Under the pieces are notes generated by a model. It searched no databases. It was not told the DNA's origin and saw only the letters and a list, made by a program, of their open reading frames with translations. 64,000 bases of DNA from Pseudomonas fluorescens HK44 (GTDB taxonomy: Bacteria > Pseudomonadota > Gammaproteobacteria > Pseudomonadales > Pseudomonadaceae), in NCBI RefSeq assembly GCF_000217955.3, contig NZ_AFOY02000010.1:62001-126000 (forward strand), in the 5' to 3' direction. The translations under genes and the position numbers were made by a program. Position 1 is the stretch's first letter; the number at the start of each line of letters is the position of its first letter. This document shows, piece after piece, positions 1 through 64,000 of the stretch.

Positions 1-1
1 C

Positions 2-541
2 AAGCGCCTGGCGTCCTACGGGATTGATCCCAGGTCCATCAGCAAGGACACGCTGGACACCGCAAAAGATACCGCGGCCCAGGCACAGGCGGCGCTCAAG
101 GCTGCGAATGCCTCGCTTGCGCAATATGCGATCAAGGCGCCGGTGGATGGCGTGGTCCTGGCGATCAATACCACCGTAGGCAGTTATGTGTCGCCGCAAG
201 GCGCCTATGACCCGTATATCCAGCAATTCAGCCCGTTGCTGGTGATGAGCGCTGAACAGACTCATCTGGCGGTACGCTGCTATGTGGACGAGATCCTGAT
301 TGCCCGCTTGCCGACGCCCGAACATATTCGTGCCCAGATGTTGATCCATGGCTCGGATATCAAGGTGCCGCTGGAGTTCGTTCGTGTGCAGCCGTACGTG
401 TCGCCGAAAATCCAGTTGTCCAATCAGCGTCAGGAGAAAGTCGACCTCAGGGTGTTGCCGGTGGTTTTCCGGTTCGAGAAAAAAGACCTCCCGATGGTGT
501 ATCCGGGGCAGTTGGTGGATGTCTTCATAGGACAGAAATGA
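2..541 (+). CDS. HlyD-family efflux adaptor, 3' part only
   Basis: The frame is open from the first bases of the window, so the start lies outside. The visible part begins with a helical hairpin rich in Ala, Gln and Lys, followed by the lipoyl/barrel-sandwich motif APVDGVV and a beta-rich domain ending in a PGQLVDVFIG segment, as in periplasmic adaptors (membrane fusion proteins) of tripartite exporters. Such adaptors link an inner-membrane pump to an outer-membrane channel. The stop overlaps the next start as ATGA, so it is translationally coupled to the outer-membrane factor, and an FtsX-type permease follows, which points to an ABC-type (MacAB/DevBCA-like) exporter rather than an RND pump. 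The ATPase gene is not in the window. The substrate cannot be read from sequence. Confidence 0.85.
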   Translation, partial: KRLASYGIDPRSISKDTLDTAKDTAAQAQAALKAANASLAQYAIKAPVDGVVLAINTTVGSYVSPQGAYDPYIQQFSPLLVMSAEQTHLAVRCYVDEILIARLPTPEHIRAQMLIHGSDIKVPLEFVRVQPYVSPKIQLSNQRQEKVDLRVLPVVFRFEKKDLPMVYPGQLVDVFIGQK

Positions 542-2034
542 TGTGCCAGTCCCGCGTCCATCGACCTCTGCGATTCCATGCCCGGGTGCTCCCCGCGATT
601 ATTCTGATGGCAATGAGCGCTTGCACGGTGGGCCCGAATTTTTCGCGGCCACCAGCGCCGTCGCAGAGCGGTTACACCCGCAATCCGGCGACAACGACCG
701 TCGCGGCGCAGGGCCAGGCGCAGCACTTTTTGCCGGGGGCGGAAGTGGCGCCTGACTGGTGGCGGTTGTTCAAGTCTGCCTCTCTGGATGCGGTGGTTCG
801 CCAGGCGATTGCCAACAACCAGACCTTGCAGGCTGCCGAAGCCAGCCTGCGGCAAAGCCGGGACACACTCATGGCCGGTTATGGGGTTTTCTATCCGCAT
901 CTGGATCTTCACGCAGGCGCGACCCGCGAACGCAATGCTCCGCTCCAGCAAGGGCTGACGACGGGAGGGACGATCTTCAACGTTGTAACCCTGAGCGGCA
1001 CAATCAGTTACACCCTCGATGTCTTTGGCGGACAGCGTCGAACGGTGGAAGGCCTGCAAGCCGAGGTCGACCATCAAGCCTGGCTGACCCATGCGGCTTA
1101 CCTCACCCTGACCGCCAATGTCGTCAACACCGCTATCGCCCGTGCCGGCTATGTCGCGCAAAGGCGCGCCACAGAGCAGTTGATTGCGCTGCAAAAACAA
1201 CAGCTTCGGACCACCGAGGTCCAGGTCCGCAGTGGTACGGCGCCTTATTCGGCGGTCCTCAGTTTGCGCAGCCTGATTGCCAGCAATGAGGCCTTGTTGC
1301 CGGCGCTGGAACAGAAAATCAGCCAGGCCGAGCATTTGCTCGCTACCCTCGAAGGCGTCGTACCCACCGATGTCAGGCTCCCTGACATCGAGTTGACAGG
1401 TCTTTCGCTGCCCACCGATTTGCCGGTCAGTCTGCCCTCGAGGCTAGTCCGGCAGCGGCCGGATATTTTGTCCGCAGAAGCGCAGCTACACCGGGCCAGT
1501 GCCAACATCGGGGTGGCAACGGCGGCGATGTTTCCCAGTTTCAATCTGACCGGGACCTATGGTGCAGCCGGCTCGAACCTGGGGTCATTGTTTGCGAGTG
1601 CCGGGCGGTTCTGGAGCGTTGGCCCCTCCATCGATATCCCGTTGTTCCAGGGTGGTAGCCTGTGGTTTGGCCGTAACGCCGCGATCGATGCCTATCAGCA
1701 GGCGGCGGCGAATTATCGGCAAACCGTGCTCGAGTCTTTCGCGCAGGTCGCCGATGCCCTCAAGGCCCTGGAGTTCGATGCACAGGCGCTGCAAAAGCAG
1801 GCCGAGGCGCAGGCTACTGCCGAAGAGGCGCTGCGTTTGCTGCAAGCCAACTACCGATCAGGCCTGGTGACCTATCTGGATCTGCTGGCGGCCGATGTGC
1901 AACTGCATCAGGTCAACATTGCCTATCTGCAAGCACTTGCCCAGCGTCATCAGGACACCGTCGGGCTGTTCGTCGCACTGGGTGGCGGCTGGTGGAACAC
2001 CCCGCCCCCGGCGGGTAGCAGGCAGACACCATGA
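538..2034 (+). CDS. Outer-membrane efflux lipoprotein (NodT/OprM type)
   Basis: The 498-residue protein has an N-terminal signal ending in a lipobox-like LMAMSAC near residues 23-29, followed by the TVGPNF(S)RP motif typical of the NodT family. Two repeated halves follow, each with the long helices of TolC-like trimers; the segment LVRQRPDILSAEAQLHRASANIGVATAAMFPSF is a family hallmark (quoted here only as spanning about residues 302-335). It should form the outer-membrane exit duct of the exporter made with the upstream adaptor and the downstream permease. It overlaps both neighbours by 4 bases (ATGA). The C-terminus is Pro- and Gly-rich and probably disordered. The family is certain; the transported substrate is unknown. 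Confidence 0.92.
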   Translation: MMCQSRVHRPLRFHARVLPAIILMAMSACTVGPNFSRPPAPSQSGYTRNPATTTVAAQGQAQHFLPGAEVAPDWWRLFKSASLDAVVRQAIANNQTLQAAEASLRQSRDTLMAGYGVFYPHLDLHAGATRERNAPLQQGLTTGGTIFNVVTLSGTISYTLDVFGGQRRTVEGLQAEVDHQAWLTHAAYLTLTANVVNTAIARAGYVAQRRATEQLIALQKQQLRTTEVQVRSGTAPYSAVLSLRSLIASNEALLPALEQKISQAEHLLATLEGVVPTDVRLPDIELTGLSLPTDLPVSLPSRLVRQRPDILSAEAQLHRASANIGVATAAMFPSFNLTGTYGAAGSNLGSLFASAGRFWSVGPSIDIPLFQGGSLWFGRNAAIDAYQQAAANYRQTVLESFAQVADALKALEFDAQALQKQAEAQATAEEALRLLQANYRSGLVTYLDLLAADVQLHQVNIAYLQALAQRHQDTVGLFVALGGGWWNTPPPAGSRQTP

Positions 2035-3173
2035 AACACTCGGGCATCCTGCGGATCGGCTTCAAGCTGCTGGTCAACGACAAGGCCAAGTTTTCGGCGT
2101 TGCTGGTGGGGATTACGTTCTCGGTGTTCCTGATGATGCAGGTGACCGCACTGTTTGCCGGGATTCTCAACCGGGCCTACTCGACGGTGACCAATATCGG
2201 TGCGGCGATGTGGATCATGGACCCGGCCGTGAACACCCCGACCAGTGTCATCCCGCTGCCGGATTATCTGCTCGATGCCGTACGCAGCATGGAGCAGGTT
2301 AGCTACGCGGTGCCTGTATTCATTGGCGGTGCCCAGGTCAGACTGGCCAGTGGCACCTATCAGGCGGTCAGTGTGATAGGTCTCGACGACACCAGCCTGT
2401 TCGGTCGCCCAGAGCTTGAGCAGGGTTCTATCGAAGACATTTACGCCGACAACGCGTTCATCATGGTCCACGATGCCGAATTTTCGAAACTGGATAATCC
2501 GCGGATAGGCACTTCCTTCGAGCTCAATGACCACCGCGGCACCATCGTCGCCATCGCCAAGGTCCTGACCAGCGGATTGACCGGCATACCGACGCTCTAC
2601 ACCACCTACCGGCGCGCCATCGAATACATTCCGACCACCCGCTTCACGGTGTCTTACATTCTGCTGGAGCCCAGGAGCAAGGCCGCAGAGGCTGCAATCA
2701 AGCAACAGGTTGCGCAGCTGGGCTATGTCGCCTTGACCCGGGGAGAGTTCAACCAGCGGATTACCGATTACTACATCTACCAGACCGGGGTCGGCACCAA
2801 CATATTGACGATGACGGTGATCAGTTTCGTGGTCGGGTTATCCATCTCCGGTCAAACGTTCTACACCTTCATTCTGGAAAACCTCGACAAGTTCGCGGCC
2901 CTCAAGGCCATCGGCGCCAAGGGCCGCGAACTGATCTACATGATCCTCTTCATGGCGACGTTCACCTGTTTGACGGGGTACGGGCTGGGGGTGGGCCTGG
3001 TCACGTTGATGATCTTCACGGTGCGCACCTATCTGCCCAATTACGCAGCGATGATTACGTTCTGGAACCTGGGGCTGGCGTTTGGCCTGGTGCTGTTGAT
3101 CGCCGGGGTTTCCAGTTACGTGGGCATACGTAAGGTGCTGAAAATCGAGCCATTCGATATTTTCAGGGGCTGA
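2031..3173 (+). CDS. FtsX/DevC-like ABC transporter permease
   Basis: The 380-residue protein has the MacB/FtsX layout: one membrane segment at about residues 22-47, a large periplasmic domain (about 50-250), and three C-terminal membrane segments (about 260-285, 305-335 and 345-370). The sequence LDKFAALKAIGAKGRELI between the second and third segments matches the coupling helix region of this family, where the ATPase docks. It closes the adaptor/outer-membrane-factor operon by ATGA overlap. The N-terminal DKAKFSALLVGITFSV resembles DevC-type permeases. The cognate ATPase is expected upstream, outside the window. No terminator is obvious; an Anr-like site for the next gene begins 33 bases after the stop. 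Confidence 0.88.
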   Translation: MKHSGILRIGFKLLVNDKAKFSALLVGITFSVFLMMQVTALFAGILNRAYSTVTNIGAAMWIMDPAVNTPTSVIPLPDYLLDAVRSMEQVSYAVPVFIGGAQVRLASGTYQAVSVIGLDDTSLFGRPELEQGSIEDIYADNAFIMVHDAEFSKLDNPRIGTSFELNDHRGTIVAIAKVLTSGLTGIPTLYTTYRRAIEYIPTTRFTVSYILLEPRSKAAEAAIKQQVAQLGYVALTRGEFNQRITDYYIYQTGVGTNILTMTVISFVVGLSISGQTFYTFILENLDKFAALKAIGAKGRELIYMILFMATFTCLTGYGLGVGLVTLMIFTVRTYLPNYAAMITFWNLGLAFGLVLLIAGVSSYVGIRKVLKIEPFDIFRG

Positions 3174-3205
3174 GTCTTGAGGATAGGGCGCCAGCCCGGC
3201 TGCAA

Positions 3206-3219
3206 TTGACAAAAATCAA
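3206..3219. promoter_or_regulatory. Anr/FNR-type box (TTGACAAAAATCAA)
   Basis: Fourteen bases fit TTGAT-N4-ATCAA with one mismatch (C for T at position 5). The centre is about 67 bases before the ATG at 3280; a class II site would put the transcript start near 3254, leaving room for the AAGGAG at 3268-3273. One of a series of such sites in the island. Confidence 0.75.
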
Positions 3220-3279
3220 GTGCCGGGAGACGCAAAGGGGGGATCAATAGCGTACCCATCAGTGTTCAAGGAGACGGGC

Positions 3280-4656
3280 ATGCGAATGACATTTCTCGGA
3301 GCGGCTGGCACGGTCACGGGCAGCAAGTACCTGCTGGAACATCACGACAAACATGTGTTGATCGATTGCGGCCTGTTCCAGGGCTACAAACAGCTGCGCC
3401 TGCACAACTGGGACCCTTTTCATCTGCCGGTTCGCGATCTGGAGGCGATCGTTCTGACCCATGCTCACCTGGATCACAGCGGCTACCTGCCGGTGTTGGT
3501 GCGCAACGGCTATCGCGGCCCGGTCTATGCCACGCCCGCGACCTGTGAACTGGTGAAGATCCTGTTGCTCGACAGTGGCCGCCTGCAGGAAGAGGAGGCC
3601 GAATACGCCAACCGCCATGGCTTCTCCAAACACGATCCGGCCTTGCCGCTGTACACCGAACAGGACGCGCACAGGGCCCTGAAGCTGTTGCGGCCACTGG
3701 AGTTGCACCATTGGGTCGACATTGCTCCGGGGATCAGCATCCAGTTGCGCTGTGCCGGGCACATCCTTGGTGCGGCCACCGTGGAAGTGCTTGCCGAAGG
3801 CATTAGCCTGGTGTTTTCCGGGGACTTGGGGCGGCCGAATGATCCGTTGATGTTCACCCCGGAAACCATCGAACAGGCGGACTATCTGCTGGTGGAGTCG
3901 ACCTACGGCGACCGTCAGCACCCCGTCGAGTCCCCGGAGGAGCAACTGGCCGAGGTCATCAACCGCACGGCACTGCGCCACGGCATTACCCTGGTGCCTT
4001 CATTCGCGGTCGGGCGTGCGCAACTGCTGATGTATCACCTCTATCGCCTGAAACAGAAGAAGGCGATCCCCGACCTGCCGATCTACCTCAACAGCCCCAT
4101 GGCCACCGATGTCACGCGCTTGTACCAGCGTTTTCGCAGTGAGCACCGGCTGTCGCTGGAGGAATGCGAAGGCATGTGCCATGCCGCGCATTTCGTGCGT
4201 TCGGTCAGAGATTCCATAGACCTTGACCAACAGCGCACCCCCGCGGTGATTATTGCTGCCAGCGGCATGGCCACCGGCGGGCGGGTGCTTCACCACCTCA
4301 AGGCGCTGGCGCCCAACCCGCTCAATACGCTGCTGGTTCCCGGTTTCCAGGCAGGGGGAACTCGCGGTGCACAGATCGTCGCCGGTGCGCCATCGGTGCG
4401 GATTCATGGCAAGGACGTGCCGATTCGGGCTGAAGTGGTGCCCATGGGGACCTTGTCCGCGCATGCCGACGGGGATGAAATCATGCAGTGGTTACGGGGC
4501 TTCAAGCGGCCACCGAAACACACCTATGTCGTGCACGGAGAGCCCAATGCATCGGATGTGCTGCGCCGTCGCATCAGCCTGGAGCTGGGCTGGTCGGTCT
4601 CGGTGCCGGAGTACCGTGACAGCGTTGAGCTGACGGGCGTTCCGGCCCCGGCCTGA
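3280..4656 (+). CDS. Metallo-beta-lactamase/beta-CASP RNA-processing hydrolase
   Basis: The start at 3280 is preferred over an ATG-like start 60 bases upstream because AAGGAG sits 6 bases before it and the protein then begins directly with the family fold (MRMTFLGAAGTVTGSKYLL). The 458-residue protein has motif 2, HAHLDH (residues 61-66), a beta-CASP insertion, and a C-terminal SAHADGDE motif with the HG(E) loop of RNA-specificity (RMMBL) domains. This family cleaves RNA, as endonuclease or exonuclease, with two zinc ions. It lies behind an Anr-like box and before a run of other low-oxygen genes. Versions of it occur in many stress islands. The physiological RNA target is unknown. Confidence 0.92.
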   Translation: MRMTFLGAAGTVTGSKYLLEHHDKHVLIDCGLFQGYKQLRLHNWDPFHLPVRDLEAIVLTHAHLDHSGYLPVLVRNGYRGPVYATPATCELVKILLLDSGRLQEEEAEYANRHGFSKHDPALPLYTEQDAHRALKLLRPLELHHWVDIAPGISIQLRCAGHILGAATVEVLAEGISLVFSGDLGRPNDPLMFTPETIEQADYLLVESTYGDRQHPVESPEEQLAEVINRTALRHGITLVPSFAVGRAQLLMYHLYRLKQKKAIPDLPIYLNSPMATDVTRLYQRFRSEHRLSLEECEGMCHAAHFVRSVRDSIDLDQQRTPAVIIAASGMATGGRVLHHLKALAPNPLNTLLVPGFQAGGTRGAQIVAGAPSVRIHGKDVPIRAEVVPMGTLSAHADGDEIMQWLRGFKRPPKHTYVVHGEPNASDVLRRRISLELGWSVSVPEYRDSVELTGVPAPA

Positions 4657-4674
4657 AATCCTGACGATCCAAAG

Positions 4675-4700
4675 CCCCTTGCCGGTGTTGCGGCAAGGGG
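4675..4700 (+). terminator. Hairpin after the beta-CASP gene
   Basis: CCCCTTGCCG at 4675-4684 pairs perfectly with CGGCAAGGGG at 4691-4700 around a 6-base loop. The T tract after it is weak, so termination may be partial; on the minus strand AAGG runs also follow poorly. It separates the convergent beta-CASP and zinc-ribbon genes. Confidence 0.6.
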
Positions 4701-4794
4701 CCTTCAGCCAACAGCTTTCACTTGGTGACGGATGTTCTGGGTACGCAACCTTTGCTGCCTGGTTTTCTGACTGTCGTCATCAGCCGGTTTCTCT

Positions 4795-5292
4795 TTACTC
4801 GTCACGTGTCCAGCTGACGTTCAACTGATATTGATCATCACCATAATGGTAATTTGCGTGGCCTTTGAAAGCGCCTGTCAGTGCATGACCCAAACGGTTG
4901 GCGAGATGGATACCGGTGGTGGTCACGACCAGAGCACCCCCTGAGTCGCTCAGCTTGATGAGGCGCTCCAGGGCATGATCGGCTTTTTCCTTTTTCTCGG
5001 TGTTTTCGATCAGGTTGATGATTTCGTTTCGATGCTCAAGCAGGAATTTACCGGACAGCGTTAGCGTACCCGCCGGCATGTTGTCATTGATGCGCCGACA
5101 GGCCGGGCAGGTCACCGTTTCGGCATCAGGGATCACCGTGTTTTCAGGCAGCTTCCAGGTCCAGTTACCGGCCTGATAAAGCGCGCCACAGGTCGAGCAG
5201 ATGGCCGAGCCTGCGACTCGCTGCAATAAATAGGGGTCATGGGCGGGAGTCTTGAACAGTTGGTTTTTTTGACTGAGCTGATATTTGTCCAT
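4795..5292 (-). CDS. Four-cysteine zinc-ribbon protein (BCAM0308-like, resembles NMD3 N-terminus)
   Basis: The ATG at 5292 has GAGGAACAGG just upstream and gives 165 residues; the longer frame to 5442 would translate through the Anr box and is less likely. Two CxxC pairs, C32-STC35 and C62-PAC65, suggest one bound zinc. After them come PAGTLTLSGKFLLEHRNEI and a helix ending in HALERL, an arrangement that resembles by eye the N-terminal part of archaeal/eukaryotic NMD3 (60S export adaptor). I believe it belongs to the group named after B. cenocepacia BCAM0308, a gene of the low-oxygen lxa locus; this is recollection, not a search. Function unknown; an RNA or ribosome link is inference. Divergent from groEL. 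Confidence 0.7.
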   Translation of the reverse strand: MDKYQLSQKNQLFKTPAHDPYLLQRVAGSAICSTCGALYQAGNWTWKLPENTVIPDAETVTCPACRRINDNMPAGTLTLSGKFLLEHRNEIINLIENTEKKEKADHALERLIKLSDSGGALVVTTTGIHLANRLGHALTGAFKGHANYHYGDDQYQLNVSWTRDE

Positions 5293-5428
5293 GACCTGTT
5301 CCTCGCAAATGAGAAGGATAAAAACTGCGCACCCAGCCCTGTTTTCAGATCGATTTTTACCGACAGTGCCCGCTGACAGAACCGTGGAACTCACGGATTC
5401 ATTTGGCCGCGACTGGTTGTTGTACAGG

Positions 5429-5442
5429 TTGATTTTTGTCAA
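5429..5442. promoter_or_regulatory. Anr/FNR-type box (TTGATTTTTGTCAA)
   Basis: TTGAT-TTTT-GTCAA matches the consensus at all but one base. It lies 137 bases before the start of the minus-strand zinc-ribbon gene, so it probably serves that gene through a leader of about 100 bases, while the second box of this divergent region serves groEL. Confidence 0.7.
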
Positions 5443-5539
5443 CTGGGGGCCATTGGCTGACGGTCAATCATCTGGAGTCGGTGCGCGAAATGCGCGCGCA
5501 TGCAAGTACCTGTGACGGCCCCGCGACGTCGTGACTTTG

Positions 5540-5553
5540 TTGATAAAAATCAA
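5540..5553. promoter_or_regulatory. Anr/FNR-type box (TTGATAAAAATCAA), perfect half-sites
   Basis: Both half-sites are exact. The centre is 77 bases before the groEL-like ATG at 5624, which fits a class II activator site with a leader of about 35 bases. Together with the box at 5429 it fills most of the 331-base divergent region; nothing else was recognised there. Confidence 0.85.
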
Positions 5554-5623
5554 CGTCGCGTGAGCCATTTCATGGAAGCTGCAAGTACCTGCCTGTTGCA
5601 GAGTGACTTGGGAGAGCAACCTG

Positions 5624-7240
5624 ATGGCTCACAGTAAAATTCTGTTTCGTGCCGCCGCTCGCGAGAAAATCCTCTGCGGTGCCACACAACTGGCGGACGC
5701 TGTCCGTGTGACCCTTGGGCCCAAATCGAAATCAGTGTTGATTCAGAACAAATGGGGTCATCCGACGGTCTGCAACGACGGCGTGACGATTGCCAAACGA
5801 ATCGACCTGCAAGACCCCGAGGAGGGGCTGGGTGCCCAGATGCTGCGTCAGGCGGCGGAACGTACCGGCGATGCGGTAGGGGATGGGACCAGCACGGCAA
5901 CGGTGCTGGCCCATGCAATCCTGGCCGACGGCATACGCAACGTCGTCGCCGGTGCCAGTGCGATCGATTTGAAGCGCGGCCTGGACCGAGGGCTGTTGCT
6001 GGTCGTGCAATCGCTGGCAGCCCAATCGCGTCCGGTCAGTACCCCCAGGGAAAAGGCCCAGGTGGCCACGCTTTCGGCGCATAACGATGCGGTTATCGGC
6101 CAGCTGGTTGCAGACGCCCTGGAAAAGGTCGGCGTTGAAGGCGTGGTCAGTGTCGAGGAGTCCAAGACCACCGAAACAGTGGTCGAGGTAATGGAAGGAA
6201 TGCGTTTTGACCGTGGTTATGTCTCGCCGTATTTCGTGACGGATACCGAGAAAATGCAGGTTGAGCTCGATGATGCCTACCTGCTGCTCTGTGACCATAA
6301 GATCGGCATGCTCAAAGACCTGCTGCCACTGCTTGAGTTGATCGCCAAAAGTGGCCAGCCACTGGTTCTGATTGCCGACGACATAGAGGGCGAGGCGCTG
6401 ACCACGCTGGTCGTCAACCAGATCCGTGGCGTATTGCGCGCGGTGGCGATCAAGGCCCCCGGCTTCGGTGATCGACGCAAGGAAATGCTCCAGGACATTG
6501 CCGTCCTGACCGGGGCAACGGTGGTCTCCAGTGAGCTGGGCATCAGTCTTGAACAGGTGGACTTGAGCCAGTTGGGACGAGCGCATCGCGTCGTGGTGCA
6601 AAAAGACAGCACGGCGCTGATCGGCGGCGCCGGTCAACGCGAGGCGATTGAGGCGCGCCTGCAACAGATCCGCGTGCAAATGGACGCGACTACCAGCGAT
6701 TACGACCGCGAAAAACTCCAGGAACGACTGGCCAGGCTGTCGGGCGGTGTCGCGGTGATCCGGGTCGGAGCGCCTTCCGAGGCCGAGATGAAGGCGCGCA
6801 AGGATGCGCTGGATGATGCCATTTCGGCGACTCGGGCGGCGATTGCCGAGGGCATCGTTCCGGGTGGCGGGCTGGCATTGCTCAAGGCTGTACCGATTAT
6901 CGCGGCCGAGGAGGCCGGTTATGAAGGCGATGCCAAAACCGGTTTGCAGATACTTCGCCGAGCGCTCGAAGCGCCGGCCCGGGTGATCGCGGAAAACTCG
7001 GCGGTGGATGCCGGCGTGGTCGTTGCCCGTATGCTGGCGGAACCGGGGAATATTGGCTTCGATGCGTCAGCCAATGTCTATGTGGACATGTATGAAGCCG
7101 GCATCATCGATCCGACCAAGGTGGTGCGTATCGCGCTGGAAAATGCCGTTTCAGTCGCCAGTATCCTGCTGCTGACCGAGGCGACCCTGACCGATATTCC
7201 GGAAAAGGAATCACCTGCCCAGCCACCGTTTCCCGAATGA
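5624..7240 (+). CDS. groEL: GroEL-type chaperonin, extra copy without GroES
   Basis: The start at 5624 (GGGAG 9 bases upstream) gives 538 residues beginning [14 protein letters not shown]; a GTG at 5603 in the same frame is less likely. Family marks are [13 protein letters not shown], the ATPase motif GDGTST with the catalytic Asp, and PGGG...L near the C-terminal equatorial domain. It departs from housekeeping GroEL in two ways: no groES precedes it, and the C-terminus ends in a Pro/Glu-rich stretch instead of a Gly-Gly-Met tail. It should assemble as a ring chaperonin, perhaps borrowing the chromosomal GroES. Its Anr box implies expression when oxygen is low. The main groESL operon is presumably elsewhere in the genome. 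Confidence 0.95.
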
Positions 7241-7270
7241 CGCGCACACCGGGCGGCGGTGCGCGGTGAC

Positions 7271-7284
7271 TTGATATAAATCAA
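7271..7284. promoter_or_regulatory. Anr/FNR-type box (TTGATATAAATCAA), perfect half-sites
   Basis: Both half-sites are exact. It lies between groEL and the universal stress gene, 127 bases before the chosen ATG at 7412. The same 14 bases recur exactly at 15088, in front of the remnant of another universal stress gene. Confidence 0.85.
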
Positions 7285-7411
7285 GATCAAGCAGGCTTCA
7301 GGGGAGGACGCTGAGTTGACGCTGGTGCTTGATCCAGCGAGGACGCAATGGCTGACCACCGGCAAGGGGCAGCGGCAGGCGTCGAAGCCCAACCTGTCTG
7401 GAGTTCAGATC

Positions 7412-8302
7412 ATGAGCCAGTATCAACGGTTATTACTGATCATCAACCCGGCCCAGCGCCATTCCCCTGCGATACACCATGCCGCGGCCCTGGCCAAGGC
7501 CAGCGGAGCGAGCTTGCATATTGCTGCGTTAATACAATCGCTGGACATTCTTGCACTGCTTGAAGAAGGCATCAGGGAAAAGGCTCGGCAGAGTTACCTC
7601 CAGGACCATAGCGATTGGCTCAAGGATCAGGCACAAAAGATGCGCGGCAGGGGGATCGAGGTGACCACCGAGGTGGCGTGGGCCGATGACATGCAGCAGG
7701 CAATCCTTGATCACGTCAGCGAAATGCAGCCCAACCTGCTGATCAAGCAAGTGCAACATGAGCCAGCGCTCAAGCGCGCATTCTTCACCCCTCTGGACTG
7801 GCACTTGCTGCGCCACTGCCCGATACCGATGTATCTGGTGGGCGCGAGTGGTCATGCCTTGCCGCGCAAGGTGGTGGCAGCGGTTGACTCGTCAGATACC
7901 GAGTCTTCGAGCAGTGAACTCAATGACCGGATCATCCTGCAGGCCAACAGCCTTGCGCTGCAGTGCAATGCCGAGTTGCATCTGTTGTATGCCTGTGACA
8001 TTTCGGCGGCCTATCTCGGCGATATGGGTGGCGGCGGGCTGACACTGGCGGACCTTACCCGGGAACTGCGCAGAGAACTGGAAAAGTCATTCCTGCGCTT
8101 GGCCGGTCGATTCGGTGTGCCCTCTGACCGTCGACATTTCATCATGGGGAGCCCGGTCTCGGCGTTGAGTGAGTTTGCCGACGAGCAACAGGTGGATGTG
8201 ATCGTGATGGGCAGAGTCCAATCCCACGGGCTGGAAAAACTGCTCGGCAGTACGACGGAACATATCCTGTATCAGGTGCCTTGCAGCGTTCTCGCGGTCT
8301 AG
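7412..8302 (+). CDS. Universal stress protein with two tandem Usp domains
   Basis: The ATG at 7412 (GGAG 9 bases upstream) gives 296 residues starting MSQYQRLLLIINPAQ; the longer frame from 7316 is unlikely because it starts only 32 bases after the Anr box. Domain 1 covers about residues 1-145 and domain 2 about 150-296. Domain 2 ends with DVIVMGRVQSHGLEKLLGSTTEHILYQVPCSVLAV-type sequence (last ~35 residues), which contains the G-x2-G-x9-G(S/T) ATP-binding pattern in a modified form. UspE-like tandem proteins help survival under starvation or low oxygen. It ends 24 bases from the convergent NamZ-fusion gene. A fragment of a close paralogue survives at 15177-15251. Confidence 0.93.
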   Translation: MSQYQRLLLIINPAQRHSPAIHHAAALAKASGASLHIAALIQSLDILALLEEGIREKARQSYLQDHSDWLKDQAQKMRGRGIEVTTEVAWADDMQQAILDHVSEMQPNLLIKQVQHEPALKRAFFTPLDWHLLRHCPIPMYLVGASGHALPRKVVAAVDSSDTESSSSELNDRIILQANSLALQCNAELHLLYACDISAAYLGDMGGGGLTLADLTRELRRELEKSFLRLAGRFGVPSDRRHFIMGSPVSALSEFADEQQVDVIVMGRVQSHGLEKLLGSTTEHILYQVPCSVLAV

Positions 8303-8326
8303 GGGCTGTGGCGTGTTGCGTCAAGA

Positions 8327-10723
8327 TCAATAGAACAAGTTCTCCTGCCGCAGTCGCGCGAAGCGCTCAAGCGCTGCGGCATCGAGCGCTTGCGCGGCGT
8401 CAGGCGCTGCGCCGTCGCGAATGGCTTGCCACACGGCTTGCGAGCCGATTGAACCACGGGTCGCCGCAATATCGAACGTGCCGGGATAGAGCGCATGCAG
8501 CGTGGCAAGCAGCGCCAATCCCAGGTGTGCGACGGGACGTTGCTCAGGCACCGGGTTGCGCGTGATGCTCACGCCATGACAGAGCTGACCGTGCCAGTTC
8601 GATTCAGTGGGCACGAAGTCGATCGGCTCGAAATGCGCGCCAACGTTGAGGGCATTTAGCGCATGGGCGAGCTGGGTCGCGTTGATCCACGGCGCGCCGA
8701 TCCACTCGAACGGATGCGCTGTGCCGCGTCCCACGCTCAGTCTCGCGCCCTCGAGCAAACCGACATCCGGGTAGAGGTCCAGTTGGGACAGCGTGCGCAG
8801 GTTCGGCGAGAGCGGCACCCAACCGAGCCCGGTGTCGGCGAAGGTCATCGCGCGCCGGTAGCCCAGCATCGGCACAACGCGCAGGTCCGCGCCAATGTGC
8901 TTGTTGCGGTTGAACAGACTCGCCAGCTCGCCGACCGTCATGCCGGGCGCCAGCGGTGCCGGGAAATAACCGGTGAACGATTCGTGATCGCTGTCCAGCA
9001 CCGGTCCGCCAAATCGCTGCGCACCGAGCGGATCGGGCCGGTCCAGCACGAACAGTGGAATGCGCCGCGCCGCAGCGGCCTCGAGTGCGTAGCCGAGCGT
9101 CGTCTCATAGGTGAAGAAGCGCACGCCGGCGTCCTGAATGTCGAAGACCAGCGCATCCAGTCCAGACAGCGAACCGGCCGGAAAGCGCCGCGCCGCGCCG
9201 TAGAGGCTATGTACGGTGAGGCCCGTCGCCGTATCGAGGGTGTCACCGACCCGCTCGTCCATGTCGATATTCAGCCCATGTTCCGGTGAAAACAGCGCCG
9301 CCAGCGTGACGCCTGGCGCGTGCGCGAGTACATCGACGGTGCGCCGGCCCTCGGCATCGAAGCCGCTGCGATTGGTGATCAAGCCCACACGCTTGCCGGC
9401 GAGCGGCGCAAACCGCTGAGCCTCGAGCACGTCGATGCCGGTCTGCACCGGGCCCGTCGAGATCGGCAGGCGATCGACGGCACTCAGCGCCGGTAACGTC
9501 GATGGCAGCCATTGGCCGATTTGCGCGACGCTCGCAGGCGGGGCCCGGCTTGCCAGCAGCGCGAGCAACTGCGCACGAAGCGGACGGGCGTCACCGCGGT
9601 CGTCCGGGTACACGCGGTTGGTCAGGATAACGATGAATTGACGCGTTAGCAGATCGATCCACAGGCCCGTGCCGGTGTATCCGGTGTGGCCGATCAGGCC
9701 AATCGGTGGCAGACGGTCGTGGTTCGACGCGAACGGTGCGGCCAGGTCCCAGCCGAGTCCGCGCCACGGCGGGGTCGCGAGCGGTGAGGCGGCACTCGTG
9801 AGCGCGGCGATGCTTGCTGGCCGCAGAATCTGCAGGCTGCCAGCGCGCCCCTCGTTAAGCATCATCTGCGCGAAGCGAGCGAGGTCATCCGCGGTGGAAA
9901 ACAACCCGGCGTTGCCGGAGACGCCGCCCATCCATTCGGCCGTCGGATCGTGCACGCGGCCGCGGCGGATACCGGCCTTGTTCGCGAGTGTCGGCGCACT
10001 GCGGGCTGCTCGCCCGGCGTCCGGCACAAAAACTGTGTCGCGCATACCGAGCGGGCCGAAGATGTAGGCCTGGCAATACGCGTCGAGGGTGCGGTGGGTG
10101 ATGCGCTCGACCAGTTCGCCCAGCACCACGAAATTCAGGTCACTGTAGATGACGCGTTCACCTGGAACGCTGCGCAGACGCTGCGCCGCAATCGCGCTCA
10201 ACACACCTTCGCGGTCTGGATGCAGTGGCCGCACAGGCAGGTCTGGCAGCAGCCCGGAGGTGTGCGCCAGCAGATGACGAACGGTCACCGCGTCTTTGCC
10301 GAAGGCCGCAAAGGCCGGCCAATACTGGGCAACGCGTGCGTCCAGATCGATGCGGCCCGCTTCGGCCAGTTGCATGATCGCCGTGGTGGTCGCGATGACT
10401 TTGGTCAGCGACGCGAGGTCGAACTCGGTGCTCAGCGTCATCGGTTCGGGGTCGGGCGTTGTCGCGCGTTGCCCAAAGGCCTGGCGATAGAACACGTGCG
10501 TGGCATCCCCGATCAGGACGACGGCCCCCGGAAGGCGTCCGGCGGTGATTTGTCCCTCGATGATCTGCGCGGCTTGCAGGCGCGCTGCCGCATCGAGATC
10601 GGCGGCACCCGCGATCTGCGCCGCCGCCATTCCAAGCAGTATTGCCCAGCGTTGCAGCGCACCGATCAACGGTGCGGCAAATCGGCGGCGTCGTAATGAT
10701 TGCGCGGGTTCCATAACATCCAT
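8327..10723 (-). CDS. Serine beta-lactamase-like domain fused to NamZ-type (DUF1343) muramidase
   Basis: This 798-residue protein has a basic N-terminus and hydrophobic segment (about 25-41) that look like a signal peptide. Residues about 50-395 form a class-C-like serine hydrolase: S105-LT-K108, Y193-SD, and H346-TG as the third motif. Residues about 428-798 are DUF1343/NamZ, with VGLITNRSG, FSPEHG (479-484) and a conserved DIQDAG-VRFFTY region; NamZ of Bacillus removes N-acetylmuramic acid exolytically from peptidoglycan. The fusion suggests one exported enzyme that trims peptide and sugar parts of murein. It overlaps the upstream gene by 58 bases; an ATG at 10714 would shorten this. Base composition is richer in GC than in neighbouring groEL or usp, like the next two genes, suggesting transfer as a block. 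Confidence 0.88.
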   Translation of the reverse strand: MDVMEPAQSLRRRRFAAPLIGALQRWAILLGMAAAQIAGAADLDAAARLQAAQIIEGQITAGRLPGAVVLIGDATHVFYRQAFGQRATTPDPEPMTLSTEFDLASLTKVIATTTAIMQLAEAGRIDLDARVAQYWPAFAAFGKDAVTVRHLLAHTSGLLPDLPVRPLHPDREGVLSAIAAQRLRSVPGERVIYSDLNFVVLGELVERITHRTLDAYCQAYIFGPLGMRDTVFVPDAGRAARSAPTLANKAGIRRGRVHDPTAEWMGGVSGNAGLFSTADDLARFAQMMLNEGRAGSLQILRPASIAALTSAASPLATPPWRGLGWDLAAPFASNHDRLPPIGLIGHTGYTGTGLWIDLLTRQFIVILTNRVYPDDRGDARPLRAQLLALLASRAPPASVAQIGQWLPSTLPALSAVDRLPISTGPVQTGIDVLEAQRFAPLAGKRVGLITNRSGFDAEGRRTVDVLAHAPGVTLAALFSPEHGLNIDMDERVGDTLDTATGLTVHSLYGAARRFPAGSLSGLDALVFDIQDAGVRFFTYETTLGYALEAAAARRIPLFVLDRPDPLGAQRFGGPVLDSDHESFTGYFPAPLAPGMTVGELASLFNRNKHIGADLRVVPMLGYRRAMTFADTGLGWVPLSPNLRTLSQLDLYPDVGLLEGARLSVGRGTAHPFEWIGAPWINATQLAHALNALNVGAHFEPIDFVPTESNWHGQLCHGVSITRNPVPEQRPVAHLGLALLATLHALYPGTFDIAATRGSIGSQAVWQAIRDGAAPDAAQALDAAALERFARLRQENLFY

Positions 10724-11940
10724 CCATCGGTGCCGGCTGCATCGGCGGCGTTGACCTGTGCATTGATCGCCGCTGCGTCAAACAGGCGACGATCGAACGC
10801 ATAGTCGCGAAAGGCTTGTAGCCACGGACGAAAACGCACGCCCGGCAGACGTGTGCGCTTCATCGCCTCTGTCAGGGAGCGCCTGACGATCTGAGCGGGA
10901 TCGCTGACCGGGTTGGCCAGGCCCGGCAGCCCCCAGGTAAAACCGGACGGGTAGAGCATCGGCGAAATATAGTCGAGCGGCTCGCCGAGCAATTCGATTT
11001 GCTGGCCGATCGCAGTATCGTCCAGGTTCCAGCAAACGTAGCCGAAGATGTCCGCGGAGACGAATACATTGTAGGGCGCGAGCCGTGTACGTGCGGCCTG
11101 CAGGAGGCCGACAATCGCCGCGGTCCGGTTGCGCCGGGTATTGGACAGGGCAAAGTGCAGCCCGCTCTTGTCGGGGAAGCGCACATAGTCGAACTGCACC
11201 TCGTCGAAGCCCATCTGCGCCGCCTCCTCGGCGACATCGAGATTGTGCTGCCGTACGGCGTGCGAAAACGGATCCATCCATTGCAGGTTCTCGCCATCGC
11301 GCCACGGCTCGCCTTCGGTGGTGTGCACGCTCCACTCTGGATGTGCGGCGGCGAGCGGATCGTCCTTGAACACCACGATGCGCGCGATCAGATACAGGTG
11401 TTGCGCATGCAGCCGGGCCAGCAGCGCCGCAAAGTCGTGGTCCTGTGGTGCGCGCATCGTCACGTGCGCGGCTGCGCCGATGGCCTCGCGCGCCGCGCTA
11501 CGATACGGCGTCAGGCCGCGGTCGCCCTTGACGTCGATCACCAGTGCATTGATCGCGGTGCTTTCGGCAAGGCTGAGGGCATTATTGCGCAGCGCCTTGC
11601 TGGTCACGCCGAACACCGACAAATACAGCGCTTTCGGGCGAAACGGGGTCAAGGTGAGCGTCACAGGCGTATCGCCGGAGACCTTCGCCTCGGTGCGCAG
11701 ATACCCTGGAGCGCGGGCCGCCACGCTCTCCACCGCCTGAGCGATTTCGAACTGCCCGTGTTCGTCGGTGCGCATCACACCCGCCGTTGTCGTGATGATC
11801 GCGTCGGCGATCGGATTCTGTGTGCTTGAGTCGAGCACGACACCCGTGACGGCCAGAGCGCCTCGCTGGCTCAACAGGGTAGTAAAGACGACGAGCAGCG
11901 TTGGGATCGTATAGCGCCTCACTGCGCTTATGAAGGTCAT
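10666..11940 (-). CDS. Exported DUF4015-type putative glycoside hydrolase
   Basis: The 424-residue product has a signal peptide (hydrophobic 11-29, ending about ALA), a small carboxypeptidase-regulatory-like beta domain (about 30-95, VTGVVLDSSTQNPIADA), then a TIM-barrel domain with ALVIDVKGDRG near residue 135, FDEVQFDYVRFP near 250, and LDYISPMLYPSGF near 335. These motifs are the hallmarks of the putative glycosyl hydrolase family DUF4015. Substrate unknown. It overlaps the deacetylase gene upstream by 4 bases and the NamZ-fusion downstream by up to 58, so all three are translated from one message. Together they look like a kit for modifying a cell-wall or exported glycan. Confidence 0.85.
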   Translation of the reverse strand: MTFISAVRRYTIPTLLVVFTTLLSQRGALAVTGVVLDSSTQNPIADAIITTTAGVMRTDEHGQFEIAQAVESVAARAPGYLRTEAKVSGDTPVTLTLTPFRPKALYLSVFGVTSKALRNNALSLAESTAINALVIDVKGDRGLTPYRSAAREAIGAAAHVTMRAPQDHDFAALLARLHAQHLYLIARIVVFKDDPLAAAHPEWSVHTTEGEPWRDGENLQWMDPFSHAVRQHNLDVAEEAAQMGFDEVQFDYVRFPDKSGLHFALSNTRRNRTAAIVGLLQAARTRLAPYNVFVSADIFGYVCWNLDDTAIGQQIELLGEPLDYISPMLYPSGFTWGLPGLANPVSDPAQIVRRSLTEAMKRTRLPGVRFRPWLQAFRDYAFDRRLFDAAAINAQVNAADAAGTDGWMLWNPRNHYDAADLPHR

Positions 11941-12755
11941 CGTGCGCTCTCCGTTGCGGGCATTGCCGGGGTGTTCGGTTCGCCAAGCAGGTGCGCGAAT
12001 GCGCTGGCGCCGTAGGCATCGGTCATCAGGAAGCGCGGCAGCGCGAGCAGTCGGTCGTGCCGGTCCGCCTTGCGCGCGTCCAGGGTGAAGGCGACCACAT
12101 AACCGTCGTCGGCGGCGAGTGCGATCAACTCGTCGTCATAGATCCCGAAAGGCCACGCGAGCATGTCGATAGGCGTACCGGTTTGCGCCTCGAGGCGTTG
12201 ACGGGATTTGTCGAGTTGCATGCGCACGAATTGCTGGAAATCTGCCGGCGTACGGTGTCTGCGCTCGACCTTGAAATTGGGATGCCAGTACGTATGCCCC
12301 TGGATGTCAAAGAGCCCGGTTTGTTTCAGGCTGCGCAATTGTTCCCAGGTCAGTGCATAGGACGCGTTCGAGATCGCCGATGGATAGATGAACAGCGTGA
12401 CCGGAAAACGCTCGCGCTGCACGATGGGCAACAGCTTTTCGAATACCGAGCGATGCCCGTCGTCGACGGTGATCGCCACCGGCTTCTGCGGTAACGTCGC
12501 ATTGGGGTCGCGCAACCAGTCGACCACCTCGCGCAGCGGCACGATGTGGTAGCCATGCTCGTGGAGGACGCGTAACTGGGTTTCGAAAGTGCTCATGCGC
12601 ACGGTCATCGAGTCGTCCAGTGTCTGCGAAAAACGGTGGTAAACAAGGATCGTGACGCGCGGTTCGGCGCTTTGCGCAGCTGCGTCCGCACCCCAGGCCT
12701 GCCCGCCGATGCACACCAGCATGGCGCACACCAGAAGCCGGATCGCGCTGCTCAT
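11937..12755 (-). CDS. Exported polysaccharide deacetylase (CE4 family)
   Basis: The second ATG at 12755 is favoured because GAGGG lies 5 bases upstream, overlapping the first possible start at 12767. The resulting 272-residue protein begins with a signal peptide (about 1-22, ending WGA). The NodB-like domain shows ILVYHRF, VAITVDDGH with the metal-binding Asp pair, DIQGHTYWHPNF with a His-x3-His-like metal site, and WPFGIYDDE. Such enzymes remove acetyl groups from N-acetyl-glucosamine residues of peptidoglycan or poly-N-acetylglucosamine. First gene of a three-gene operon. The Anr box at 12788 is only 33 bases away, too close for class II activation on this strand, so its promoter may differ. 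Confidence 0.9.
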   Translation of the reverse strand: MSSAIRLLVCAMLVCIGGQAWGADAAAQSAEPRVTILVYHRFSQTLDDSMTVRMSTFETQLRVLHEHGYHIVPLREVVDWLRDPNATLPQKPVAITVDDGHRSVFEKLLPIVQRERFPVTLFIYPSAISNASYALTWEQLRSLKQTGLFDIQGHTYWHPNFKVERRHRTPADFQQFVRMQLDKSRQRLEAQTGTPIDMLAWPFGIYDDELIALAADDGYVVAFTLDARKADRHDRLLALPRFLMTDAYGASAFAHLLGEPNTPAMPATESAR

Positions 12756-12787
12756 ATAAGCCCTCATGTGGCAGGTTCTGACTTGAT

Positions 12788-12801
12788 TTGATCTAAATCA
12801 A
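12788..12801. promoter_or_regulatory. Anr/FNR-type box (TTGATCTAAATCAA), perfect half-sites
   Basis: Exact half-sites, with an extra TTGAT directly before it at 12783. It is in the divergent region between the deacetylase operon (minus) and the nitroreductase (plus). Spacing fits class II activation of the nitroreductase: predicted transcript start near 12836, before GAGG at 12847. For the minus operon the same rule would place the transcript start at its start codon. Confidence 0.82.
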
Positions 12802-12859
12802 TAGTAGATCCTCGTTGGCGGGCCACTGTATGAAACGACAATATTTGAGGCTGGCCGCC

Positions 12860-13420
12860 ATGAATATCAACGAGGCAATCTCGGGCCGTCGCTCGACGCG
12901 TGAATACACGAAAGAAGCGGTTGATGAACTCATCATTCGTCGTTTGATCAATGCCGCCGTCCAGGCGCCCAGCGCAGTCAACCAACAACCGTGGACGTTC
13001 ACGGTGATCCGCGATCAGGAACTGCTGGACCGGGTCTCGCGCGAAGCGAAAACCTATCTGCTTGCGACAGTGCCCGCAGGGACCCAGTCCGAGCACTTTT
13101 ATTCGATGCTCAACGATCCGGGTTTCCAGATCTTCTATCACGCGCCGGTACTCATCCTGATTTCGGGGAGTGCGCCTGGTCCGTGGATCGTCGAAGACTG
13201 CGCCCTGGCTGCCGAGAATCTGATGCTTGCCGCGTACGCTGAAGGACTCGGCACCTGCTGGATCGGTTTTGCCCAGGGTTTTCTGAATACGCCGGAGGGC
13301 AAGCATGTACTGGGCCTCCCTGCCGGATCGAGGCCAGTGGCGCCCATCATCGTTGGCCATCCGAAGTCCGCGCCCGCGCCCGTCCAGCACAAGGACGCTG
13401 AGATCCGCTGGATTGGCTGA
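12860..13420 (+). CDS. Nitroreductase-family flavoprotein
   Basis: The start at 12860 (GAGG 9 bases before) gives 186 residues beginning MNINEAISGRRSTREY, the usual opening of the family; an ATG at 12815 adds only 15 residues with no ribosome site. Other marks are VQAPSAVNQQPWTF (FMN phosphate binding), EDCALAAENLMLAA and GLGTCWIGF. The family reduces nitro compounds, quinones or enones with NAD(P)H through FMN. The Anr box 59 bases upstream indicates low-oxygen expression, as for other island genes. The physiological acceptor is unknown. Ends in a hairpin shared with the convergent PRPP-synthetase gene. Confidence 0.92.
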   Translation: MNINEAISGRRSTREYTKEAVDELIIRRLINAAVQAPSAVNQQPWTFTVIRDQELLDRVSREAKTYLLATVPAGTQSEHFYSMLNDPGFQIFYHAPVLILISGSAPGPWIVEDCALAAENLMLAAYAEGLGTCWIGFAQGFLNTPEGKHVLGLPAGSRPVAPIIVGHPKSAPAPVQHKDAEIRWIG

Positions 13421-13442
13421 GCAGGAGGCAGCCTGTGCTCAG
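13417..13442. terminator. Hairpin spanning two convergent stop codons
   Basis: CTGAGCA (13417-13423) pairs with TGCTCAG (13436-13442) around a 12-base loop. The stem contains the TGA of the nitroreductase gene and the stop of the minus-strand PRPP-synthetase gene. No T tract follows on either strand, so it is at best a weak bidirectional terminator or an RNA 3' end protector. Confidence 0.4.
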
Positions 13443-14404
13443 ACGGTACCAAACGCTCCATTTTCTGCCAGTAACGTGGCAATCAGGGCGGTGCTGTCGA
13501 GGACGTGCAAACGGGTCGTGACACAGTCGGCAGGCAGGCGAAACGGAGGCACGCTGTCAGCGATCGCCAGGTGTTCAAACAGCGGCCTGTCGAGCAGGTC
13601 GCTGCCACCGGTGAACAAGCCATGGGTGGCAGCTGCAAACAACCGGGCAGCACCGGCCTGCTGGCAGGCAAGGCCCGCATGCATCAGCGTTTCACCGGTG
13701 CTGATCAGGTCGTCGAAAATAATCGCGGTCTTGCCCAGCACTTCGCCCACCAGCAGCGTACCGGTGAACGTCGCTTGGCCACGGTGCTTTTCCATCAGCG
13801 CACCACCCACTGCGCGTCCCAATTGCCGCTCCAGAGCCTGACGAAACTGCTCGGCCCGCTTGGTGCCGCCGGCGTCCGGGGAAACCGAGACCACCTCGGC
13901 GTCGCCGACCAGCCCGGCGAAATGCCGGGCGAACAATTCCGCGCACTGCACGTTCCAGGTGGGAATGCGAAAGGCGTTATCAAACGCTGCCGGGTTGTGC
14001 ACTTCCAGGGCCACCAGACGGTCCACGCCGCAGGCTTCAATCATGGCCGCCACGTGGCGGGTGATCGTCGGGTCCTGAGGTTGGGTGCGACGATCCTTGC
14101 GTCCGTAGCAGAGGTAGGGCGTCACGGCCTGCACCTGGCGAGCGCCGGCATCCTTGAGTGCGCCGCAAAAAAACAGCAGCCGACACAGCTTGTCGTTTGC
14201 GCTCTGCCGGTCATCCCCATACAAGGAATGGAACACCACCACCTCACGACCGTTGACTGACTCCAGCGGTCGGCATTTATGCTCGCCATCTTCATAGTCG
14301 CGCTCCTCGTGGAGCGCCAATTGACAGCCAAGCCGTTGCGCGACGCGGCTCGCGTAGTGCTCACTGCCTTGCAGGGCAAACAGAAGCGGGCGTTCGGTGA
14401 GCAT
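13439..14404 (-). CDS. Divergent ribose-phosphate pyrophosphokinase (PRPP synthetase)
   Basis: AAGGAG 7 bases before the ATG at 14404 decides this start; 321 residues. Visible motifs are a diverged FEDGE-like YEDGE, YGRKDRR in the ATP-binding loop, HNPAAFDNAF, SPDAGGTKRA, an EKHRG flexible-loop Lys, and the PRPP/ribose-phosphate loop AIIFDDLISTGET. The normal enzyme makes PRPP from ribose 5-phosphate and ATP. The changes from housekeeping Prs suggest an extra paralogue with its own regulation. It follows the phosphoribosyltransferase gene by 27 bases, so product and consumer of PRPP are encoded together behind the Anr box at 15088. In some bacteria a paralogue like this sits next to a thymidine/AMP phosphorylase gene; none is seen here. 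Confidence 0.87.
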   Translation of the reverse strand: MLTERPLLFALQGSEHYASRVAQRLGCQLALHEERDYEDGEHKCRPLESVNGREVVVFHSLYGDDRQSANDKLCRLLFFCGALKDAGARQVQAVTPYLCYGRKDRRTQPQDPTITRHVAAMIEACGVDRLVALEVHNPAAFDNAFRIPTWNVQCAELFARHFAGLVGDAEVVSVSPDAGGTKRAEQFRQALERQLGRAVGGALMEKHRGQATFTGTLLVGEVLGKTAIIFDDLISTGETLMHAGLACQQAGAARLFAAATHGLFTGGSDLLDRPLFEHLAIADSVPPFRLPADCVTTRLHVLDSTALIATLLAENGAFGTV

Positions 14405-14431
14405 GTGGTGGCTCCTTCGAGGCACTCCCCG

Positions 14432-14998
14432 TCAGTGGGCGGCACCATGACGCAGAACTTCGATGCAAAACTCCGCTTCGTAGGGAGGCACGTTGCATTC
14501 GACGATGTCATTGGCGGCAACCTGTAAATGCACGCCGACAATATCGGCATGGATCGGCTGCCGGCAGACATGCCGATCGACCAATACGGCGGTGTAGACC
14601 CGACGCGCACCGAGTTGCGCCAGGTACGCGCAGGTGCGCAGCAGCGAATGGCCTTCAAACAGTACGTCATCGACAACAAGTAGGGTGGTGCTGGCAAGGT
14701 CCAGAGCGCCCAGAAGCGGGTTTTCGGTCAATTGCGTGTGTGCATGCAGCACGCTGAGATCATCGGCATAACGCTTGACCTTCAGGGGGTATAGAGGCAA
14801 TTCCGGTTGGCCGGTCTGACGGGACAGATGTTGCTGTAAACGCTGTGCCAGCGGCTCGCCGCGGCGCTGGATGCCGATGAGTACCGCTTGAGCGGGCGGC
14901 AACAGTGCCGCGGCCTGGCGCGCCATCGCCTGCAGTACCCCATCGAGTTCATCGCTGTCGTACACGCGCAACCGCTGACTCGCAGGTAGGATCGGCAT
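14432..14998 (-). CDS. PyrR/Hpt-like phosphoribosyltransferase
   Basis: GGGAG 6 bases before the ATG at 14998 marks the start (188 residues, MPILPASQRLRVYD). The PRPP loop LLVVDDVLFEGHS (about residues 105-117) is the type-I phosphoribosyltransferase signature, with the usual T replaced (VLFEGHS rather than VLYTGRT). An upstream AVLIGIQRRGEPLA segment fits the PyrR/Hpt fold. PyrR proteins either regulate pyrimidine genes through RNA binding or act as uracil phosphoribosyltransferases. It is the first gene of a two-gene operon with PRPP synthetase and lies 89 bases from an exact Anr box. The substrate base is not predictable from sequence. Confidence 0.82.
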   Translation of the reverse strand: MPILPASQRLRVYDSDELDGVLQAMARQAAALLPPAQAVLIGIQRRGEPLAQRLQQHLSRQTGQPELPLYPLKVKRYADDLSVLHAHTQLTENPLLGALDLASTTLLVVDDVLFEGHSLLRTCAYLAQLGARRVYTAVLVDRHVCRQPIHADIVGVHLQVAANDIVECNVPPYEAEFCIEVLRHGAAH

Positions 14999-15087
14999 AG
15001 CAGTCTCCCGTCGAGAGCCGATAGATTGATCATAGCGCAAGGGGCCGCTGCTGATGGCGGTGGGCATCTCTGGCGTGCGCGGGGGAC

Positions 15088-15101
15088 TTGATATAAATCA
15101 A
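15088..15101. promoter_or_regulatory. Anr/FNR-type box (TTGATATAAATCAA), perfect half-sites
   Basis: Identical to the site at 7271. It can drive the minus-strand phosphoribosyltransferase operon (predicted transcript start near 15053) and, on the plus strand, whatever follows the Usp remnant at 15177, including the phosphoribosyltransferase gene at 15286. Confidence 0.85.
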
Positions 15102-15176
15102 GACCAGGGAGACCTCATGGGAGGAATCTGAATAAAAAACGGGTGTTGACCGGCAACTGAGCACCTCCCACGCGCT

Positions 15177-15251
15177 GATGGGCTGGAAAAGCTTCTCGGC
15201 AGTACGCCTGAACTTGTCCTGTATCCGATGCCTTGCAGCGTTCTGGCGGTG
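15177..15251 (+). pseudogene. Remnant of a universal stress protein gene (3' end only)
   Basis: In one frame this stretch reads DGLEKLLGSTPELVLYPMP and then CSVLAV, nearly the same as the last 25 residues of the Usp protein ending at 8302 (HGLEKLLGST then TEHILYQVPCSVLAV). The DNA is also clearly similar. The Usp stop codon is replaced by CGG and reading runs on out of homology. The preceding bases hold an Anr box identical to that of the intact gene but no Usp coding sequence. The simplest reading is a deletion that removed most of a second usp gene and left its promoter and tail. Confidence 0.8.
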
Positions 15252-15285
15252 CGGATTTGGCTCGATTGCCTCAGGAGGTTTCCAA

Positions 15286-15993
15286 ATGATCCAGAATTCC
15301 TCACTGAATACCATCTTGCGCGACCGGACTGCTGCCGGTCGAACCTTGGTGGAACCGCTGCTCAAATACGCTCATCGACCCGATGTCATCGTGCTGGCCT
15401 TGCCCCGTGGCGGTGTTCCGGTGGCCTATGAAGTGGCCACGGCCCTGGAGGTTCGCCTGGACCTGATGCTGGTCCGCAAGCTGGGGGTTCCGTCCCAGCC
15501 GGAATTTGCCATGGGCGCCATTGCCAGCGGCGGCATACAAATCGTCAATGAAGGGGCGCTACGGGTTCACCCGATTGACCAGGACACGTTTGATGCCGTG
15601 GTCGCACGGGAAACCCGGGAACTCTCTCGTCGTGAGCATTTGTACCGGGCAACGCGTGCACCGGTAGTACTCAAGGACCAGGTGGTGATTCTGATCGATG
15701 ACGGTCTGGCGACAGGGGCCTCGATGATGGCCGCGATCCACGCTGTGCGCCTGCAAGCACCGTCGCGCATTGTCGTTGCCGTGCCCGTGGCACCACTTGA
15801 GACGGTCGAGGCGCTGCGCACCGAAGTGGATGAGCTGGTGTGTCCGCTCATTCCCGAGTGGCTGATGTCGATCGGCTATTGGTACGTGAACTTCACCCAG
15901 ACCTCGGACGAAGAGGTTATCGATCTTTTGCGGCGAGCCTGGCAACGAGAGTCCAGCACGGGCACTGCCCTTCAGGAGGGTTCCGATGCTTGA
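15286..15993 (+). CDS. Phosphoribosyltransferase (Rv0571c N-domain type)
   Basis: AGGAGG at 15273-15278, 7 bases before the ATG at 15286, fixes the start; the longer frame from 15178 reads through the Usp remnant in another frame. The 235-residue protein shows LALPRGGVPVAYEVA near residue 35, LVRKLGVPSQPEFAMGAIA, and the PRPP loop VVILIDDGLATGASM near 125. This group is common in stress islands and is fused in mycobacterial Rv0571c-type proteins to a dienelactone-hydrolase domain. Here that hydrolase is the next gene, overlapping by 8 bases. The acceptor base is unknown. Expression probably starts at the Anr box at 15088. Confidence 0.88.
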   Translation: MIQNSSLNTILRDRTAAGRTLVEPLLKYAHRPDVIVLALPRGGVPVAYEVATALEVRLDLMLVRKLGVPSQPEFAMGAIASGGIQIVNEGALRVHPIDQDTFDAVVARETRELSRREHLYRATRAPVVLKDQVVILIDDGLATGASMMAAIHAVRLQAPSRIVVAVPVAPLETVEALRTEVDELVCPLIPEWLMSIGYWYVNFTQTSDEEVIDLLRRAWQRESSTGTALQEGSDA

Positions 15994-16663
15994 GTCAAAC
16001 TATCGAAAACTGAGCCTGGAGGACGTGGAACTGTCAGCCGACCTGCGTCTGCCGATAAATGCTATTGGTCTGGTGGTCTTTGTCCATGGCAGCGGCAGCA
16101 GCCGTTCAAGCCCACGTAACCAGCAGGTTGCAGAGTCTCTGGGCAGACGGCGGCTGGGCACGTTGTTGTTCGATTTGCTCACGGAGCCGGAGCAGCACCT
16201 GGATAACGTGACGCGGGAGCTGCGTTTCGATATCGCGATGCTTTCCCGGCGACTGGTGCGGGTGATCGACTGGATTGGCCGGGACGCGGAACTGCAAGTG
16301 CTGCGGATCGGCTTGTTTGGCGCAAGCACCGGGGCCGCTGCGGCGCTGTTGGCGGCGGCCGAGCGCCCGGACCTGGTCCATGCGGTGGTCAGCCGAGGAG
16401 GGCGGACCGACCTGGCAGGCGCAGCATTGTCCCTGGTGAGGGCTCCGACCTTGCAAATCGTTGGAGCCGAGGACCCGGTGGTATTGCATCTGAACGTCCA
16501 AAGCAGTCAGGTTCTGCGGTGTGAACAGCGTCTGGAAGTGGTGGAGGGTGCTACGCATCTGTTTGAAGAAGCAGGCACCCTGGAGGAAGTCGCCAGACTT
16601 GCTGGCGACTGGTTCGAGAGGCATCTGCGCGACACTCGTCCAAAGACCTCTGTCAGCCCCTGA
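15986..16663 (+). CDS. Dienelactone-hydrolase-like alpha/beta hydrolase
   Basis: The 225-residue protein is an alpha/beta hydrolase: VVFVHGSGSSRSSPRN (oxyanion loop) near residue 30, nucleophile elbow GLFGASTGAAAAL with Ser in the GxSxG-like GASTG, acid region IVGAEDPVV, and a catalytic His in EGATHLFEE. It overlaps the phosphoribosyltransferase gene by 8 bases, with GGAGG inside the upstream coding end serving its start. The two domains are fused in some actinobacterial proteins, so the products may act in one reaction sequence. Substrate unknown. It stops 6 bases from the end of the convergent erythromycin-esterase-like gene. Confidence 0.87.
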   Translation: MLESNYRKLSLEDVELSADLRLPINAIGLVVFVHGSGSSRSSPRNQQVAESLGRRRLGTLLFDLLTEPEQHLDNVTRELRFDIAMLSRRLVRVIDWIGRDAELQVLRIGLFGASTGAAAALLAAAERPDLVHAVVSRGGRTDLAGAALSLVRAPTLQIVGAEDPVVLHLNVQSSQVLRCEQRLEVVEGATHLFEEAGTLEEVARLAGDWFERHLRDTRPKTSVSP

Positions 16664-16669
16664 CCGGTA

Positions 16670-18037
16670 TCACACGCCAAACGGAAAGGTTTCGTCTTCC
16701 GGTTCCAGTGCCTGGCTTTTTGGTAGAGGCAGTGCCGTCACCGGTTGCGTCTGTTCAATCCACACCAAGGCGTCAAATTGCTCGGCCAGCACCGCCTCGA
16801 AGTAGTGGCTGCTGCGCTCGCTTTCGGGGCGGTAAATCACCCCGATGGCCCGTTCCAGCAGGGGCTCGGACAGCGCCTTGCGCAGGTCTTCGCGCTGGGG
16901 ATCTCGCCAGTCGGTCAAGGACGCGGGGACACCGGCTTTAAGGAACTGATGCTCCCAACTGTCGGCACGAGACGGCCGGATGTCCTTGATGAGCATGTCG
17001 GCGTCCCAGTCATCGGCTGCCGCCACCTGGCCACGGTCGGTGCTCATGCCGATCAGAACAACATCGCGCCCATAGGCGCTGCGGCACAGCTGACCGATAT
17101 TGAACTGCCCCTTCCAGCCCATTTCCGTGGCTGCGGCATTGCCGATATGGGAGTTGTGGGCCCATACAACGGCCTTGGCGTTAGGGCCCCTGTGCTCAAG
17201 CAACGCCCGCAGCGTGTCGAACATGTGCTGGTCGCGCAGGTTCCAGGAGGCGGTCGAGCCTCGATAAATCGCTCGATAGTAGTGTTCCGCCGCCCGAACG
17301 ACCCGGGCGTTTTGCGTGGCATCGAAGAACGCCTCGTCGTCCCGAACAAGCCCGGTCAGTTGCTCGGCCAGCATGGCATTGAGCTGCTCGACCACCGCTT
17401 GCTCGCAGGGCATCACACCGCCGTCTTCGACAAAGCGGCCGTACAACGCAGGTTCATCCTGCCAGGGAGTCAGACAGCCATAGCGCCGCCGCGCTTCGTG
17501 TGCCAGATGCGGGTCAACCCGGTCCAGATAACTCAGGACCTCGTGAATGGAGTTGCGCAAACTGTAAACGTCCAATCCGCGAAACTCGACTCGATGCTCG
17601 GGGGCGTGCTTGTGGTTGTATTGATGCAGCCAGTGGGCGAACGCTTTCACGTCGGTGTTGCGCCACATCCAGGTCGGGAATCGGCTGAAGATGTGCCGTT
17701 TCCAGGCTGTATGGGCCAGCCCGCGGACATAACGGTCAACATGACCGGCGTCTGGCCAGTCCGCTTCAACCGCCACAATCGTGAACCCGTGCTGCTCAAT
17801 CAGCCTTTGGGTAATCGCCGCCCGGGTTCGGTAGAAGTCGCTGGTGCCATGGCTGGCCTCACCGATCATCACCACGCGCGCATCGGCGTAACGGTCGAAC
17901 ATTTCACCGAAGGCGTCTGAATTCAATTCCGGCAGCGGTTGCGCATAGTGACGTAGCAGAGGGGCAATAGTGGTCCTGGCAACCGTGCTGCGCGGGCCGT
18001 ACAGTTTTTCCAGCAATTTCTGCGAAGGGGAGGTCAT
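16670..18037 (-). CDS. Erythromycin-esterase-family protein
   Basis: The ATG at 18037 (AGGGAC upstream) gives 455 residues beginning MTSPSQKLLEKLYGP; the longer frame to 18307 would cross the whole intergenic region. The core shows RVVMIGEASHGTSDFYRTRA, with the Glu and His of the EreA/EreB active site, then IVAVEADWPDAGHVDRYVRG, WAHNSHIGNA and a C-terminal ERAIGVIYRPESERSSHYFEA segment. Only a minority of this family hydrolyse macrolides; many copies sit in stress islands and have no known substrate, so resistance should not be assumed. An Anr-like site lies 92 bases upstream. Confidence 0.92.
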   Translation of the reverse strand: MTSPSQKLLEKLYGPRSTVARTTIAPLLRHYAQPLPELNSDAFGEMFDRYADARVVMIGEASHGTSDFYRTRAAITQRLIEQHGFTIVAVEADWPDAGHVDRYVRGLAHTAWKRHIFSRFPTWMWRNTDVKAFAHWLHQYNHKHAPEHRVEFRGLDVYSLRNSIHEVLSYLDRVDPHLAHEARRRYGCLTPWQDEPALYGRFVEDGGVMPCEQAVVEQLNAMLAEQLTGLVRDDEAFFDATQNARVVRAAEHYYRAIYRGSTASWNLRDQHMFDTLRALLEHRGPNAKAVVWAHNSHIGNAAATEMGWKGQFNIGQLCRSAYGRDVVLIGMSTDRGQVAAADDWDADMLIKDIRPSRADSWEHQFLKAGVPASLTDWRDPQREDLRKALSEPLLERAIGVIYRPESERSSHYFEAVLAEQFDALVWIEQTQPVTALPLPKSQALEPEDETFPFGV

Positions 18038-18128
18038 GAGTGTCGTCCCTATAAGAGAGGGGTTACCCGACTTGCAGCGCTCTGGGCTGCCTCTTTGATC
18101 ATTCCTACGCCTTGAACCGGGCGATTCA

Positions 18129-18142
18129 TTGAGTTTCGTCAA
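18129..18142. promoter_or_regulatory. Degenerate Anr/FNR-type box (TTGAGTTTCGTCAA)
   Basis: Two changes from TTGAT-N4-ATCAA, but the outer TTGA/TCAA are intact. The distance (92 bases) to the minus-strand erythromycin-esterase-like start suits class II activation. The rest of the 302-base divergent region up to 18340 holds no other site I can support for the cytochrome gene. Confidence 0.5.
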
Positions 18143-18339
18143 CAAAGGATGCAATGCCCCAAGATAAAGTGTCTGCATCACACGCCCGCAGGCCGCTGAA
18201 TATGACCTGACGCCATGGGCGTGATGAGCTTTGCAGGCTTGAACGGCGCAACACGCGACGGCACTTGTAAATGGCCTGCGTCTGGCTAGGCTCCATTCAG
18301 GATTCAATCGTTCGACAGTCTCTTTTCAGGGAAGCTGAC

Positions 18340-19758
18340 ATGAATGTGAAGGACGGCGAAGCAGGCGGGATGAAGTCGGTGGCGCAGTCGTTTTTTTTCG
18401 GGTGGCCTTTTTTAATCAAGTTACTCCGGCGACCGGGCACCCTGCTGGTGGCGCTATCAGTACTGCTGTTTTGTCAGTCAGCGCAGGCCTTGCCTTCCTT
18501 TGCACGTCAAACAGGACAAAGTTGCATTGCCTGCCATGCCGGTGGGCAATTTCCCGAGCTGACACCTTATGGGCGCCTGTTCAAGCTGACGGGGTACACC
18601 AACGGCGTACAAACCAACCCCTTGGCGGCCATGATCGTTGGTGACTTCACCTCGACGCGCAACAACAGTGACGGTGCAGGCAGCTCGATTTCCCCCAAAG
18701 ACAAGCAATTCATACTCGATTTCGGCAGCGTGTTCCTGGGTGGAAAGATCACTGATGTCATCGGCGGCTTTGCCCAATTCACCTACAGCTCGTACGACCA
18801 TCAGGACGCCTCGGGTAATTGGGTCGGCCACCTGGGTTCGGACAACTTTGACCTGCGTTATGCGGACAGCCGGCGGGATGCCTCACGAGATGTCATCTGG
18901 GGTGTCACATTGAATAACAACCCCACGGTTCAGGATGTCTGGAACAGCACGCCTGCGTGGGGCTATCCGTATGTCAGTTCAACCCTGGGCGCCTTCGGCG
19001 GGGTCCCCGCCTCGACGCTGATTGAAGGGGGATTGGCTCAACAGGTGGCGGGTATCGGCGCCTATGTTTATTTGAACAAGTCGTTGTATCTGGAGCTGAC
19101 CTCCTACCAGACCGCCAAAGACACCTGGCAGTTTCTGAGTCTGGGCAACAAGAAGGGCGACACCTACCATCCGTTGACGTACATGGATGGCTCAAGCCCT
19201 TATGCACGGCTGGCCTATACCTACGAGTGGGGGGCCCAAAACGTGATGGTGGGCGCCTTTGCGATGAATGCCAAAATTCTGCCCCTGGATGATTCCAACA
19301 ATCCGATCCATGGCCAGGGCAGCACCGAGTACCGGGACGTAGGCTTCGATGGCCAGTATCAGTACCTCCTTGAGCCCCATGCTTTCACGGCACAGATACG
19401 CTATGTCAGGGAAGAAATCAGGGATCACACCCAGACCCTCTTCGACGGACCCGCGTCCCTGCGATCGTTCAAGTTGAAGGGCAGTTATGTATACGGTGCC
19501 AAATATGGTGCGAGCCTGGCGTATACCAATGTCAATGGCAGCTCGGATGCCACGGCGTACCCGGACAGCGCCAGTTTTTCACCCGACACACAGATGTGGA
19601 CGCCAGAGATTTTCTGGTTACCGATGCAGAGTCTGAGGGTCGGGCTCCAATACAACTATTTCACCCGCTATTTGGGCGCAACGAACAACTATGACGGCAA
19701 TGGCCGTGATGCCAGTGAAAACGACACCACGTATCTTTATATGTGGTACGCGTTTTGA
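18340..19758 (+). CDS. Cytochrome c fused to an outer-membrane beta-barrel (Cyc2-like)
   Basis: The start at 18340 (AGGGAA upstream) gives 472 residues; an ATG at 18370 is also possible. A long N-region and hydrophobic segment (about 34-46) end in SAQA, a likely signal cleavage site at residue 50. Directly after it come ARQTGQSCIACH, a haem-c site (C62, C65, H66), and FPELTPYGRLFKLTGY. The remaining ~390 residues are alternating polar/aromatic strands with turns, no further CxxCH, and end in WYAF, as outer-membrane barrels do. The order haem then barrel and the FP-L--(Y/F)GR-FK--GY motif resemble fused cytochrome-porins such as Cyc2 of iron oxidisers. A role in electron passage across the outer membrane is inference. 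A dihaem cytochrome gene follows after 25 bases. Confidence 0.78.
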   Translation: MNVKDGEAGGMKSVAQSFFFGWPFLIKLLRRPGTLLVALSVLLFCQSAQALPSFARQTGQSCIACHAGGQFPELTPYGRLFKLTGYTNGVQTNPLAAMIVGDFTSTRNNSDGAGSSISPKDKQFILDFGSVFLGGKITDVIGGFAQFTYSSYDHQDASGNWVGHLGSDNFDLRYADSRRDASRDVIWGVTLNNNPTVQDVWNSTPAWGYPYVSSTLGAFGGVPASTLIEGGLAQQVAGIGAYVYLNKSLYLELTSYQTAKDTWQFLSLGNKKGDTYHPLTYMDGSSPYARLAYTYEWGAQNVMVGAFAMNAKILPLDDSNNPIHGQGSTEYRDVGFDGQYQYLLEPHAFTAQIRYVREEIRDHTQTLFDGPASLRSFKLKGSYVYGAKYGASLAYTNVNGSSDATAYPDSASFSPDTQMWTPEIFWLPMQSLRVGLQYNYFTRYLGATNNYDGNGRDASENDTTYLYMWYAF

Positions 19759-19783
19759 TCAGTTGAACGCAGGGGCGTAGACC

Positions 19784-20443
19784 ATGAAAGCATTGGGCAT
19801 GAAGAGTTCTTTCAATCGATCGCAGATTTTTCTTGCCCTCTGCGTGGTGGCGCTCACGGGTTGCAGCGGGACGAACGGGGAGACCTCGGAGAAAACCTCG
19901 CCCATGTCCGGTATCGCGATGGCGGACAAGGTTTGCTCCATGTGCCATGGGCTGACGGGGGAGTCCGTCTCGCCGATGTTTCCCAAGTTGGCCGGCCAGC
20001 AAAAGGAGTACCTGAAGTTGCAGCTGGCTGACTTCAAGGGCCATGTCCGCAGCGATAAGACCGGGACGCAGTACATGTGGGGATTTACCCATTTGACAGA
20101 GACCCAGATCAGCGAACTGGCAGACTATTTTTCCAGTCAGAACCCCATGAAGGCTGACGCCGATAAGCCTGATGCGCGCGGCGAATTGATCTTTCGCAAG
20201 GGCCTGCCTGGGTCGGGTGTCGCTCAGTGCAACTCCTGCCACGGTGCCGACGGCCAGGGCAATGGCCCGTTTCCGCGCCTGGCGGGTCAACATGCCGAGT
20301 ATATGATCCGCCAGCTCAAGGTTTTCCAGCAGACTGACCAGCGCCCGCGTGGCGCTCTGATGAAGCAGGTCACTCATTCACTGAATGATGAAGATGCCGC
20401 CTCTGTCGCGCATTACATTGCGACGCTCGGGGCAAAAAAATGA
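19784..20443 (+). CDS. Dihaem c4-type cytochrome lipoprotein
   Basis: The 219-residue protein has a signal with lipobox LTGC (Cys near residue 27), so it is probably anchored to a membrane facing the periplasm. Two class-I cytochrome domains follow: CSMCH near residue 51 with MFPKLAGQQ downstream, and CNSCH near 149 with PRLAGQHAEYM, each with Met-containing loops that could supply the sixth ligand. This is the c4 layout; c4 cytochromes carry electrons to terminal oxidases. Being 25 bases after the haem-barrel gene, it is a natural periplasmic partner for it. The next gene has its own Anr-like box. Confidence 0.9.
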   Translation: MKALGMKSSFNRSQIFLALCVVALTGCSGTNGETSEKTSPMSGIAMADKVCSMCHGLTGESVSPMFPKLAGQQKEYLKLQLADFKGHVRSDKTGTQYMWGFTHLTETQISELADYFSSQNPMKADADKPDARGELIFRKGLPGSGVAQCNSCHGADGQGNGPFPRLAGQHAEYMIRQLKVFQQTDQRPRGALMKQVTHSLNDEDAASVAHYIATLGAKK

Positions 20444-20477
20444 GGGCACGTCGCGGTTCCTGGCCTTCAGGCACTGT

Positions 20478-20491
20478 CTGATCTATATCAA
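20478..20491. promoter_or_regulatory. Anr/FNR-type box (CTGATCTATATCAA)
   Basis: One change from the consensus (C for T at position 1). The centre is 68 bases before the polX-like ATG at 20553; predicted class II transcript start is near 20526. Confidence 0.65.
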
Positions 20492-20552
20492 TGACCGCGT
20501 GGCGGGATCGGCAATCCTGACTCAGTGACCTCCACCGAGTCGGGATTGCGCC

Positions 20553-22355
20553 ATGAAGCTCACTGCGGCACCACTTCCAGAGCCATTGCCAACCTTGCCC
20601 TCTTCATCGGCCAAGGTCGGGCAGGCGATCGGCAATGACCGGATCGCCGCGATTTTTGACGATATTGCCGATCTGTTGGAAATCGAGGACGCCAATCCCT
20701 TCCGTATCCGGGCTTATCGCAATGCAGCGCGAACCCTGAGGGCTTTGACCTTTGAGGTCGCGAAGCTGATCGTGCGCGGTGAACCGCTGCCCAAGCTCAG
20801 CGGTATCGGGGTCGACCTTGCCGGCAAGATCAAGGAAATCGTCATCACCGGCGATTGCGCACTGCGCCAGCGGCTGCGTACGACATTACCCTTGGGGCTG
20901 GTCGAGCTGCTTTCCATCGCCGGGCTGGGGCCCAAACGCGTCAAACACCTTTATCACGACCTGGGCATCGAAACTGCGCAGCAACTGTGTCAGGCGGCCA
21001 AACAGGGGCGCATTCGCCATTTGCCTGGCTTCGGCGAAAAGATCGAAGCCCGATTGTTGCACGCCGCGCAGAAGGGCATCGGCAGGGACCGCCGGTTGCC
21101 ATTGGCCTTTGTGGCGCCGGTGGCCCTGAGGCTGACCGAGTACCTGCAACAGCTTCCCGGCGTTAAGGCGGCCACGGTTGCCGGCAGCTTGCGACGGATG
21201 CGCGACACTATCGGCGATATCGATATTCTGGTGGCCGCCGCGCCGTCGGTGGACGTCACGGCGCACTTTATCCAGCATCCGGACATTGCCACTGTACTGG
21301 CGCAGGGTCGCACCCGTACCAGCGTGATACTGGACACCGGCATGCAAGTGGACCTGCGGGTGGTCGAACCGACGGTCTATGGCGCCGCCCTGGTGTATTT
21401 CACCGGCAGCAAGGCGCATAACATCGCGATTCGCCAGCGGGCTCAGAAGCAAGGTCTCAAGCTCAGTGAATATGGCGTTTTCAGGGCAAAAAAATGTCTG
21501 GCCGGCACCACCGAACATTCTGTTTACCAGGCGTTGGGGCTGGAATGGATGACACCGGAGCTGCGCGAAAATCGTGGTGAGATTGCCGCGGCAGAGGCTG
21601 GTCGTTTGCCCAAACTGATTGAGTTGAGTGACCTCAAAGGTGATTTGCATGCTCATACCCGCGCCTCGGATGGGGGCAACAGCCTGGAAGAGATGGCGTT
21701 TGCGGCGCGGGAGGCGGGGCTGGACTACCTGGCGATTACCGAGCATTCGCGGTCCCTCAGAGTGGCCCATGGTCTGGATGCCGACCGGTTGCTCAAGCAC
21801 ATCGACCAGATCGATGCGCTCAACAGCCGCTTGCAGGGCGTGACCTTGCTCAAGGGCATCGAGGTGGACATTCTCGAAGACGGTAGTCTGGACCTGCCGG
21901 ACGCTATCCTCGGGCGTCTGGATCTGGTGGTCGGCGCCGTCCACAGCCATTTCGGCCTGACGTTGCGTCAACAAACCCAGCGCTTGCTCAGGGCCATGGA
22001 TCATCGCTATTTCACGATTCTGGCGCACCCGCTATGCCGGCTGATCAATGAGCGCGACCCGCTGAACCTGGATCTGCCGGTCATCATCAAGGCGGCCCGG
22101 CAGCGTGGTTGCTGCCTGGAACTCAATGCGCAGCCGCAACGCATGGACCTGTTCGACCTGCAGTGCCGCTACGCCAAGGATGAAGGGGTGCTCATTGCCA
22201 TCAACTCGGATGCGCATCGCACCGTTGACTTCGCCTATTTGCAGTATGGGGTCGCTCAGGCACGCCGTGCCTGGCTGGAAAAGCCCGATGTGCTCAACAC
22301 CCGTCCCCTGAAGGAACTCAAGGCGTTCCTCAGCGCCTGTTCTGCCCGGGGATGA
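20553..22355 (+). CDS. polX: PolX-type DNA polymerase/3'-5' exonuclease (X-family + PHP)
   Basis: The 600-residue protein has a leading ~25-residue disordered piece, an 8-kDa-like domain with helix-hairpin-helix motifs (LSGIGVDLAGKI near 82; IAGLGPKRVKHL near 122; LPGFGEKIE near 157), and a family-X palm with G211-S212 and the metal-binding D222 and D224 plus D267, all present. The C-terminal PHP domain has H366-AH368, ITEHSRS near 395 and a final INSDAHR, as in bacterial PolX enzymes that fill gaps and have 3'-5' exonuclease activity. Slightly longer than the usual ~570 residues. Its role is base-excision or gap repair; an Anr box is unusual for such a gene. No terminator was obvious after the stop. 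Confidence 0.93.
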   Translation: MKLTAAPLPEPLPTLPSSSAKVGQAIGNDRIAAIFDDIADLLEIEDANPFRIRAYRNAARTLRALTFEVAKLIVRGEPLPKLSGIGVDLAGKIKEIVITGDCALRQRLRTTLPLGLVELLSIAGLGPKRVKHLYHDLGIETAQQLCQAAKQGRIRHLPGFGEKIEARLLHAAQKGIGRDRRLPLAFVAPVALRLTEYLQQLPGVKAATVAGSLRRMRDTIGDIDILVAAAPSVDVTAHFIQHPDIATVLAQGRTRTSVILDTGMQVDLRVVEPTVYGAALVYFTGSKAHNIAIRQRAQKQGLKLSEYGVFRAKKCLAGTTEHSVYQALGLEWMTPELRENRGEIAAAEAGRLPKLIELSDLKGDLHAHTRASDGGNSLEEMAFAAREAGLDYLAITEHSRSLRVAHGLDADRLLKHIDQIDALNSRLQGVTLLKGIEVDILEDGSLDLPDAILGRLDLVVGAVHSHFGLTLRQQTQRLLRAMDHRYFTILAHPLCRLINERDPLNLDLPVIIKAARQRGCCLELNAQPQRMDLFDLQCRYAKDEGVLIAINSDAHRTVDFAYLQYGVAQARRAWLEKPDVLNTRPLKELKAFLSACSARG

Positions 22356-22439
22356 GTGGCTGTGGGTGCGGGATTGAGACGCTCCATTCCCTTTCGTCAG
22401 CAACGTGCCGGATGACCTCCGAGAAATCAACTGCGCCTG

Positions 22440-22826
22440 TCACTGTATGGGCCCGGAGGGTGTCCCCGGAACCAAACGCCATGCTTCTGGGCATTGGCGC
22501 ACATAGGGGTAGTAGCCTTTGGCTGAAGGGCAGTAATACCAGCTTGGCGCAGGCTGGGTGTTGGGGGGCGCTGCCATCGCAGGCGGGTTGGCCGGGTAGT
22601 AATAGACAGGGGGCGGGTAGTAGTAAACCGGATAGGAGGGGTAGTAATACGGACCGCGAAGGTACGCAGCCTCCCAACCCAGGCCCAGGCCAAGACCGAT
22701 GCCCCACCAGAATGGAGCTCCGCCACGACCGCCTCCGTGCCGGTCGGCGTTGGCCGGTAATGCAAGGCTTGTGGCGATCAGGATCGCCCCTATCAACGCG
22801 CAACGTTTTACCGAGTCGATATTCAT
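22440..22826 (-). CDS. Small exported Tyr/Pro-rich protein, function unknown
   Basis: The ATG at 22826 gives 128 residues with a signal peptide (about 1-26, ending ANA), a short Gly-rich hydrophobic part (FWWGIGLGLGLGWEAAY), then repeated YYYP/PVYYYPP units (about residues 58-80) and a Cys-containing tail with WYYCPSAKGYYPYVRQCPEAW. The two Cys could form a disulphide. The tail WYYC...GYYPYV..C is common in small envelope proteins of proteobacteria. It lies 31 bases downstream of the Spy-like gene on the same strand and is probably cotranscribed. Function not recognised. Confidence 0.8.
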   Translation of the reverse strand: MNIDSVKRCALIGAILIATSLALPANADRHGGGRGGAPFWWGIGLGLGLGWEAAYLRGPYYYPSYPVYYYPPPVYYYPANPPAMAAPPNTQPAPSWYYCPSAKGYYPYVRQCPEAWRLVPGTPSGPIQ

Positions 22827-22857
22827 GATGTCTACCCAATAGAACAGTGAGTACCGT

Positions 22858-23442
22858 TTATTGTTTGCCTGTTTCGTCCTGGTCGCCTTCCATCCGCTGT
22901 TTGAACTTATGCATTGGCATTTGCCCACCGTCATGGCCGGAGAAACGGTGATGCATCACCGTCCAGAACAGGTCGAAAATGGTCTTTTGTTGGGGGTCCA
23001 AGACGTCGTAGAAGGTTTTGGTGCGAACCTGAGCCGCGTCCAGACGCACCAACTGCGCCTGCATCCAGTTGGTTTGTGCACGCAAACGCTCTATCCCCCT
23101 GGCCATTCTCTGCGGTGTCGTTTCATCAATCAGGGCTTTCGGCGTACTCGTCGCGTCATCGCGTCCGGGCTTGTCCTTATCCAGTTGCTGATTGGCATCC
23201 GTGATCACCCCCGCGGCCCATGTATCCCACGCCGGCATTTGTTCCGGCTTGAGATTGAGCTTGCCCTTGAGATCATCCAGGGTCTGCTGCGTGTGTTTGA
23301 CCCAGTCGAAATCCGAGTGGTGACTGGACATCATGCCGCCGGGTGATGACATGGGCGGGTAGGCAAAAACGCTGGTTGATGGCAGCAGTAAGGCACTTGC
23401 CGCGATCAACAGGCATTGGCCGATCAAGCCTGATTTCTTCAT
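22858..23442 (-). CDS. Spy/CpxP-like periplasmic protein
   Basis: GAGGAG before the ATG at 23442 marks the start (194 residues). A signal peptide spans about 1-27 (ending FA). The mature part is helical with LNLKPEQMPAWDTW, a variant of the LTxxQ motif, and a second helical region with LDAAQVRTKTFYDVLDPQQKTIFD. Spy and CpxP are periplasmic chaperones or stress sensors for misfolded envelope proteins. The LTxxQ match is imperfect. It is likely the first gene of a two-gene operon behind a CTGAT-N4-ATCAG site. Confidence 0.82.
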   Translation of the reverse strand: MKKSGLIGQCLLIAASALLLPSTSVFAYPPMSSPGGMMSSHHSDFDWVKHTQQTLDDLKGKLNLKPEQMPAWDTWAAGVITDANQQLDKDKPGRDDATSTPKALIDETTPQRMARGIERLRAQTNWMQAQLVRLDAAQVRTKTFYDVLDPQQKTIFDLFWTVMHHRFSGHDGGQMPMHKFKQRMEGDQDETGKQ

Positions 23443-23503
23443 CTCCAGCTCCTCTCGATACCGTGGGGTCAACTTGAGAATAGGAGCCGCTCAGGGGAGA
23501 AAT

Positions 23504-23517
23504 CTGATCCACATCAG
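23504..23517. promoter_or_regulatory. Anr/FNR-like palindrome (CTGATCCACATCAG)
   Basis: A perfect CTGAT-N4-ATCAG palindrome, one change per half-site from the consensus. Its centre is 68 bases before the Spy-like start at 23442, the same spacing as at 20478 and 3206. Confidence 0.6.
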
Positions 23518-23596
23518 AAAACAGGCATACGCACGGGCAAGTGGATAGACGGGCTGCCAATAGGGGGCGGTGTGTGCCCCGTCATGATGTTCGATG

Positions 23597-23626
23597 CAAA
23601 AAAACCTTGCCGGTTTCCCGGCAAGG
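23597..23626 (-). terminator. Rho-independent terminator of hsp20
   Basis: On the minus strand a 9-bp stem (CCTTGCCGG pairing with CCGGCAAGG, 23605-23613 and 23618-23626) is followed by seven T (A tract 23598-23604 on the plus strand), 20 bases after the hsp20 stop. Confidence 0.85.
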
Positions 23627-23646
23627 TGAGGAGGACGGTCATCGGT

Positions 23647-24192
23647 TCAATTGCCTTTGATTGGCACAATTTTCTCAGGCTTCATGGCTTCGGGCTTTTT
23701 CGGTAGCGATATGCTCAGCACACCCTTACTGAAGCTTGCTTCGATCTTCTCGGCGTCGACCCCTTTAGGCAGGTTGAACACCCGTTCGAAGGAGCCGTAG
23801 TGACGCTCGGAGAGGTAATAGCCCTTTCTTTTTTCTTCCTTGTCTTCCTGTTTTTCGCCTTTGATGATCAAGCTGCCGTTGGACAGTTTGATCTCGACAT
23901 CCTTCTGATCCATACCGGGTAGTTCGGCGGTGATTTCGAAGCTCTTGTCTTTCTCGGTAATGTCCACGGCGGGGACGCCGTAACCGAACAGTTCACGAGA
24001 CAAAACAGGCTCGACATCGAACAGCCCACGACTGAATGGCGATAATCCCAAAGGACCTCGATTGAAGTCTTCGAACAGGTGATCGACCTGTTCCCGCAGT
24101 TTTTGCAGAGGACGCCACAGGTCAGTCGTCGCTGGGAGCGGACTTGCTTTTTTTTCGGTATGAACCGGTACTTTTTTCACGGAATTGGCCAT
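23647..24192 (-). CDS. Small heat-shock protein, Hsp20/alpha-crystallin family
   Basis: AGAGGAG before the ATG at 24192 sets the start (181 residues); the longer frame is not supported. The alpha-crystallin domain covers about residues 72-175: VPAVDITEKDKSFEITAELPGMDQKDVEI, a Lys/Glu-rich loop, and the C-terminal GVLSISLPKKPEA strand with a VPI tail that fits the I-x-I/V oligomer contact. Such proteins hold unfolding proteins in an ATP-independent way. It lies 101 bases downstream of the ArcD-like gene in the same direction with no terminator between, so it may be read from the Anr box at 25864. Confidence 0.95.
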   Translation of the reverse strand: MANSVKKVPVHTEKKASPLPATTDLWRPLQKLREQVDHLFEDFNRGPLGLSPFSRGLFDVEPVLSRELFGYGVPAVDITEKDKSFEITAELPGMDQKDVEIKLSNGSLIIKGEKQEDKEEKRKGYYLSERHYGSFERVFNLPKGVDAEKIEASFSKGVLSISLPKKPEAMKPEKIVPIKGN

Positions 24193-24293
24193 TTTCAGTT
24201 CTCCTCTTTGGCTATGTCGAGGTGGGCTGCAAACGTTTTGGACACCTGCGCCTGCCTCGAGAACAAACAGATCCCTTGTCCCTTGATTTGGCC

Positions 24294-25787
24294 TTACAAG
24301 GCCAGTTTCCCTGACCACAGCATCCAGCCGGCGAAAGCGGCCGCCGCCCAGATGACGATCAACAATCCCCACTCAAAGCCGTTCAGCGCTTGACCCTGGC
24401 GAGCCCGTTTGGTGGCCAGGTAAATCAGTGAGCCGGGGGCATAGAGCAGGGCGCTGAGCAGCATGTATTTCGGCCCTGCGGCGAATAGCAGCCAGAAGCA
24501 ATACAGGGTAGCGACCGAGGCAATCGCCATGTCGCGCAGTTGCAGGGCTTTGTGTCCGGCATACGTCGCGCCCTGCCACGTCAGCTTCAACGCATACAGG
24601 CCACTGAACAGGTACGGCAACAGAATCATCGAGGTCGCCAGAGAGATCAGGGCCAGATAACTGGCGCTCGAATACAGCGTCAGCAGCAGGAACAGTTGAA
24701 TGCAGCCGTTGGTAATCCACAAGGCATTGGCAGGCGCGCCATGGGTGTTTTCCAGGGCCAGTGGCCCCGGCATGACCTTTTCCTTGGCTGGTGTGAACAC
24801 GGACTCTGCCGCCAGCAGCGTCCAGGCGAGCAGGGCGCCGCCGACCGAGATGATCAGGCCAATGCTGATCAGCATCGCCCCCCAGTGACCGGCCACTGCC
24901 TCAAGCACGCCACTCATCGACGGGTTTTTCAGGGCGGCCAGTTCCGGTTGCCTGAGAATGCCCAGTGACAACAGCGACACAGCAATCAGCAGCAACAAGG
25001 TGAGGACAAAGCCGATGACGGTGGCCCGTCCCACATTCACACGTTCTGCCGCACGGGCGGAGAATACGTTGGCGCCCTCGATGCCGATAAACACCCAGAC
25101 GGTCACCAGCATCGTGCTTTTGACCTGATCCAGGGTGCTGCCCAGTGCCGGTGCGCCCCAGAAGTCGACCATGAACGTTTCGCGCTGGAAGGCCGCAATC
25201 ACCAGGCCGATAAACAGCAGCAACGGAACGATCTTGGCCAGGGTCGTGAGCGCATTGGCCCGCGCTGCGGTGCGCATGCCCCGCAGAATCATCCAGTGCA
25301 AGGACCACAGCACCAGCGACGCCGCTGCAATGGCCGCTTTGTTATTGCCTTCACCAAATAGCGGGAAGAAGTAACTCAGCGCCGCGAACAGAATCACCAG
25401 ATAACTGACGTTACCGATCCAGGCACTGATCCAGTAACCCCAGGCCGAGTTGAAACCGAGGAATTCGCCGCCTAATGCGCGGGCATAGGCAAACACGCCG
25501 TTATCCAGTTCGGGCTGGCGGTTGGACAAGGTTTGGTAGACCAGTGCCAGTGACAGCATGCCGACGCCGGTGATCAACCAGCCGATCAGGATCGCGCCGG
25601 CACCAGCGCTGGTGGCCATGTTCTGGGGCAGGCTGAAAATACCGCTGCCGATCATCGAGCCGACCACCAGAGCGATCAGCAGGCTCAAGGACAGGCGCCT
25701 GGGTTCCAGTTGGCGCAAACTTCCCGTCGCAGGGCGAGGCGTGATGCCTGGAATAGTCGGTTGAGTACCTTGCACGTGCGTTGCCAT
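24294..25787 (-). CDS. ArcD-like arginine/ornithine or basic amino acid antiporter (APC family)
   Basis: GGAGG 5 bases before the ATG at 25787 fixes the start (497 residues). About 12-13 hydrophobic segments; the first, with VVGSMIGSGIFSLPQNMA, carries the APC-family GxGIF-type substrate motif, followed by NGVFAYARALGGEFLGFNSAWGYW as in ArcD/LysI-like exchangers. In pseudomonads arginine/ornithine exchange feeds the arginine deiminase pathway and is Anr-controlled; an Anr-like box lies 77 bases upstream here, consistent with that. No arcABC genes are adjacent, so the exact substrate is not proven. A perfect palindrome, TGGCCTTACAAGGCCA, covers the stop (24289-24304). Confidence 0.88.
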   Translation of the reverse strand: MATHVQGTQPTIPGITPRPATGSLRQLEPRRLSLSLLIALVVGSMIGSGIFSLPQNMATSAGAGAILIGWLITGVGMLSLALVYQTLSNRQPELDNGVFAYARALGGEFLGFNSAWGYWISAWIGNVSYLVILFAALSYFFPLFGEGNNKAAIAAASLVLWSLHWMILRGMRTAARANALTTLAKIVPLLLFIGLVIAAFQRETFMVDFWGAPALGSTLDQVKSTMLVTVWVFIGIEGANVFSARAAERVNVGRATVIGFVLTLLLLIAVSLLSLGILRQPELAALKNPSMSGVLEAVAGHWGAMLISIGLIISVGGALLAWTLLAAESVFTPAKEKVMPGPLALENTHGAPANALWITNGCIQLFLLLTLYSSASYLALISLATSMILLPYLFSGLYALKLTWQGATYAGHKALQLRDMAIASVATLYCFWLLFAAGPKYMLLSALLYAPGSLIYLATKRARQGQALNGFEWGLLIVIWAAAAFAGWMLWSGKLAL

Positions 25788-25863
25788 GGAAGCCTCCACG
25801 AGACGAGAGATTCTGCGGTATGAACGCTGATTCTTAATGTCTACGCGAATGGGCTGCCGGGAC

Positions 25864-25877
25864 TTGATTTAGATCAG
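25864..25877. promoter_or_regulatory. Anr/FNR-type box (TTGATTTAGATCAG)
   Basis: One change from the consensus (final G). Located 77 bases before the ArcD-like start; predicted class II transcript start is near 25829 on the minus strand. Confidence 0.72.
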
Positions 25878-25985
25878 AGGAATGACGACCCGCTTAATGG
25901 ACACAGGTTCCAATATATGAGGTTCTGACTGGCGCCAGAATGACAAACTCAGGCGGTGCTTAATCGTCAGTCCGAAATGATCACA

Positions 25986-26321
25986 CTACTTCTGTTTATG
26001 CAGGTAATGCTGTATTGCATCAATCTCAAGCTTGTTTGGTGTCGCACCGTTGTCAGATTTGAAGCTGACAACGTTCCAGTGAGGCATTGGCGCCTTTAGC
26101 GGCTTCCCATGGTCATCAATACCGTTCAGTACAGCCCGCTCAAACATTTTTGACTTCCACTCGCTGGCATCCCCAGCCAATTTGGGTGCTGAGCCCCCAA
26201 CGCCTCGAGGCCCATGGCAGGCGCTACAGTTCTCTTGGTAAAGCGCCTCCCCATCTGGAGATGAGGCAATAGTCGATGAGCAAAAGAGTAGGGCCATCAT
26301 TGCAAAAAATGCATGCTTCAT
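25986..26321 (-). CDS. Small monohaem cytochrome c
   Basis: The 111-residue protein has a signal peptide (about 1-20, ending IASS or earlier) and one class-I haem site CSACH near residue 32, followed by GVGGSAPKLAG and a later PMPHWN that can supply the Met ligand. GGAG lies upstream of the ATG. It should be a soluble periplasmic electron carrier. The gene and its flanks look richer in AT than the surrounding DNA, suggesting a separate origin. The 263 bases upstream to 26585 show no gene or clear regulatory site. Confidence 0.92.
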   Translation of the reverse strand: MKHAFFAMMALLFCSSTIASSPDGEALYQENCSACHGPRGVGGSAPKLAGDASEWKSKMFERAVLNGIDDHGKPLKAPMPHWNVVSFKSDNGATPNKLEIDAIQHYLHKQK

Positions 26322-26584
26322 TTCCGGCTCCTAGGCAGGCCAATAGCTGCGCGGGTCACAAAGAAAGGGAAGGCCTTTGCGTGTTCGAACCCTTGAGTTG
26401 CTATCGGATGAAAGAGTAGCAGGTCGGATCAATCGTGTCGGGCTCTTTATACAGCTCTGCACCGTGGGGGTGCCCAAACAAATGCCTCCACGGACACAGG
26501 CTTGTCAGCATCACTCAAGCCCTGAATGTTGTCGCTCGTCGGTGACCGCGACCGGGTAACACCCAAGTCCATTTCATATAAGCG

Positions 26585-27286
26585 CTAAGCAACTGCACCA
26601 AATGAAATGCCTACGGCTGCAGTAATGGCCATCGCCAGCGCGCCCCACAGTGTCACCCGCCAGGCGCCGATCAGCAGATTGGCGCCGCCTGCCTTGGCGG
26701 CAATGCCCCCTAAAGCGCCGAGGAATACCAGTGACATGCCGGATATCCAGGCAATCACACTGTCAGTCGGTGCGAGGAGGGTTACGCCCAGCGGCAATGC
26801 GGCGCCCACTACAAAGCTGGCCGCCGAGGACATTGCCGCCTGCAGCGGTTTTGCGCTGAGCGCATCGGAAATGCCCAGTTCGTCGCGCGCGTGTGAGCCC
26901 AGTGCATCGTGTGCCATGAGCTGCGTGGCGACTTTACTGGCCAGCTCGGGTTCAACACCGCGCTCCACATAGATGGCCGCCAACTCTCGGTGTTCGGCAA
27001 GCGGCGCCGTCTCAAGCTCTGTTTGTTCGCGCAACAGATCAGCCCGTTCGGTATCGGCCTGGGAATGCACGGAGACGTATTCGCCCGCCGCCATCGACAT
27101 CGCACCCGCCACCAGCCCGGCAACCCCCGTGACGAGCAACGTGCTGTGGGTGGCATTGGCGGCGGCGACGCCGATCAGCAGACTGGCGGTCGATACAATG
27201 CCGTCGTTGGCACCCAATACCGAGGCCCGAAGCCAGCCGATCCGCTCATGTTTATGGGATTCAGCGTGTCTGCGAAAGAACTTCAT
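26585..27286 (-). CDS. VIT1/CCC1-family iron/manganese transporter
   Basis: The 233-residue protein opens with HERIGWLRASVLGANDGIVSTASLLIGVAAA, the strongly conserved first helix of this family, then AGAMSMAAGEYVSVHSQADTE, where acidic residues bind metal in the loop helices, and three C-terminal membrane segments (about 150-172, 178-198 and 208-230). These proteins move Fe2+ or Mn2+ out of the cytosol. No ribosome site stronger than GAAAG was seen. No Anr box lies upstream. Substrate metal is inferred from family only. Confidence 0.93.
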   Translation of the reverse strand: MKFFRRHAESHKHERIGWLRASVLGANDGIVSTASLLIGVAAANATHSTLLVTGVAGLVAGAMSMAAGEYVSVHSQADTERADLLREQTELETAPLAEHRELAAIYVERGVEPELASKVATQLMAHDALGSHARDELGISDALSAKPLQAAMSSAASFVVGAALPLGVTLLAPTDSVIAWISGMSLVFLGALGGIAAKAGGANLLIGAWRVTLWGALAMAITAAVGISFGAVA

Positions 27287-27364
27287 CGTTGAAATCTGCT
27301 CACTGTCGTTGAATCGATGCCGATCAAAAAATGCCTGAATACATCAACCGCTGGCCTGGTCGTT

Positions 27365-28336
27365 TCAGCGAGTTTCAATCTGCGCCTGGAGCCGTCCGGC
27401 AACAACCGATATTTCCCTGAACTGCTCGCCATCATGTACCACGAACAACGCATCCATGCCGCGCTCCTGCGCAAGCTCAGGACCGGCTTTCTCTCCCAGG
27501 ACCATCAGCGCGGTGGCCCATGCATCGGCAAGCATGCAGGTGGCGGCAACCACGGTCACTGCCGCGAGTGAGTTGGACAGGGGCGCTCCGAGACCAGGAT
27601 CCATCGTATGCGAGTAGTGCCGACCCGCGACCTCGATCCAGTGACGATAGTCCCCGGACGTGGCAATCGCCGCATCGCTGATCTCCATCACCCCCATGAC
27701 CTCACGAATGCCGCGGCGGGGTCTTTCAATGGCGACGACCCAGGACTGGCCTCCCGGCTTGGCCCCGCGTGCGCGCATTTCTCCGTCAATCCCCACCAGG
27801 TAGTTCGTTATCCCCCAACCATCGAGGCAACGTGCCATTTCATCCACCGCAAAGCCCTTGGCGATGCCTGAAAGATCAAGGGTAGTCGCTGAGCGTTTGC
27901 GGGCCAGGTTGCGCAGCGGATCAATCTCCAGCGCTTGAGTGGCCGGCACACGCCCCTGACGGTCCGAGGCACTGATGTGCGCTGCGCTGGGTTGTTGTTC
28001 GCCAGGCCCAAAGCCCCAGGCATTGACCAGATCGCCCACGGCAATATCAAACGCCCCGCTGGATTGACGACCCACCCGCAGCGCCGTGGCCAGGACGGTG
28101 GTCAGCTCCTCGGGAATGGGCAGCCATTGCTGTTCGGGTGCTGCGTTGAGGCGGTTGAGCGCGGATTGGGCCTTCCACGTCGACATCTGTTGATCCACTG
28201 TGTCGACAGCCGCAAACAGGCTCTTGTGGATGGCGGCCTCATCCACCGACGGCTCGGCGTAAAACACCGCACTGTAACGGGTGCCCATGGTTTCCCCGCT
28301 CAGGCTATAGCGTTGGGGTTCAGTAGACATCTTCAC
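27365..28336 (-). CDS. apbE: ApbE-like FAD:protein FMN transferase, without signal peptide
   Basis: The 323-residue protein matches ApbE: SGETMGTRYSAVF near residue 15, FDIAVGDLVNAWGFG, LDLSGIAKGFAVDEM near 175, YLVGIDGEMRARG, and HTMDPGLGAPLSN followed by ATCMLADAWATAL, where the metal-binding residues lie. The enzyme transfers FMN from FAD to Thr/Ser of target proteins. Most family members are exported or lipid-anchored, but this one starts directly with the fold. It overlaps the flavoreductase gene by 17 bases and ends the DUF2271 - reductase - apbE operon, so its target is likely the DUF2271 protein or the reductase. Confidence 0.93.
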   Translation of the reverse strand: MKMSTEPQRYSLSGETMGTRYSAVFYAEPSVDEAAIHKSLFAAVDTVDQQMSTWKAQSALNRLNAAPEQQWLPIPEELTTVLATALRVGRQSSGAFDIAVGDLVNAWGFGPGEQQPSAAHISASDRQGRVPATQALEIDPLRNLARKRSATTLDLSGIAKGFAVDEMARCLDGWGITNYLVGIDGEMRARGAKPGGQSWVVAIERPRRGIREVMGVMEISDAAIATSGDYRHWIEVAGRHYSHTMDPGLGAPLSNSLAAVTVVAATCMLADAWATALMVLGEKAGPELAQERGMDALFVVHDGEQFREISVVAGRLQAQIETR

Positions 28337-30542
28337 GGTAGCGTCCTTGTGCTTTGAGCGTCAGCACGTTCAAGTCGAGCGGGGCCAGCACTTCATCCAG
28401 GGCGTTCATCACCCCTTTGGCCATCTCGCGACTCCCGCACACCAACACGTGGGCGCCTTTTTCAATCAGCCGGCGTAGTGCCAGCGCGTCGGCGATCAGG
28501 CGGTCCTGCACATAGCTGCGTTCATGGGTTTGGGAGAAGGCGGCGCGCAACCGGGTGAGGCGCTGATCCGCCAGATAGCGGTTGAGCTCGGACTCATAGA
28601 GAAAGTCGGATGCCGGGTGACGTCCGCCCCAGTACAAGTGCATGGGGTGCCGGGCTTTGTTGTTGCGGATAAAACCGGCCAAGGGGCCGATCCCCGTACC
28701 GGCGCCGATGAGAATCACCGGCAGTTTTCCAGGGCCGGGACGGAACTCGGGATTGGGCTGTATGAAGGCTTCGATCTGTCCTCCCAGCGGCAAGTCATGA
28801 AGCAATCCCGAACACACGCCGTCGGTGTGTTTACGCACACAGATTTCCAGCACGCCGTCATCCGATCCGCTGGCCAGTGAGTAGTAGCGCGGCACCCTGG
28901 AGCCGGGCGGCAGTACGCCAACCAGATCTCCGGCCTGGAACCGGGGCAGGCCGTTGTTGCGTCTGTGTTTGGGCGCGCCCGGTGAGTGGGGCGTTGCGAC
29001 TGCGTTGAAACGCAGGATCTGGGTGGGGGCGTTCACGTGTTCGCCGTAGTGTGTGCGATCGATCAACGCCAAGGTCGTGGTATCCGGCAGTTGCGGGGTG
29101 TGTACCAGCGTCAGTTCATGGCCCAGCAACTGGCCAACGGCAGTGCCCCAACGGGTGAACGCCTGGGCGGATTGGCGATTGATGGTTTCAAGTTCCAGCA
29201 ACTGCGGCCAGCCTGAAGCAAGCAGAGCCGCCTGAGTGTCCATGGCAAACTGACAAAATTTCGGGAACTGCCGATCGCCAAATCCCAGTACGGCAAAACC
29301 CAGACCAGGCTTTGCGCGGGTATTAGCCAGTCGTTTGAAGAACTGTGAGGCCGAGGCGGGGGCGTCACCGTCGCCGGTCGTGGCGGTCAGGATGAACAGC
29401 CGTTGGGCGCTGCGATACTCCACCGCGAGCCGGTTCATGGGCGCGGTGTGGACGCGGTGGCCGGTCTGGTGCAACGCCTCATGCAAGGTCTTGGCAAACC
29501 CCCAGGTGGTGTTGCTTTCGCTCCCGACCAGAATCACCGTGTCGGCGTTTTGCACGCCACTGTTGTGAGGGATTTTCGGCAGCGACTGGCGACGACGCCA
29601 CCACAGTAGCGCACCGGTGATGCTCATCAACGGCACGCTGAGCGCGCAAACGCCGAGGAACAGGCCCAGCCACCAGAGGCTTTCGCCGGTATGCAACTGG
29701 TAGATGAATTCGTAGGCATTACGCATGCGGTCGTGGGGCTCGTAAGACAACAGTGCTCCGCTGGCGGGGTCGACATAACCGTCGCCCTGCGCGGTAGCCA
29801 ACGAAAAGGCATCCTCGGGATGACCGACGCTGGGGTAGATCAGCTCGCGCAGGTCGTTCAGGTCAGTCGCCAGCAGTGCTGGCAAAGTCGCGACCGGTGC
29901 TGCCGGGCCGCTGCTGAGCGTGCTCGGAAACACCGGCTCGCGTTGCGTCCCGTCCGAGATCAGGTTGAAGGTGGTGGCCGACATGTACAGCCCGGTCAAC
30001 GCGGACAACAGCAGGCCCAGAATCGCGAAACGCCCGACTTCAGCGTGCCAGCGCTGATTGAAACTGCCGCGCAGTGGCCGCATCACGCGCCGCCAGCCGC
30101 CCAGGCGTTGTGCCAGCAGCGCAGCCCCGGAAATCGACAGTATCAAGATGAACAGCGCACCGATGCCGGCTGCGGCGTGCCCCGGTGTGCCTGACAGCAA
30201 TGAGCGGTGCAGGTCTTTGACCCAACGGGTGAACGCCGAGGGCGTATAGCTCGCAACACCCGCTCCGGTCAGCGGGTCGACGCGCTCGGCAGCGGTCTGG
30301 CCGTCCTGGGTGAAATACACGATGACCGAACCCGAGGGGGTACGGCGGATTTTTTCGACTTCAGGGTAGTGGTTCGCCACTCGACCGGCCAACTCGGCAA
30401 CGTTCACCTGACCGGATGCCGGTACTGTCGCGTTCAGTCTTTCCAGGGCCGGATTGATCGACAGGATCGCACCGCTGAGCGCCAGCAGCATGACCAGCAG
30501 GGCTGCGACAAGGCCGGGCAGTGAGTGAAACTGGCGTAGCAT
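28320..30542 (-). CDS. PepSY-membrane/flavodoxin/FAD-NADPH reductase fusion
   Basis: The 740-residue protein starts with a PepSY-associated membrane domain: hydrophobic segments at about 10-30, 122-146, 172-193 and 296-320, with two PepSY-like periplasmic pieces. From about 335 comes a flavodoxin domain (VGSESNTTWGFAKTLHEAL, FMN loop; TATTGDGDAP), and from about 490 a ferredoxin-NADP-reductase-like part (RYYSLASGSDDGVLEICV for FAD, GAGTGIGPLAGF and CGSREMAKGV for NADPH). This is the sulphite-reductase-flavoprotein arrangement attached to a membrane unit, giving electron flow from cytosolic NADPH to the periplasm. Neighbours, DUF2271 upstream by 25 bases and apbE downstream, suggest the periplasmic acceptor is flavinylated. 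Confidence 0.93.
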   Translation of the reverse strand: MLRQFHSLPGLVAALLVMLLALSGAILSINPALERLNATVPASGQVNVAELAGRVANHYPEVEKIRRTPSGSVIVYFTQDGQTAAERVDPLTGAGVASYTPSAFTRWVKDLHRSLLSGTPGHAAAGIGALFILILSISGAALLAQRLGGWRRVMRPLRGSFNQRWHAEVGRFAILGLLLSALTGLYMSATTFNLISDGTQREPVFPSTLSSGPAAPVATLPALLATDLNDLRELIYPSVGHPEDAFSLATAQGDGYVDPASGALLSYEPHDRMRNAYEFIYQLHTGESLWWLGLFLGVCALSVPLMSITGALLWWRRRQSLPKIPHNSGVQNADTVILVGSESNTTWGFAKTLHEALHQTGHRVHTAPMNRLAVEYRSAQRLFILTATTGDGDAPASASQFFKRLANTRAKPGLGFAVLGFGDRQFPKFCQFAMDTQAALLASGWPQLLELETINRQSAQAFTRWGTAVGQLLGHELTLVHTPQLPDTTTLALIDRTHYGEHVNAPTQILRFNAVATPHSPGAPKHRRNNGLPRFQAGDLVGVLPPGSRVPRYYSLASGSDDGVLEICVRKHTDGVCSGLLHDLPLGGQIEAFIQPNPEFRPGPGKLPVILIGAGTGIGPLAGFIRNNKARHPMHLYWGGRHPASDFLYESELNRYLADQRLTRLRAAFSQTHERSYVQDRLIADALALRRLIEKGAHVLVCGSREMAKGVMNALDEVLAPLDLNVLTLKAQGRYREDVY

Positions 30543-30567
30543 GGTCAGCCTCCAAGGGGTGCCGGTG

Positions 30568-31038
30568 TCACATGTCGTAGGTAAAAGACTCGATGTAACC
30601 GCTGCCGGTCGAAGGTTTTCCCGCGCCTTGGGTGGTCAATGGCACGGTAATATCAGAGCGCGCCTCACGTTGGTTCTCGACAGCACTGTCGACGCGGATC
30701 TGATAGCCAGCATCGATCAGCGTGTCTGCCAGTTCAACGCTCACTTTCAGGGTGCGCCCGCTACCGACGCTGGCGCCGCTGACCCCGTCAAATTCGCTGG
30801 GGTTCAAGCCGCTGCCGCGGGCCCAGTCGGACAAATGCCTGTAGTACTTGGCCTTTCTGCCGGCCACCCACAGGGTTTTCTGGTATTTGCCGTTGGCGTC
30901 GGTCACATAAAACGCCAGATACGCGTCATTGCCGTCGTAATTCTTCAGCCGGGTGGTCAGGGTGACTTCCCGCGCCTGGGCCAGACCCGGCAGCGCAATG
31001 GCGGTGGCGAGACAAACCGCAGCAGTCAGTTTTTTCAT
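30568..31038 (-). CDS. Exported DUF2271 protein with flavinylation-like motif
   Basis: The ATG at 31038 gives 156 residues with a clear signal peptide (1-22, ALPGLAQA). The mature part is a beta-rich DUF2271 domain: VTLTTRLKNYDGNDAYLAFYV, KYYRHLSDWARG, then D84-GVSGAS90. This last motif resembles the D-G-x-(S/T)-G-A-(S/T) sequence at which ApbE attaches FMN, with S90 as acceptor. It is first in the operon with the membrane flavoreductase and apbE, and is divergent from a two-component system. I infer a periplasmic flavoprotein reduced by the flavoreductase. Confidence 0.85.
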   Translation of the reverse strand: MKKLTAAVCLATAIALPGLAQAREVTLTTRLKNYDGNDAYLAFYVTDANGKYQKTLWVAGRKAKYYRHLSDWARGSGLNPSEFDGVSGASVGSGRTLKVSVELADTLIDAGYQIRVDSAVENQREARSDITVPLTTQGAGKPSTGSGYIESFTYDM

Positions 31039-31171
31039 GGTGGAATTCCCGTTAAAGCGTTGTGGCTGAATCCTGCGCCTGTAAGCTGACAGCAACCTGA
31101 AAGGGGATTCAGGCCTTTGTCAGGTTCGTCAGCCAAGGTGTTGTACGGCGAACCATCACAGGAGGGTTGTA

Positions 31172-31831
31172 ATGCGGGTTTTATTGGTTGAGGACGCTGT
31201 GGGGCTCGGCGAGGCGGTACGTGAGCAACTCGCGGATGACGGCCACGCAGTGGACTGGGTGCAGCGCCTCGATCACGCTCAGACCAGCGTGCGAACCACA
31301 CGTTATGACCTGATCTTGCTTGACCTGATGCTGCCGGACGGGCGCGGGCTGGATTTTTTGCGCCAGCAACGCGGGGCAGGGGATGTCACTCCGGTGATCA
31401 TACTCACGGCTCGAGACCAGATATCCGATCGCATTGAGGGCCTGAATGCGGGGGCTGACGACTATCTGGTCAAACCCTTCGATCTCTTCGAGTTGTCCGC
31501 CCGAGTCGCGGCGGTGGCGCGGCGCTACAGTGGTAATCCCAATCCGCAGATCAAAGTGGGCGGGTTGCAGATCGACATGACCGCTCGCACGGTGCTGCGC
31601 GCCGGCATGACGGTGGACCTCACCGCGCGCGAGTGGGCATTGTTCGAAGCCTTCATCCAGCGCCCCGGCGCGTTGTTATCCAAATCCCAGCTGGAAGATC
31701 GCCTGTATGCATTCGGCGCCGAAATTGAAAGCAACACCATCGAGGTCTATATCAGTCGTCTGCGCAAGAAACTGGGCCGCGAGATGATTGAGACGGTCCG
31801 TGGGATGGGCTACCGGTTGATGCCGGAATGA
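31172..31831 (+). CDS. OmpR-family response regulator
   Basis: The 219-residue protein has a receiver domain with VEDAVG (acidic pocket near 7-8), phospho-acceptor D51 in LILLDLMLPDG, T79/A80 and K101, and a winged-helix DNA-binding domain from about 125 (REWALFEAFIQRPGALLSKSQLEDRLY, then NTIEVYISRLRKKLG). GGAGGG is before the ATG. It shares a 133-base divergent region with the DUF2271 operon, which it probably controls. The histidine kinase follows with ATGA overlap. Similar to QseB/PmrA-type regulators; the signal is unknown. Confidence 0.95.
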   Translation: MRVLLVEDAVGLGEAVREQLADDGHAVDWVQRLDHAQTSVRTTRYDLILLDLMLPDGRGLDFLRQQRGAGDVTPVIILTARDQISDRIEGLNAGADDYLVKPFDLFELSARVAAVARRYSGNPNPQIKVGGLQIDMTARTVLRAGMTVDLTAREWALFEAFIQRPGALLSKSQLEDRLYAFGAEIESNTIEVYISRLRKKLGREMIETVRGMGYRLMPE

Positions 31832-33159
31832 AGCCAGCCTCGAGTTTGCAAAAGCGCCTGGGGCTTGGGCTGACGCTGGGCATGACCCTGCTCTGGCTGG
31901 GGGCGACCGTCGGCGCCTGGGTCGTGGTGCAACACGAATTGAACGAGGCCTTCGACAGTGCACTGGAGGAGACGGCACAGCGAATCCTGCCCTTGGCCGT
32001 GCTCGAAATCGGCAGCCGTGACGAGCCTCGCCAGGCTCGACATATCGCACCGCTCAAAGTGCGTAAGGAATACCTGACGTATCTGGTCCGCGATGCCAGG
32101 GGCGAGATACTGATGCAATCTCATGATGCCGACCCTGACATATTCAATCCGCTGCCGGTGGAGGGCTTCACGACCACTTCCAGGTACCGCTTGTACGGGA
32201 CCAGCGCTCCGCGCGAAGGCGTTTTCATCGAGATGGCCGAGCCCTTGGCCCATCGACGCGAAGCCGCTCAGGAGGCCTTGCTCGCGTTGCTCCTGCCGTT
32301 GCTGGCACTGATTCCGATCAGCTTGCTGGGCACCTGGTTGTTCGTGCATGTCAGCCTGCGTAGCGTTCGGGCGTACCGCCGGGCCATCGAGACGCGCGGG
32401 GGCGGTGACTTGTCCCCTATCAAGGTGGATCGATTGCCTGCGGAAATCGACCCGTTGGCCGAGGCGGTCAACCATCTGATGGAGCGACTGCGCAAGGCAC
32501 TGGAGACGGAACGCAGCTTTACCGCCAACAGTGCCCATGAGCTGCGTACCCCGTTGGCGGCGACGCTGGCACACATTCAGCGGTTACGCCGCGAGGCGCC
32601 TGAGGGCCCGCTTCAAGTGCGCGCCGCGAAGATCGAGGCCTCTCTTCAGGCGCTGACGCGACTCTCGGAAAAGCTGATGCAACTGGCCAAGGCTGAAGGC
32701 GGCGGACTTCTGTCCGAAGTGCCGCAAGACCTTATTCCCCTACTGGCGCATGTGGTGGATGAGTGCAATCACGCGGCCGGCCAGCAGGTTCATCTGGTTC
32801 TGCCCGCCGTGCAAAGCGTGCAGTCGGCCATTGATCCTGACGCTTTTGCCATTCTTGTGCGCAACCTGATCGAAAACGCGATGAAGCACGGCGCGCCGGA
32901 TCAACCCATTGAGGTGAGCCTTTCCGGTCAGGCACTTCTGAGGGTGGTCAATGCCGGTCCGGTGGTGCCTGAGCCGATATTGAAACGCCTGACCGAGCGC
33001 TTCGTGCGAGGTGAAAGCGGCGCTGAGGGTTCGGGGCTTGGCCTGGCTATCGCGCTGACGATTGCCCAGGGCGTCAATGCGACGATGACGCTCGTGTCGC
33101 CCGCGACGGGTAAACACGACGGCTTTGAAGTCATCGTGCAGTTTGTTCAGGGGTGCTAG
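31828..33159 (+). CDS. Sensor histidine kinase partner
   Basis: The 443-residue kinase has membrane segments at about 12-35 and 150-173 with a ~110-residue periplasmic domain between, in which no known sensor fold was recognised. A HAMP-like linker and the dimerisation helix SFTANSAHELRTPLAATLAHI follow, with phospho-acceptor H237. The ATPase domain shows LVRNLIENAMKHG (N box) and GSGLGLAIAL (G box). It overlaps the response regulator gene by 4 bases. It resembles QseC/PmrB-type kinases, and likely senses a periplasmic or metal/redox condition relevant to the divergent flavoprotein operon; that is inference. Confidence 0.94.
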   Translation: MKPASSLQKRLGLGLTLGMTLLWLGATVGAWVVVQHELNEAFDSALEETAQRILPLAVLEIGSRDEPRQARHIAPLKVRKEYLTYLVRDARGEILMQSHDADPDIFNPLPVEGFTTTSRYRLYGTSAPREGVFIEMAEPLAHRREAAQEALLALLLPLLALIPISLLGTWLFVHVSLRSVRAYRRAIETRGGGDLSPIKVDRLPAEIDPLAEAVNHLMERLRKALETERSFTANSAHELRTPLAATLAHIQRLRREAPEGPLQVRAAKIEASLQALTRLSEKLMQLAKAEGGGLLSEVPQDLIPLLAHVVDECNHAAGQQVHLVLPAVQSVQSAIDPDAFAILVRNLIENAMKHGAPDQPIEVSLSGQALLRVVNAGPVVPEPILKRLTERFVRGESGAEGSGLGLAIALTIAQGVNATMTLVSPATGKHDGFEVIVQFVQGC

Positions 33160-33292
33160 AGGGAATGGATGCGGTGCCGACCGGTTGACGGTTCTGCGCG
33201 ATCAAAGACACGCCGCACGTCGCTGCAAGCAGGGCTATAATCGCGCCCACGTTTTACTCCCTTCACAACACCCTCCACCCTACGAGACTGCC

Positions 33293-33802
33293 ATGACTAT
33301 TTCTCTGTACGCTGCTTCCGTTCCAGTCTTCAAGCAAATGCTCAACGCGTTGAGCGATGTTCTGAACAAGGCCGAAGCTCACGCCACGGCAAAAAACATC
33401 GACCCGAATGCCTTCCTGCAAGCGCGTCTGTACCCGGACATGTTCCCGCTGGTGCGTCAGGTGCAGATCGCCGTTGATTTCGCCAAAGGCGTTTCTGCCC
33501 GCCTGGCCGAAGTCGAACTGCCAAAGTACGACGACACCGAAGTAACCTTCGCCGAGCTGCAAGCCCTGATCACCAAGGTGCTGGCCTTCATCGACGGCAT
33601 CAAGCCTGAACAAATCAACGGCAAGGAAGGTATCGAGATCGTTACCCGCCCAGGCACCCCGAAAGAAAAACGCTTCAGTGGCCAGGCTTACCTGCTGACC
33701 TACGGCCTGCCGCAGTTCTTCTTCCACATCACCACCGCCTACGCGATCCTGCGTCACAATGGTGTTGAAGTCGGCAAGCGCGATTACATGGGCGCGTTCT
33801 AA
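33293..33802 (+). CDS. DUF1993-family protein
   Basis: The start at 33293 gives 169 residues, the usual length for DUF1993, beginning MTISLYAASVPVFKQMLNALS; the longer frame from 33125 reads through the end of the kinase gene. It is helical, with RLYPDMFPLVRQVQIAVDFAKG and a C-terminal YLLTYGLPQFFFHITTAYAILRHNGV in which a conserved His lies, resembling the DinB-like four-helix fold. No enzyme activity is established for the family. It stands alone with a strong terminator after it. Confidence 0.93.
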   Translation: MTISLYAASVPVFKQMLNALSDVLNKAEAHATAKNIDPNAFLQARLYPDMFPLVRQVQIAVDFAKGVSARLAEVELPKYDDTEVTFAELQALITKVLAFIDGIKPEQINGKEGIEIVTRPGTPKEKRFSGQAYLLTYGLPQFFFHITTAYAILRHNGVEVGKRDYMGAF

Positions 33803-33820
33803 ACCGGCCAGTAACAAAAA

Positions 33821-33856
33821 AACCCGCCAAGGTGTGAACCTTGGCGGGTTTTTTTT
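33821..33856 (+). terminator. Terminator after the DUF1993 gene
   Basis: AACCCGCCAAGG (33821-33832) pairs with CCTTGGCGGGTT (33839-33850) around TGTGAA, followed by a run of T. The A run before it could also make it work on the minus strand. Confidence 0.9.
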
Positions 33857-34051
33857 GGGTGCGGACTTTATCACAGCGTAGGCGTGATCCTTCAGACCTG
33901 TGACGATCTGCCACCCGAGTGTTTAAACCGATAGGTCAGGTTTGCGCCAGCGCTGTCGAACACACTCTGTTAAGCTTCGCCATCCACTTTTTCATCTCCC
34001 CTCAGTGAGCCCTTGGGCTGTCGCTGGCGTTGTCGTTTTCTGGAGTTACCC

Positions 34052-35206
34052 ATGCTGTTGCCCATCCTGTTGTTGTCAGCCGCCGGTTTTACCGTGCTGA
34101 CCACAGAATTCATCATTGTCGGTCTGTTACCGTCGATTGCTCGTGACCTTGATGTCAGCGTTTCCCAGGCGGGACTGCTGGTGACCTTGTTCGCGTTTAC
34201 CGTTGCCGCCTTCGGACCATTCCTGACCGCGTACTTCGCGCGTTTTGAACGTCGGCGTCTGTTTATCAGCGTGCTGATCATGTTCGGGCTGGCGAACACC
34301 CTGGCGGCCATGGCGCCGAACATTGGCGTGATGGCCGTCGCGCGGTTGATACCGGCGCTGGGTTTGCCGGTGTTCTGGGCGCTGGCCAGTGAAACGGCAG
34401 TGGACATCGTCGGGCCGGACTATGCCGGGCGGGCGATTGCCAAGATCGGTTTCGGGATTGTCTGTGCGACCGTGTTCGGGATCCCCGTCGGTACGTTGAT
34501 TTCCGATGCGTTCGGCTGGCGTACGGCGTTCGGCATTCTCGCGGTCATTGCCTTGGCCAAGGCGCTGCTGCTGTTTATCTACTTGCCGAAAACCAACCTG
34601 CACAACCAGCAGGTGAGCTTGCGTTCACAGTTCAAGATTCTGCGCAGCCCACTGATGCAAGGGCATGTGCTGTTGTCGATTCTGGTCTTCAGCGGGATGT
34701 TTACCGCTTACACCTATCTGGCCGACATCCTTGAGCGGCTGGCCGGTTTCAACGGCACCGTGGTCGGCTGGTGCCTGATGGGCTTTGGTGCGGTCGGGCT
34801 GATCGGCAACTCGCTGGGCGGGCGCATGGTCGATCGCCATCCGTTGATCGCGTCGATGGTGTTCTGTGGCTTCATGATCGGCGGCATGGTAGCGCTGGTG
34901 CCAAGTATTCATTCGACGCTGGGACTGGCTGCGGCGATGGGTATCTGGGGCGTGACTCAGGCCGCGCTGTTCCTGGTCAGTCACGTGCGCTTGATGAAAG
35001 CTGCCCCGCAAGCGCCAGCCTTTGCTGCGTCGCTGAACATCGCCGGGGCCAATCTGGGGATCGGCTTGGGGGCGATGATCGGTGGGCACGTGATCGACAC
35101 CTTGGGCTTGGGCAGCCTGGGGTTTGCGGCGGCCGGTTTTATCCTGGTGTCGATTGTATTGGCATTGTTGCTGATGAAGGTCAAAGCCCCGGCCGTCTGC
35201 GCCTGA
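34052..35206 (+). CDS. Major facilitator transporter (DHA1-type)
   Basis: The ATG at 34052, with TGGAG 9 bases upstream, gives 384 residues starting with the first membrane helix (MLLPILLLSAAGFTVLTTEF); the longer frame adds 13 basic residues. Twelve hydrophobic segments, the motif A-like YFARFERRRL after helix 2, and GIPVGTLISDAFGWRTAFG (motif C region) place it with drug or sugar proton antiporters of the AraJ/NepI kind. Substrate unknown. It is convergent with nhaR, 4 bases between stops. Confidence 0.92.
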   Translation: MLLPILLLSAAGFTVLTTEFIIVGLLPSIARDLDVSVSQAGLLVTLFAFTVAAFGPFLTAYFARFERRRLFISVLIMFGLANTLAAMAPNIGVMAVARLIPALGLPVFWALASETAVDIVGPDYAGRAIAKIGFGIVCATVFGIPVGTLISDAFGWRTAFGILAVIALAKALLLFIYLPKTNLHNQQVSLRSQFKILRSPLMQGHVLLSILVFSGMFTAYTYLADILERLAGFNGTVVGWCLMGFGAVGLIGNSLGGRMVDRHPLIASMVFCGFMIGGMVALVPSIHSTLGLAAAMGIWGVTQAALFLVSHVRLMKAAPQAPAFAASLNIAGANLGIGLGAMIGGHVIDTLGLGSLGFAAAGFILVSIVLALLLMKVKAPAVCA

Positions 35207-35210
35207 GGCT

Positions 35211-36110
35211 TTAAAGCGCGGTAAACAGCTCGCGTCGGGCACCTTCGGTAATCGCGACAATGCCGGGGTGCTTGACCTTGCGCTCCACCGAGATCGCGTA
35301 AAACGACTCGGTCACCGCATCGGTCTGCCCGATCAACTCGACACCGCATTGGCGTCTCACCTCGTCGGCAATCACGCTCGGGCCGATGAAAATCCCGCTG
35401 CCGGACTGGCCGAATGCTTGCATCAGGGCACTGTCATCAAACTCACCGACAATGCGTGGCTGAATCTGCTGTTCGGCGAACCAGCGCTGCAAACGGCTGC
35501 GCACCACGGTTTCCTGTCCTGGAATCAGCAGGGGCGCGCCGTGCAGGCAACGCGGGAAGTCTTTGCCATAGCGTTGTGCCAGCTCCTTGGTGGCGAAAAA
35601 ACTGATGCCGCATTCGCCGAGCTTCTGGCTGTAACCCTTGATGTCCAGGTGCGACGGCATCGGGCTGTCGGAGATCACCAGGTCCAGCCGCTGAATGGCC
35701 AGATCGGCCAGCAAGCGCTCCAGTTTGTCCTCGCGGCAGGTGATGCGTAACGGCTCAGTCAACTCCATGGTCGGTGCGATCAGGCGATAGACGATGGATT
35801 TGGGCACCACGTCGGCGACACCCACCCGAAACGGAATCTGCTGTTCATTGGGCTGCGCCCGGAGCATGGCCTCCAGTTCGCCACCCAACTGAAACATCTG
35901 CTCGGCGTAAGGCAGCGTCTGTCGCCCGGTCTCGGTCAGTTCCAGTTGTCGACCGACCCGCTGAAACAGCTCTATCCCATAGGTTTGCTCGAGCAGACTG
36001 ATCTGCCCGCTGATGGTCTGCGGGGTCAGGTTCAGTTGCTCGCAGGCACGCACGATGCTGCCGGTTTTGGCCACGACCCAGAAGTAGTGCAATTGCCGAT
36101 AATTGAGCAT
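35211..36110 (-). CDS. nhaR: LysR-type regulator NhaR
   Basis: The 299-residue protein starts MLNYRQLHYFWVVAKTGSIVRACEQLNLTPQTISGQI, the LysR winged helix as in NhaR (Tyr-Phe-Trp in the first helix is typical). The effector domain (about 90-299) contains VGVADVVPKSIVYRLI and LDLVISDSP. In E. coli NhaR activates the Na+/H+ antiporter gene nhaA in response to sodium; pseudomonad orthologues are often found near terC as here. No nhaA is adjacent. Assignment rests on overall likeness. Confidence 0.85.
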   Translation of the reverse strand: MLNYRQLHYFWVVAKTGSIVRACEQLNLTPQTISGQISLLEQTYGIELFQRVGRQLELTETGRQTLPYAEQMFQLGGELEAMLRAQPNEQQIPFRVGVADVVPKSIVYRLIAPTMELTEPLRITCREDKLERLLADLAIQRLDLVISDSPMPSHLDIKGYSQKLGECGISFFATKELAQRYGKDFPRCLHGAPLLIPGQETVVRSRLQRWFAEQQIQPRIVGEFDDSALMQAFGQSGSGIFIGPSVIADEVRRQCGVELIGQTDAVTESFYAISVERKVKHPGIVAITEGARRELFTAL

Positions 36111-36242
36111 GCGTTGTGCCGATTCGTAAAAACCGAAGTATATACGCTAAAAATACGAATTTTCCTGAAGTGTTTGCCTCCTTAGAATGCCTCGCTATCG
36201 ACGGGCCACTCCCTTGGTCAAGTCCGCTCTATCGAGAACCGC

Positions 36243-36497
36243 ATGATGAAACTCAATTCTCTGGCCGCCGCTTCGTTGCTGGCCCTCTCTGCACTGCTGC
36301 TGGCGGGCTGTGACCAGGCCGAAAAAAGCGCCCGGCAATTGATGGGCAAAGCGGCCGAAACCGCCAGACAGGTGATCGACGATACGCATAAGGCGGCGGA
36401 ACAAGCGCTGAGCGATGCCACCGGGAACATCGTTGGCCACAAGGAAAACCCCGCTGACGACAGCGAGAAAACACCCGCTTCGTCGCAGGAAATCTAA
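36243..36497 (+). CDS. Small lipoprotein, 84 residues
   Basis: Signal peptide with lipobox LLAGC (Cys at residue 24), then a charged, Ala-rich helical mature part with QLMGKAAETARQVIDDTHKAAEQ, similar to amphipathic LEA-like or YtxH-like helices, and a disordered Glu/Ser-rich end. Two adjacent ATG codons at 36243 and 36246 could serve as start. Divergent from nhaR, and 29 bases before the terC-like gene, so possibly cotranscribed. Function unknown. Confidence 0.85.
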   Translation: MMKLNSLAAASLLALSALLLAGCDQAEKSARQLMGKAAETARQVIDDTHKAAEQALSDATGNIVGHKENPADDSEKTPASSQEI

Positions 36498-36526
36498 TCC
36501 ATCCAACACCGAGTCAGGACTGACCC

Positions 36527-37276
36527 ATGGACTATCTTTTACAACTTGCAGCAAGCCCTACAGCCTGGGTCGCCCTGGCTACGTTGATCGTGATGGAAAT
36601 CGTGCTCGGCATCGACAACCTGATCTTCATCTCTATCCTGACCAACAAGTTGCCTGTGCAGCACCGTGCCAAGGCACGTCGTATCGGCATCAGCATGGCC
36701 TTGGTCCTGCGCCTGGGTTTGCTGAGCACCATCGCGTTCATCGTGCAGCTGACTGAGCCGGTGATTGAACTGTTCAACCACGCGTTTTCGTGGAAAGACA
36801 TGATCCTGATCGCCGGTGGTCTGTTCCTGTTGTGGAAGGCGACCACTGAAATCCATCACAGCATGGACCCGTCACCGGAAGATCCGAAGACGCAAACGTC
36901 CGGCGTGACATTGGGTTTTGCCGCAGCAATCGGTCAGATCCTGATGCTCGACCTGGTGTTCTCCATCGACAGCATCATTACCGCTGTCGGCATGACCGAG
37001 TATTTGCCGATCATGATCATCGCGGTGCTGGTGTCGGTGATGGTGATGTTGCTGGCGGCTGAGCCTCTGGCCAGGTTCATCAACGACAACCCGACGGTGG
37101 TGATGCTGGCCCTGGGCTTCCTGATCATGATCGGCATGACCCTGATCGCCGAAGGTTTCGGCGCCCACGTACCGAAAGGCTACGTCTATGCGGCCATGGC
37201 ATTCTCGGCAACGATTGAAGGTCTGAACATGCTGTCGCGTCGGGCTCGGGAGAAGCGGGTCGCTGCTGAGGCGTAA
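36527..37276 (+). CDS. TerC-family membrane protein
   Basis: The 249-residue protein has seven hydrophobic segments and the TerC signatures [17 protein letters not shown] (acidic residues within the membrane, near 22-38) and [16 protein letters not shown] (near 145-160). TerC-type proteins, such as Alx/YkoY of E. coli/Bacillus, help export or load Mn2+ on secreted proteins. The C-terminus is basic. No ribosome-site oddity. A hairpin terminator follows. Confidence 0.93.
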
Positions 37277-37299
37277 GCGGTAAGGTAAAACACCGACGG

Positions 37300-37334
37300 C
37301 CGTCTGCGCTCGACAACGTGCAGACGGTCGTTTT
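37300..37334 (+). terminator. Terminator after the terC-like gene
   Basis: CCGTCTGC (37300-37307) pairs with GCAGACGG (37320-37327) and is followed by TCGTTTTG. Confidence 0.8.
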
Positions 37335-37362
37335 GTTTGGTGGGGGATTTAAACCGAATCGA

Positions 37363-37533
37363 TCAGTGCGCTGTGACGTGGTGCCGGGCAGGTTTCTCGG
37401 CTTTGGCGGGTGCCGCAGGTGGAATATAGGCATGTTGGTGTCTGCGGGTAATGCGCAATACGCCCCACAACATCGCGGCGGCAACGGCCAGCCAGCCACT
37501 GATCAGCATCAGGATTATCATCGTCAGGCTCAT
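37363..37533 (-). CDS. Small single-span membrane protein, 56 residues
   Basis: The ATG at 37533 has GAGGAGG 5 bases upstream, so the real protein is 56 residues: a hydrophobic segment (about 3-24) and a basic, His/Pro/Lys-rich cytosolic tail ending HHVTAH. It is too short for a family assignment. Convergent with the terC-like gene. A real gene is likely from the strong ribosome site and membrane-protein composition. Confidence 0.7.
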   Translation of the reverse strand: MSLTMIILMLISGWLAVAAAMLWGVLRITRRHQHAYIPPAAPAKAEKPARHHVTAH

Positions 37534-37742
37534 CAGCGCCTCCTCTTTGCCCTGCTTCGGGCACACGCTCTGTACAAGGATCAGTCTAGTCGCTGATGTG
37601 TTGCAGGCAATTGACCAAAAGTGATGTGTCTCCAACCCGTTCGCTCTACCAACTGCATGCGACTGCCGTTAAAGGCTATACCGCTGCTATGATCATGAGC
37701 GAAGCCGGGAGACCCATTGCCTGGCGCTTGAACAAGTGAGTG

Positions 37743-38420
37743 ATGATATTGCCGGTACTTTCCCGATTCCGCTGCGCCGTGCTGGCCGCGGCCTGTGTCT
37801 TGAGCCTGGCCGGTTGTGCCGGGAGCGTGCAACCTGAAATCCAGCGTCTGCCTGAGCGCGTCGAGCTCAGTGGTATGCCGTTTTACCGTGGCGAAGCCTA
37901 CCAAAGCGGGCCGCAATCCCTGGCCAGTATGCTTTCCCAGCAAGGCATCGTGATTACCCCGGGGCTGCTCGACAAGCCGCTGCATTTGCCGGGCGCCGAG
38001 GCGCAGTTGCAGCAGAACATGCAGAACCTGGCGCGTGAATACGGGATGGTCGTGTATCCGCTGGACAGCAATCTGCCAGCGCTGTTGACCCAGGTCGCGG
38101 CGGGTTACCCGGTGTTGCTGCGTTTCAATGAGGGCTCGGCATTCTGGAAAGAACCGAGGTACGCGATTCTCGCCGGCTACAACCGTCACAAGCAGACGGT
38201 GCTGCTGCGTTGCGGAATGGACCGCCGTTTGCTGATGAGCTTCAAGTCGTTTGAATCCGCCTTCCAAAACGCTGGCGGTTGGGCGGTGCTGATTCAGGGA
38301 CCAGCCCAGATTCCGGCCAAGGTTGACACGCAGCGCTGGCTCAAGGCCGCAGACGATCTGGCTCGGGCTGGACAGGAGCAGGCGGCTACCAAGGCGACCA
38401 AAGCACTGGCTGCCCATTAA
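37743..38420 (+). CDS. C39-peptidase-like lipoprotein lacking catalytic residues
   Basis: The ATG at 37743 (a GTG at 37740 is in frame) gives 225 residues with lipobox SLAGC (Cys near 25). The body follows the C39-like papain fold: MPFYRGEAYQSGPQSLASMLSQQG, in the place of the usual Q-x4-CGPAALA motif, then VAAGYPVLLRFNEG and PRYAILAGYNR in the place of the HYVVL-GY motif. Thus the catalytic Cys is Ser and the His is Arg. It is probably a binding or structural protein of the outer membrane rather than a protease. A short C-terminal helical tail resembles a TPR fragment. Alone between two other genes; partner unknown. Confidence 0.8.
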   Translation: MILPVLSRFRCAVLAAACVLSLAGCAGSVQPEIQRLPERVELSGMPFYRGEAYQSGPQSLASMLSQQGIVITPGLLDKPLHLPGAEAQLQQNMQNLAREYGMVVYPLDSNLPALLTQVAAGYPVLLRFNEGSAFWKEPRYAILAGYNRHKQTVLLRCGMDRRLLMSFKSFESAFQNAGGWAVLIQGPAQIPAKVDTQRWLKAADDLARAGQEQAATKATKALAAH

Positions 38421-38501
38421 TCGAACCGAATAAAAGCGGCGCCTTGAGGCGCCGTTATCGATAAAGGCCCCGACTCACGTCGCGGGCCTTTTTCGTACAA
38501 C

Positions 38502-39443
38502 TTATTTACCGGTTTGCGCCATGCCGCTGCCTTGGCGATGCTGCAGATTCTTCTCGGCTTTGTATTGCAAGGCAACACTCGGCGCGGAAGTGCTCTTGCC
38601 GGTTTCAACCCATTGACGAATTCGCGCAGCGTCCGCGAAGTGGGTGTATTTACCGAAGGCATCGAGAATCACCAGCGAAACCGGGCGATTGCCCATGCTC
38701 GTCACCAATACCAGGCAGTGGCCAGCCTGGTTGGTAAAGCCGGTCTTGGTCAGCTTGATGTCCCAGTTGGCTTTGTTGATCAGGTGGTCGGTGTTGTGAA
38801 AGCCCAGGGAGTAGTTGGGCTTGCGGAACGTCACGGTTTTTTCCTTGGTAGTGCTCAGTTGCGTCAACATCGGGTACTTGCGTGCTGCCTGGAGCAATTT
38901 GCTCAGGTCGCGGGCCGTGGAAACGTTGTGGACTGACAGGCCGGTCGGCTCGACGTAATGGGTGCTGGTCATACCCAGCGCCTTGGCCTTGGCGTTCATC
39001 GCGGCGATAAAGGCTGCGTAACCGCCAGGGTAGTGGTGGGCCAGGCTCGCGGCGGCACGATTTTCCGAGGACATGAGTGCAATCTGCAGCATTTCTCTGC
39101 GCGACAGTTCGCTATTGAGTTTGACCCGGGAGAACACGCCTTTCATTTCCGGGGTGTCGCTGATCGAAACGGAAATGTACTCATCCAGATTCTGCTTGGC
39201 ATCCAGCACGATCAATCCAGTCATCAATTTGGTCACCGAGGCGATCGGCACGATCACGTCCGGGTTGCTGGCGTAGATGACTTTGTCGGTTTGCAGATCG
39301 ATCAGCATTGCGCTGCCGGAAGCGATGCGCAGATGTGAGGTGTCTCGAGGTGCTGCAGTAGTTTCACCTGCGTAGACGTTTGATGTGACAAGAGGGCCTG
39401 TAAGTACAAAAAATAGGCTCAGGATAGATAGGCGGATTTTCAC
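38502..39443 (-). CDS. pbpG: D-alanyl-D-alanine endopeptidase PbpG (PBP7)
   Basis: The most likely start is the GTG at 39443, giving 313 residues with a normal signal peptide (about 1-25, SNVYA); no ATG begins the frame (the longest frame starts at a TTG, 39482). The penicilloyl serine transferase motifs are present: S-V-T-K in [14 protein letters not shown] in [11 protein letters not shown], and K-T-G in [12 protein letters not shown]. PbpG cuts the D-Ala-meso-DAP crosslinks of peptidoglycan in the periplasm. The C-terminal tail is Gln- and Ser-rich. Confidence 0.94.
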
Positions 39444-39685
39444 GCGGGCGGACTCGCTAAGGGTGGATATGCCGTTCTGCAACGGGCTTTCTAGAAAAAA
39501 CGTAACATTTTATGAGTATGCGACAGGAAAGCGCTATACGCCTGCTGAAGTGGTGCTTCGGATGAAAAATATTTAATAGTGTATCGGTCCTGTAACGCTC
39601 TGATTCACGGGCTTCGCCGATGCTCGGGAGGCACGTAATGTGGTTGCTTTGACGTACGACGATACGGCTTGTTGGCATCAAACAA

Positions 39686-39711
39686 AGAACCCCGCCAATT
39701 GGCGGGGTTCT
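39686..39711 (-). terminator. Perfect hairpin after folD
   Basis: AGAACCCCGCC and GGCGGGGTTCT form an 11-bp stem with an AATT loop, 27 bases past the folD stop. The T tract on the minus strand is short (TTTGTTT). The 290 bases between folD and pbpG hold nothing else I can support. Confidence 0.75.
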
Positions 39712-39737
39712 GGTTTGCGCTGCAGAACAAGCCTGAC

Positions 39738-40592
39738 TCAGCCGTGCAGGGTTTCCGCCGCGTACAGCGTGTTTTCCAGCAGGCAGGCGCGAGTCATCGG
39801 GCCGACACCGCCGGGTACTGGAGTAATCCAGCCGGCGCGGGGCAGGGCGGTTTCATAAACCACATCGCCCACCAGCTTGCCGTCTTCCTGGCGGTTGATG
39901 CCGACGTCGATGACGATGGCGCCTTCCTTGATCCACTCACCTTTGACCAGGCCCGGTTTGCCGGCGGCGACTACGACCAGATCGGCGCGACCGACGTGGC
40001 CGGCCAGATCCTTGGTGAAGCGGTGGGTGACGGTCACGGTGCAACCGGCCAGCAGCAATTCCATCGCCATCGGGCGACCGACGATATTGGAGGCGCCAAC
40101 GACCACTGCATTCATCCCGTAGAGATCGGCACCGGTGCTTTCCAGCAAGGTCATGATGCCTTTAGGGGTGCACGGGCGCAGCAGAGGGATGCGTTGCGCC
40201 AGGCGGCCGACGTTATAAGGATGGAAGCCATCCACGTCTTTGTCCGGACGAATGCGTTCCAGCAGTTTGGACGCGTCCAGGTGCTCAGGCAGAGGAAGCT
40301 GTAGTAGCACGCCGTCGATGTTCGGATCGTCATTCAGGCGGTCGATCAGTTGGGTCAGGGCCTGCTGGGTGGTGTCGGAGGGCAGGTCATAGGCTTGGGA
40401 GAGGAAGCCGACCTCTTCACAGTCTTTACGCTTGTGCGAGACATAAACCTGAGAGGCGGGATCGCTGCCGACCAGGATCACCGCGAGCCCCGGCGTGCGC
40501 AGACCTTGCTGGCGACGCTCGGCGACACGTTTGGCGATCTGCTGGCGCAGGCTGGCGGCGATTGATTTGCCGTCGATTAGTTGTGCAGTCAT
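39738..40592 (-). CDS. folD: Methylenetetrahydrofolate dehydrogenase/cyclohydrolase FolD
   Basis: The 284-residue protein is a typical bifunctional FolD: catalytic Lys in [14 protein letters not shown] (K56), [12 protein letters not shown], the NADP-binding [15 protein letters not shown], and [24 protein letters not shown] at the C-terminus. It interconverts 5,10-methylene-, methenyl- and 10-formyl-tetrahydrofolate for purine and formyl-Met synthesis. Gene order folD - tRNAs - tig is the usual pseudomonad arrangement. Confidence 0.97.
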
Positions 40593-40724
40593 TGCGCGTG
40601 ATTAACCATCGAGAGGGGGAAGAAAAGAGAACGCATTCTCGCATGTCAGAACGTGAGGGCAAAGGCGCTTGGTCTGCAAATTCCCCTAAGCCCTTTAATT
40701 AAATGAATTTTTTTTAAAAAGGAT

Positions 40725-40753
40725 TTGACGGTCTCCGGGGGGGTCTATACTAT
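40725..40753 (+). promoter_or_regulatory. Sigma-70-type promoter of the tRNA cluster
   Basis: TTGACG at 40725-40730 and TACTAT at 40748-40753 are 17 bases apart. A GGGGGG run lies in the spacer, and a C-rich discriminator follows. The transcript would have a leader of about 105 bases before tRNA-Arg. Confidence 0.7.
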
Positions 40754-40867
40754 TCGTCGCACTTGTCGGGCACAGCCTAGCACTGGTTAAGAAGGTCAAG
40801 CGGAATTACGGTTCTGCAAGGCTGAAAAGCACTTAGTTTGTAGTCCTTCAAGGGTACGACTAACAAG

Positions 40868-40944
40868 GCGCCCGTAGCTCAGCTGGATAGAGCATCCGCC
40901 TTCTAAGCGGATGGTCGCAGGTTCGAGTCCTGCCGGGTGCGCCA
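40868..40944 (+). tRNA. tRNA-Arg (anticodon TCT)
   Basis: Full cloverleaf: acceptor GCGCCCG pairs with CGGGTGC, anticodon loop CTTCTAA with TCT, T loop TTCGAGT, and encoded CCA at 40942-40944. Confidence 0.97.
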
Positions 40945-40976
40945 TTAGGCAGCTTTGGCACAAGTAGCGCGATATG

Positions 40977-41052
40977 GTGGGCGTAGCTCAGTTGGTAGAG
41001 CACGGGATTGTGACTCCCGTTGTCGTGGGTTCGATCCCCATCGTCCACCCCA
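40977..41052 (+). tRNA. tRNA-His (anticodon GTG), copy 1
   Basis: Acceptor GTGGGCG pairs with CGTCCAC; the base before it is G (G-1 of tRNA-His) facing the discriminator C. Anticodon GTG in loop TTGTGAC; encoded CCA. Sequence identical to copy 2. Confidence 0.97.
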
Positions 41053-41060
41053 TATTTCGA

Positions 41061-41093
41061 AAGGCGCCAGATTTAACCGTCTGGCGCCTTTGC
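41061..41093 (+). terminator. Hairpin after tRNA-His copy 1
   Basis: AAGGCGCCAGA and TCTGGCGCCTT pair in an 11-bp stem. Only TTTGC follows, so read-through to tRNA-Leu is likely. A copy of it follows the second tRNA-His. Confidence 0.7.
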
Positions 41094-41110
41094 TTTAACA
41101 GTAGCGAACC

Positions 41111-41195
41111 GCGGATGTGGTGGAATTGGTAGACACACTGGATTTAGGTTCCAGCGCCGCGAGGCGTAAGAGTTCGAGTCTCTTCATCCGCACCA
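41111..41195 (+). tRNA. tRNA-Leu (anticodon TAG)
   Basis: GCGGATG acceptor pairs with CATCCGC; long variable arm, anticodon TAG in ATTTAGGTT, and encoded CCA. Confidence 0.96.
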
Positions 41196-41272
41196 ATTAA
41201 AGCTTCAGTCTGGCCGTTGGGCGGGTTGGAGTTCAGCAAAGAAGTTGTTTGGCTTCTTTGTTATGCAATATG

Positions 41273-41348
41273 GTGGGCGTAGCTCAGTTGGTAGAGCACG
41301 GGATTGTGACTCCCGTTGTCGTGGGTTCGATCCCCATCGTCCACCCCA
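41273..41348 (+). tRNA. tRNA-His (anticodon GTG), copy 2
   Basis: Identical to the copy at 40977, with the same flanking TATG before and CCATATTTC after it. The repeated unit includes the hairpin that follows. Confidence 0.97.
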
Positions 41349-41356
41349 TATTTCAA

Positions 41357-41390
41357 AAGGCGCCAGATTTAACAGTCTGGCGCCTTTTTT
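41357..41390 (+). terminator. Terminator of the tRNA cluster
   Basis: AAGGCGCCAGA pairs with TCTGGCGCCTT, then six T at 41385-41390. Better T tract than the first copy, so this is probably the end of the transcript. Confidence 0.88.
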
Positions 41391-41748
41391 GTTTCAGCGG
41401 TTTGTACGTTCAGCGACTGCAGGTTCCGGGTCGCAAGGGCAGGGCGTTTCGTCGTATTCATGTTACTCGATGATACCGCCTTGCCCGCCGGCCTTGCTCG
41501 CAAGGTCGGCTGCCAGGGAGATGATTGGCACTCCTTCTATATAAGAAGGGTTGGCGCAGAGCCCTGGCATGATTGGCTGTATTTGCCTCCGGGGCGAGGC
41601 GCATTCGTGCATTCGCCCCCATAAATTGCCTGCTGCGTTTTTACCCGTTTTCAGTAGGGTGACTTCTTGAGTTTGACCCACTAGAATGCATGCCCTTGAT
41701 TCTGGGGTCGGAAACGGCCGGCTAACGTCTGTGCAACGAGGAATATCC
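41391..41748. other. Intergenic region before tig, no gene seen
   Basis: About 360 bases without a supportable gene on either strand. It should hold the tig promoter, but no clear -35/-10 pair was recognised. An AT-rich patch lies around 41535-41560. Confidence 0.5.
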
Positions 41749-43059
41749 ATGCAAGTTTCTGTTGAAAATACTTCTGCTCTTGAGCGCCGCATGAGCATCA
41801 CCGTGCCAGCTGAGCGCATTGAGACTCAAGTCAACAAGCGTCTGCAGCAGACTGCCCAAAAGGCCAAGATTGCAGGCTTCCGTCCTGGCAAAGTGCCTAT
41901 GAGCGTGATCCGTCAGCGTTATGAAGCTGATGCGCGTCAGGAAGCTGTAGGCGATGTGATCCAGGCTTCTTTCTACGAAGCAGTTGTCGAGCAAAAGCTG
42001 AACCCGGCTGGCGCTCCTTCGGTAGAGCCTAAAGTCCTGGAGAAGGGCAAGGATCTGGAATTCGTTGCAACGTTCGAAGTGTTCCCCGAGTTCACCGTTG
42101 CCGGTTTCGAATCCATCGCTGTCGAGCGCCTGAGCGCTGACGTGGCGGACGCCGATCTGGACAAAATGCTGGATATCCTGCGCAAGCAGAACGTTCGTTT
42201 TGAAGTTGCCGATCGTGCCGCTCAGAACGAAGACCAGCTGAACATCGATTTCGTTGGCAAGGTTGACGGTGAAGTGTTTGCCGGTGGCTCCGCCAAGGGC
42301 ACCCAGCTGGTTCTGGGTTCCGGCCGCATGATCCCTGGCTTCGAAGAAGGCCTGGTTGGTGCTAAAGCGGGCGAAGAGCGCGTTCTGAACCTGACCTTCC
42401 CTGAGAACTATCAGAACCTCGACCTGGCTAACAAGGCTGCCGAGTTCACCGTAACCGTGAACACTGTCTCCGAGCCGAAATTGCCTGAGTTGACCGAAGA
42501 ATTCTTCGCTCAGTTCGGTATTAAAGAGTCTGGCATCGACGGTTTCCGCGCCGAAGTTCGTAAGAACATGGAGCGCGAGCTGCGTCAGGCGATCAAATCC
42601 AAGGTCAAGAACCAGGTAATGGACGGTCTGCTGGCCGCCAACCCGATCGAAGTGCCAAAGGCCCTGCTGTCCAACGAAGTTGATCGTCTGCGCGTTCAGG
42701 CGGTTCAGCAGTTCGGTGGCAACATCAAGCCTGATCAACTGCCGGCCGAGCTGTTCGAAGAACAGGCCAAGCGTCGCGTAGTGCTGGGTCTGGTGGTAGC
42801 TGAAGTGGTCAAGCAATACGACCTGAAGCCTGACGAAACCCGCGTTCGCGAGCTGATTCAGGAAATGGCTTCGGCTTATCAGGAGCCTGAGCAAGTCGTG
42901 TCCTGGTACTACAAGAACGACCAGCAACTGAACGAAGTCCGTTCGGTTGTGCTGGAAGAGCAAGTTGTGGATACTGTTCTTCAGAAAGCTAGCGTGACCG
43001 ACAAATCGGTCTCTTACGAAGAAGCGGTCAAGCCGGTAGAAGCTCCACAAGCCGACTGA
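41749..43059 (+). CDS. tig: Trigger factor
   Basis: The ATG at 41749 (ACGAGGAA upstream) gives 436 residues with the ribosome-docking signature GFRPGKVP at about 43-50, the FKBP-like PPIase domain (about 155-240) and the C-terminal helical arms. It binds nascent chains at the ribosomal exit. It is followed by clpP, with a strong hairpin between, as in most gamma-proteobacteria. Confidence 0.98.
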
Positions 43060-43086
43060 TTGTTTTTTACGTTAGAAGCACACACC

Positions 43087-43112
43087 ATAAGCCAGCTTTC
43101 GAGCTGGCTTAT
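43087..43112 (+). terminator. Hairpin between tig and clpP
   Basis: ATAAGCCAGCT pairs with AGCTGGCTTAT around a TTCG tetraloop. No T run follows, so it may slow or process RNA rather than end it. Confidence 0.65.
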
Positions 43113-43152
43113 GCGTATTCAAGACATAACTATTTGGGAGTGACTGCGAGAC

Positions 43153-43794
43153 ATGTCCCGCAATTCTTATTATCAGCAGAGCTCTGACATCCAGGCCGCA
43201 GGTGGTCTGGTCCCGATGGTTATCGAGCAGTCCGCCCGTGGCGAACGTGCCTATGACATCTACTCGCGCCTCCTCAAGGAGCGAGTGATCTTCCTTGTCG
43301 GCCCGGTAGAAGACTACATGGCCAACCTGGTCGCCGCGCAACTGCTGTTCCTTGAAGCGGAAAACCCGGACAAGGACATCCATCTTTACATCAATTCACC
43401 AGGCGGTTCGGTGACTGCGGGCATGTCGATCTACGACACCATGCAGTTCATCAAGCCTGACGTTTCCACCACCTGTATTGGTCAGGCCTGCAGCATGGGT
43501 GCTTTCCTGCTTGCCGGTGGTGCTGCGGGCAAGCGTTATTGCCTGCCGAACTCGCGCATGATGATTCACCAGCCATTGGGTGGTTTCCAGGGGCAGGCGT
43601 CGGATATCGACATCCATGCCAAGGAAATCCTCCATATCCGTTCGCGCCTGAACTCGTTGTTGGCTCATCACACCGGTCAAAGCCTCGAAACCATTGAGCG
43701 CGACACCGAGCGTGACAACTTCATGAGCGCAGAGCGTGCGGCTGAATACGGCCTGATCGACTCGGTGATCGACAAGCGTAAAATGCCCGCCTAA
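43153..43794 (+). CDS. clpP: ATP-dependent protease subunit ClpP
   Basis: The 213-residue serine protease has [14 protein letters not shown] with the catalytic Ser, MIHQPLGG with the catalytic His, and the Asp in the usual downstream position. A short N-terminal propeptide is probable. Two heptameric rings form the proteolytic chamber used with ClpX or ClpA. Confidence 0.98.
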
Positions 43795-43832
43795 GCAACT
43801 CAAATGCAGGTGGTTGGTTTAACTGGCCACCA

Positions 43833-43852
43833 GCGGGCTTGAAAAAGCCCGC
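43833..43852 (+). terminator. Hairpin between clpP and clpX
   Basis: GCGGGCTT pairs with AAGCCCGC around a GAAA tetraloop. No T tract, so partial at most. Confidence 0.55.
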
Positions 43853-43900
43853 AATTGCCTTCATCTTGTGTTGCAAGCCTATCGGATTTGGATCGATCGA

Positions 43901-45184
43901 ATGACTGACACCCGCAACGGCGAGGACAACGGCAAGCTGCTCTATTGCTCCTTCTGTGGCAAAAGCCAGCATGAAGTGCGCAAATTGATTGCCGGCCCCT
44001 CGGTCTTTATCTGCGACGAGTGCGTCGACCTGTGCAACGACATCATCCGCGAGGAGGTGCAGGAAGCACAGGCCGAAAGCAACGCGCATAAATTGCCTTC
44101 GCCTAAAGAAATCAGCGGCATCCTTGATCAGTATGTGATTGGTCAGGAGCGTGCGAAAAAGGTTTTGGCCGTAGCGGTGTACAACCACTACAAACGCCTC
44201 AACCAGCGTGACAAAAAGAATGACGATGTCGAACTCGGCAAAAGCAACATCTTGCTGATCGGCCCTACAGGCTCGGGTAAAACCCTGCTTGCTGAAACAC
44301 TGGCCCGTTTGCTGAATGTGCCTTTCACCATCGCTGACGCAACCACCCTCACCGAGGCGGGTTACGTGGGTGAAGACGTTGAAAACATCATTCAGAAACT
44401 GTTGCAGAAGTGCGATTACGATGTAGAAAAAGCTCAAATGGGCATTGTCTACATCGATGAAATCGACAAGATTTCGCGCAAGTCTGACAACCCGTCCATC
44501 ACCCGGGACGTTTCCGGTGAAGGCGTGCAGCAGGCCCTGCTCAAGCTGATCGAAGGTACGGTCGCTTCCGTTCCGCCTCAGGGTGGTCGCAAGCACCCGC
44601 AGCAGGAATTCCTTCAGGTCGACACCCGTAACATCCTGTTCATCTGCGGTGGTGCGTTCTCCGGTCTGGAAAAGGTTATTCAAAACCGCTCCACCCGTGG
44701 CGGCATTGGTTTCAACGCGGAAGTTCGCAGCAAGGAAGAAGGCAAGAAGGTGGGTGAGTCCCTGCGTGAAGTCGAACCTGACGATCTGGTCAAGTTCGGT
44801 CTGATCCCGGAATTCGTCGGTCGTCTGCCGGTTCTTGCAACGCTGGACGAGCTCGACGAGGCTGCGCTGATGCAGATCCTCACCGAGCCGAAAAATGCTC
44901 TGACCAAACAGTATGCCAAGCTGTTCGAGATGGAAGGCGTAGACCTGGAGTTCCGGGCCGATGCACTGAAATCGGTCGCCAAGCGCGCGCTGGAACGTAA
45001 AACCGGTGCTCGTGGATTGCGTTCGATCCTCGAAGGCGTGCTGCTCGACACTATGTATGAAATCCCCTCGCAGTCCGAGGTGAGTAAAGTAGTGATCGAT
45101 GAAAGCGTAATAGAAGGCAAGTCCAAGCCACTGTATATCTACGAAAACACTGAGCCGGCTGCCAAGGCAGCGCCAGACGCGTAA
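43901..45184 (+). CDS. clpX: ClpX unfoldase
   Basis: The ATG at 43901 gives 427 residues with the four-Cys zinc domain (CSFCGKSQ near 16 and CDECVDLC near 41), Walker A GPTGSGKT, Walker [11 protein letters not shown] and sensor motifs. It feeds substrates to ClpP. A GGGGCC/GGCCCC hairpin with TTTGCTTTT follows the stop (45209-45232). Confidence 0.98.
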
Positions 45185-45208
45185 GCGTCGCACTGCCGGA
45201 TTAAAGAA

Positions 45209-45232
45209 GGGGCCTTCGGGCCCCTTTGCTTT
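45209..45232 (+). terminator. Terminator after clpX
   Basis: GGGGCC, TTCG loop, GGCCCC, then TTTGCTTTTG. Confidence 0.85.
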
Positions 45233-45294
45233 TGCAGAGTCTGCCGAAGGCTTGGGCCGCGTTCGGACGATCTTTAGCGCAGTCTTTTAATCAG

Positions 45295-45323
45295 CTTGTT
45301 TTTTTCGAAAGCAGCCCCCATCT
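45295..45323 (+). promoter_or_regulatory. Candidate sigma-32 (heat-shock) promoter of lon
   Basis: CTTGTTT at 45295-45301 and CCCCATCT at 45316-45323 are 14 bases apart; the sigma-32 consensus is CTTGAAA-N11-16-CCCCATnT. The start of lon is 59 bases further. The -10 part matches fully. Confidence 0.75.
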
Positions 45324-45381
45324 TGGTTTCAGGCTTACTTCCATCTGTTTCCGGCCTTAGGGCCGCCGTAGAGGCGAAATC

Positions 45382-47778
45382 ATGAAGACAACCATCGAAT
45401 TGCCTCTCCTGCCATTGCGTGATGTTGTGGTTTATCCGCACATGGTTATCCCGCTGTTTGTGGGGCGCGAGAAATCTATCGAAGCCCTCGAGGCCGCGAT
45501 GACGGGCGATAAGCAGATCCTTCTGCTGGCCCAGAGAAACCCTGCCGACGACGATCCTGGTGAAGATGCACTTTATCGCGTCGGTACGATCGCAACGGTT
45601 CTACAGTTGCTCAAGCTGCCTGATGGTACGGTCAAAGTGCTGGTTGAAGGCGAGCAACGTGGCGCCGTCGAGCGTTTCAGCGAAGTCGACGGCCATTGCC
45701 GTGCCGAGGTTTCGCTGATTGACGAAGTCGACGCTCCCGAGCGCGAATCGGAAGTGTTTGTCCGCAGCTTGCTGTCTCAATTTGAACAATACGTTCAGCT
45801 GGGCAAGAAGGTTCCGGCTGAAGTCCTGTCGTCGCTCAATAGCATCGATGAGCCAAGCCGCCTGGTCGATACCATGGCTGCGCACATGGCGCTGAAGATC
45901 GAGCAGAAGCAGGAAATTCTCGAAATTATCGATTTGTCGGCCCGGGTCGAGCACGTTCTGGCCTTGCTGGATGCCGAGATCGATCTGCTGCAAGTCGAAA
46001 AACGCATTCGTGGCCGCGTCAAAAAGCAAATGGAGCGCAGCCAGCGCGAGTACTACCTGAATGAGCAGATGAAGGCCATTCAGAAAGAACTGGGCGATAG
46101 CGAAGAAGGCCATAACGAAGTCGAAGAGCTGAAAAAGCGCATCGATGCCGCAGGCTTGCCAAAGGATGCGCTGATCAAGGCCCAGGCCGAGCTGAACAAG
46201 CTCAAGCAAATGTCACCGATGTCTGCTGAAGCGACCGTTGTGCGCTCCTACCTCGACTGGCTGGTTCAGGTGCCGTGGAAGGCGCAAAGCAAGGTTCGTC
46301 TGGATCTTGCGCGCGCAGAAGACATTCTTGATGCCGACCATTATGGTCTGGAAGAAGTCAAAGAGCGGATTCTCGAATACCTCGCCGTGCAAAAACGCGT
46401 GAAGAAAATCCGCGGTCCGGTGTTGTGTCTGGTCGGTCCTCCTGGTGTGGGTAAAACCTCTCTGGCGGAGTCGATTGCTCACGCAACAAACCGCAAATTT
46501 GTACGCATGGCCCTCGGCGGCGTGCGCGATGAAGCGGAAATTCGTGGTCATCGCCGGACTTATATCGGTTCGATGCCAGGAAGATTGATTCAAAAGATGA
46601 CAAAGGTGGGCGTGCGCAACCCACTGTTCCTGCTCGATGAAATCGACAAGATGGGCAGCGACATGCGTGGCGATCCGGCTTCGGCTTTGCTGGAAGTGCT
46701 CGATCCCGAGCAAAACCACAATTTCAACGATCACTATCTGGAAGTCGACTACGACCTGTCCGATGTGATGTTCCTTTGCACTTCGAACTCGATGAACATT
46801 CCACCGGCGCTGCTCGACCGGATGGAAGTGATTCGTCTGCCGGGCTACACCGAAGACGAGAAGATCAACATCGCCGTCAAGTACCTTTCGCCCAAGCAGA
46901 TTCAGGCCAATGGCCTGAAAAAAGGCGAGCTGGAATTCGACGCCGAAGCGATCCGCGACATCATTCGTTACTACACCCGTGAAGCCGGTGTGCGGGGGCT
47001 TGAGCGCCAGATTGCCAAGGTTTGCCGCAAGACGGTCAAAGAGCATGCGATGGAAAAACGCTTCTCGGTGAAAGTCACGGCCGAGATGCTGGAGCACTTC
47101 CTTGGCGTGCGCAAATTCCGCTACGGCCTGGCCGAGCAGCAGGATCAGGTGGGGCAGGTGACTGGTCTCGCCTGGACTCAGGTGGGGGGCGAGTTGCTGA
47201 CCATCGAAGCAGCGGTGGTGCCGGGTAAAGGTCAGCTGATCAAGACCGGTTCGCTGGGTGATGTGATGGTCGAATCGATCACGGCTGCGTTGACGGTTGT
47301 TCGCAGCCGCGCGAAAAGCCTGGGGATCCCGCTGGACTTTCACGAGAAGCGCGACACCCATATCCACATGCCGGAAGGGGCGACGCCCAAAGACGGTCCT
47401 AGTGCGGGTGTAGGCATGTGTACGGCACTGGTGTCGGCATTGACCGGGATTCCTGTGCGCGCTGATGTTGCCATGACCGGCGAAATCACCTTGCGCGGCC
47501 AGGTTCTGGCGATCGGCGGACTTAAGGAAAAACTGCTGGCGGCACACCGAGGCGGGATCAAGACTGTGATCATTCCTGAAGAGAATGTTCGCGACTTGAA
47601 GGAAATTCCTGACAATATCAAGCAAGATCTTCAGATCAAACCAGTTAAATGGATTGACGAGGTCCTGCAAATTGCGCTGCAATACGCGCCGGAGCCCTTG
47701 CCGGATGTGGCTCCCGAGATAGTTGCAAAGGATGAGAAGCGCGAGTCTGACTCTAAGGAAAGAATTAGCACGCACTAG
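45382..47778 (+). CDS. lon: Lon protease
   Basis: The 798-residue protein has an N-terminal substrate-binding domain (about 1-200), a coiled region (about 200-300), an AAA+ domain with [12 protein letters not shown] near 353, and a C-terminal protease domain with the catalytic Ser in DGPSAGVGM and Lys in [14 protein letters not shown]. It degrades misfolded proteins with ATP. The tail is Glu/Lys/Ser-rich and longer than in E. coli. Confidence 0.98.
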
Positions 47779-47925
47779 TACGTATTAGCCTGGGGGGCTT
47801 TCTTGACAGCTTTTTAGAGCCCTTGTTATAAAGCGGCTCTTAAGTGTCTGTAGGCCATTCAGCACTCGTTTTTGCTTTCACCAAAAAACTTAGAATCATC
47901 TCAAATAGATATAAGGGGACTTAGA

Positions 47926-48198
47926 GTGAACAAGTCGGAACTGATTGATGCTATCGCTGCATCCGCTGATATCCCGAAAGCTGCTGCTGGCCGTGCGCTG
48001 GACGCTGTAATCGAATCCGTCACTGGCGCTCTCAAGGCTGGCGACTCTGTTGTTCTGGTTGGTTTCGGTACTTTCTCCGTTACTGATCGTCCAGCTCGCA
48101 TTGGTCGTAACCCACAGACCGGCAAGACGCTGGAAATCGCAGCAGCCAAAAAACCAGGTTTCAAAGCCGGTAAAGCACTGAAAGAAGCTGTTAACTAA
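47926..48198 (+). CDS. hupB: DNA-binding protein HU-beta
   Basis: A GTG start at 47926, with AAGGGG upstream, gives the canonical 90 residues ([16 protein letters not shown]...). The arm region [12 protein letters not shown] is present. Starts further upstream would add an unusual extension. HU bends and compacts DNA. Position between lon and tRNA-Asp/ppiD is standard. Confidence 0.97.
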
Positions 48199-48250
48199 GC
48201 CTCCTCGGTTTTTTGCCTATCCGGGTCGGGGTCATTCCTGACTTGGCAGC

Positions 48251-48327
48251 GGAGCGGTAGTTCAGTCGGTTAGAATACCGGCCTGTCACGCCGGGGGTCG
48301 CGGGTTCGAGTCCCGTCCGCTCCGCCA
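48251..48327 (+). tRNA. tRNA-Asp (anticodon GTC)
   Basis: GGAGCGG acceptor pairs with CCGCTCC; anticodon GTC in CTGTCAC, T loop TTCGAGT, encoded CCA. Confidence 0.97.
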
Positions 48328-48335
48328 GTTACGAG

Positions 48336-48363
48336 AAGGCGCATCCTCGGATGCGCCTTTCTT
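48336..48363 (+). terminator. Terminator after tRNA-Asp
   Basis: AAGGCGCATCC pairs with GGATGCGCCTT with a 2-base centre, followed by TCTTC. Confidence 0.8.
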
Positions 48364-48428
48364 CTATCCGGATTCTACCCACGCTCCACGGTTGCCTAAT
48401 TTGAAGTTCAACCGTTTCTGGGGGACGC

Positions 48429-50288
48429 ATGCTGCAGAATATCAGGGACAATTCACAAGGCTGGATTGCCAAGACCATTATCGGGGTCATCGTTGCATTG
48501 ATGGCTTTGACCGGTTTCGACGCCATCTTCAAGGCCACTACCCACCGTAATGATGCGGCCAAGGTGAATGGTGAAGAAATCAGCCAGAACGAGCTGAGTC
48601 AGGCGGTTGATATGCAACGCCGTCAACTCATGCAACAGCTGGGCAAGGATTTCGATGCATCCTTGCTTGATGAAAAAATGCTGCGCGAAGCTGCTTTGAA
48701 AGGGCTGATCGACCGCAAACTGTTGCTGCAAGGCGCAGAAAAATCGAAATTCGCTTTCTCCGAAGCTGCACTGGACCAAGTGATCCTGCAAACGCCTGAA
48801 TTCCAGGTCGACGGCAAGTTCAGTCCTGAGCGTTTCGACCAGGTGATCCGTCAGTTGGGCTACAGCCGGATGCAGTTCCGCCAGATGCTGGCTCAGGAAA
48901 TGCTGATCGGCCAGTTGCGCGCCGGTCTGGCAGGCAGCGGTTTCGTCACCGATGCACAGGTGCAGGCTTTCGCTCGTCTGGAAAAACAGACTCGCGATTT
49001 CGCGACCCTGAACGTCAAGGCCGATCCTGCGGCGGTAAAGCTGACCGACGAAGAGGTCAAGGCTTACTACGACGAACACGCCAAAGAGTTCATGACGCCT
49101 GATCAGGTGGTCATCGATTACCTCGAGTTGAAGAAGGCTTCCTTCTTTGATCAGGTCGCCGTCAAGGACGAAGACCTGCAAGCGCTGTATCAGAAAGAAA
49201 CCGCGAACCTGGCGGAACAACGCCGGGCTGCGCATATTCTGATCGAAGTGAATGACAAGGTGAACGAGGCGCAAGCCAAGGCGAAGATCGAAGAGATTCA
49301 GGCGCGTCTGGCCAAAGGTGAAAGCTTCGAGGCCCTGGCCAAGGAGTTCTCGCAGGATCCAGGTTCGGCTGCCAATGGCGGTGACCTCGGTTACGCCGGC
49401 CCGGGCGTTTACGATCCGGCCTTTGAGAAAGCGCTGTATGCGCTGGGCAAGGACCAAGTGTCGGCGCCGGTACGCACTGACTTCGGTTTCCACTTGATCA
49501 AGCTGTTGGGCGTTGAAGCACCTCAAGTGCCGAGCTTCGCCAGCCTGAAAGACAAGCTGACCAAGGAACTGAAAACCCAACAGGTCGAGCAGCGTTTTGT
49601 GGATGCGACCAAGCAGTTGGAAGATGCCGCGTTCGAAGCCTCCGATCTGGCTCAGCCAGCTGCAGACCTGAAACTGACCGTTCACACGTCCGCACCGTTT
49701 GGCCGTGAAGGTGGTGAAGGTGTCGCGGCCAACCGTGCCGTGGTCACTGCCGCGTTCAGCCCGGAAGTACTGGATGAAGGTGCCAACAGCGCCGGCATCG
49801 AGCTGGATCCGGAAACTGTCGTGGTGCTGCGTGCCAAAGAGCATCGCAAGCCTGAACAGCTGCCGCTGGAAAGCGTCGCTGCGAGCATTCGCGTGCAATT
49901 GACCAAGGAGCACGCCAGTGCTGCTGCCAAGACCAAGGCTGATGAGTTGATCGCCAGTCTGCGCGATGGCAAGACGCCGCTCGATAGCCAGAGCTGGAAA
50001 GTCACCAACGCGGCAACACGTGCTCAGGAAGGGGTTGACCCAACCGTACTGCAAGCGTTGTTCCGCATGCCCAAGCCTGTCGCCAAGGACAAGCCGACTT
50101 TCAGCAGCGTGACCCTGACTGACGGTAGTCTGGTGATCGTGCGTCTGAACGGTGTGAGCGAAGCCACAGCGCCTTCTGAAGAAGAGAAGGCTCAGTATCG
50201 TCGCTTCCTCGCGTCGCGCGTTGGCCAGCAAGACTTTGCGGCCTATCGCAAGCAGCTGGAGAGCCAGGCAGACATCAAGCGTTACTGA
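48429..50288 (+). CDS. ppiD: Periplasmic folding protein PpiD
   Basis: The 619-residue protein has an N-terminal signal anchor (about 12-32), a SurA-like N-terminal helical domain, and a parvulin PpiC domain (about 265-360, with RAAHILIEV and DPGSAANGGDLGY). The C-terminal part is also SurA/PpiD-like. It is anchored to the inner membrane and assists proteins leaving the Sec translocon. Gene order hupB - tRNA-Asp - ppiD is typical. Confidence 0.97.
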   Translation: MLQNIRDNSQGWIAKTIIGVIVALMALTGFDAIFKATTHRNDAAKVNGEEISQNELSQAVDMQRRQLMQQLGKDFDASLLDEKMLREAALKGLIDRKLLLQGAEKSKFAFSEAALDQVILQTPEFQVDGKFSPERFDQVIRQLGYSRMQFRQMLAQEMLIGQLRAGLAGSGFVTDAQVQAFARLEKQTRDFATLNVKADPAAVKLTDEEVKAYYDEHAKEFMTPDQVVIDYLELKKASFFDQVAVKDEDLQALYQKETANLAEQRRAAHILIEVNDKVNEAQAKAKIEEIQARLAKGESFEALAKEFSQDPGSAANGGDLGYAGPGVYDPAFEKALYALGKDQVSAPVRTDFGFHLIKLLGVEAPQVPSFASLKDKLTKELKTQQVEQRFVDATKQLEDAAFEASDLAQPAADLKLTVHTSAPFGREGGEGVAANRAVVTAAFSPEVLDEGANSAGIELDPETVVVLRAKEHRKPEQLPLESVAASIRVQLTKEHASAAAKTKADELIASLRDGKTPLDSQSWKVTNAATRAQEGVDPTVLQALFRMPKPVAKDKPTFSSVTLTDGSLVIVRLNGVSEATAPSEEEKAQYRRFLASRVGQQDFAAYRKQLESQADIKRY

Positions 50289-50315
50289 TGCCTGACTGAC
50301 CCGTTGGTGGTAAAC

Positions 50316-50349
50316 AAAGACCCTGGCCGAAAGGCCGGGGTCTTTTGTT
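50316..50349 (+). terminator. Terminator after ppiD
   Basis: AAAGACCCtGGCC pairs with GGCCgGGGTCTTT around a GAAA loop, then TTGTTTT. Confidence 0.88.
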
Positions 50350-50560
50350 TTGTGCGCTTCAACGGCTGGCTGGAATCTTTGGCCATCCAGTCGGTGCGCA
50401 GCGGTCAAGTTGCGGACGTTCATCGGGCATTTATGCGTGCGACTTTTTCCGGTAAACGATGGTCAGTAGACTTGTAACACTTGCAAGACACTAATCCATG
50501 CGCCGTTACGGGGTGATCTGTTGCACAATACACCCCGGATCGTTTTCTCCAGGATGTTCA

Positions 50561-51463
50561 ATGTTCAAATCATTCCATGTACGTGCCGCCGGGCTGGCGT
50601 TGGTACTGGCTGCTGCAGCCGGTTGTACCAAGGAACAGGCCATCTATGAGCATGAAAATTTCAATGATTCCGGGACGTTTTCGCGCAAGTACCCGGTTAC
50701 CGATGTTGCTTCCTGCGAGGCCGCCCGTCGGGCGTTATTGAGCCAGGGCTACATCATCACCAGCACTGACCCGAAACTGGTCAGCGGTCACAAGAGCTTT
50801 CAGCAGACCGGCGACACGCATATGGAGATCAGCTTCAACGTGGTCTGCGCTGAAGACAGCAAGCATCATGCGACGATGTTCGCCAATGCCTTGCAGGACC
50901 GCTATGCGTTGAAGAAAACCAACAACTCCGCCAGCCTTGGTGTCGGAGTGTTGGGCTCGGTGTCGATGCCGATTGGTTCTTCCGATGACTCGATGGTCAA
51001 GGTCGCCAGTGAAACCGTGTCGTCCGGGAAGTTCTACGAGCGGTTTTTCACGTTGGTCGAGCTGTTCCTGCCGCCTGAGGTGAAGAAAGAGGCGCATATC
51101 GTCGAGAAACCAAAGGCCGATCTGGGTGTGCCTGAACCCGCGGCAGCCCCCGCAGCCCCCGCAGCGCCAACCTCCGCGCCCGCGGCGACGCCTGCAGCGA
51201 CTCCAACTCCGGCGCCAACTCCGGCACCGGTTGTGCCAGCCGAGCCGGTGACGGCTGTGCCGGCGGTGAGTGCGCCGATAGTGCCTGTATCCGCTGCATC
51301 AACGCCTGTGGTATCAGCGCCAGCGCCTGAGGCGTCGCCAATTGCACCGGCGAGCACAGTTGAGCCGGCACCGGCGTCCGAGGTCATCACGCCGCCGGCG
51401 AACCCGAGTTCGTTGCCGGCGCCGACCGAGCCAATTCCGGCACTGCCATCGTCCGGCAAGTAA
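50561..51463 (+). CDS. DUF2242 lipoprotein with Ala/Pro-rich tail
   Basis: The ATG at 50561 gives 300 residues with lipobox LAAAAGC (Cys near 21). Residues about 35-185 match the DUF2242 layout: a conserved YEHENFNDSGTFSRKYPV opening and EAARRALLSQGY. The last ~110 residues are almost only Ala, Pro, Val, Ser and Thr, probably crossing the peptidoglycan. Function unknown; probably anchored to the outer membrane. Confidence 0.9.
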   Translation: MFKSFHVRAAGLALVLAAAAGCTKEQAIYEHENFNDSGTFSRKYPVTDVASCEAARRALLSQGYIITSTDPKLVSGHKSFQQTGDTHMEISFNVVCAEDSKHHATMFANALQDRYALKKTNNSASLGVGVLGSVSMPIGSSDDSMVKVASETVSSGKFYERFFTLVELFLPPEVKKEAHIVEKPKADLGVPEPAAAPAAPAAPTSAPAATPAATPTPAPTPAPVVPAEPVTAVPAVSAPIVPVSAASTPVVSAPAPEASPIAPASTVEPAPASEVITPPANPSSLPAPTEPIPALPSSGK

Positions 51464-51621
51464 TTTGAAGTCGAGCACTGTGGGGGGCAATGTCTGCTCC
51501 CTCAGTGTTTTTTCAGATGCATCTGCGCTGCCAGAGGCTGATTTTCTTCAGCTTTTATTCAAAGTCTCCCGTGATAAATTCTTGAGTGCCTGCTACGTTT
51601 TACTAGCAGGAACGTTGCGCT

Positions 51622-51652
51622 GTGCCCGCGTCATTTTTTTTCATGCGGGCAC
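51622..51652 (+). other. 8-bp inverted repeat with T-rich loop, before the 28-residue gene
   Basis: GTGCCCGC (51622-51629) and GCGGGCAC (51645-51652) pair exactly; the 15-base loop contains an eight-T run. A second repeat, CCTGCTA/TAGCAGG, is about 25 bases upstream. The pair lies between the DUF2242 gene and the small gene at 51714; it could be a transcript 3' end or part of a leader. Confidence 0.55.
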
Positions 51653-51713
51653 TTTATGCTGAGGGCGAAGGTCATTGGTATAACGGTTTAACTCGACTCA
51701 AAAGGACATCTCA

Positions 51714-51800
51714 ATGGACGATTATCAAGAAGAGCTGCTCGAATACCAGGCATTTGAACTGGACCCTCTGGAACCCGCCGAAGACGCCACCGAGTTGTAA
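51714..51800 (+). CDS. Small acidic peptide, 28 residues
   Basis: AAAGGA lies 8 bases before an ATG followed by 27 sense codons and TAA. The peptide is very acidic (about 10 Asp/Glu), with no membrane segment or lipobox, beginning MDDYQEELLEYQ. The gene is too short for most pipelines. Good Shine-Dalgarno, good spacing and a separate leader with hairpins favour it being real. No known family was recognised. The stop is 22 bases from the end of the convergent AraC-type gene. Confidence 0.6.
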   Translation: MDDYQEELLEYQAFELDPLEPAEDATEL

Positions 51801-51822
51801 CAAAGCAGCTACAGGCCGGTCG

Positions 51823-52863
51823 TCAGACTGATTGCCTGTGACTTCGACGGAACTCTCCGGGTGTCTGGTTGTTCCAGCGTTTGAAGGCGCGCTGAAAGGC
51901 TTCGGCCGAGGCAAACCCCAGCAGGTAGGCGATCTCGCCAAAGGCCAGTTCCGTGTCCCGGATGTAGGTCATGGCCAGATCGCGACGGGTGTCGTTGAGA
52001 ATGGCGCGAAACTGCGTACCTTCTTCGGAAAGCTTGCGACGCAAGGTCCATGTCGGCAACTTCAGGCGTGCCGCCACTTCTTCCAGGTCGGGTTCACGCC
52101 CCCCATTGAGCAACGGTCCCAGCAACTGAGTGATGCGTTCACGCAGGCTGCGGGTGCGGGTCAATTGCTCCAGTTCCCGCTCACACAGCTTGAGCAGTAG
52201 ACGCCAGGTACTCGGGCAGTGCTCGGGGTTGCGCAGTGCCAGGCTGGCCTGACTCAGCCTGAGTTGGTTGTGCTCGGCGCCAAACTGGATCGGACAGTCA
52301 CCCAGCAGTGCGTAGCGCTCGCGGTAATCCGGCTCGGCGAACTCGATGTCGATGCGTTCGGCGCGCAGCGGCTGATGGCTCAGGCTGGATAACTGCTGCA
52401 ACCAGCTGGCGATGATCGAATCCACCACAAAGCGGTTATAGGCGTTGTATGGGCTGATGGAATAGAACCGTAGCCATGCACCCTGGGCATCTTCATGGAA
52501 ACTCGACTGGCCGCGGTAATTGGAGCCGTACAAGGCCTCGAAGCGAATCAGGCAGCGCGCCGCTTCGCGCACGGTTGGCGCCTGAGCGGCAGTGACCCCG
52601 GCCAGCCCGACCTGGCTGAGGCGGCTGAGCTGGCCCATACGCAGACCCAGCGCCGGGTCGCCAGTCAATTGAATGGCCGCATGGCCCAGGCGCATGTAGC
52701 GCGGGATCGAGAGCCGTGCGCCGGCTTCGGCTAACCGCGCCGGATCGAGTCCGTATTGTTCCAGCAGCGGCTGCGGATCCAGACCGTGGCTGGACACTGC
52801 GTCAGCCAGGCTATGGACGAAGCCAACTGACAGATCCCCGAGGCGCATCGGCTGTGGTTTCAT
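51823..52863 (-). CDS. AraC-family regulator (OruR/Arabinose-binding N-domain type)
   Basis: 346 residues from the ATG at 52863 (a GTG at 52866 is adjacent). The N-terminal ~220 residues match the AraC_binding_2-like domain (LGDLSVGFVHSLADAVSSHGLDP), and the C-terminal HTH pair includes RDLAMTYIRDTELAFGEIAYLLGFASAEAFQRAFKRWNNQTPGEFR (spanning about residues 296-341). Such proteins activate amino-acid or lipid catabolism genes. It is directly downstream of the nitrilase-like gene (3-base gap) and so cotranscribed with it. Target not recognised. Confidence 0.9.
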   Translation of the reverse strand: MKPQPMRLGDLSVGFVHSLADAVSSHGLDPQPLLEQYGLDPARLAEAGARLSIPRYMRLGHAAIQLTGDPALGLRMGQLSRLSQVGLAGVTAAQAPTVREAARCLIRFEALYGSNYRGQSSFHEDAQGAWLRFYSISPYNAYNRFVVDSIIASWLQQLSSLSHQPLRAERIDIEFAEPDYRERYALLGDCPIQFGAEHNQLRLSQASLALRNPEHCPSTWRLLLKLCERELEQLTRTRSLRERITQLLGPLLNGGREPDLEEVAARLKLPTWTLRRKLSEEGTQFRAILNDTRRDLAMTYIRDTELAFGEIAYLLGFASAEAFQRAFKRWNNQTPGEFRRSHRQSV

Positions 52864-52866
52864 CAC

Positions 52867-53997
52867 TTACAACCAGATATTGAGCAAACGTGCACCGTGG
52901 GCTTCGCGGTCGGCGAAGTGTTGGCCGTTGCTAACGAGAAAGCTCTGGCCGGCGCTGCCCAGATCCCAGAATTGTCCACGCAGGAACACGCTGATACCGG
53001 CGTTGGCCCGACTGACCGGGCGCTGACTGGTCAGCGTCAGGCGATGCCAGACCTGGCCCTCGCTGAGCGAGCCGGGTTCGAGACCGATTGCGCTCGGGGT
53101 CGATGGCTTTTTGTCTCCGCGCCAAGGCTTGTCCCAGGTATTTCGGCCGATGACAAAGGCTGGCACGGCGATCAACTGAGCGCCCTGATCGTTGAGTTTG
53201 CGATAGTTGTCCGGGTACCAGCTGTCGTTGCCGATCAATACGCCCAGACGTCCAGCCGGAGTGTCGATGACATTGATTACTTGATCGGTGCTCGGCTGGA
53301 TATAGCCCCGTTGATCGAAGGCCGGGTTCAGCTGGCGCTGCGGTTGGCCGATCGGCAAGCCATCGCGACCGAACACCAGACTGCTGTTGTACAGCGCACC
53401 ACGACCGATTTTCAGTATGCCGTCGCTGACACTGGGGTCGGGCAGCACGATGCTGCCCGCCACCAGGGTAATACCGAACTCGTTGGCCAGCCCACCGAAC
53501 AGCGCCTGGTACTGCCGGGCCATGCTTTTGGCTTTCATGCGCAGGTGCGCGTCATCCAGGCGGCTGTCGCCCTTGGCGCTGATCAGCGCACGCAAAAAGC
53601 TCAGGGGATTGCTCACCGCCAGCCAATTCATGGCTTCGTCCAGCGTGCTGGCTTGATACAACTCGTCTTTCTCGCCGCTGACCATCAGCCAGGTACCGAT
53701 GTGTTCCGGCAGCACGACGATGGTCTTTTCGTTCAGCAGGCCCTGTTCGCGAGCCTGCTGCAAATAGGCTGCGAGCTTGCGGTGCAGGTGCTCGGGGCTT
53801 TGATAGTCGGTAGGGAACAACTCGGGCTGGATGCCCAGCAAGTTGCCGCGATTGGCAGGAACACCTTGGTTGACGGCGAGGTTGATGCGCAGGTCCGAGA
53901 GGTAATGGCCAACCGGACGATCAGCGGTCCACATCGCGTACGCGGCGATGACGGCGATCAACGCCATGGAGGCGGTCAGATAAAGAAGTTTGCGCAT
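52867..53997 (-). CDS. Nitrilase-superfamily protein missing the catalytic cysteine
   Basis: The 376-residue protein has an N-terminal membrane segment (about 5-24), placing the rest in the periplasm or as an anchored domain. The fold is carbon-nitrogen hydrolase: IVVLPEHIG carries the Glu, and LGVLIGNDSWYPDNYR is in the place of the GVLICYD-(x)n-P motif, so the Cys is Gly. The Lys motif (usually K-x-H-L) is not seen. The enzyme activity is thus improbable. It is operonic with the AraC-type regulator (stop directly before its start codon). It could be a ligand-binding or structural protein. Confidence 0.85.
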   Translation of the reverse strand: MRKLLYLTASMALIAVIAAYAMWTADRPVGHYLSDLRINLAVNQGVPANRGNLLGIQPELFPTDYQSPEHLHRKLAAYLQQAREQGLLNEKTIVVLPEHIGTWLMVSGEKDELYQASTLDEAMNWLAVSNPLSFLRALISAKGDSRLDDAHLRMKAKSMARQYQALFGGLANEFGITLVAGSIVLPDPSVSDGILKIGRGALYNSSLVFGRDGLPIGQPQRQLNPAFDQRGYIQPSTDQVINVIDTPAGRLGVLIGNDSWYPDNYRKLNDQGAQLIAVPAFVIGRNTWDKPWRGDKKPSTPSAIGLEPGSLSEGQVWHRLTLTSQRPVSRANAGISVFLRGQFWDLGSAGQSFLVSNGQHFADREAHGARLLNIWL

Positions 53998-54186
53998 GGG
54001 GAAACAGTCAGCGGCCGCGTGCAGGATTCGCCGACTAGGGTAGGCCCCATGTCGATGAATGCCAAGAGGTGCTGCACGTTTGGATCAATAAGTTGTCAGT
54101 TACGGTCATTGAGCGATGACAAACCTGCTTTTAGTCTGTGGCACATAACCGATGGGTGCCAAAGAGCTCCCGCACTTTTTCCGTGA

Positions 54187-56247
<2,061 letters not shown>

Positions 56248-56316
56248 TTCGTTTGCAAGTTCAACACTGATCGCTCCCATGCTCCGCGTCACTAGTGTGC
56301 GGTAAACATGTTCCAT

Positions 56317-56350
56317 AGCTGAGGGCTGCCTTGGGCAGCCTTCAGCTTTT
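56317..56350 (+). terminator. Terminator after fadH
   Basis: AGCTGAGGGCTGCC pairs with GGCAGCCTTCAGCT (one G-T/G-C adjustment) with a TTG centre, then TTTT. Confidence 0.85.
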
Positions 56351-57056
56351 CCCGCTCCTGCCTTCGTCGATCTCTGAACGTTTGGGTGGCGGGCCGTTCA
56401 TGCAGAATGTGAGCAATCCGAACCGTCAGCGCAAATAATGAGCGGGGAAATCCTGAACGAAGGTGCAGTAACAATATGCTGGTCAGGCACTATCAGCCAT
56501 GACCGGGCTGTTTTCAGGCTCCTCCTGGGATTCTGTGAGCCAATAAAAAGCCCGACATCTTCATCGGGCTGGAGTGGCCAGGCAGGCCGGTAATTCGCTG
56601 AATCGTCACGCTGTCCGAGGCGTGGCACTGATCTTGCGCTTGGCGTGCGCCATAAGCGCTTCTGTTTTTCATTTATCGTCCCCGGCCAGCGTAGCTTGTA
56701 TTTCGAGTTGTGCCGGTAATTAGGGCGACGTTTCTAAATATTGATTCTATGAATAGTTGAACATGCGTCCGCGTGTTGCAGGTCTTCGTGGTACGGATAT
56801 GACCGCAAAGTCGAGTGACAACCCGCATTTTGGGCGATTGACAATTGTCGGAAATTCCGTGAAGGTGGCGTACCCAAATCAAACGGGCGTATGAAATGAG
56901 CGTTTGTATTACAGACGGCTCCTACAGAATCCCGACTATCGCGTTGGCGGGTGTGCCTGGTGGGATGGCGTTAGCATCGACGGTAGCGTCCATGCCGAGC
57001 CAGAACGTCAGCGTCCGACGTGTACTGTTCAGCTTCCATATCGTGGAGATCAGTTG
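56351..57056. other. Long region before fadB, with an orphan minus-strand terminator
   Basis: About 700 bases without a supportable gene. A TTGACA at 56838-56843 starts the palindrome GACAATTGTC (56840-56849), but no convincing -10 follows at the right distance. At 56546-56571 a minus-strand terminator is present with no recognised gene upstream of it. The fadBA leader and operator, possibly for the fatty-acid regulator PsrA, are expected near 57000, but no site was recognised. Confidence 0.5.
56546..56571 (-). terminator. Rho-independent terminator on the minus strand, no gene assigned
   Basis: On the minus strand AGCCCGA, loop, TCGGGCT is followed by TTTTATT (56550-56571 and A run 56546-56550 on the plus strand). 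A transcript from between here and about 56900 is implied, perhaps a small RNA or a decayed gene. Confidence 0.6.
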
Positions 57057-60409
<3,353 letters not shown>

Positions 60410-60427
60410 GCGTTTCGTCGTCGGAAG

Positions 60428-60455
60428 CCGGGGAAGTGCCCCGGTTTTTGTTTTT
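60428..60455 (+). terminator. Terminator after fadBA
   Basis: CCGGGG (60428-60433) pairs with CCCCGG (60439-60444), followed by TTTTTGTTTTT. Confidence 0.9.
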
Positions 60456-60496
60456 CTGAAGATTTTTTTTATTTCTATTTGAGGGAGGCCCAGACC

Positions 60497-60733
60497 ATGC
60501 CGATACAACCAGGGCTCTACCAGCATTACAAAGGTCCGCAGTACCGCGTTTTCAGTGTGGCGCGGCATTCCGAGACCGAAGAAGAAGTGGTCTTCTACCA
60601 AGCCCTGTATGGCGATTACGGCTTTTGGGTGCGTCCCTTGAGCATGTTCCTGGAGTCGGTCGAAGTTGACGGCGAGCAGGTCCCACGCTTTGCTTTGGTG
60701 CAGGCCGAACCGAGCCTTTTTTCAAGGCCATAA
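60497..60733 (+). CDS. DUF1653 protein
   Basis: The ATG at 60497 is preceded by GAGGGAGG 8 bases upstream and gives 78 residues beginning MPIQPGLYQHYKGPQYRVFSVARHSE, which is the DUF1653 consensus (Y-x-H-(Y/F)-K-G-x-x-Y-x-V). The domain is a single small beta-barrel. Function unknown. The same gene stands between fadA and topA in other pseudomonads. Confidence 0.93.
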   Translation: MPIQPGLYQHYKGPQYRVFSVARHSETEEEVVFYQALYGDYGFWVRPLSMFLESVEVDGEQVPRFALVQAEPSLFSRP

Positions 60734-60847
60734 GCGGAGCGCGCGCAGAACCCTGCGCTTGACCTCACCTTGTTGCCACTATATATAGCGGTGCCGCGTC
60801 AGGCGCCAACCGCCTTTCACTTCTAGAATTCAGGAATTTTCTGATCC

Positions 60848-63469
60848 ATGGGCAAATCGCTGGTCATTGTGGAATCCCCGGCTAAGGCCAAGACCATCAA
60901 CAAGTATCTGGGTAACCAATACGTGGTGAAGTCGAGTATCGGCCATATCCGAGACCTGCCCACCAGCGGTTCGGCTAGCGCCAGCAAAGAGCCTGCTGCC
61001 AAGCGCGGCAAGGCTGCTGCTGGTGAAGCGCCGGCGCTGTCGCCTAAAGAAAAGGCGCGCAAGCAGCTGGTCTCGCGCATGGGTGTCGATCCCGATCACG
61101 GCTGGAAAGCCAAGTACGAGATCCTCCCGGGCAAGGAAAAGGTCATCGAAGAGCTGCGCCGGCTCGCCAAAGATGCTGACACCATCTATCTCGCAACCGA
61201 CTTGGATCGCGAGGGGGAAGCCATTGCCTGGCACCTGCGCGAAGCCATCGGTGGTGACGACAGCCGCTACAAGCGCGTGGTGTTCAACGAAATCACCAAG
61301 AAGGCGATTCAGGAAGCCTTCTCCCAGCCAGGTGAGCTGGACATCGATCGGGTCAACGCTCAGCAGGCGCGTCGCTTTCTCGATCGCGTGGTGGGTTACA
61401 TGGTTTCGCCGCTGCTGTGGGCCAAGATCGCTCGTGGTCTGTCTGCCGGCCGTGTGCAATCGGTAGCCGTGAAGCTGGTGGTGGAGCGTGAGCGCGAGAT
61501 TCGCGCGTTCAACCCGGAAGAGTACTGGGAAGTCCACGCTGACCTCGGCACGGCCAAGGGCGCCAATGTGCGTTTTGAAGTGGCCCGTGAAAACGGCGAG
61601 GCCTTCAAGCCGCTCAACGAAGCCCAGGCCATGGCTGCGCTGGAGAAGCTCAAGGCTTCCAGCTACACCATCGCCAAGCGCGAAGACAAACCGACCAGCA
61701 GCAAGCCGTCGGCACCGTTCATCACGTCAACACTGCAACAGGCTGCCAGTAACCGCCTGGGCTTCGGCGTGAAGAAAACCATGATGATGGCCCAGCGTCT
61801 GTACGAAGCCGGCTACATCACTTACATGCGTACCGACTCGACCAACCTCTCGGCTGATGCCGTGGCGATGGCGCGTACTTATATTGAAGGTGAGTTCGGC
61901 GGCAAATACCTGCCGGAAACACCGAACGTCTACAGCAGCAAGGAAGGTGCGCAAGAGGCTCACGAAGCGATTCGTCCTTCTGACGTGAACACCGATCCAA
62001 GCAAGCTGTCGGGTATGGAACGTGACGCTGAGCGTCTCTACGAGCTGATCTGGCGCCAATTCGTCGCGTGCCAGATGCTGCCGGCGAAATACCTGTCGAC
62101 CACCGTCAGCGTCGCCGCCAGCGGCTTCGAGCTGCGTGCCAAGGGCCGCATCCTGAAGTTCGACGGTTACACCCGCGTCATGCCGCAAATGGCCAAGCCT
62201 GGCGACGACGATGTGCTGCCGGACATGGCGCAAGGCGATGTGCTGAAGCTGATCAAGCTTGATCCTAGCCAGCACTTCACCAAGCCGCCGGCGCGTTACT
62301 CGGAAGCGAGCCTGGTTAAAGAAATGGAAAAGCGCGGTATCGGTCGTCCGTCGACCTATGCAGCGATCATTTCGACTATCCAGGACCGCGGTTACGTCGC
62401 GCTGCACAACCGTCGTTTCTACTCGGAAAAGATGGGTGACATCGTCACCGAGCGTCTGTCCGAAAGCTTCTCGAACCTGATGGACTACGGCTTCACCGCC
62501 GGCATGGAAGAGAACCTCGATGACGTCGCCCAGGGCGAGCGCGACTGGAAAAACGTGCTGGACGAGTTCTACGGCGACTTCAAGAAGAAACTCGAAGTAG
62601 CCGAGAGCGCGGAAAACGGCATGCGTGCCAACCAGCCGGTCATGACCGACATCCCGTGCCTCACCTGCGGTCGTCCGATGCAGATTCGCACCGCATCGAC
62701 CGGCGTATTCCTGGGTTGCTCGGGTTACAGCCTGCCACCAAAAGAGCGCTGCAAAGCCACCGTCAACCTGGTGCCGGGCGATGAAATCGCTGCAGACGAC
62801 GAGGGTGAGTCGGAGTCTTTGGTGCTGCGTGGCAAGCATCGCTGCCCGATCTGCAGCACCGCGATGGATGCTTACCTGCTGGATGAGAAGCGCAAGCTGC
62901 ACATCTGCGGTAACAACCCGGATTGCGCAGGCTACGAGATCGAAGAAGGCAGCTATCGCATCAAGGGCTACGAAGGTCCGAGCCTGGAATGCGACAAGTG
63001 CGGCAGCGAAATGCAGTTGAAGACGGGCCGTTTCGGCAAATTCTTCGGTTGCACCAACGCGACCTGCAAGAACACCCGCAAACTGCTCAAAAGCGGTGAC
63101 GCGGCACCGCCGAAGATGGATCCGGTGAAGATGCCCGAGCTCAAGTGCGAGAAGGTCAACGACACCTACATTCTGCGTGACGGTGCTTCCGGCCTGTTCC
63201 TGGCGGCGAGCCAGTTCCCGAAAAACCGCGAAACCCGTGCTCCGCTGGTGATCGAGATCGTGCCGCACAAGGATGAGATCGATCCGAAATATCACTTCCT
63301 CTGTGAAGCGCCGAAGAAGGATCCGGATGGTCTCCCGGCGGTGATCCGTTACAGCCGCAAGACCAAGGAGCAGTACGTGCAGACCGAGGTCGAAGGCAAG
63401 CCTACCGGTTGGAGGGCGTTCTACGACGGTGGCAAGTGGGTGGTTGAAGACAAGCGCGTAGCCAAGTAA
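60848..63469 (+). CDS. topA: DNA topoisomerase I
   Basis: The 873-residue type IA enzyme has a TOPRIM domain ([12 protein letters not shown] near 5; [13 protein letters not shown] near 119), an active-site Tyr in [13 protein letters not shown] near 323, and two to three C-terminal zinc fingers of the C-x2-C type (CLTCG, CPIC, CDKCGS). A charged insertion (about 38-75, [14 protein letters not shown]) is common to pseudomonads. It relaxes negative supercoils. A strong terminator follows. Confidence 0.98.
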
Positions 63470-63486
63470 TCGGGCAATGCGATGCA

Positions 63487-63533
63487 AAAGGCCGCATGCG
63501 AACCCTCGGGTTTTCATGCGGCCTTTTTTTTTT
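63487..63533 (+). terminator. Terminator after topA
   Basis: AAAGGCCGCATG pairs with CATGCGGCCTTT, then a run of T. Confidence 0.9.
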
Positions 63534-63613
63534 GTGCTTGCGGTCAGCTTGTCTGATCCATGACACTGTCAGACCTGCATCACGCGTCTTATTTCGTTGT
63601 GGAGACTGCCGTC

Positions 63614-64000
63614 ATGGCCTTTGAGCTCTATACCCGTACCAATCAGAAAATTTACTTCGCTGGTCTGTCGCTTGAGGCGCTGGCCCGAGCGGAAGAGGGG
63701 CGGGCGATGAACTCCCTGGCGCTGATTCAGGCCGGGCGTGAGTCAGCGTTGTTTCATTTGTACGGCGCTTTGTTGGGCTTGTGCCATGAGATTGCCGGTT
63801 TCTACCGTTTGCCTCAGGCCAATGCGCCGCGAGCAGAATTACTGTTGACTCGTGAAGTGCTCGAAACCATCGCTATTCCGGAGATGGCAGAGATGGTCGA
63901 GTTGGCGAACAACCCTGAAACCTGGCTGGCGAAGCTTCTGGCTGCCCATGCTGCGCTGTTTCAACCACCACGTGCACCGCACAAGCCCAAAGGCGATGTG
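63614..64000 (+). CDS. DUF6586-like protein, 5' part
   Basis: An ATG at 63614, with GGAGACTGCC upstream, opens a frame that stays open to the window end (129 residues visible): MAFELYTRTNQKIYFAGLSLEAL, helical, with Leu-rich segments and WLAKLLAAHAALFQPPRAPHKP near the end. In Pseudomonas a similar gene lies between topA and the lexA/sulA block, which supports the assignment. Function unknown. Confidence 0.75.
   Translation, partial: MAFELYTRTNQKIYFAGLSLEALARAEEGRAMNSLALIQAGRESALFHLYGALLGLCHEIAGFYRLPQANAPRAELLLTREVLETIAIPEMAEMVELANNPETWLAKLLAAHAALFQPPRAPHKPKGDV

Follow-up and report, generated by a model that had tools for sequence, protein, structure and literature searches.

A Cyc2-type cytochrome-porin and a dihaem lipoprotein encoded side by side in Pseudomonas fluorescens HK44: a putative low-oxygen electron conduit, most likely horizontally acquired

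A fused cytochrome-porin gene followed by a dihaem lipoprotein gene

The DNA analysed here, a stretch of 64,000 nucleotides from P. fluorescens HK44 (the window), carries two haem-protein genes on the same strand, the second of which begins 25 bp downstream of the first. The features of the pair are as follows.

18340..19758, + strand: cyc2-like gene encoding a 472-aa fusion of a c-type cytochrome with a 16-strand porin (ORF, Cyc2 motif, AlphaFold2 (AF2) model, porin fold)
18340..18489, + strand: signal peptide region, residues 1-50 (judged by eye; low pLDDT at residues 1-49)
18487..18513, + strand: ALPSFARQT, the AXPXFAR[Q/K][T/Y] motif, residues 50-58 (sequence)
18523..18537, + strand: CIACH haem c site, C62, C65 and H66 (sequence)
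18622..19752, + strand: predicted sixteen-strand β-barrel, residues 95-471 (DSSP on the AF2 model; porin matches by VIA and Foldseek)
19784..20443, + strand: gene for a dihaem Cyc1/cytochrome c4-type lipoprotein, 219 aa (Pfam Cytochrom_C; best PDB match 1h1o; lipobox LTGC)

An earlier note on this DNA had described a 472-residue protein with one CxxCH after the signal peptide and a WYAF ending, and both were seen in the ORF at 18340-19758. The single CxxCH (C62-H66) directly follows the hydrophobic N-terminus, and the protein also contains FPELTPYGRLFK..GY. The start codon is uncertain, with an alternative ATG at residue 11. Searches with the 472-aa protein gave zero Pfam, NCBIfam or PDB sequence matches at E values up to 10. 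In the available portion of Keffer et al. (PMC8406198), AXPXFAR[Q/K][T/Y] is described as unique to Cyc2, and the marks of Cyc2 are this motif, a single CXXCH and PXL, with printed spacings of 5 and 4 residues. The window protein has PEL at residues 72-74, after CIACH at 62-66, and its spacing is slightly off the printed values. Its 472 aa lie above the Cyc2 length limit of at least 365 aa, and an N-terminal signal was recognised by eye from the hydrophobic N-terminus.

Pattern searches of genome contigs gave 597 matches, at least 578 of them encoding relatives, and the best 80 loci were analysed. The Cyc2 motif was exact in 55 of these 80 (best of at least 578), a conservation that is partly built in since the loci were fetched via motif patterns. 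In an alignment of 115 of 128 selected rows (f39, short and duplicate frames were left out), L74, G78, F81 and K82 were invariant, as was CxxCH, for which the aligned ORFs had been picked. M98, in the first strand, was Met in 98 of the 115 relatives, and the rus-type rows that were checked lacked it; this residue is a possible second haem ligand.

An AF2 model of the 472-aa protein, built with 79 window and locus sequences, reached a pLDDT of 85.6 and a pTM of 0.83, superseding an earlier run with 12 sequences (pLDDT 69). Structure prediction was the means by which the earlier note had proposed to look for a 16-strand barrel; sixteen strands were found with confidence, and the porin matches reached Z 22. 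The top VIA matches of the model were the porins OmpK36, OmpC, OmpF and PorB (Z 21-22, 8-12% identity), and the Foldseek matches were likewise porins. Short helices at residues 52-58, 62-65 and 76-83 surround the predicted haem site of the model, from which haem itself is absent. With a barrel predicted, a soluble periplasmic protein was ruled out. The reading as a Cyc2-type cytochrome-porin, as the earlier note had it, is thus supported by the published motif, by the predicted 16-strand barrel and by a cyc2-cyc1 gene order as in rus operons.

The partner is a Cyc1-type lipoprotein and the two genes are paired in closer relatives

The 219-aa protein has two CxxCH sites, at residues 51 and 149. 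Its best PDB match was the cytochrome c-552 1h1o (E 7.6e-36), compared with 9.5e-27 and 6.3e-25 for the c4 cytochromes 6q2u and 1etp. The c4-type similarity spans the mature protein: residues 49-215 align with 1h1o, and similar stretches align with 6q2u and 1etp. We take 1h1o to be Cyc1 of the iron oxidiser A. ferrooxidans. The lipid-anchored c4-type cytochrome that the earlier note had described 25 bases downstream was therefore borne out by the lipobox LTGC, the two CxxCH sites and a c4-type sequence closest to 1h1o.

A lipobox was present in 59 of 77 downstream haem proteins of relatives (from the best 80 of at least 578), and the residue after the lipobox cysteine was Asp in none of these 59. 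By the usual lipoprotein sorting rule, a residue other than Asp after the cysteine favours the outer membrane. This suggests that the outer membrane is favoured for the partner lipoproteins. As far as we searched, the lipoprotein form of a Cyc1-type partner is new.

A two-haem ORF lay directly downstream (start at -60 to +300 bp) in 74 of the best 80 loci of at least 578; among 808 other ORFs of these loci, taken as a control, 10 had one. The remaining six had a one-haem ORF (three, two of them cut by a contig end) or none (three); one of these exceptions (L044) has a homologous dihaem gene upstream instead. By phmmer, 76 of the 77 downstream haem proteins from these best 80 loci matched the partner in the window. 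Every other cluster of neighbours, as delimited by a crude gene caller, occurred in at most 11 of the best 80 of at least 578. In a phylum-wide sample of 17, the downstream ORF had two or more haem sites in five, one site in three and none in nine. The pairing weakens with distance from the window copy.

Distribution and origin of the pair

Within Pseudomonas, matches were found in 4 of 398 genomes, HK44 included, three at 89-100% and one at 44% identity. This rarity agrees with the earlier view that such a protein is unexpected in the genus. Beyond the genus, full-length relatives are common in Betaproteobacteria, for example in Paraburkholderia and Undibacterium, which to our knowledge are not known as iron oxidisers. 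The family is therefore not confined to iron oxidisers. That the Cyc2 family extends beyond iron oxidisers is already known from the available part of Keffer et al. (PMC8406198).

A tree of 67 rows, built by a quick method and rooted at the midpoint, placed four near-identical Pseudomonas copies in one clade (support 100), nested in a ten-row set with Comamonadaceae and other Burkholderiales (SH-aLRT 99). The window copy was placed apart from rus-type and f39 sequences in this tree. Pseudomonas pairs about 90% identical lie at three different loci: beside PolX and stress genes in the window and in strain FW300-N2E3 (L033), behind cytochrome b561 and a two-component system in L034, and among unrelated genes in L117. 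The cyc2-cyc1-like pair was most likely acquired horizontally by Pseudomonas, moving as a pair, and its occurrence there as a moving pair is new as far as we searched. Among the four Pseudomonas copies, dN/dS ranged from 0.08 to 0.11 in the first gene and from 0.14 to 0.19 in the second, which points to purifying selection on the pair. Since relatives occur in many genomes, dN/dS is low and the barrel is predicted with confidence, the ORF pair is no chance product. For the same reasons of low dN/dS (0.08-0.19) and intact copies in four Pseudomonas genomes, a decayed or unused passenger of a genomic island, as the rare and patchy occurrence in the genus might suggest, is highly implausible.

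Nine plasmid records carry relatives that cover at least 80% of the query, each at less than 60% identity. The cyc2-type genes on plasmids of A. ferrooxidans and Acidiphilium cryptum are both 31.2% identical to that of the window, and one on an A. ferrooxidans plasmid (L113:5953-7320) lies by a transposase gene and a c-type cytochrome gene. A known plasmid island was ruled out, as megablast of 22.8 kb gave one 79-bp match. In FW300-N2E3, a 902-aa ORF after PolX (L033:14104-16809), a P-type ATPase as judged by its start, has no counterpart among the called window ORFs, so the island is a mosaic. In Burkholderia relatives the pair is preceded by a one-haem ORF and followed by a CcsB gene for cytochrome assembly (L036:7831-13623). 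A MofA-like multicopper oxidase beside the Burkholderia copies was rejected: the candidate was a partial 1967-aa ORF in L036 with neither copper motifs nor a Cu-oxidase Pfam match.

Comparison with rus operons and other Cyc2 systems

The rus operon has the layout cyc2-cyc1-cup-coxBACD-rus, an order published for Acidiferrobacter in the available part of PMC10654088. The window pair resembles its first two genes, in the same order and with a Cyc1-type dihaem partner. Two loci (L160 and L161) open with cyc2 and cyc1, continue with cox-like genes and have rusticyanin at a distance of about 6 kb, an arrangement that agrees with the Acidiferrobacter order. Their cox and ctaB genes were identified by size, order and sequence starts, and the cyc1 frame of L161 is split into two ORFs. 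The window proteins are 27% and 34% identical to those of L160. A genome family located via one rusticyanin above the cut-off carried the cyc2 family in 15 of 18 genomes, and f244 is Acidiferrobacter-like by operon order alone. In contrast to the rus operon, cox and rusticyanin genes are not adjacent in the window, where the next gene encodes a PolX-type polymerase, and a search of the HK44 genome for rusticyanin gave a weak match alone (E 4.2e-5, below cut-off). The partner is a lipoprotein in the window, whereas on reading no lipobox was seen in the Cyc1 of L160 or in that of L168, which belongs to the same genome family.

The Cyc2 family (Cyc2 of A. ferrooxidans, Cyc2 of M. ferrooxydans PV-1 and Cyt572 of Leptospirillum) and the window protein share AXPXFAR[Q/K][T/Y], a single CXXCH, PXL, a length of more than 365 aa and the 16-strand barrel, which is predicted for the window protein. 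They differ in that the Pseudomonas host lacks a RuBisCO large chain and that many relatives of the window copy have FNR boxes. The f39 set, far from the window copy in the tree, matches its cytochrome part only; it is perhaps of the cluster 1 type, at a guess, and we would guess that f39 is Gallionellaceae.

FNR boxes upstream of the pair and its relatives

A motif scan for TTGAYN4RTCAA, allowing one mismatch, found 17 sites in the window against 5.2 expected, and none of 100 shuffles had as many. The sites discussed here are listed below without strand.

18129..18142: TTGAGTTTCGTCAA, candidate FNR/ANR box that departs from the motif at one position and lies 211 bp ahead of the cyc2-like ATG
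5540..5553: exact FNR box ahead of the chaperonin gene at 5603-7240
Starts at 3206, 5429, 7271, 12788 and 15088: further exact FNR boxes

The exact boxes lie before or at the called starts of genes for a beta-CASP hydrolase, the chaperonin, a universal stress protein (USP), a nitroreductase and a phosphoribosyltransferase. L033 and L117 have the box before the cyc2-like gene at an unchanged distance, and L034 lacks it. A sigma-70 scan of 17900-20700 found no promoter.

Exact boxes were found upstream of 28 of 78 relatives (from the best 80 of at least 578) compared with 11 of 777 control windows (odds ratio 39; Fisher p 4e-23, a value that is not strict as the rows are related). With one mismatch allowed, the counts were 43 of 78 and 53 of 777. 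Shuffled upstream windows had a mean of 0.17 exact boxes and a maximum of 1. In this test, start sites were fixed 35 residues before CxxCH; the upstream sequence of L099 and L100 was too short for these two loci to be included, and L054 and L112, with broken or cut frames, were kept with badly placed windows. TANNNT followed 21 bp after the box in five of the 28 exact-box relatives from the best 80 of at least 578. One Burkholderiaceae group, with membership taken from record titles and 7 of 13 members in the tree, had an exact box in 0 of 13 and a one-mismatch box in 1 of 13; the remaining 65 loci of the best 80 of at least 578 had 28 exact boxes and 42 with at most one mismatch. In the phylum-wide sample, exact boxes were present in 6 of 17, or in 5 of 16 without L005, which is on the same contig as L066 of the best 80. 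Family f39 had none in 10 (12 were given, two of them without a frame).

According to the available text of PMC5506826, rus of A. ferrooxidans is controlled by RegBA, in contrast to the FNR boxes of many relatives of the window pair. The rusticyanin family had an exact box in 4 of 14 loci and none among nine (L143-L148 and L152-L154), but eight of these nine have a one-mismatch site. Because most rus-type loci have such a site, the contrast is not clean. Literature searches that combined cyc2 with FNR gave no report of FNR control of cyc2, and the enrichment of FNR boxes upstream of cyc2 relatives is new as far as we searched.

Genes of the FNR family were seen close to the cyc2-type gene in L050, L068, L140/L164 and L141/L167; in L093 the distance is about 6 kb. 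In HK44, an Fnr (247.5 bits; cut-off 228) is encoded at L172:11741-12595, about 26 kb before cyc2 in the same island. Around it are genes for USP-like proteins, phosphoketolase, FtsH and alcohol dehydrogenase, with further boxes. Together, the boxes suggest that in many relatives the module seems to be under a low-oxygen switch. Two more FNR homologues are encoded in the HK44 genome, one on contig C8 and a weak one on C19. The island at 3220-25799 carries genes for the beta-CASP hydrolase, chaperonin, USP, PRPP synthase, phosphoribosyltransferases, an erythromycin esterase-like protein, PolX and Hsp20, with FNR boxes. In stress-gene content it resembles the low-oxygen-activated (lxa) locus of Burkholderia cenocepacia, in which, by the available part of PMC6127331, universal stress proteins are encoded together with a small heat-shock protein, a cytochrome c of 12 kDa and a protein linked with the reduction of flavin or nitro compounds. 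Unlike the window island, the lxa locus as described in that part of the paper (PMC6127331) names no Cyc2-like gene.

A possible inward electron conduit at low oxygen

We propose that the horizontally acquired pair is probably an outer-membrane conduit, used at low oxygen via FNR/ANR, that takes electrons inward from Fe(II) or another small reductant. The 472-aa protein would form a 16-strand barrel in the outer membrane and carry its single-haem domain at the N-terminus, and the dihaem lipoprotein would probably be anchored at the periplasmic face of that membrane, accept electrons from the porin haem and pass them to periplasmic cytochromes. Expression of the pair would occur under oxygen limitation through FNR/ANR. 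The most likely direction of flow would be inward: dissolved Fe(II), or some other small reductant outside the cell, would supply electrons that end at a cytochrome oxidase, and the conduit would be an energy supplement in a heterotroph. A RuBisCO large chain was not found in the HK44 genome, which rules out an autotrophic iron oxidiser. With no adjacent cox or rusticyanin gene either, growth on iron alone is unlikely. Against the proposed conduit, the box of the window copy has a mismatch, lies 211 bp out and is absent from L034.

The same pair of proteins could instead carry electrons outward at low oxygen, as an electron sink. Quinol would then feed b561 or bc1, and the electrons would go on through the dihaem lipoprotein and the haem of the porin until a dissolved acceptor outside the cell, such as an Fe(III) chelate, a humic or a phenazine, took them up. 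The low-oxygen boxes and the stress island with its own fnr are compatible with this direction, as are the b561-like genes that immediately precede the cyc2-type gene in three relatives (L034/L118, L003/L119 and L014/L124; by Pfam for L034) and the homologues of a PepSY reductase, ApbE and DUF2271 just upstream of the pair in L034. However, no more than 8 of 168 locus records had b561 relatives (the count includes duplicates, and many of the records have short flanks), the partner is closest to the cytochrome c-552 1h1o, presumably an iron oxidiser's, and Cyc2 of M. ferrooxydans PV-1 oxidises iron and has a potential of +208 mV, by the available part of PMC8406198. Outward flow fits the b561 genes too, but overall we regard it as unlikely. 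Inward flow is favoured by analogy, because Fe(II) oxidation is the activity of the characterised relatives, the best match of the partner is what we take to be an iron oxidiser's carrier, and at neutral pH it is mainly where oxygen is low that Fe(II) stays in solution. In the window, genes for ApbE, a PepSY/flavodoxin reductase and DUF2271 lie by a two-component system (27365-33159), in what looks to us like a cluster for flavin-based transmembrane electron transfer.

Quite improbable is a redox-gated porin that takes up a metal or ligand such as iron or a chelate, in which the haem would tune the redox state of the metal rather than serve respiration. The predicted porin fold and a VIT1-family metal transporter gene about 6 kb downstream would suit such a role, but the sole neighbour beside most of the best 80 of at least 578 copies is a dihaem electron carrier. 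The VIT1-family gene (26585-27286) adjoins a gene for a 111-aa monohaem cytochrome c (25986-26321).

In heterotrophic Proteobacteria, cyc2-cyc1 modules that stand alone may be a widespread class of FNR-controlled respiratory accessory for low oxygen, with which common bacteria of soil and water obtain electrons from dissolved Fe(II) or another donor outside the cell; the module would spread as a two-gene unit, here into Pseudomonas. This is a plausible generalisation that we hold tentatively. In the available portion of Keffer et al. (PMC8406198), the function of distant Cyc2 homologues is uncertain and the iron role of many Cyc2 relatives outside known iron oxidisers is an open question in the field. 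The FW300-N2E3 orthologue (L033) is 97% identical to the window copy, the two genes of that strain occupy L033:10001-11416 and 11445-12101, and barcoded transposon mutant pools exist for that strain, as stated in the accessible text of PMC9007349. A tractable Pseudomonas copy and these pools make the question directly testable, and the FNR boxes point to oxygen limitation as the relevant growth condition. Elsewhere in the window, a tRNA cluster at 40868-41348 (Arg, His, Leu, His) contains two tRNA-His genes.
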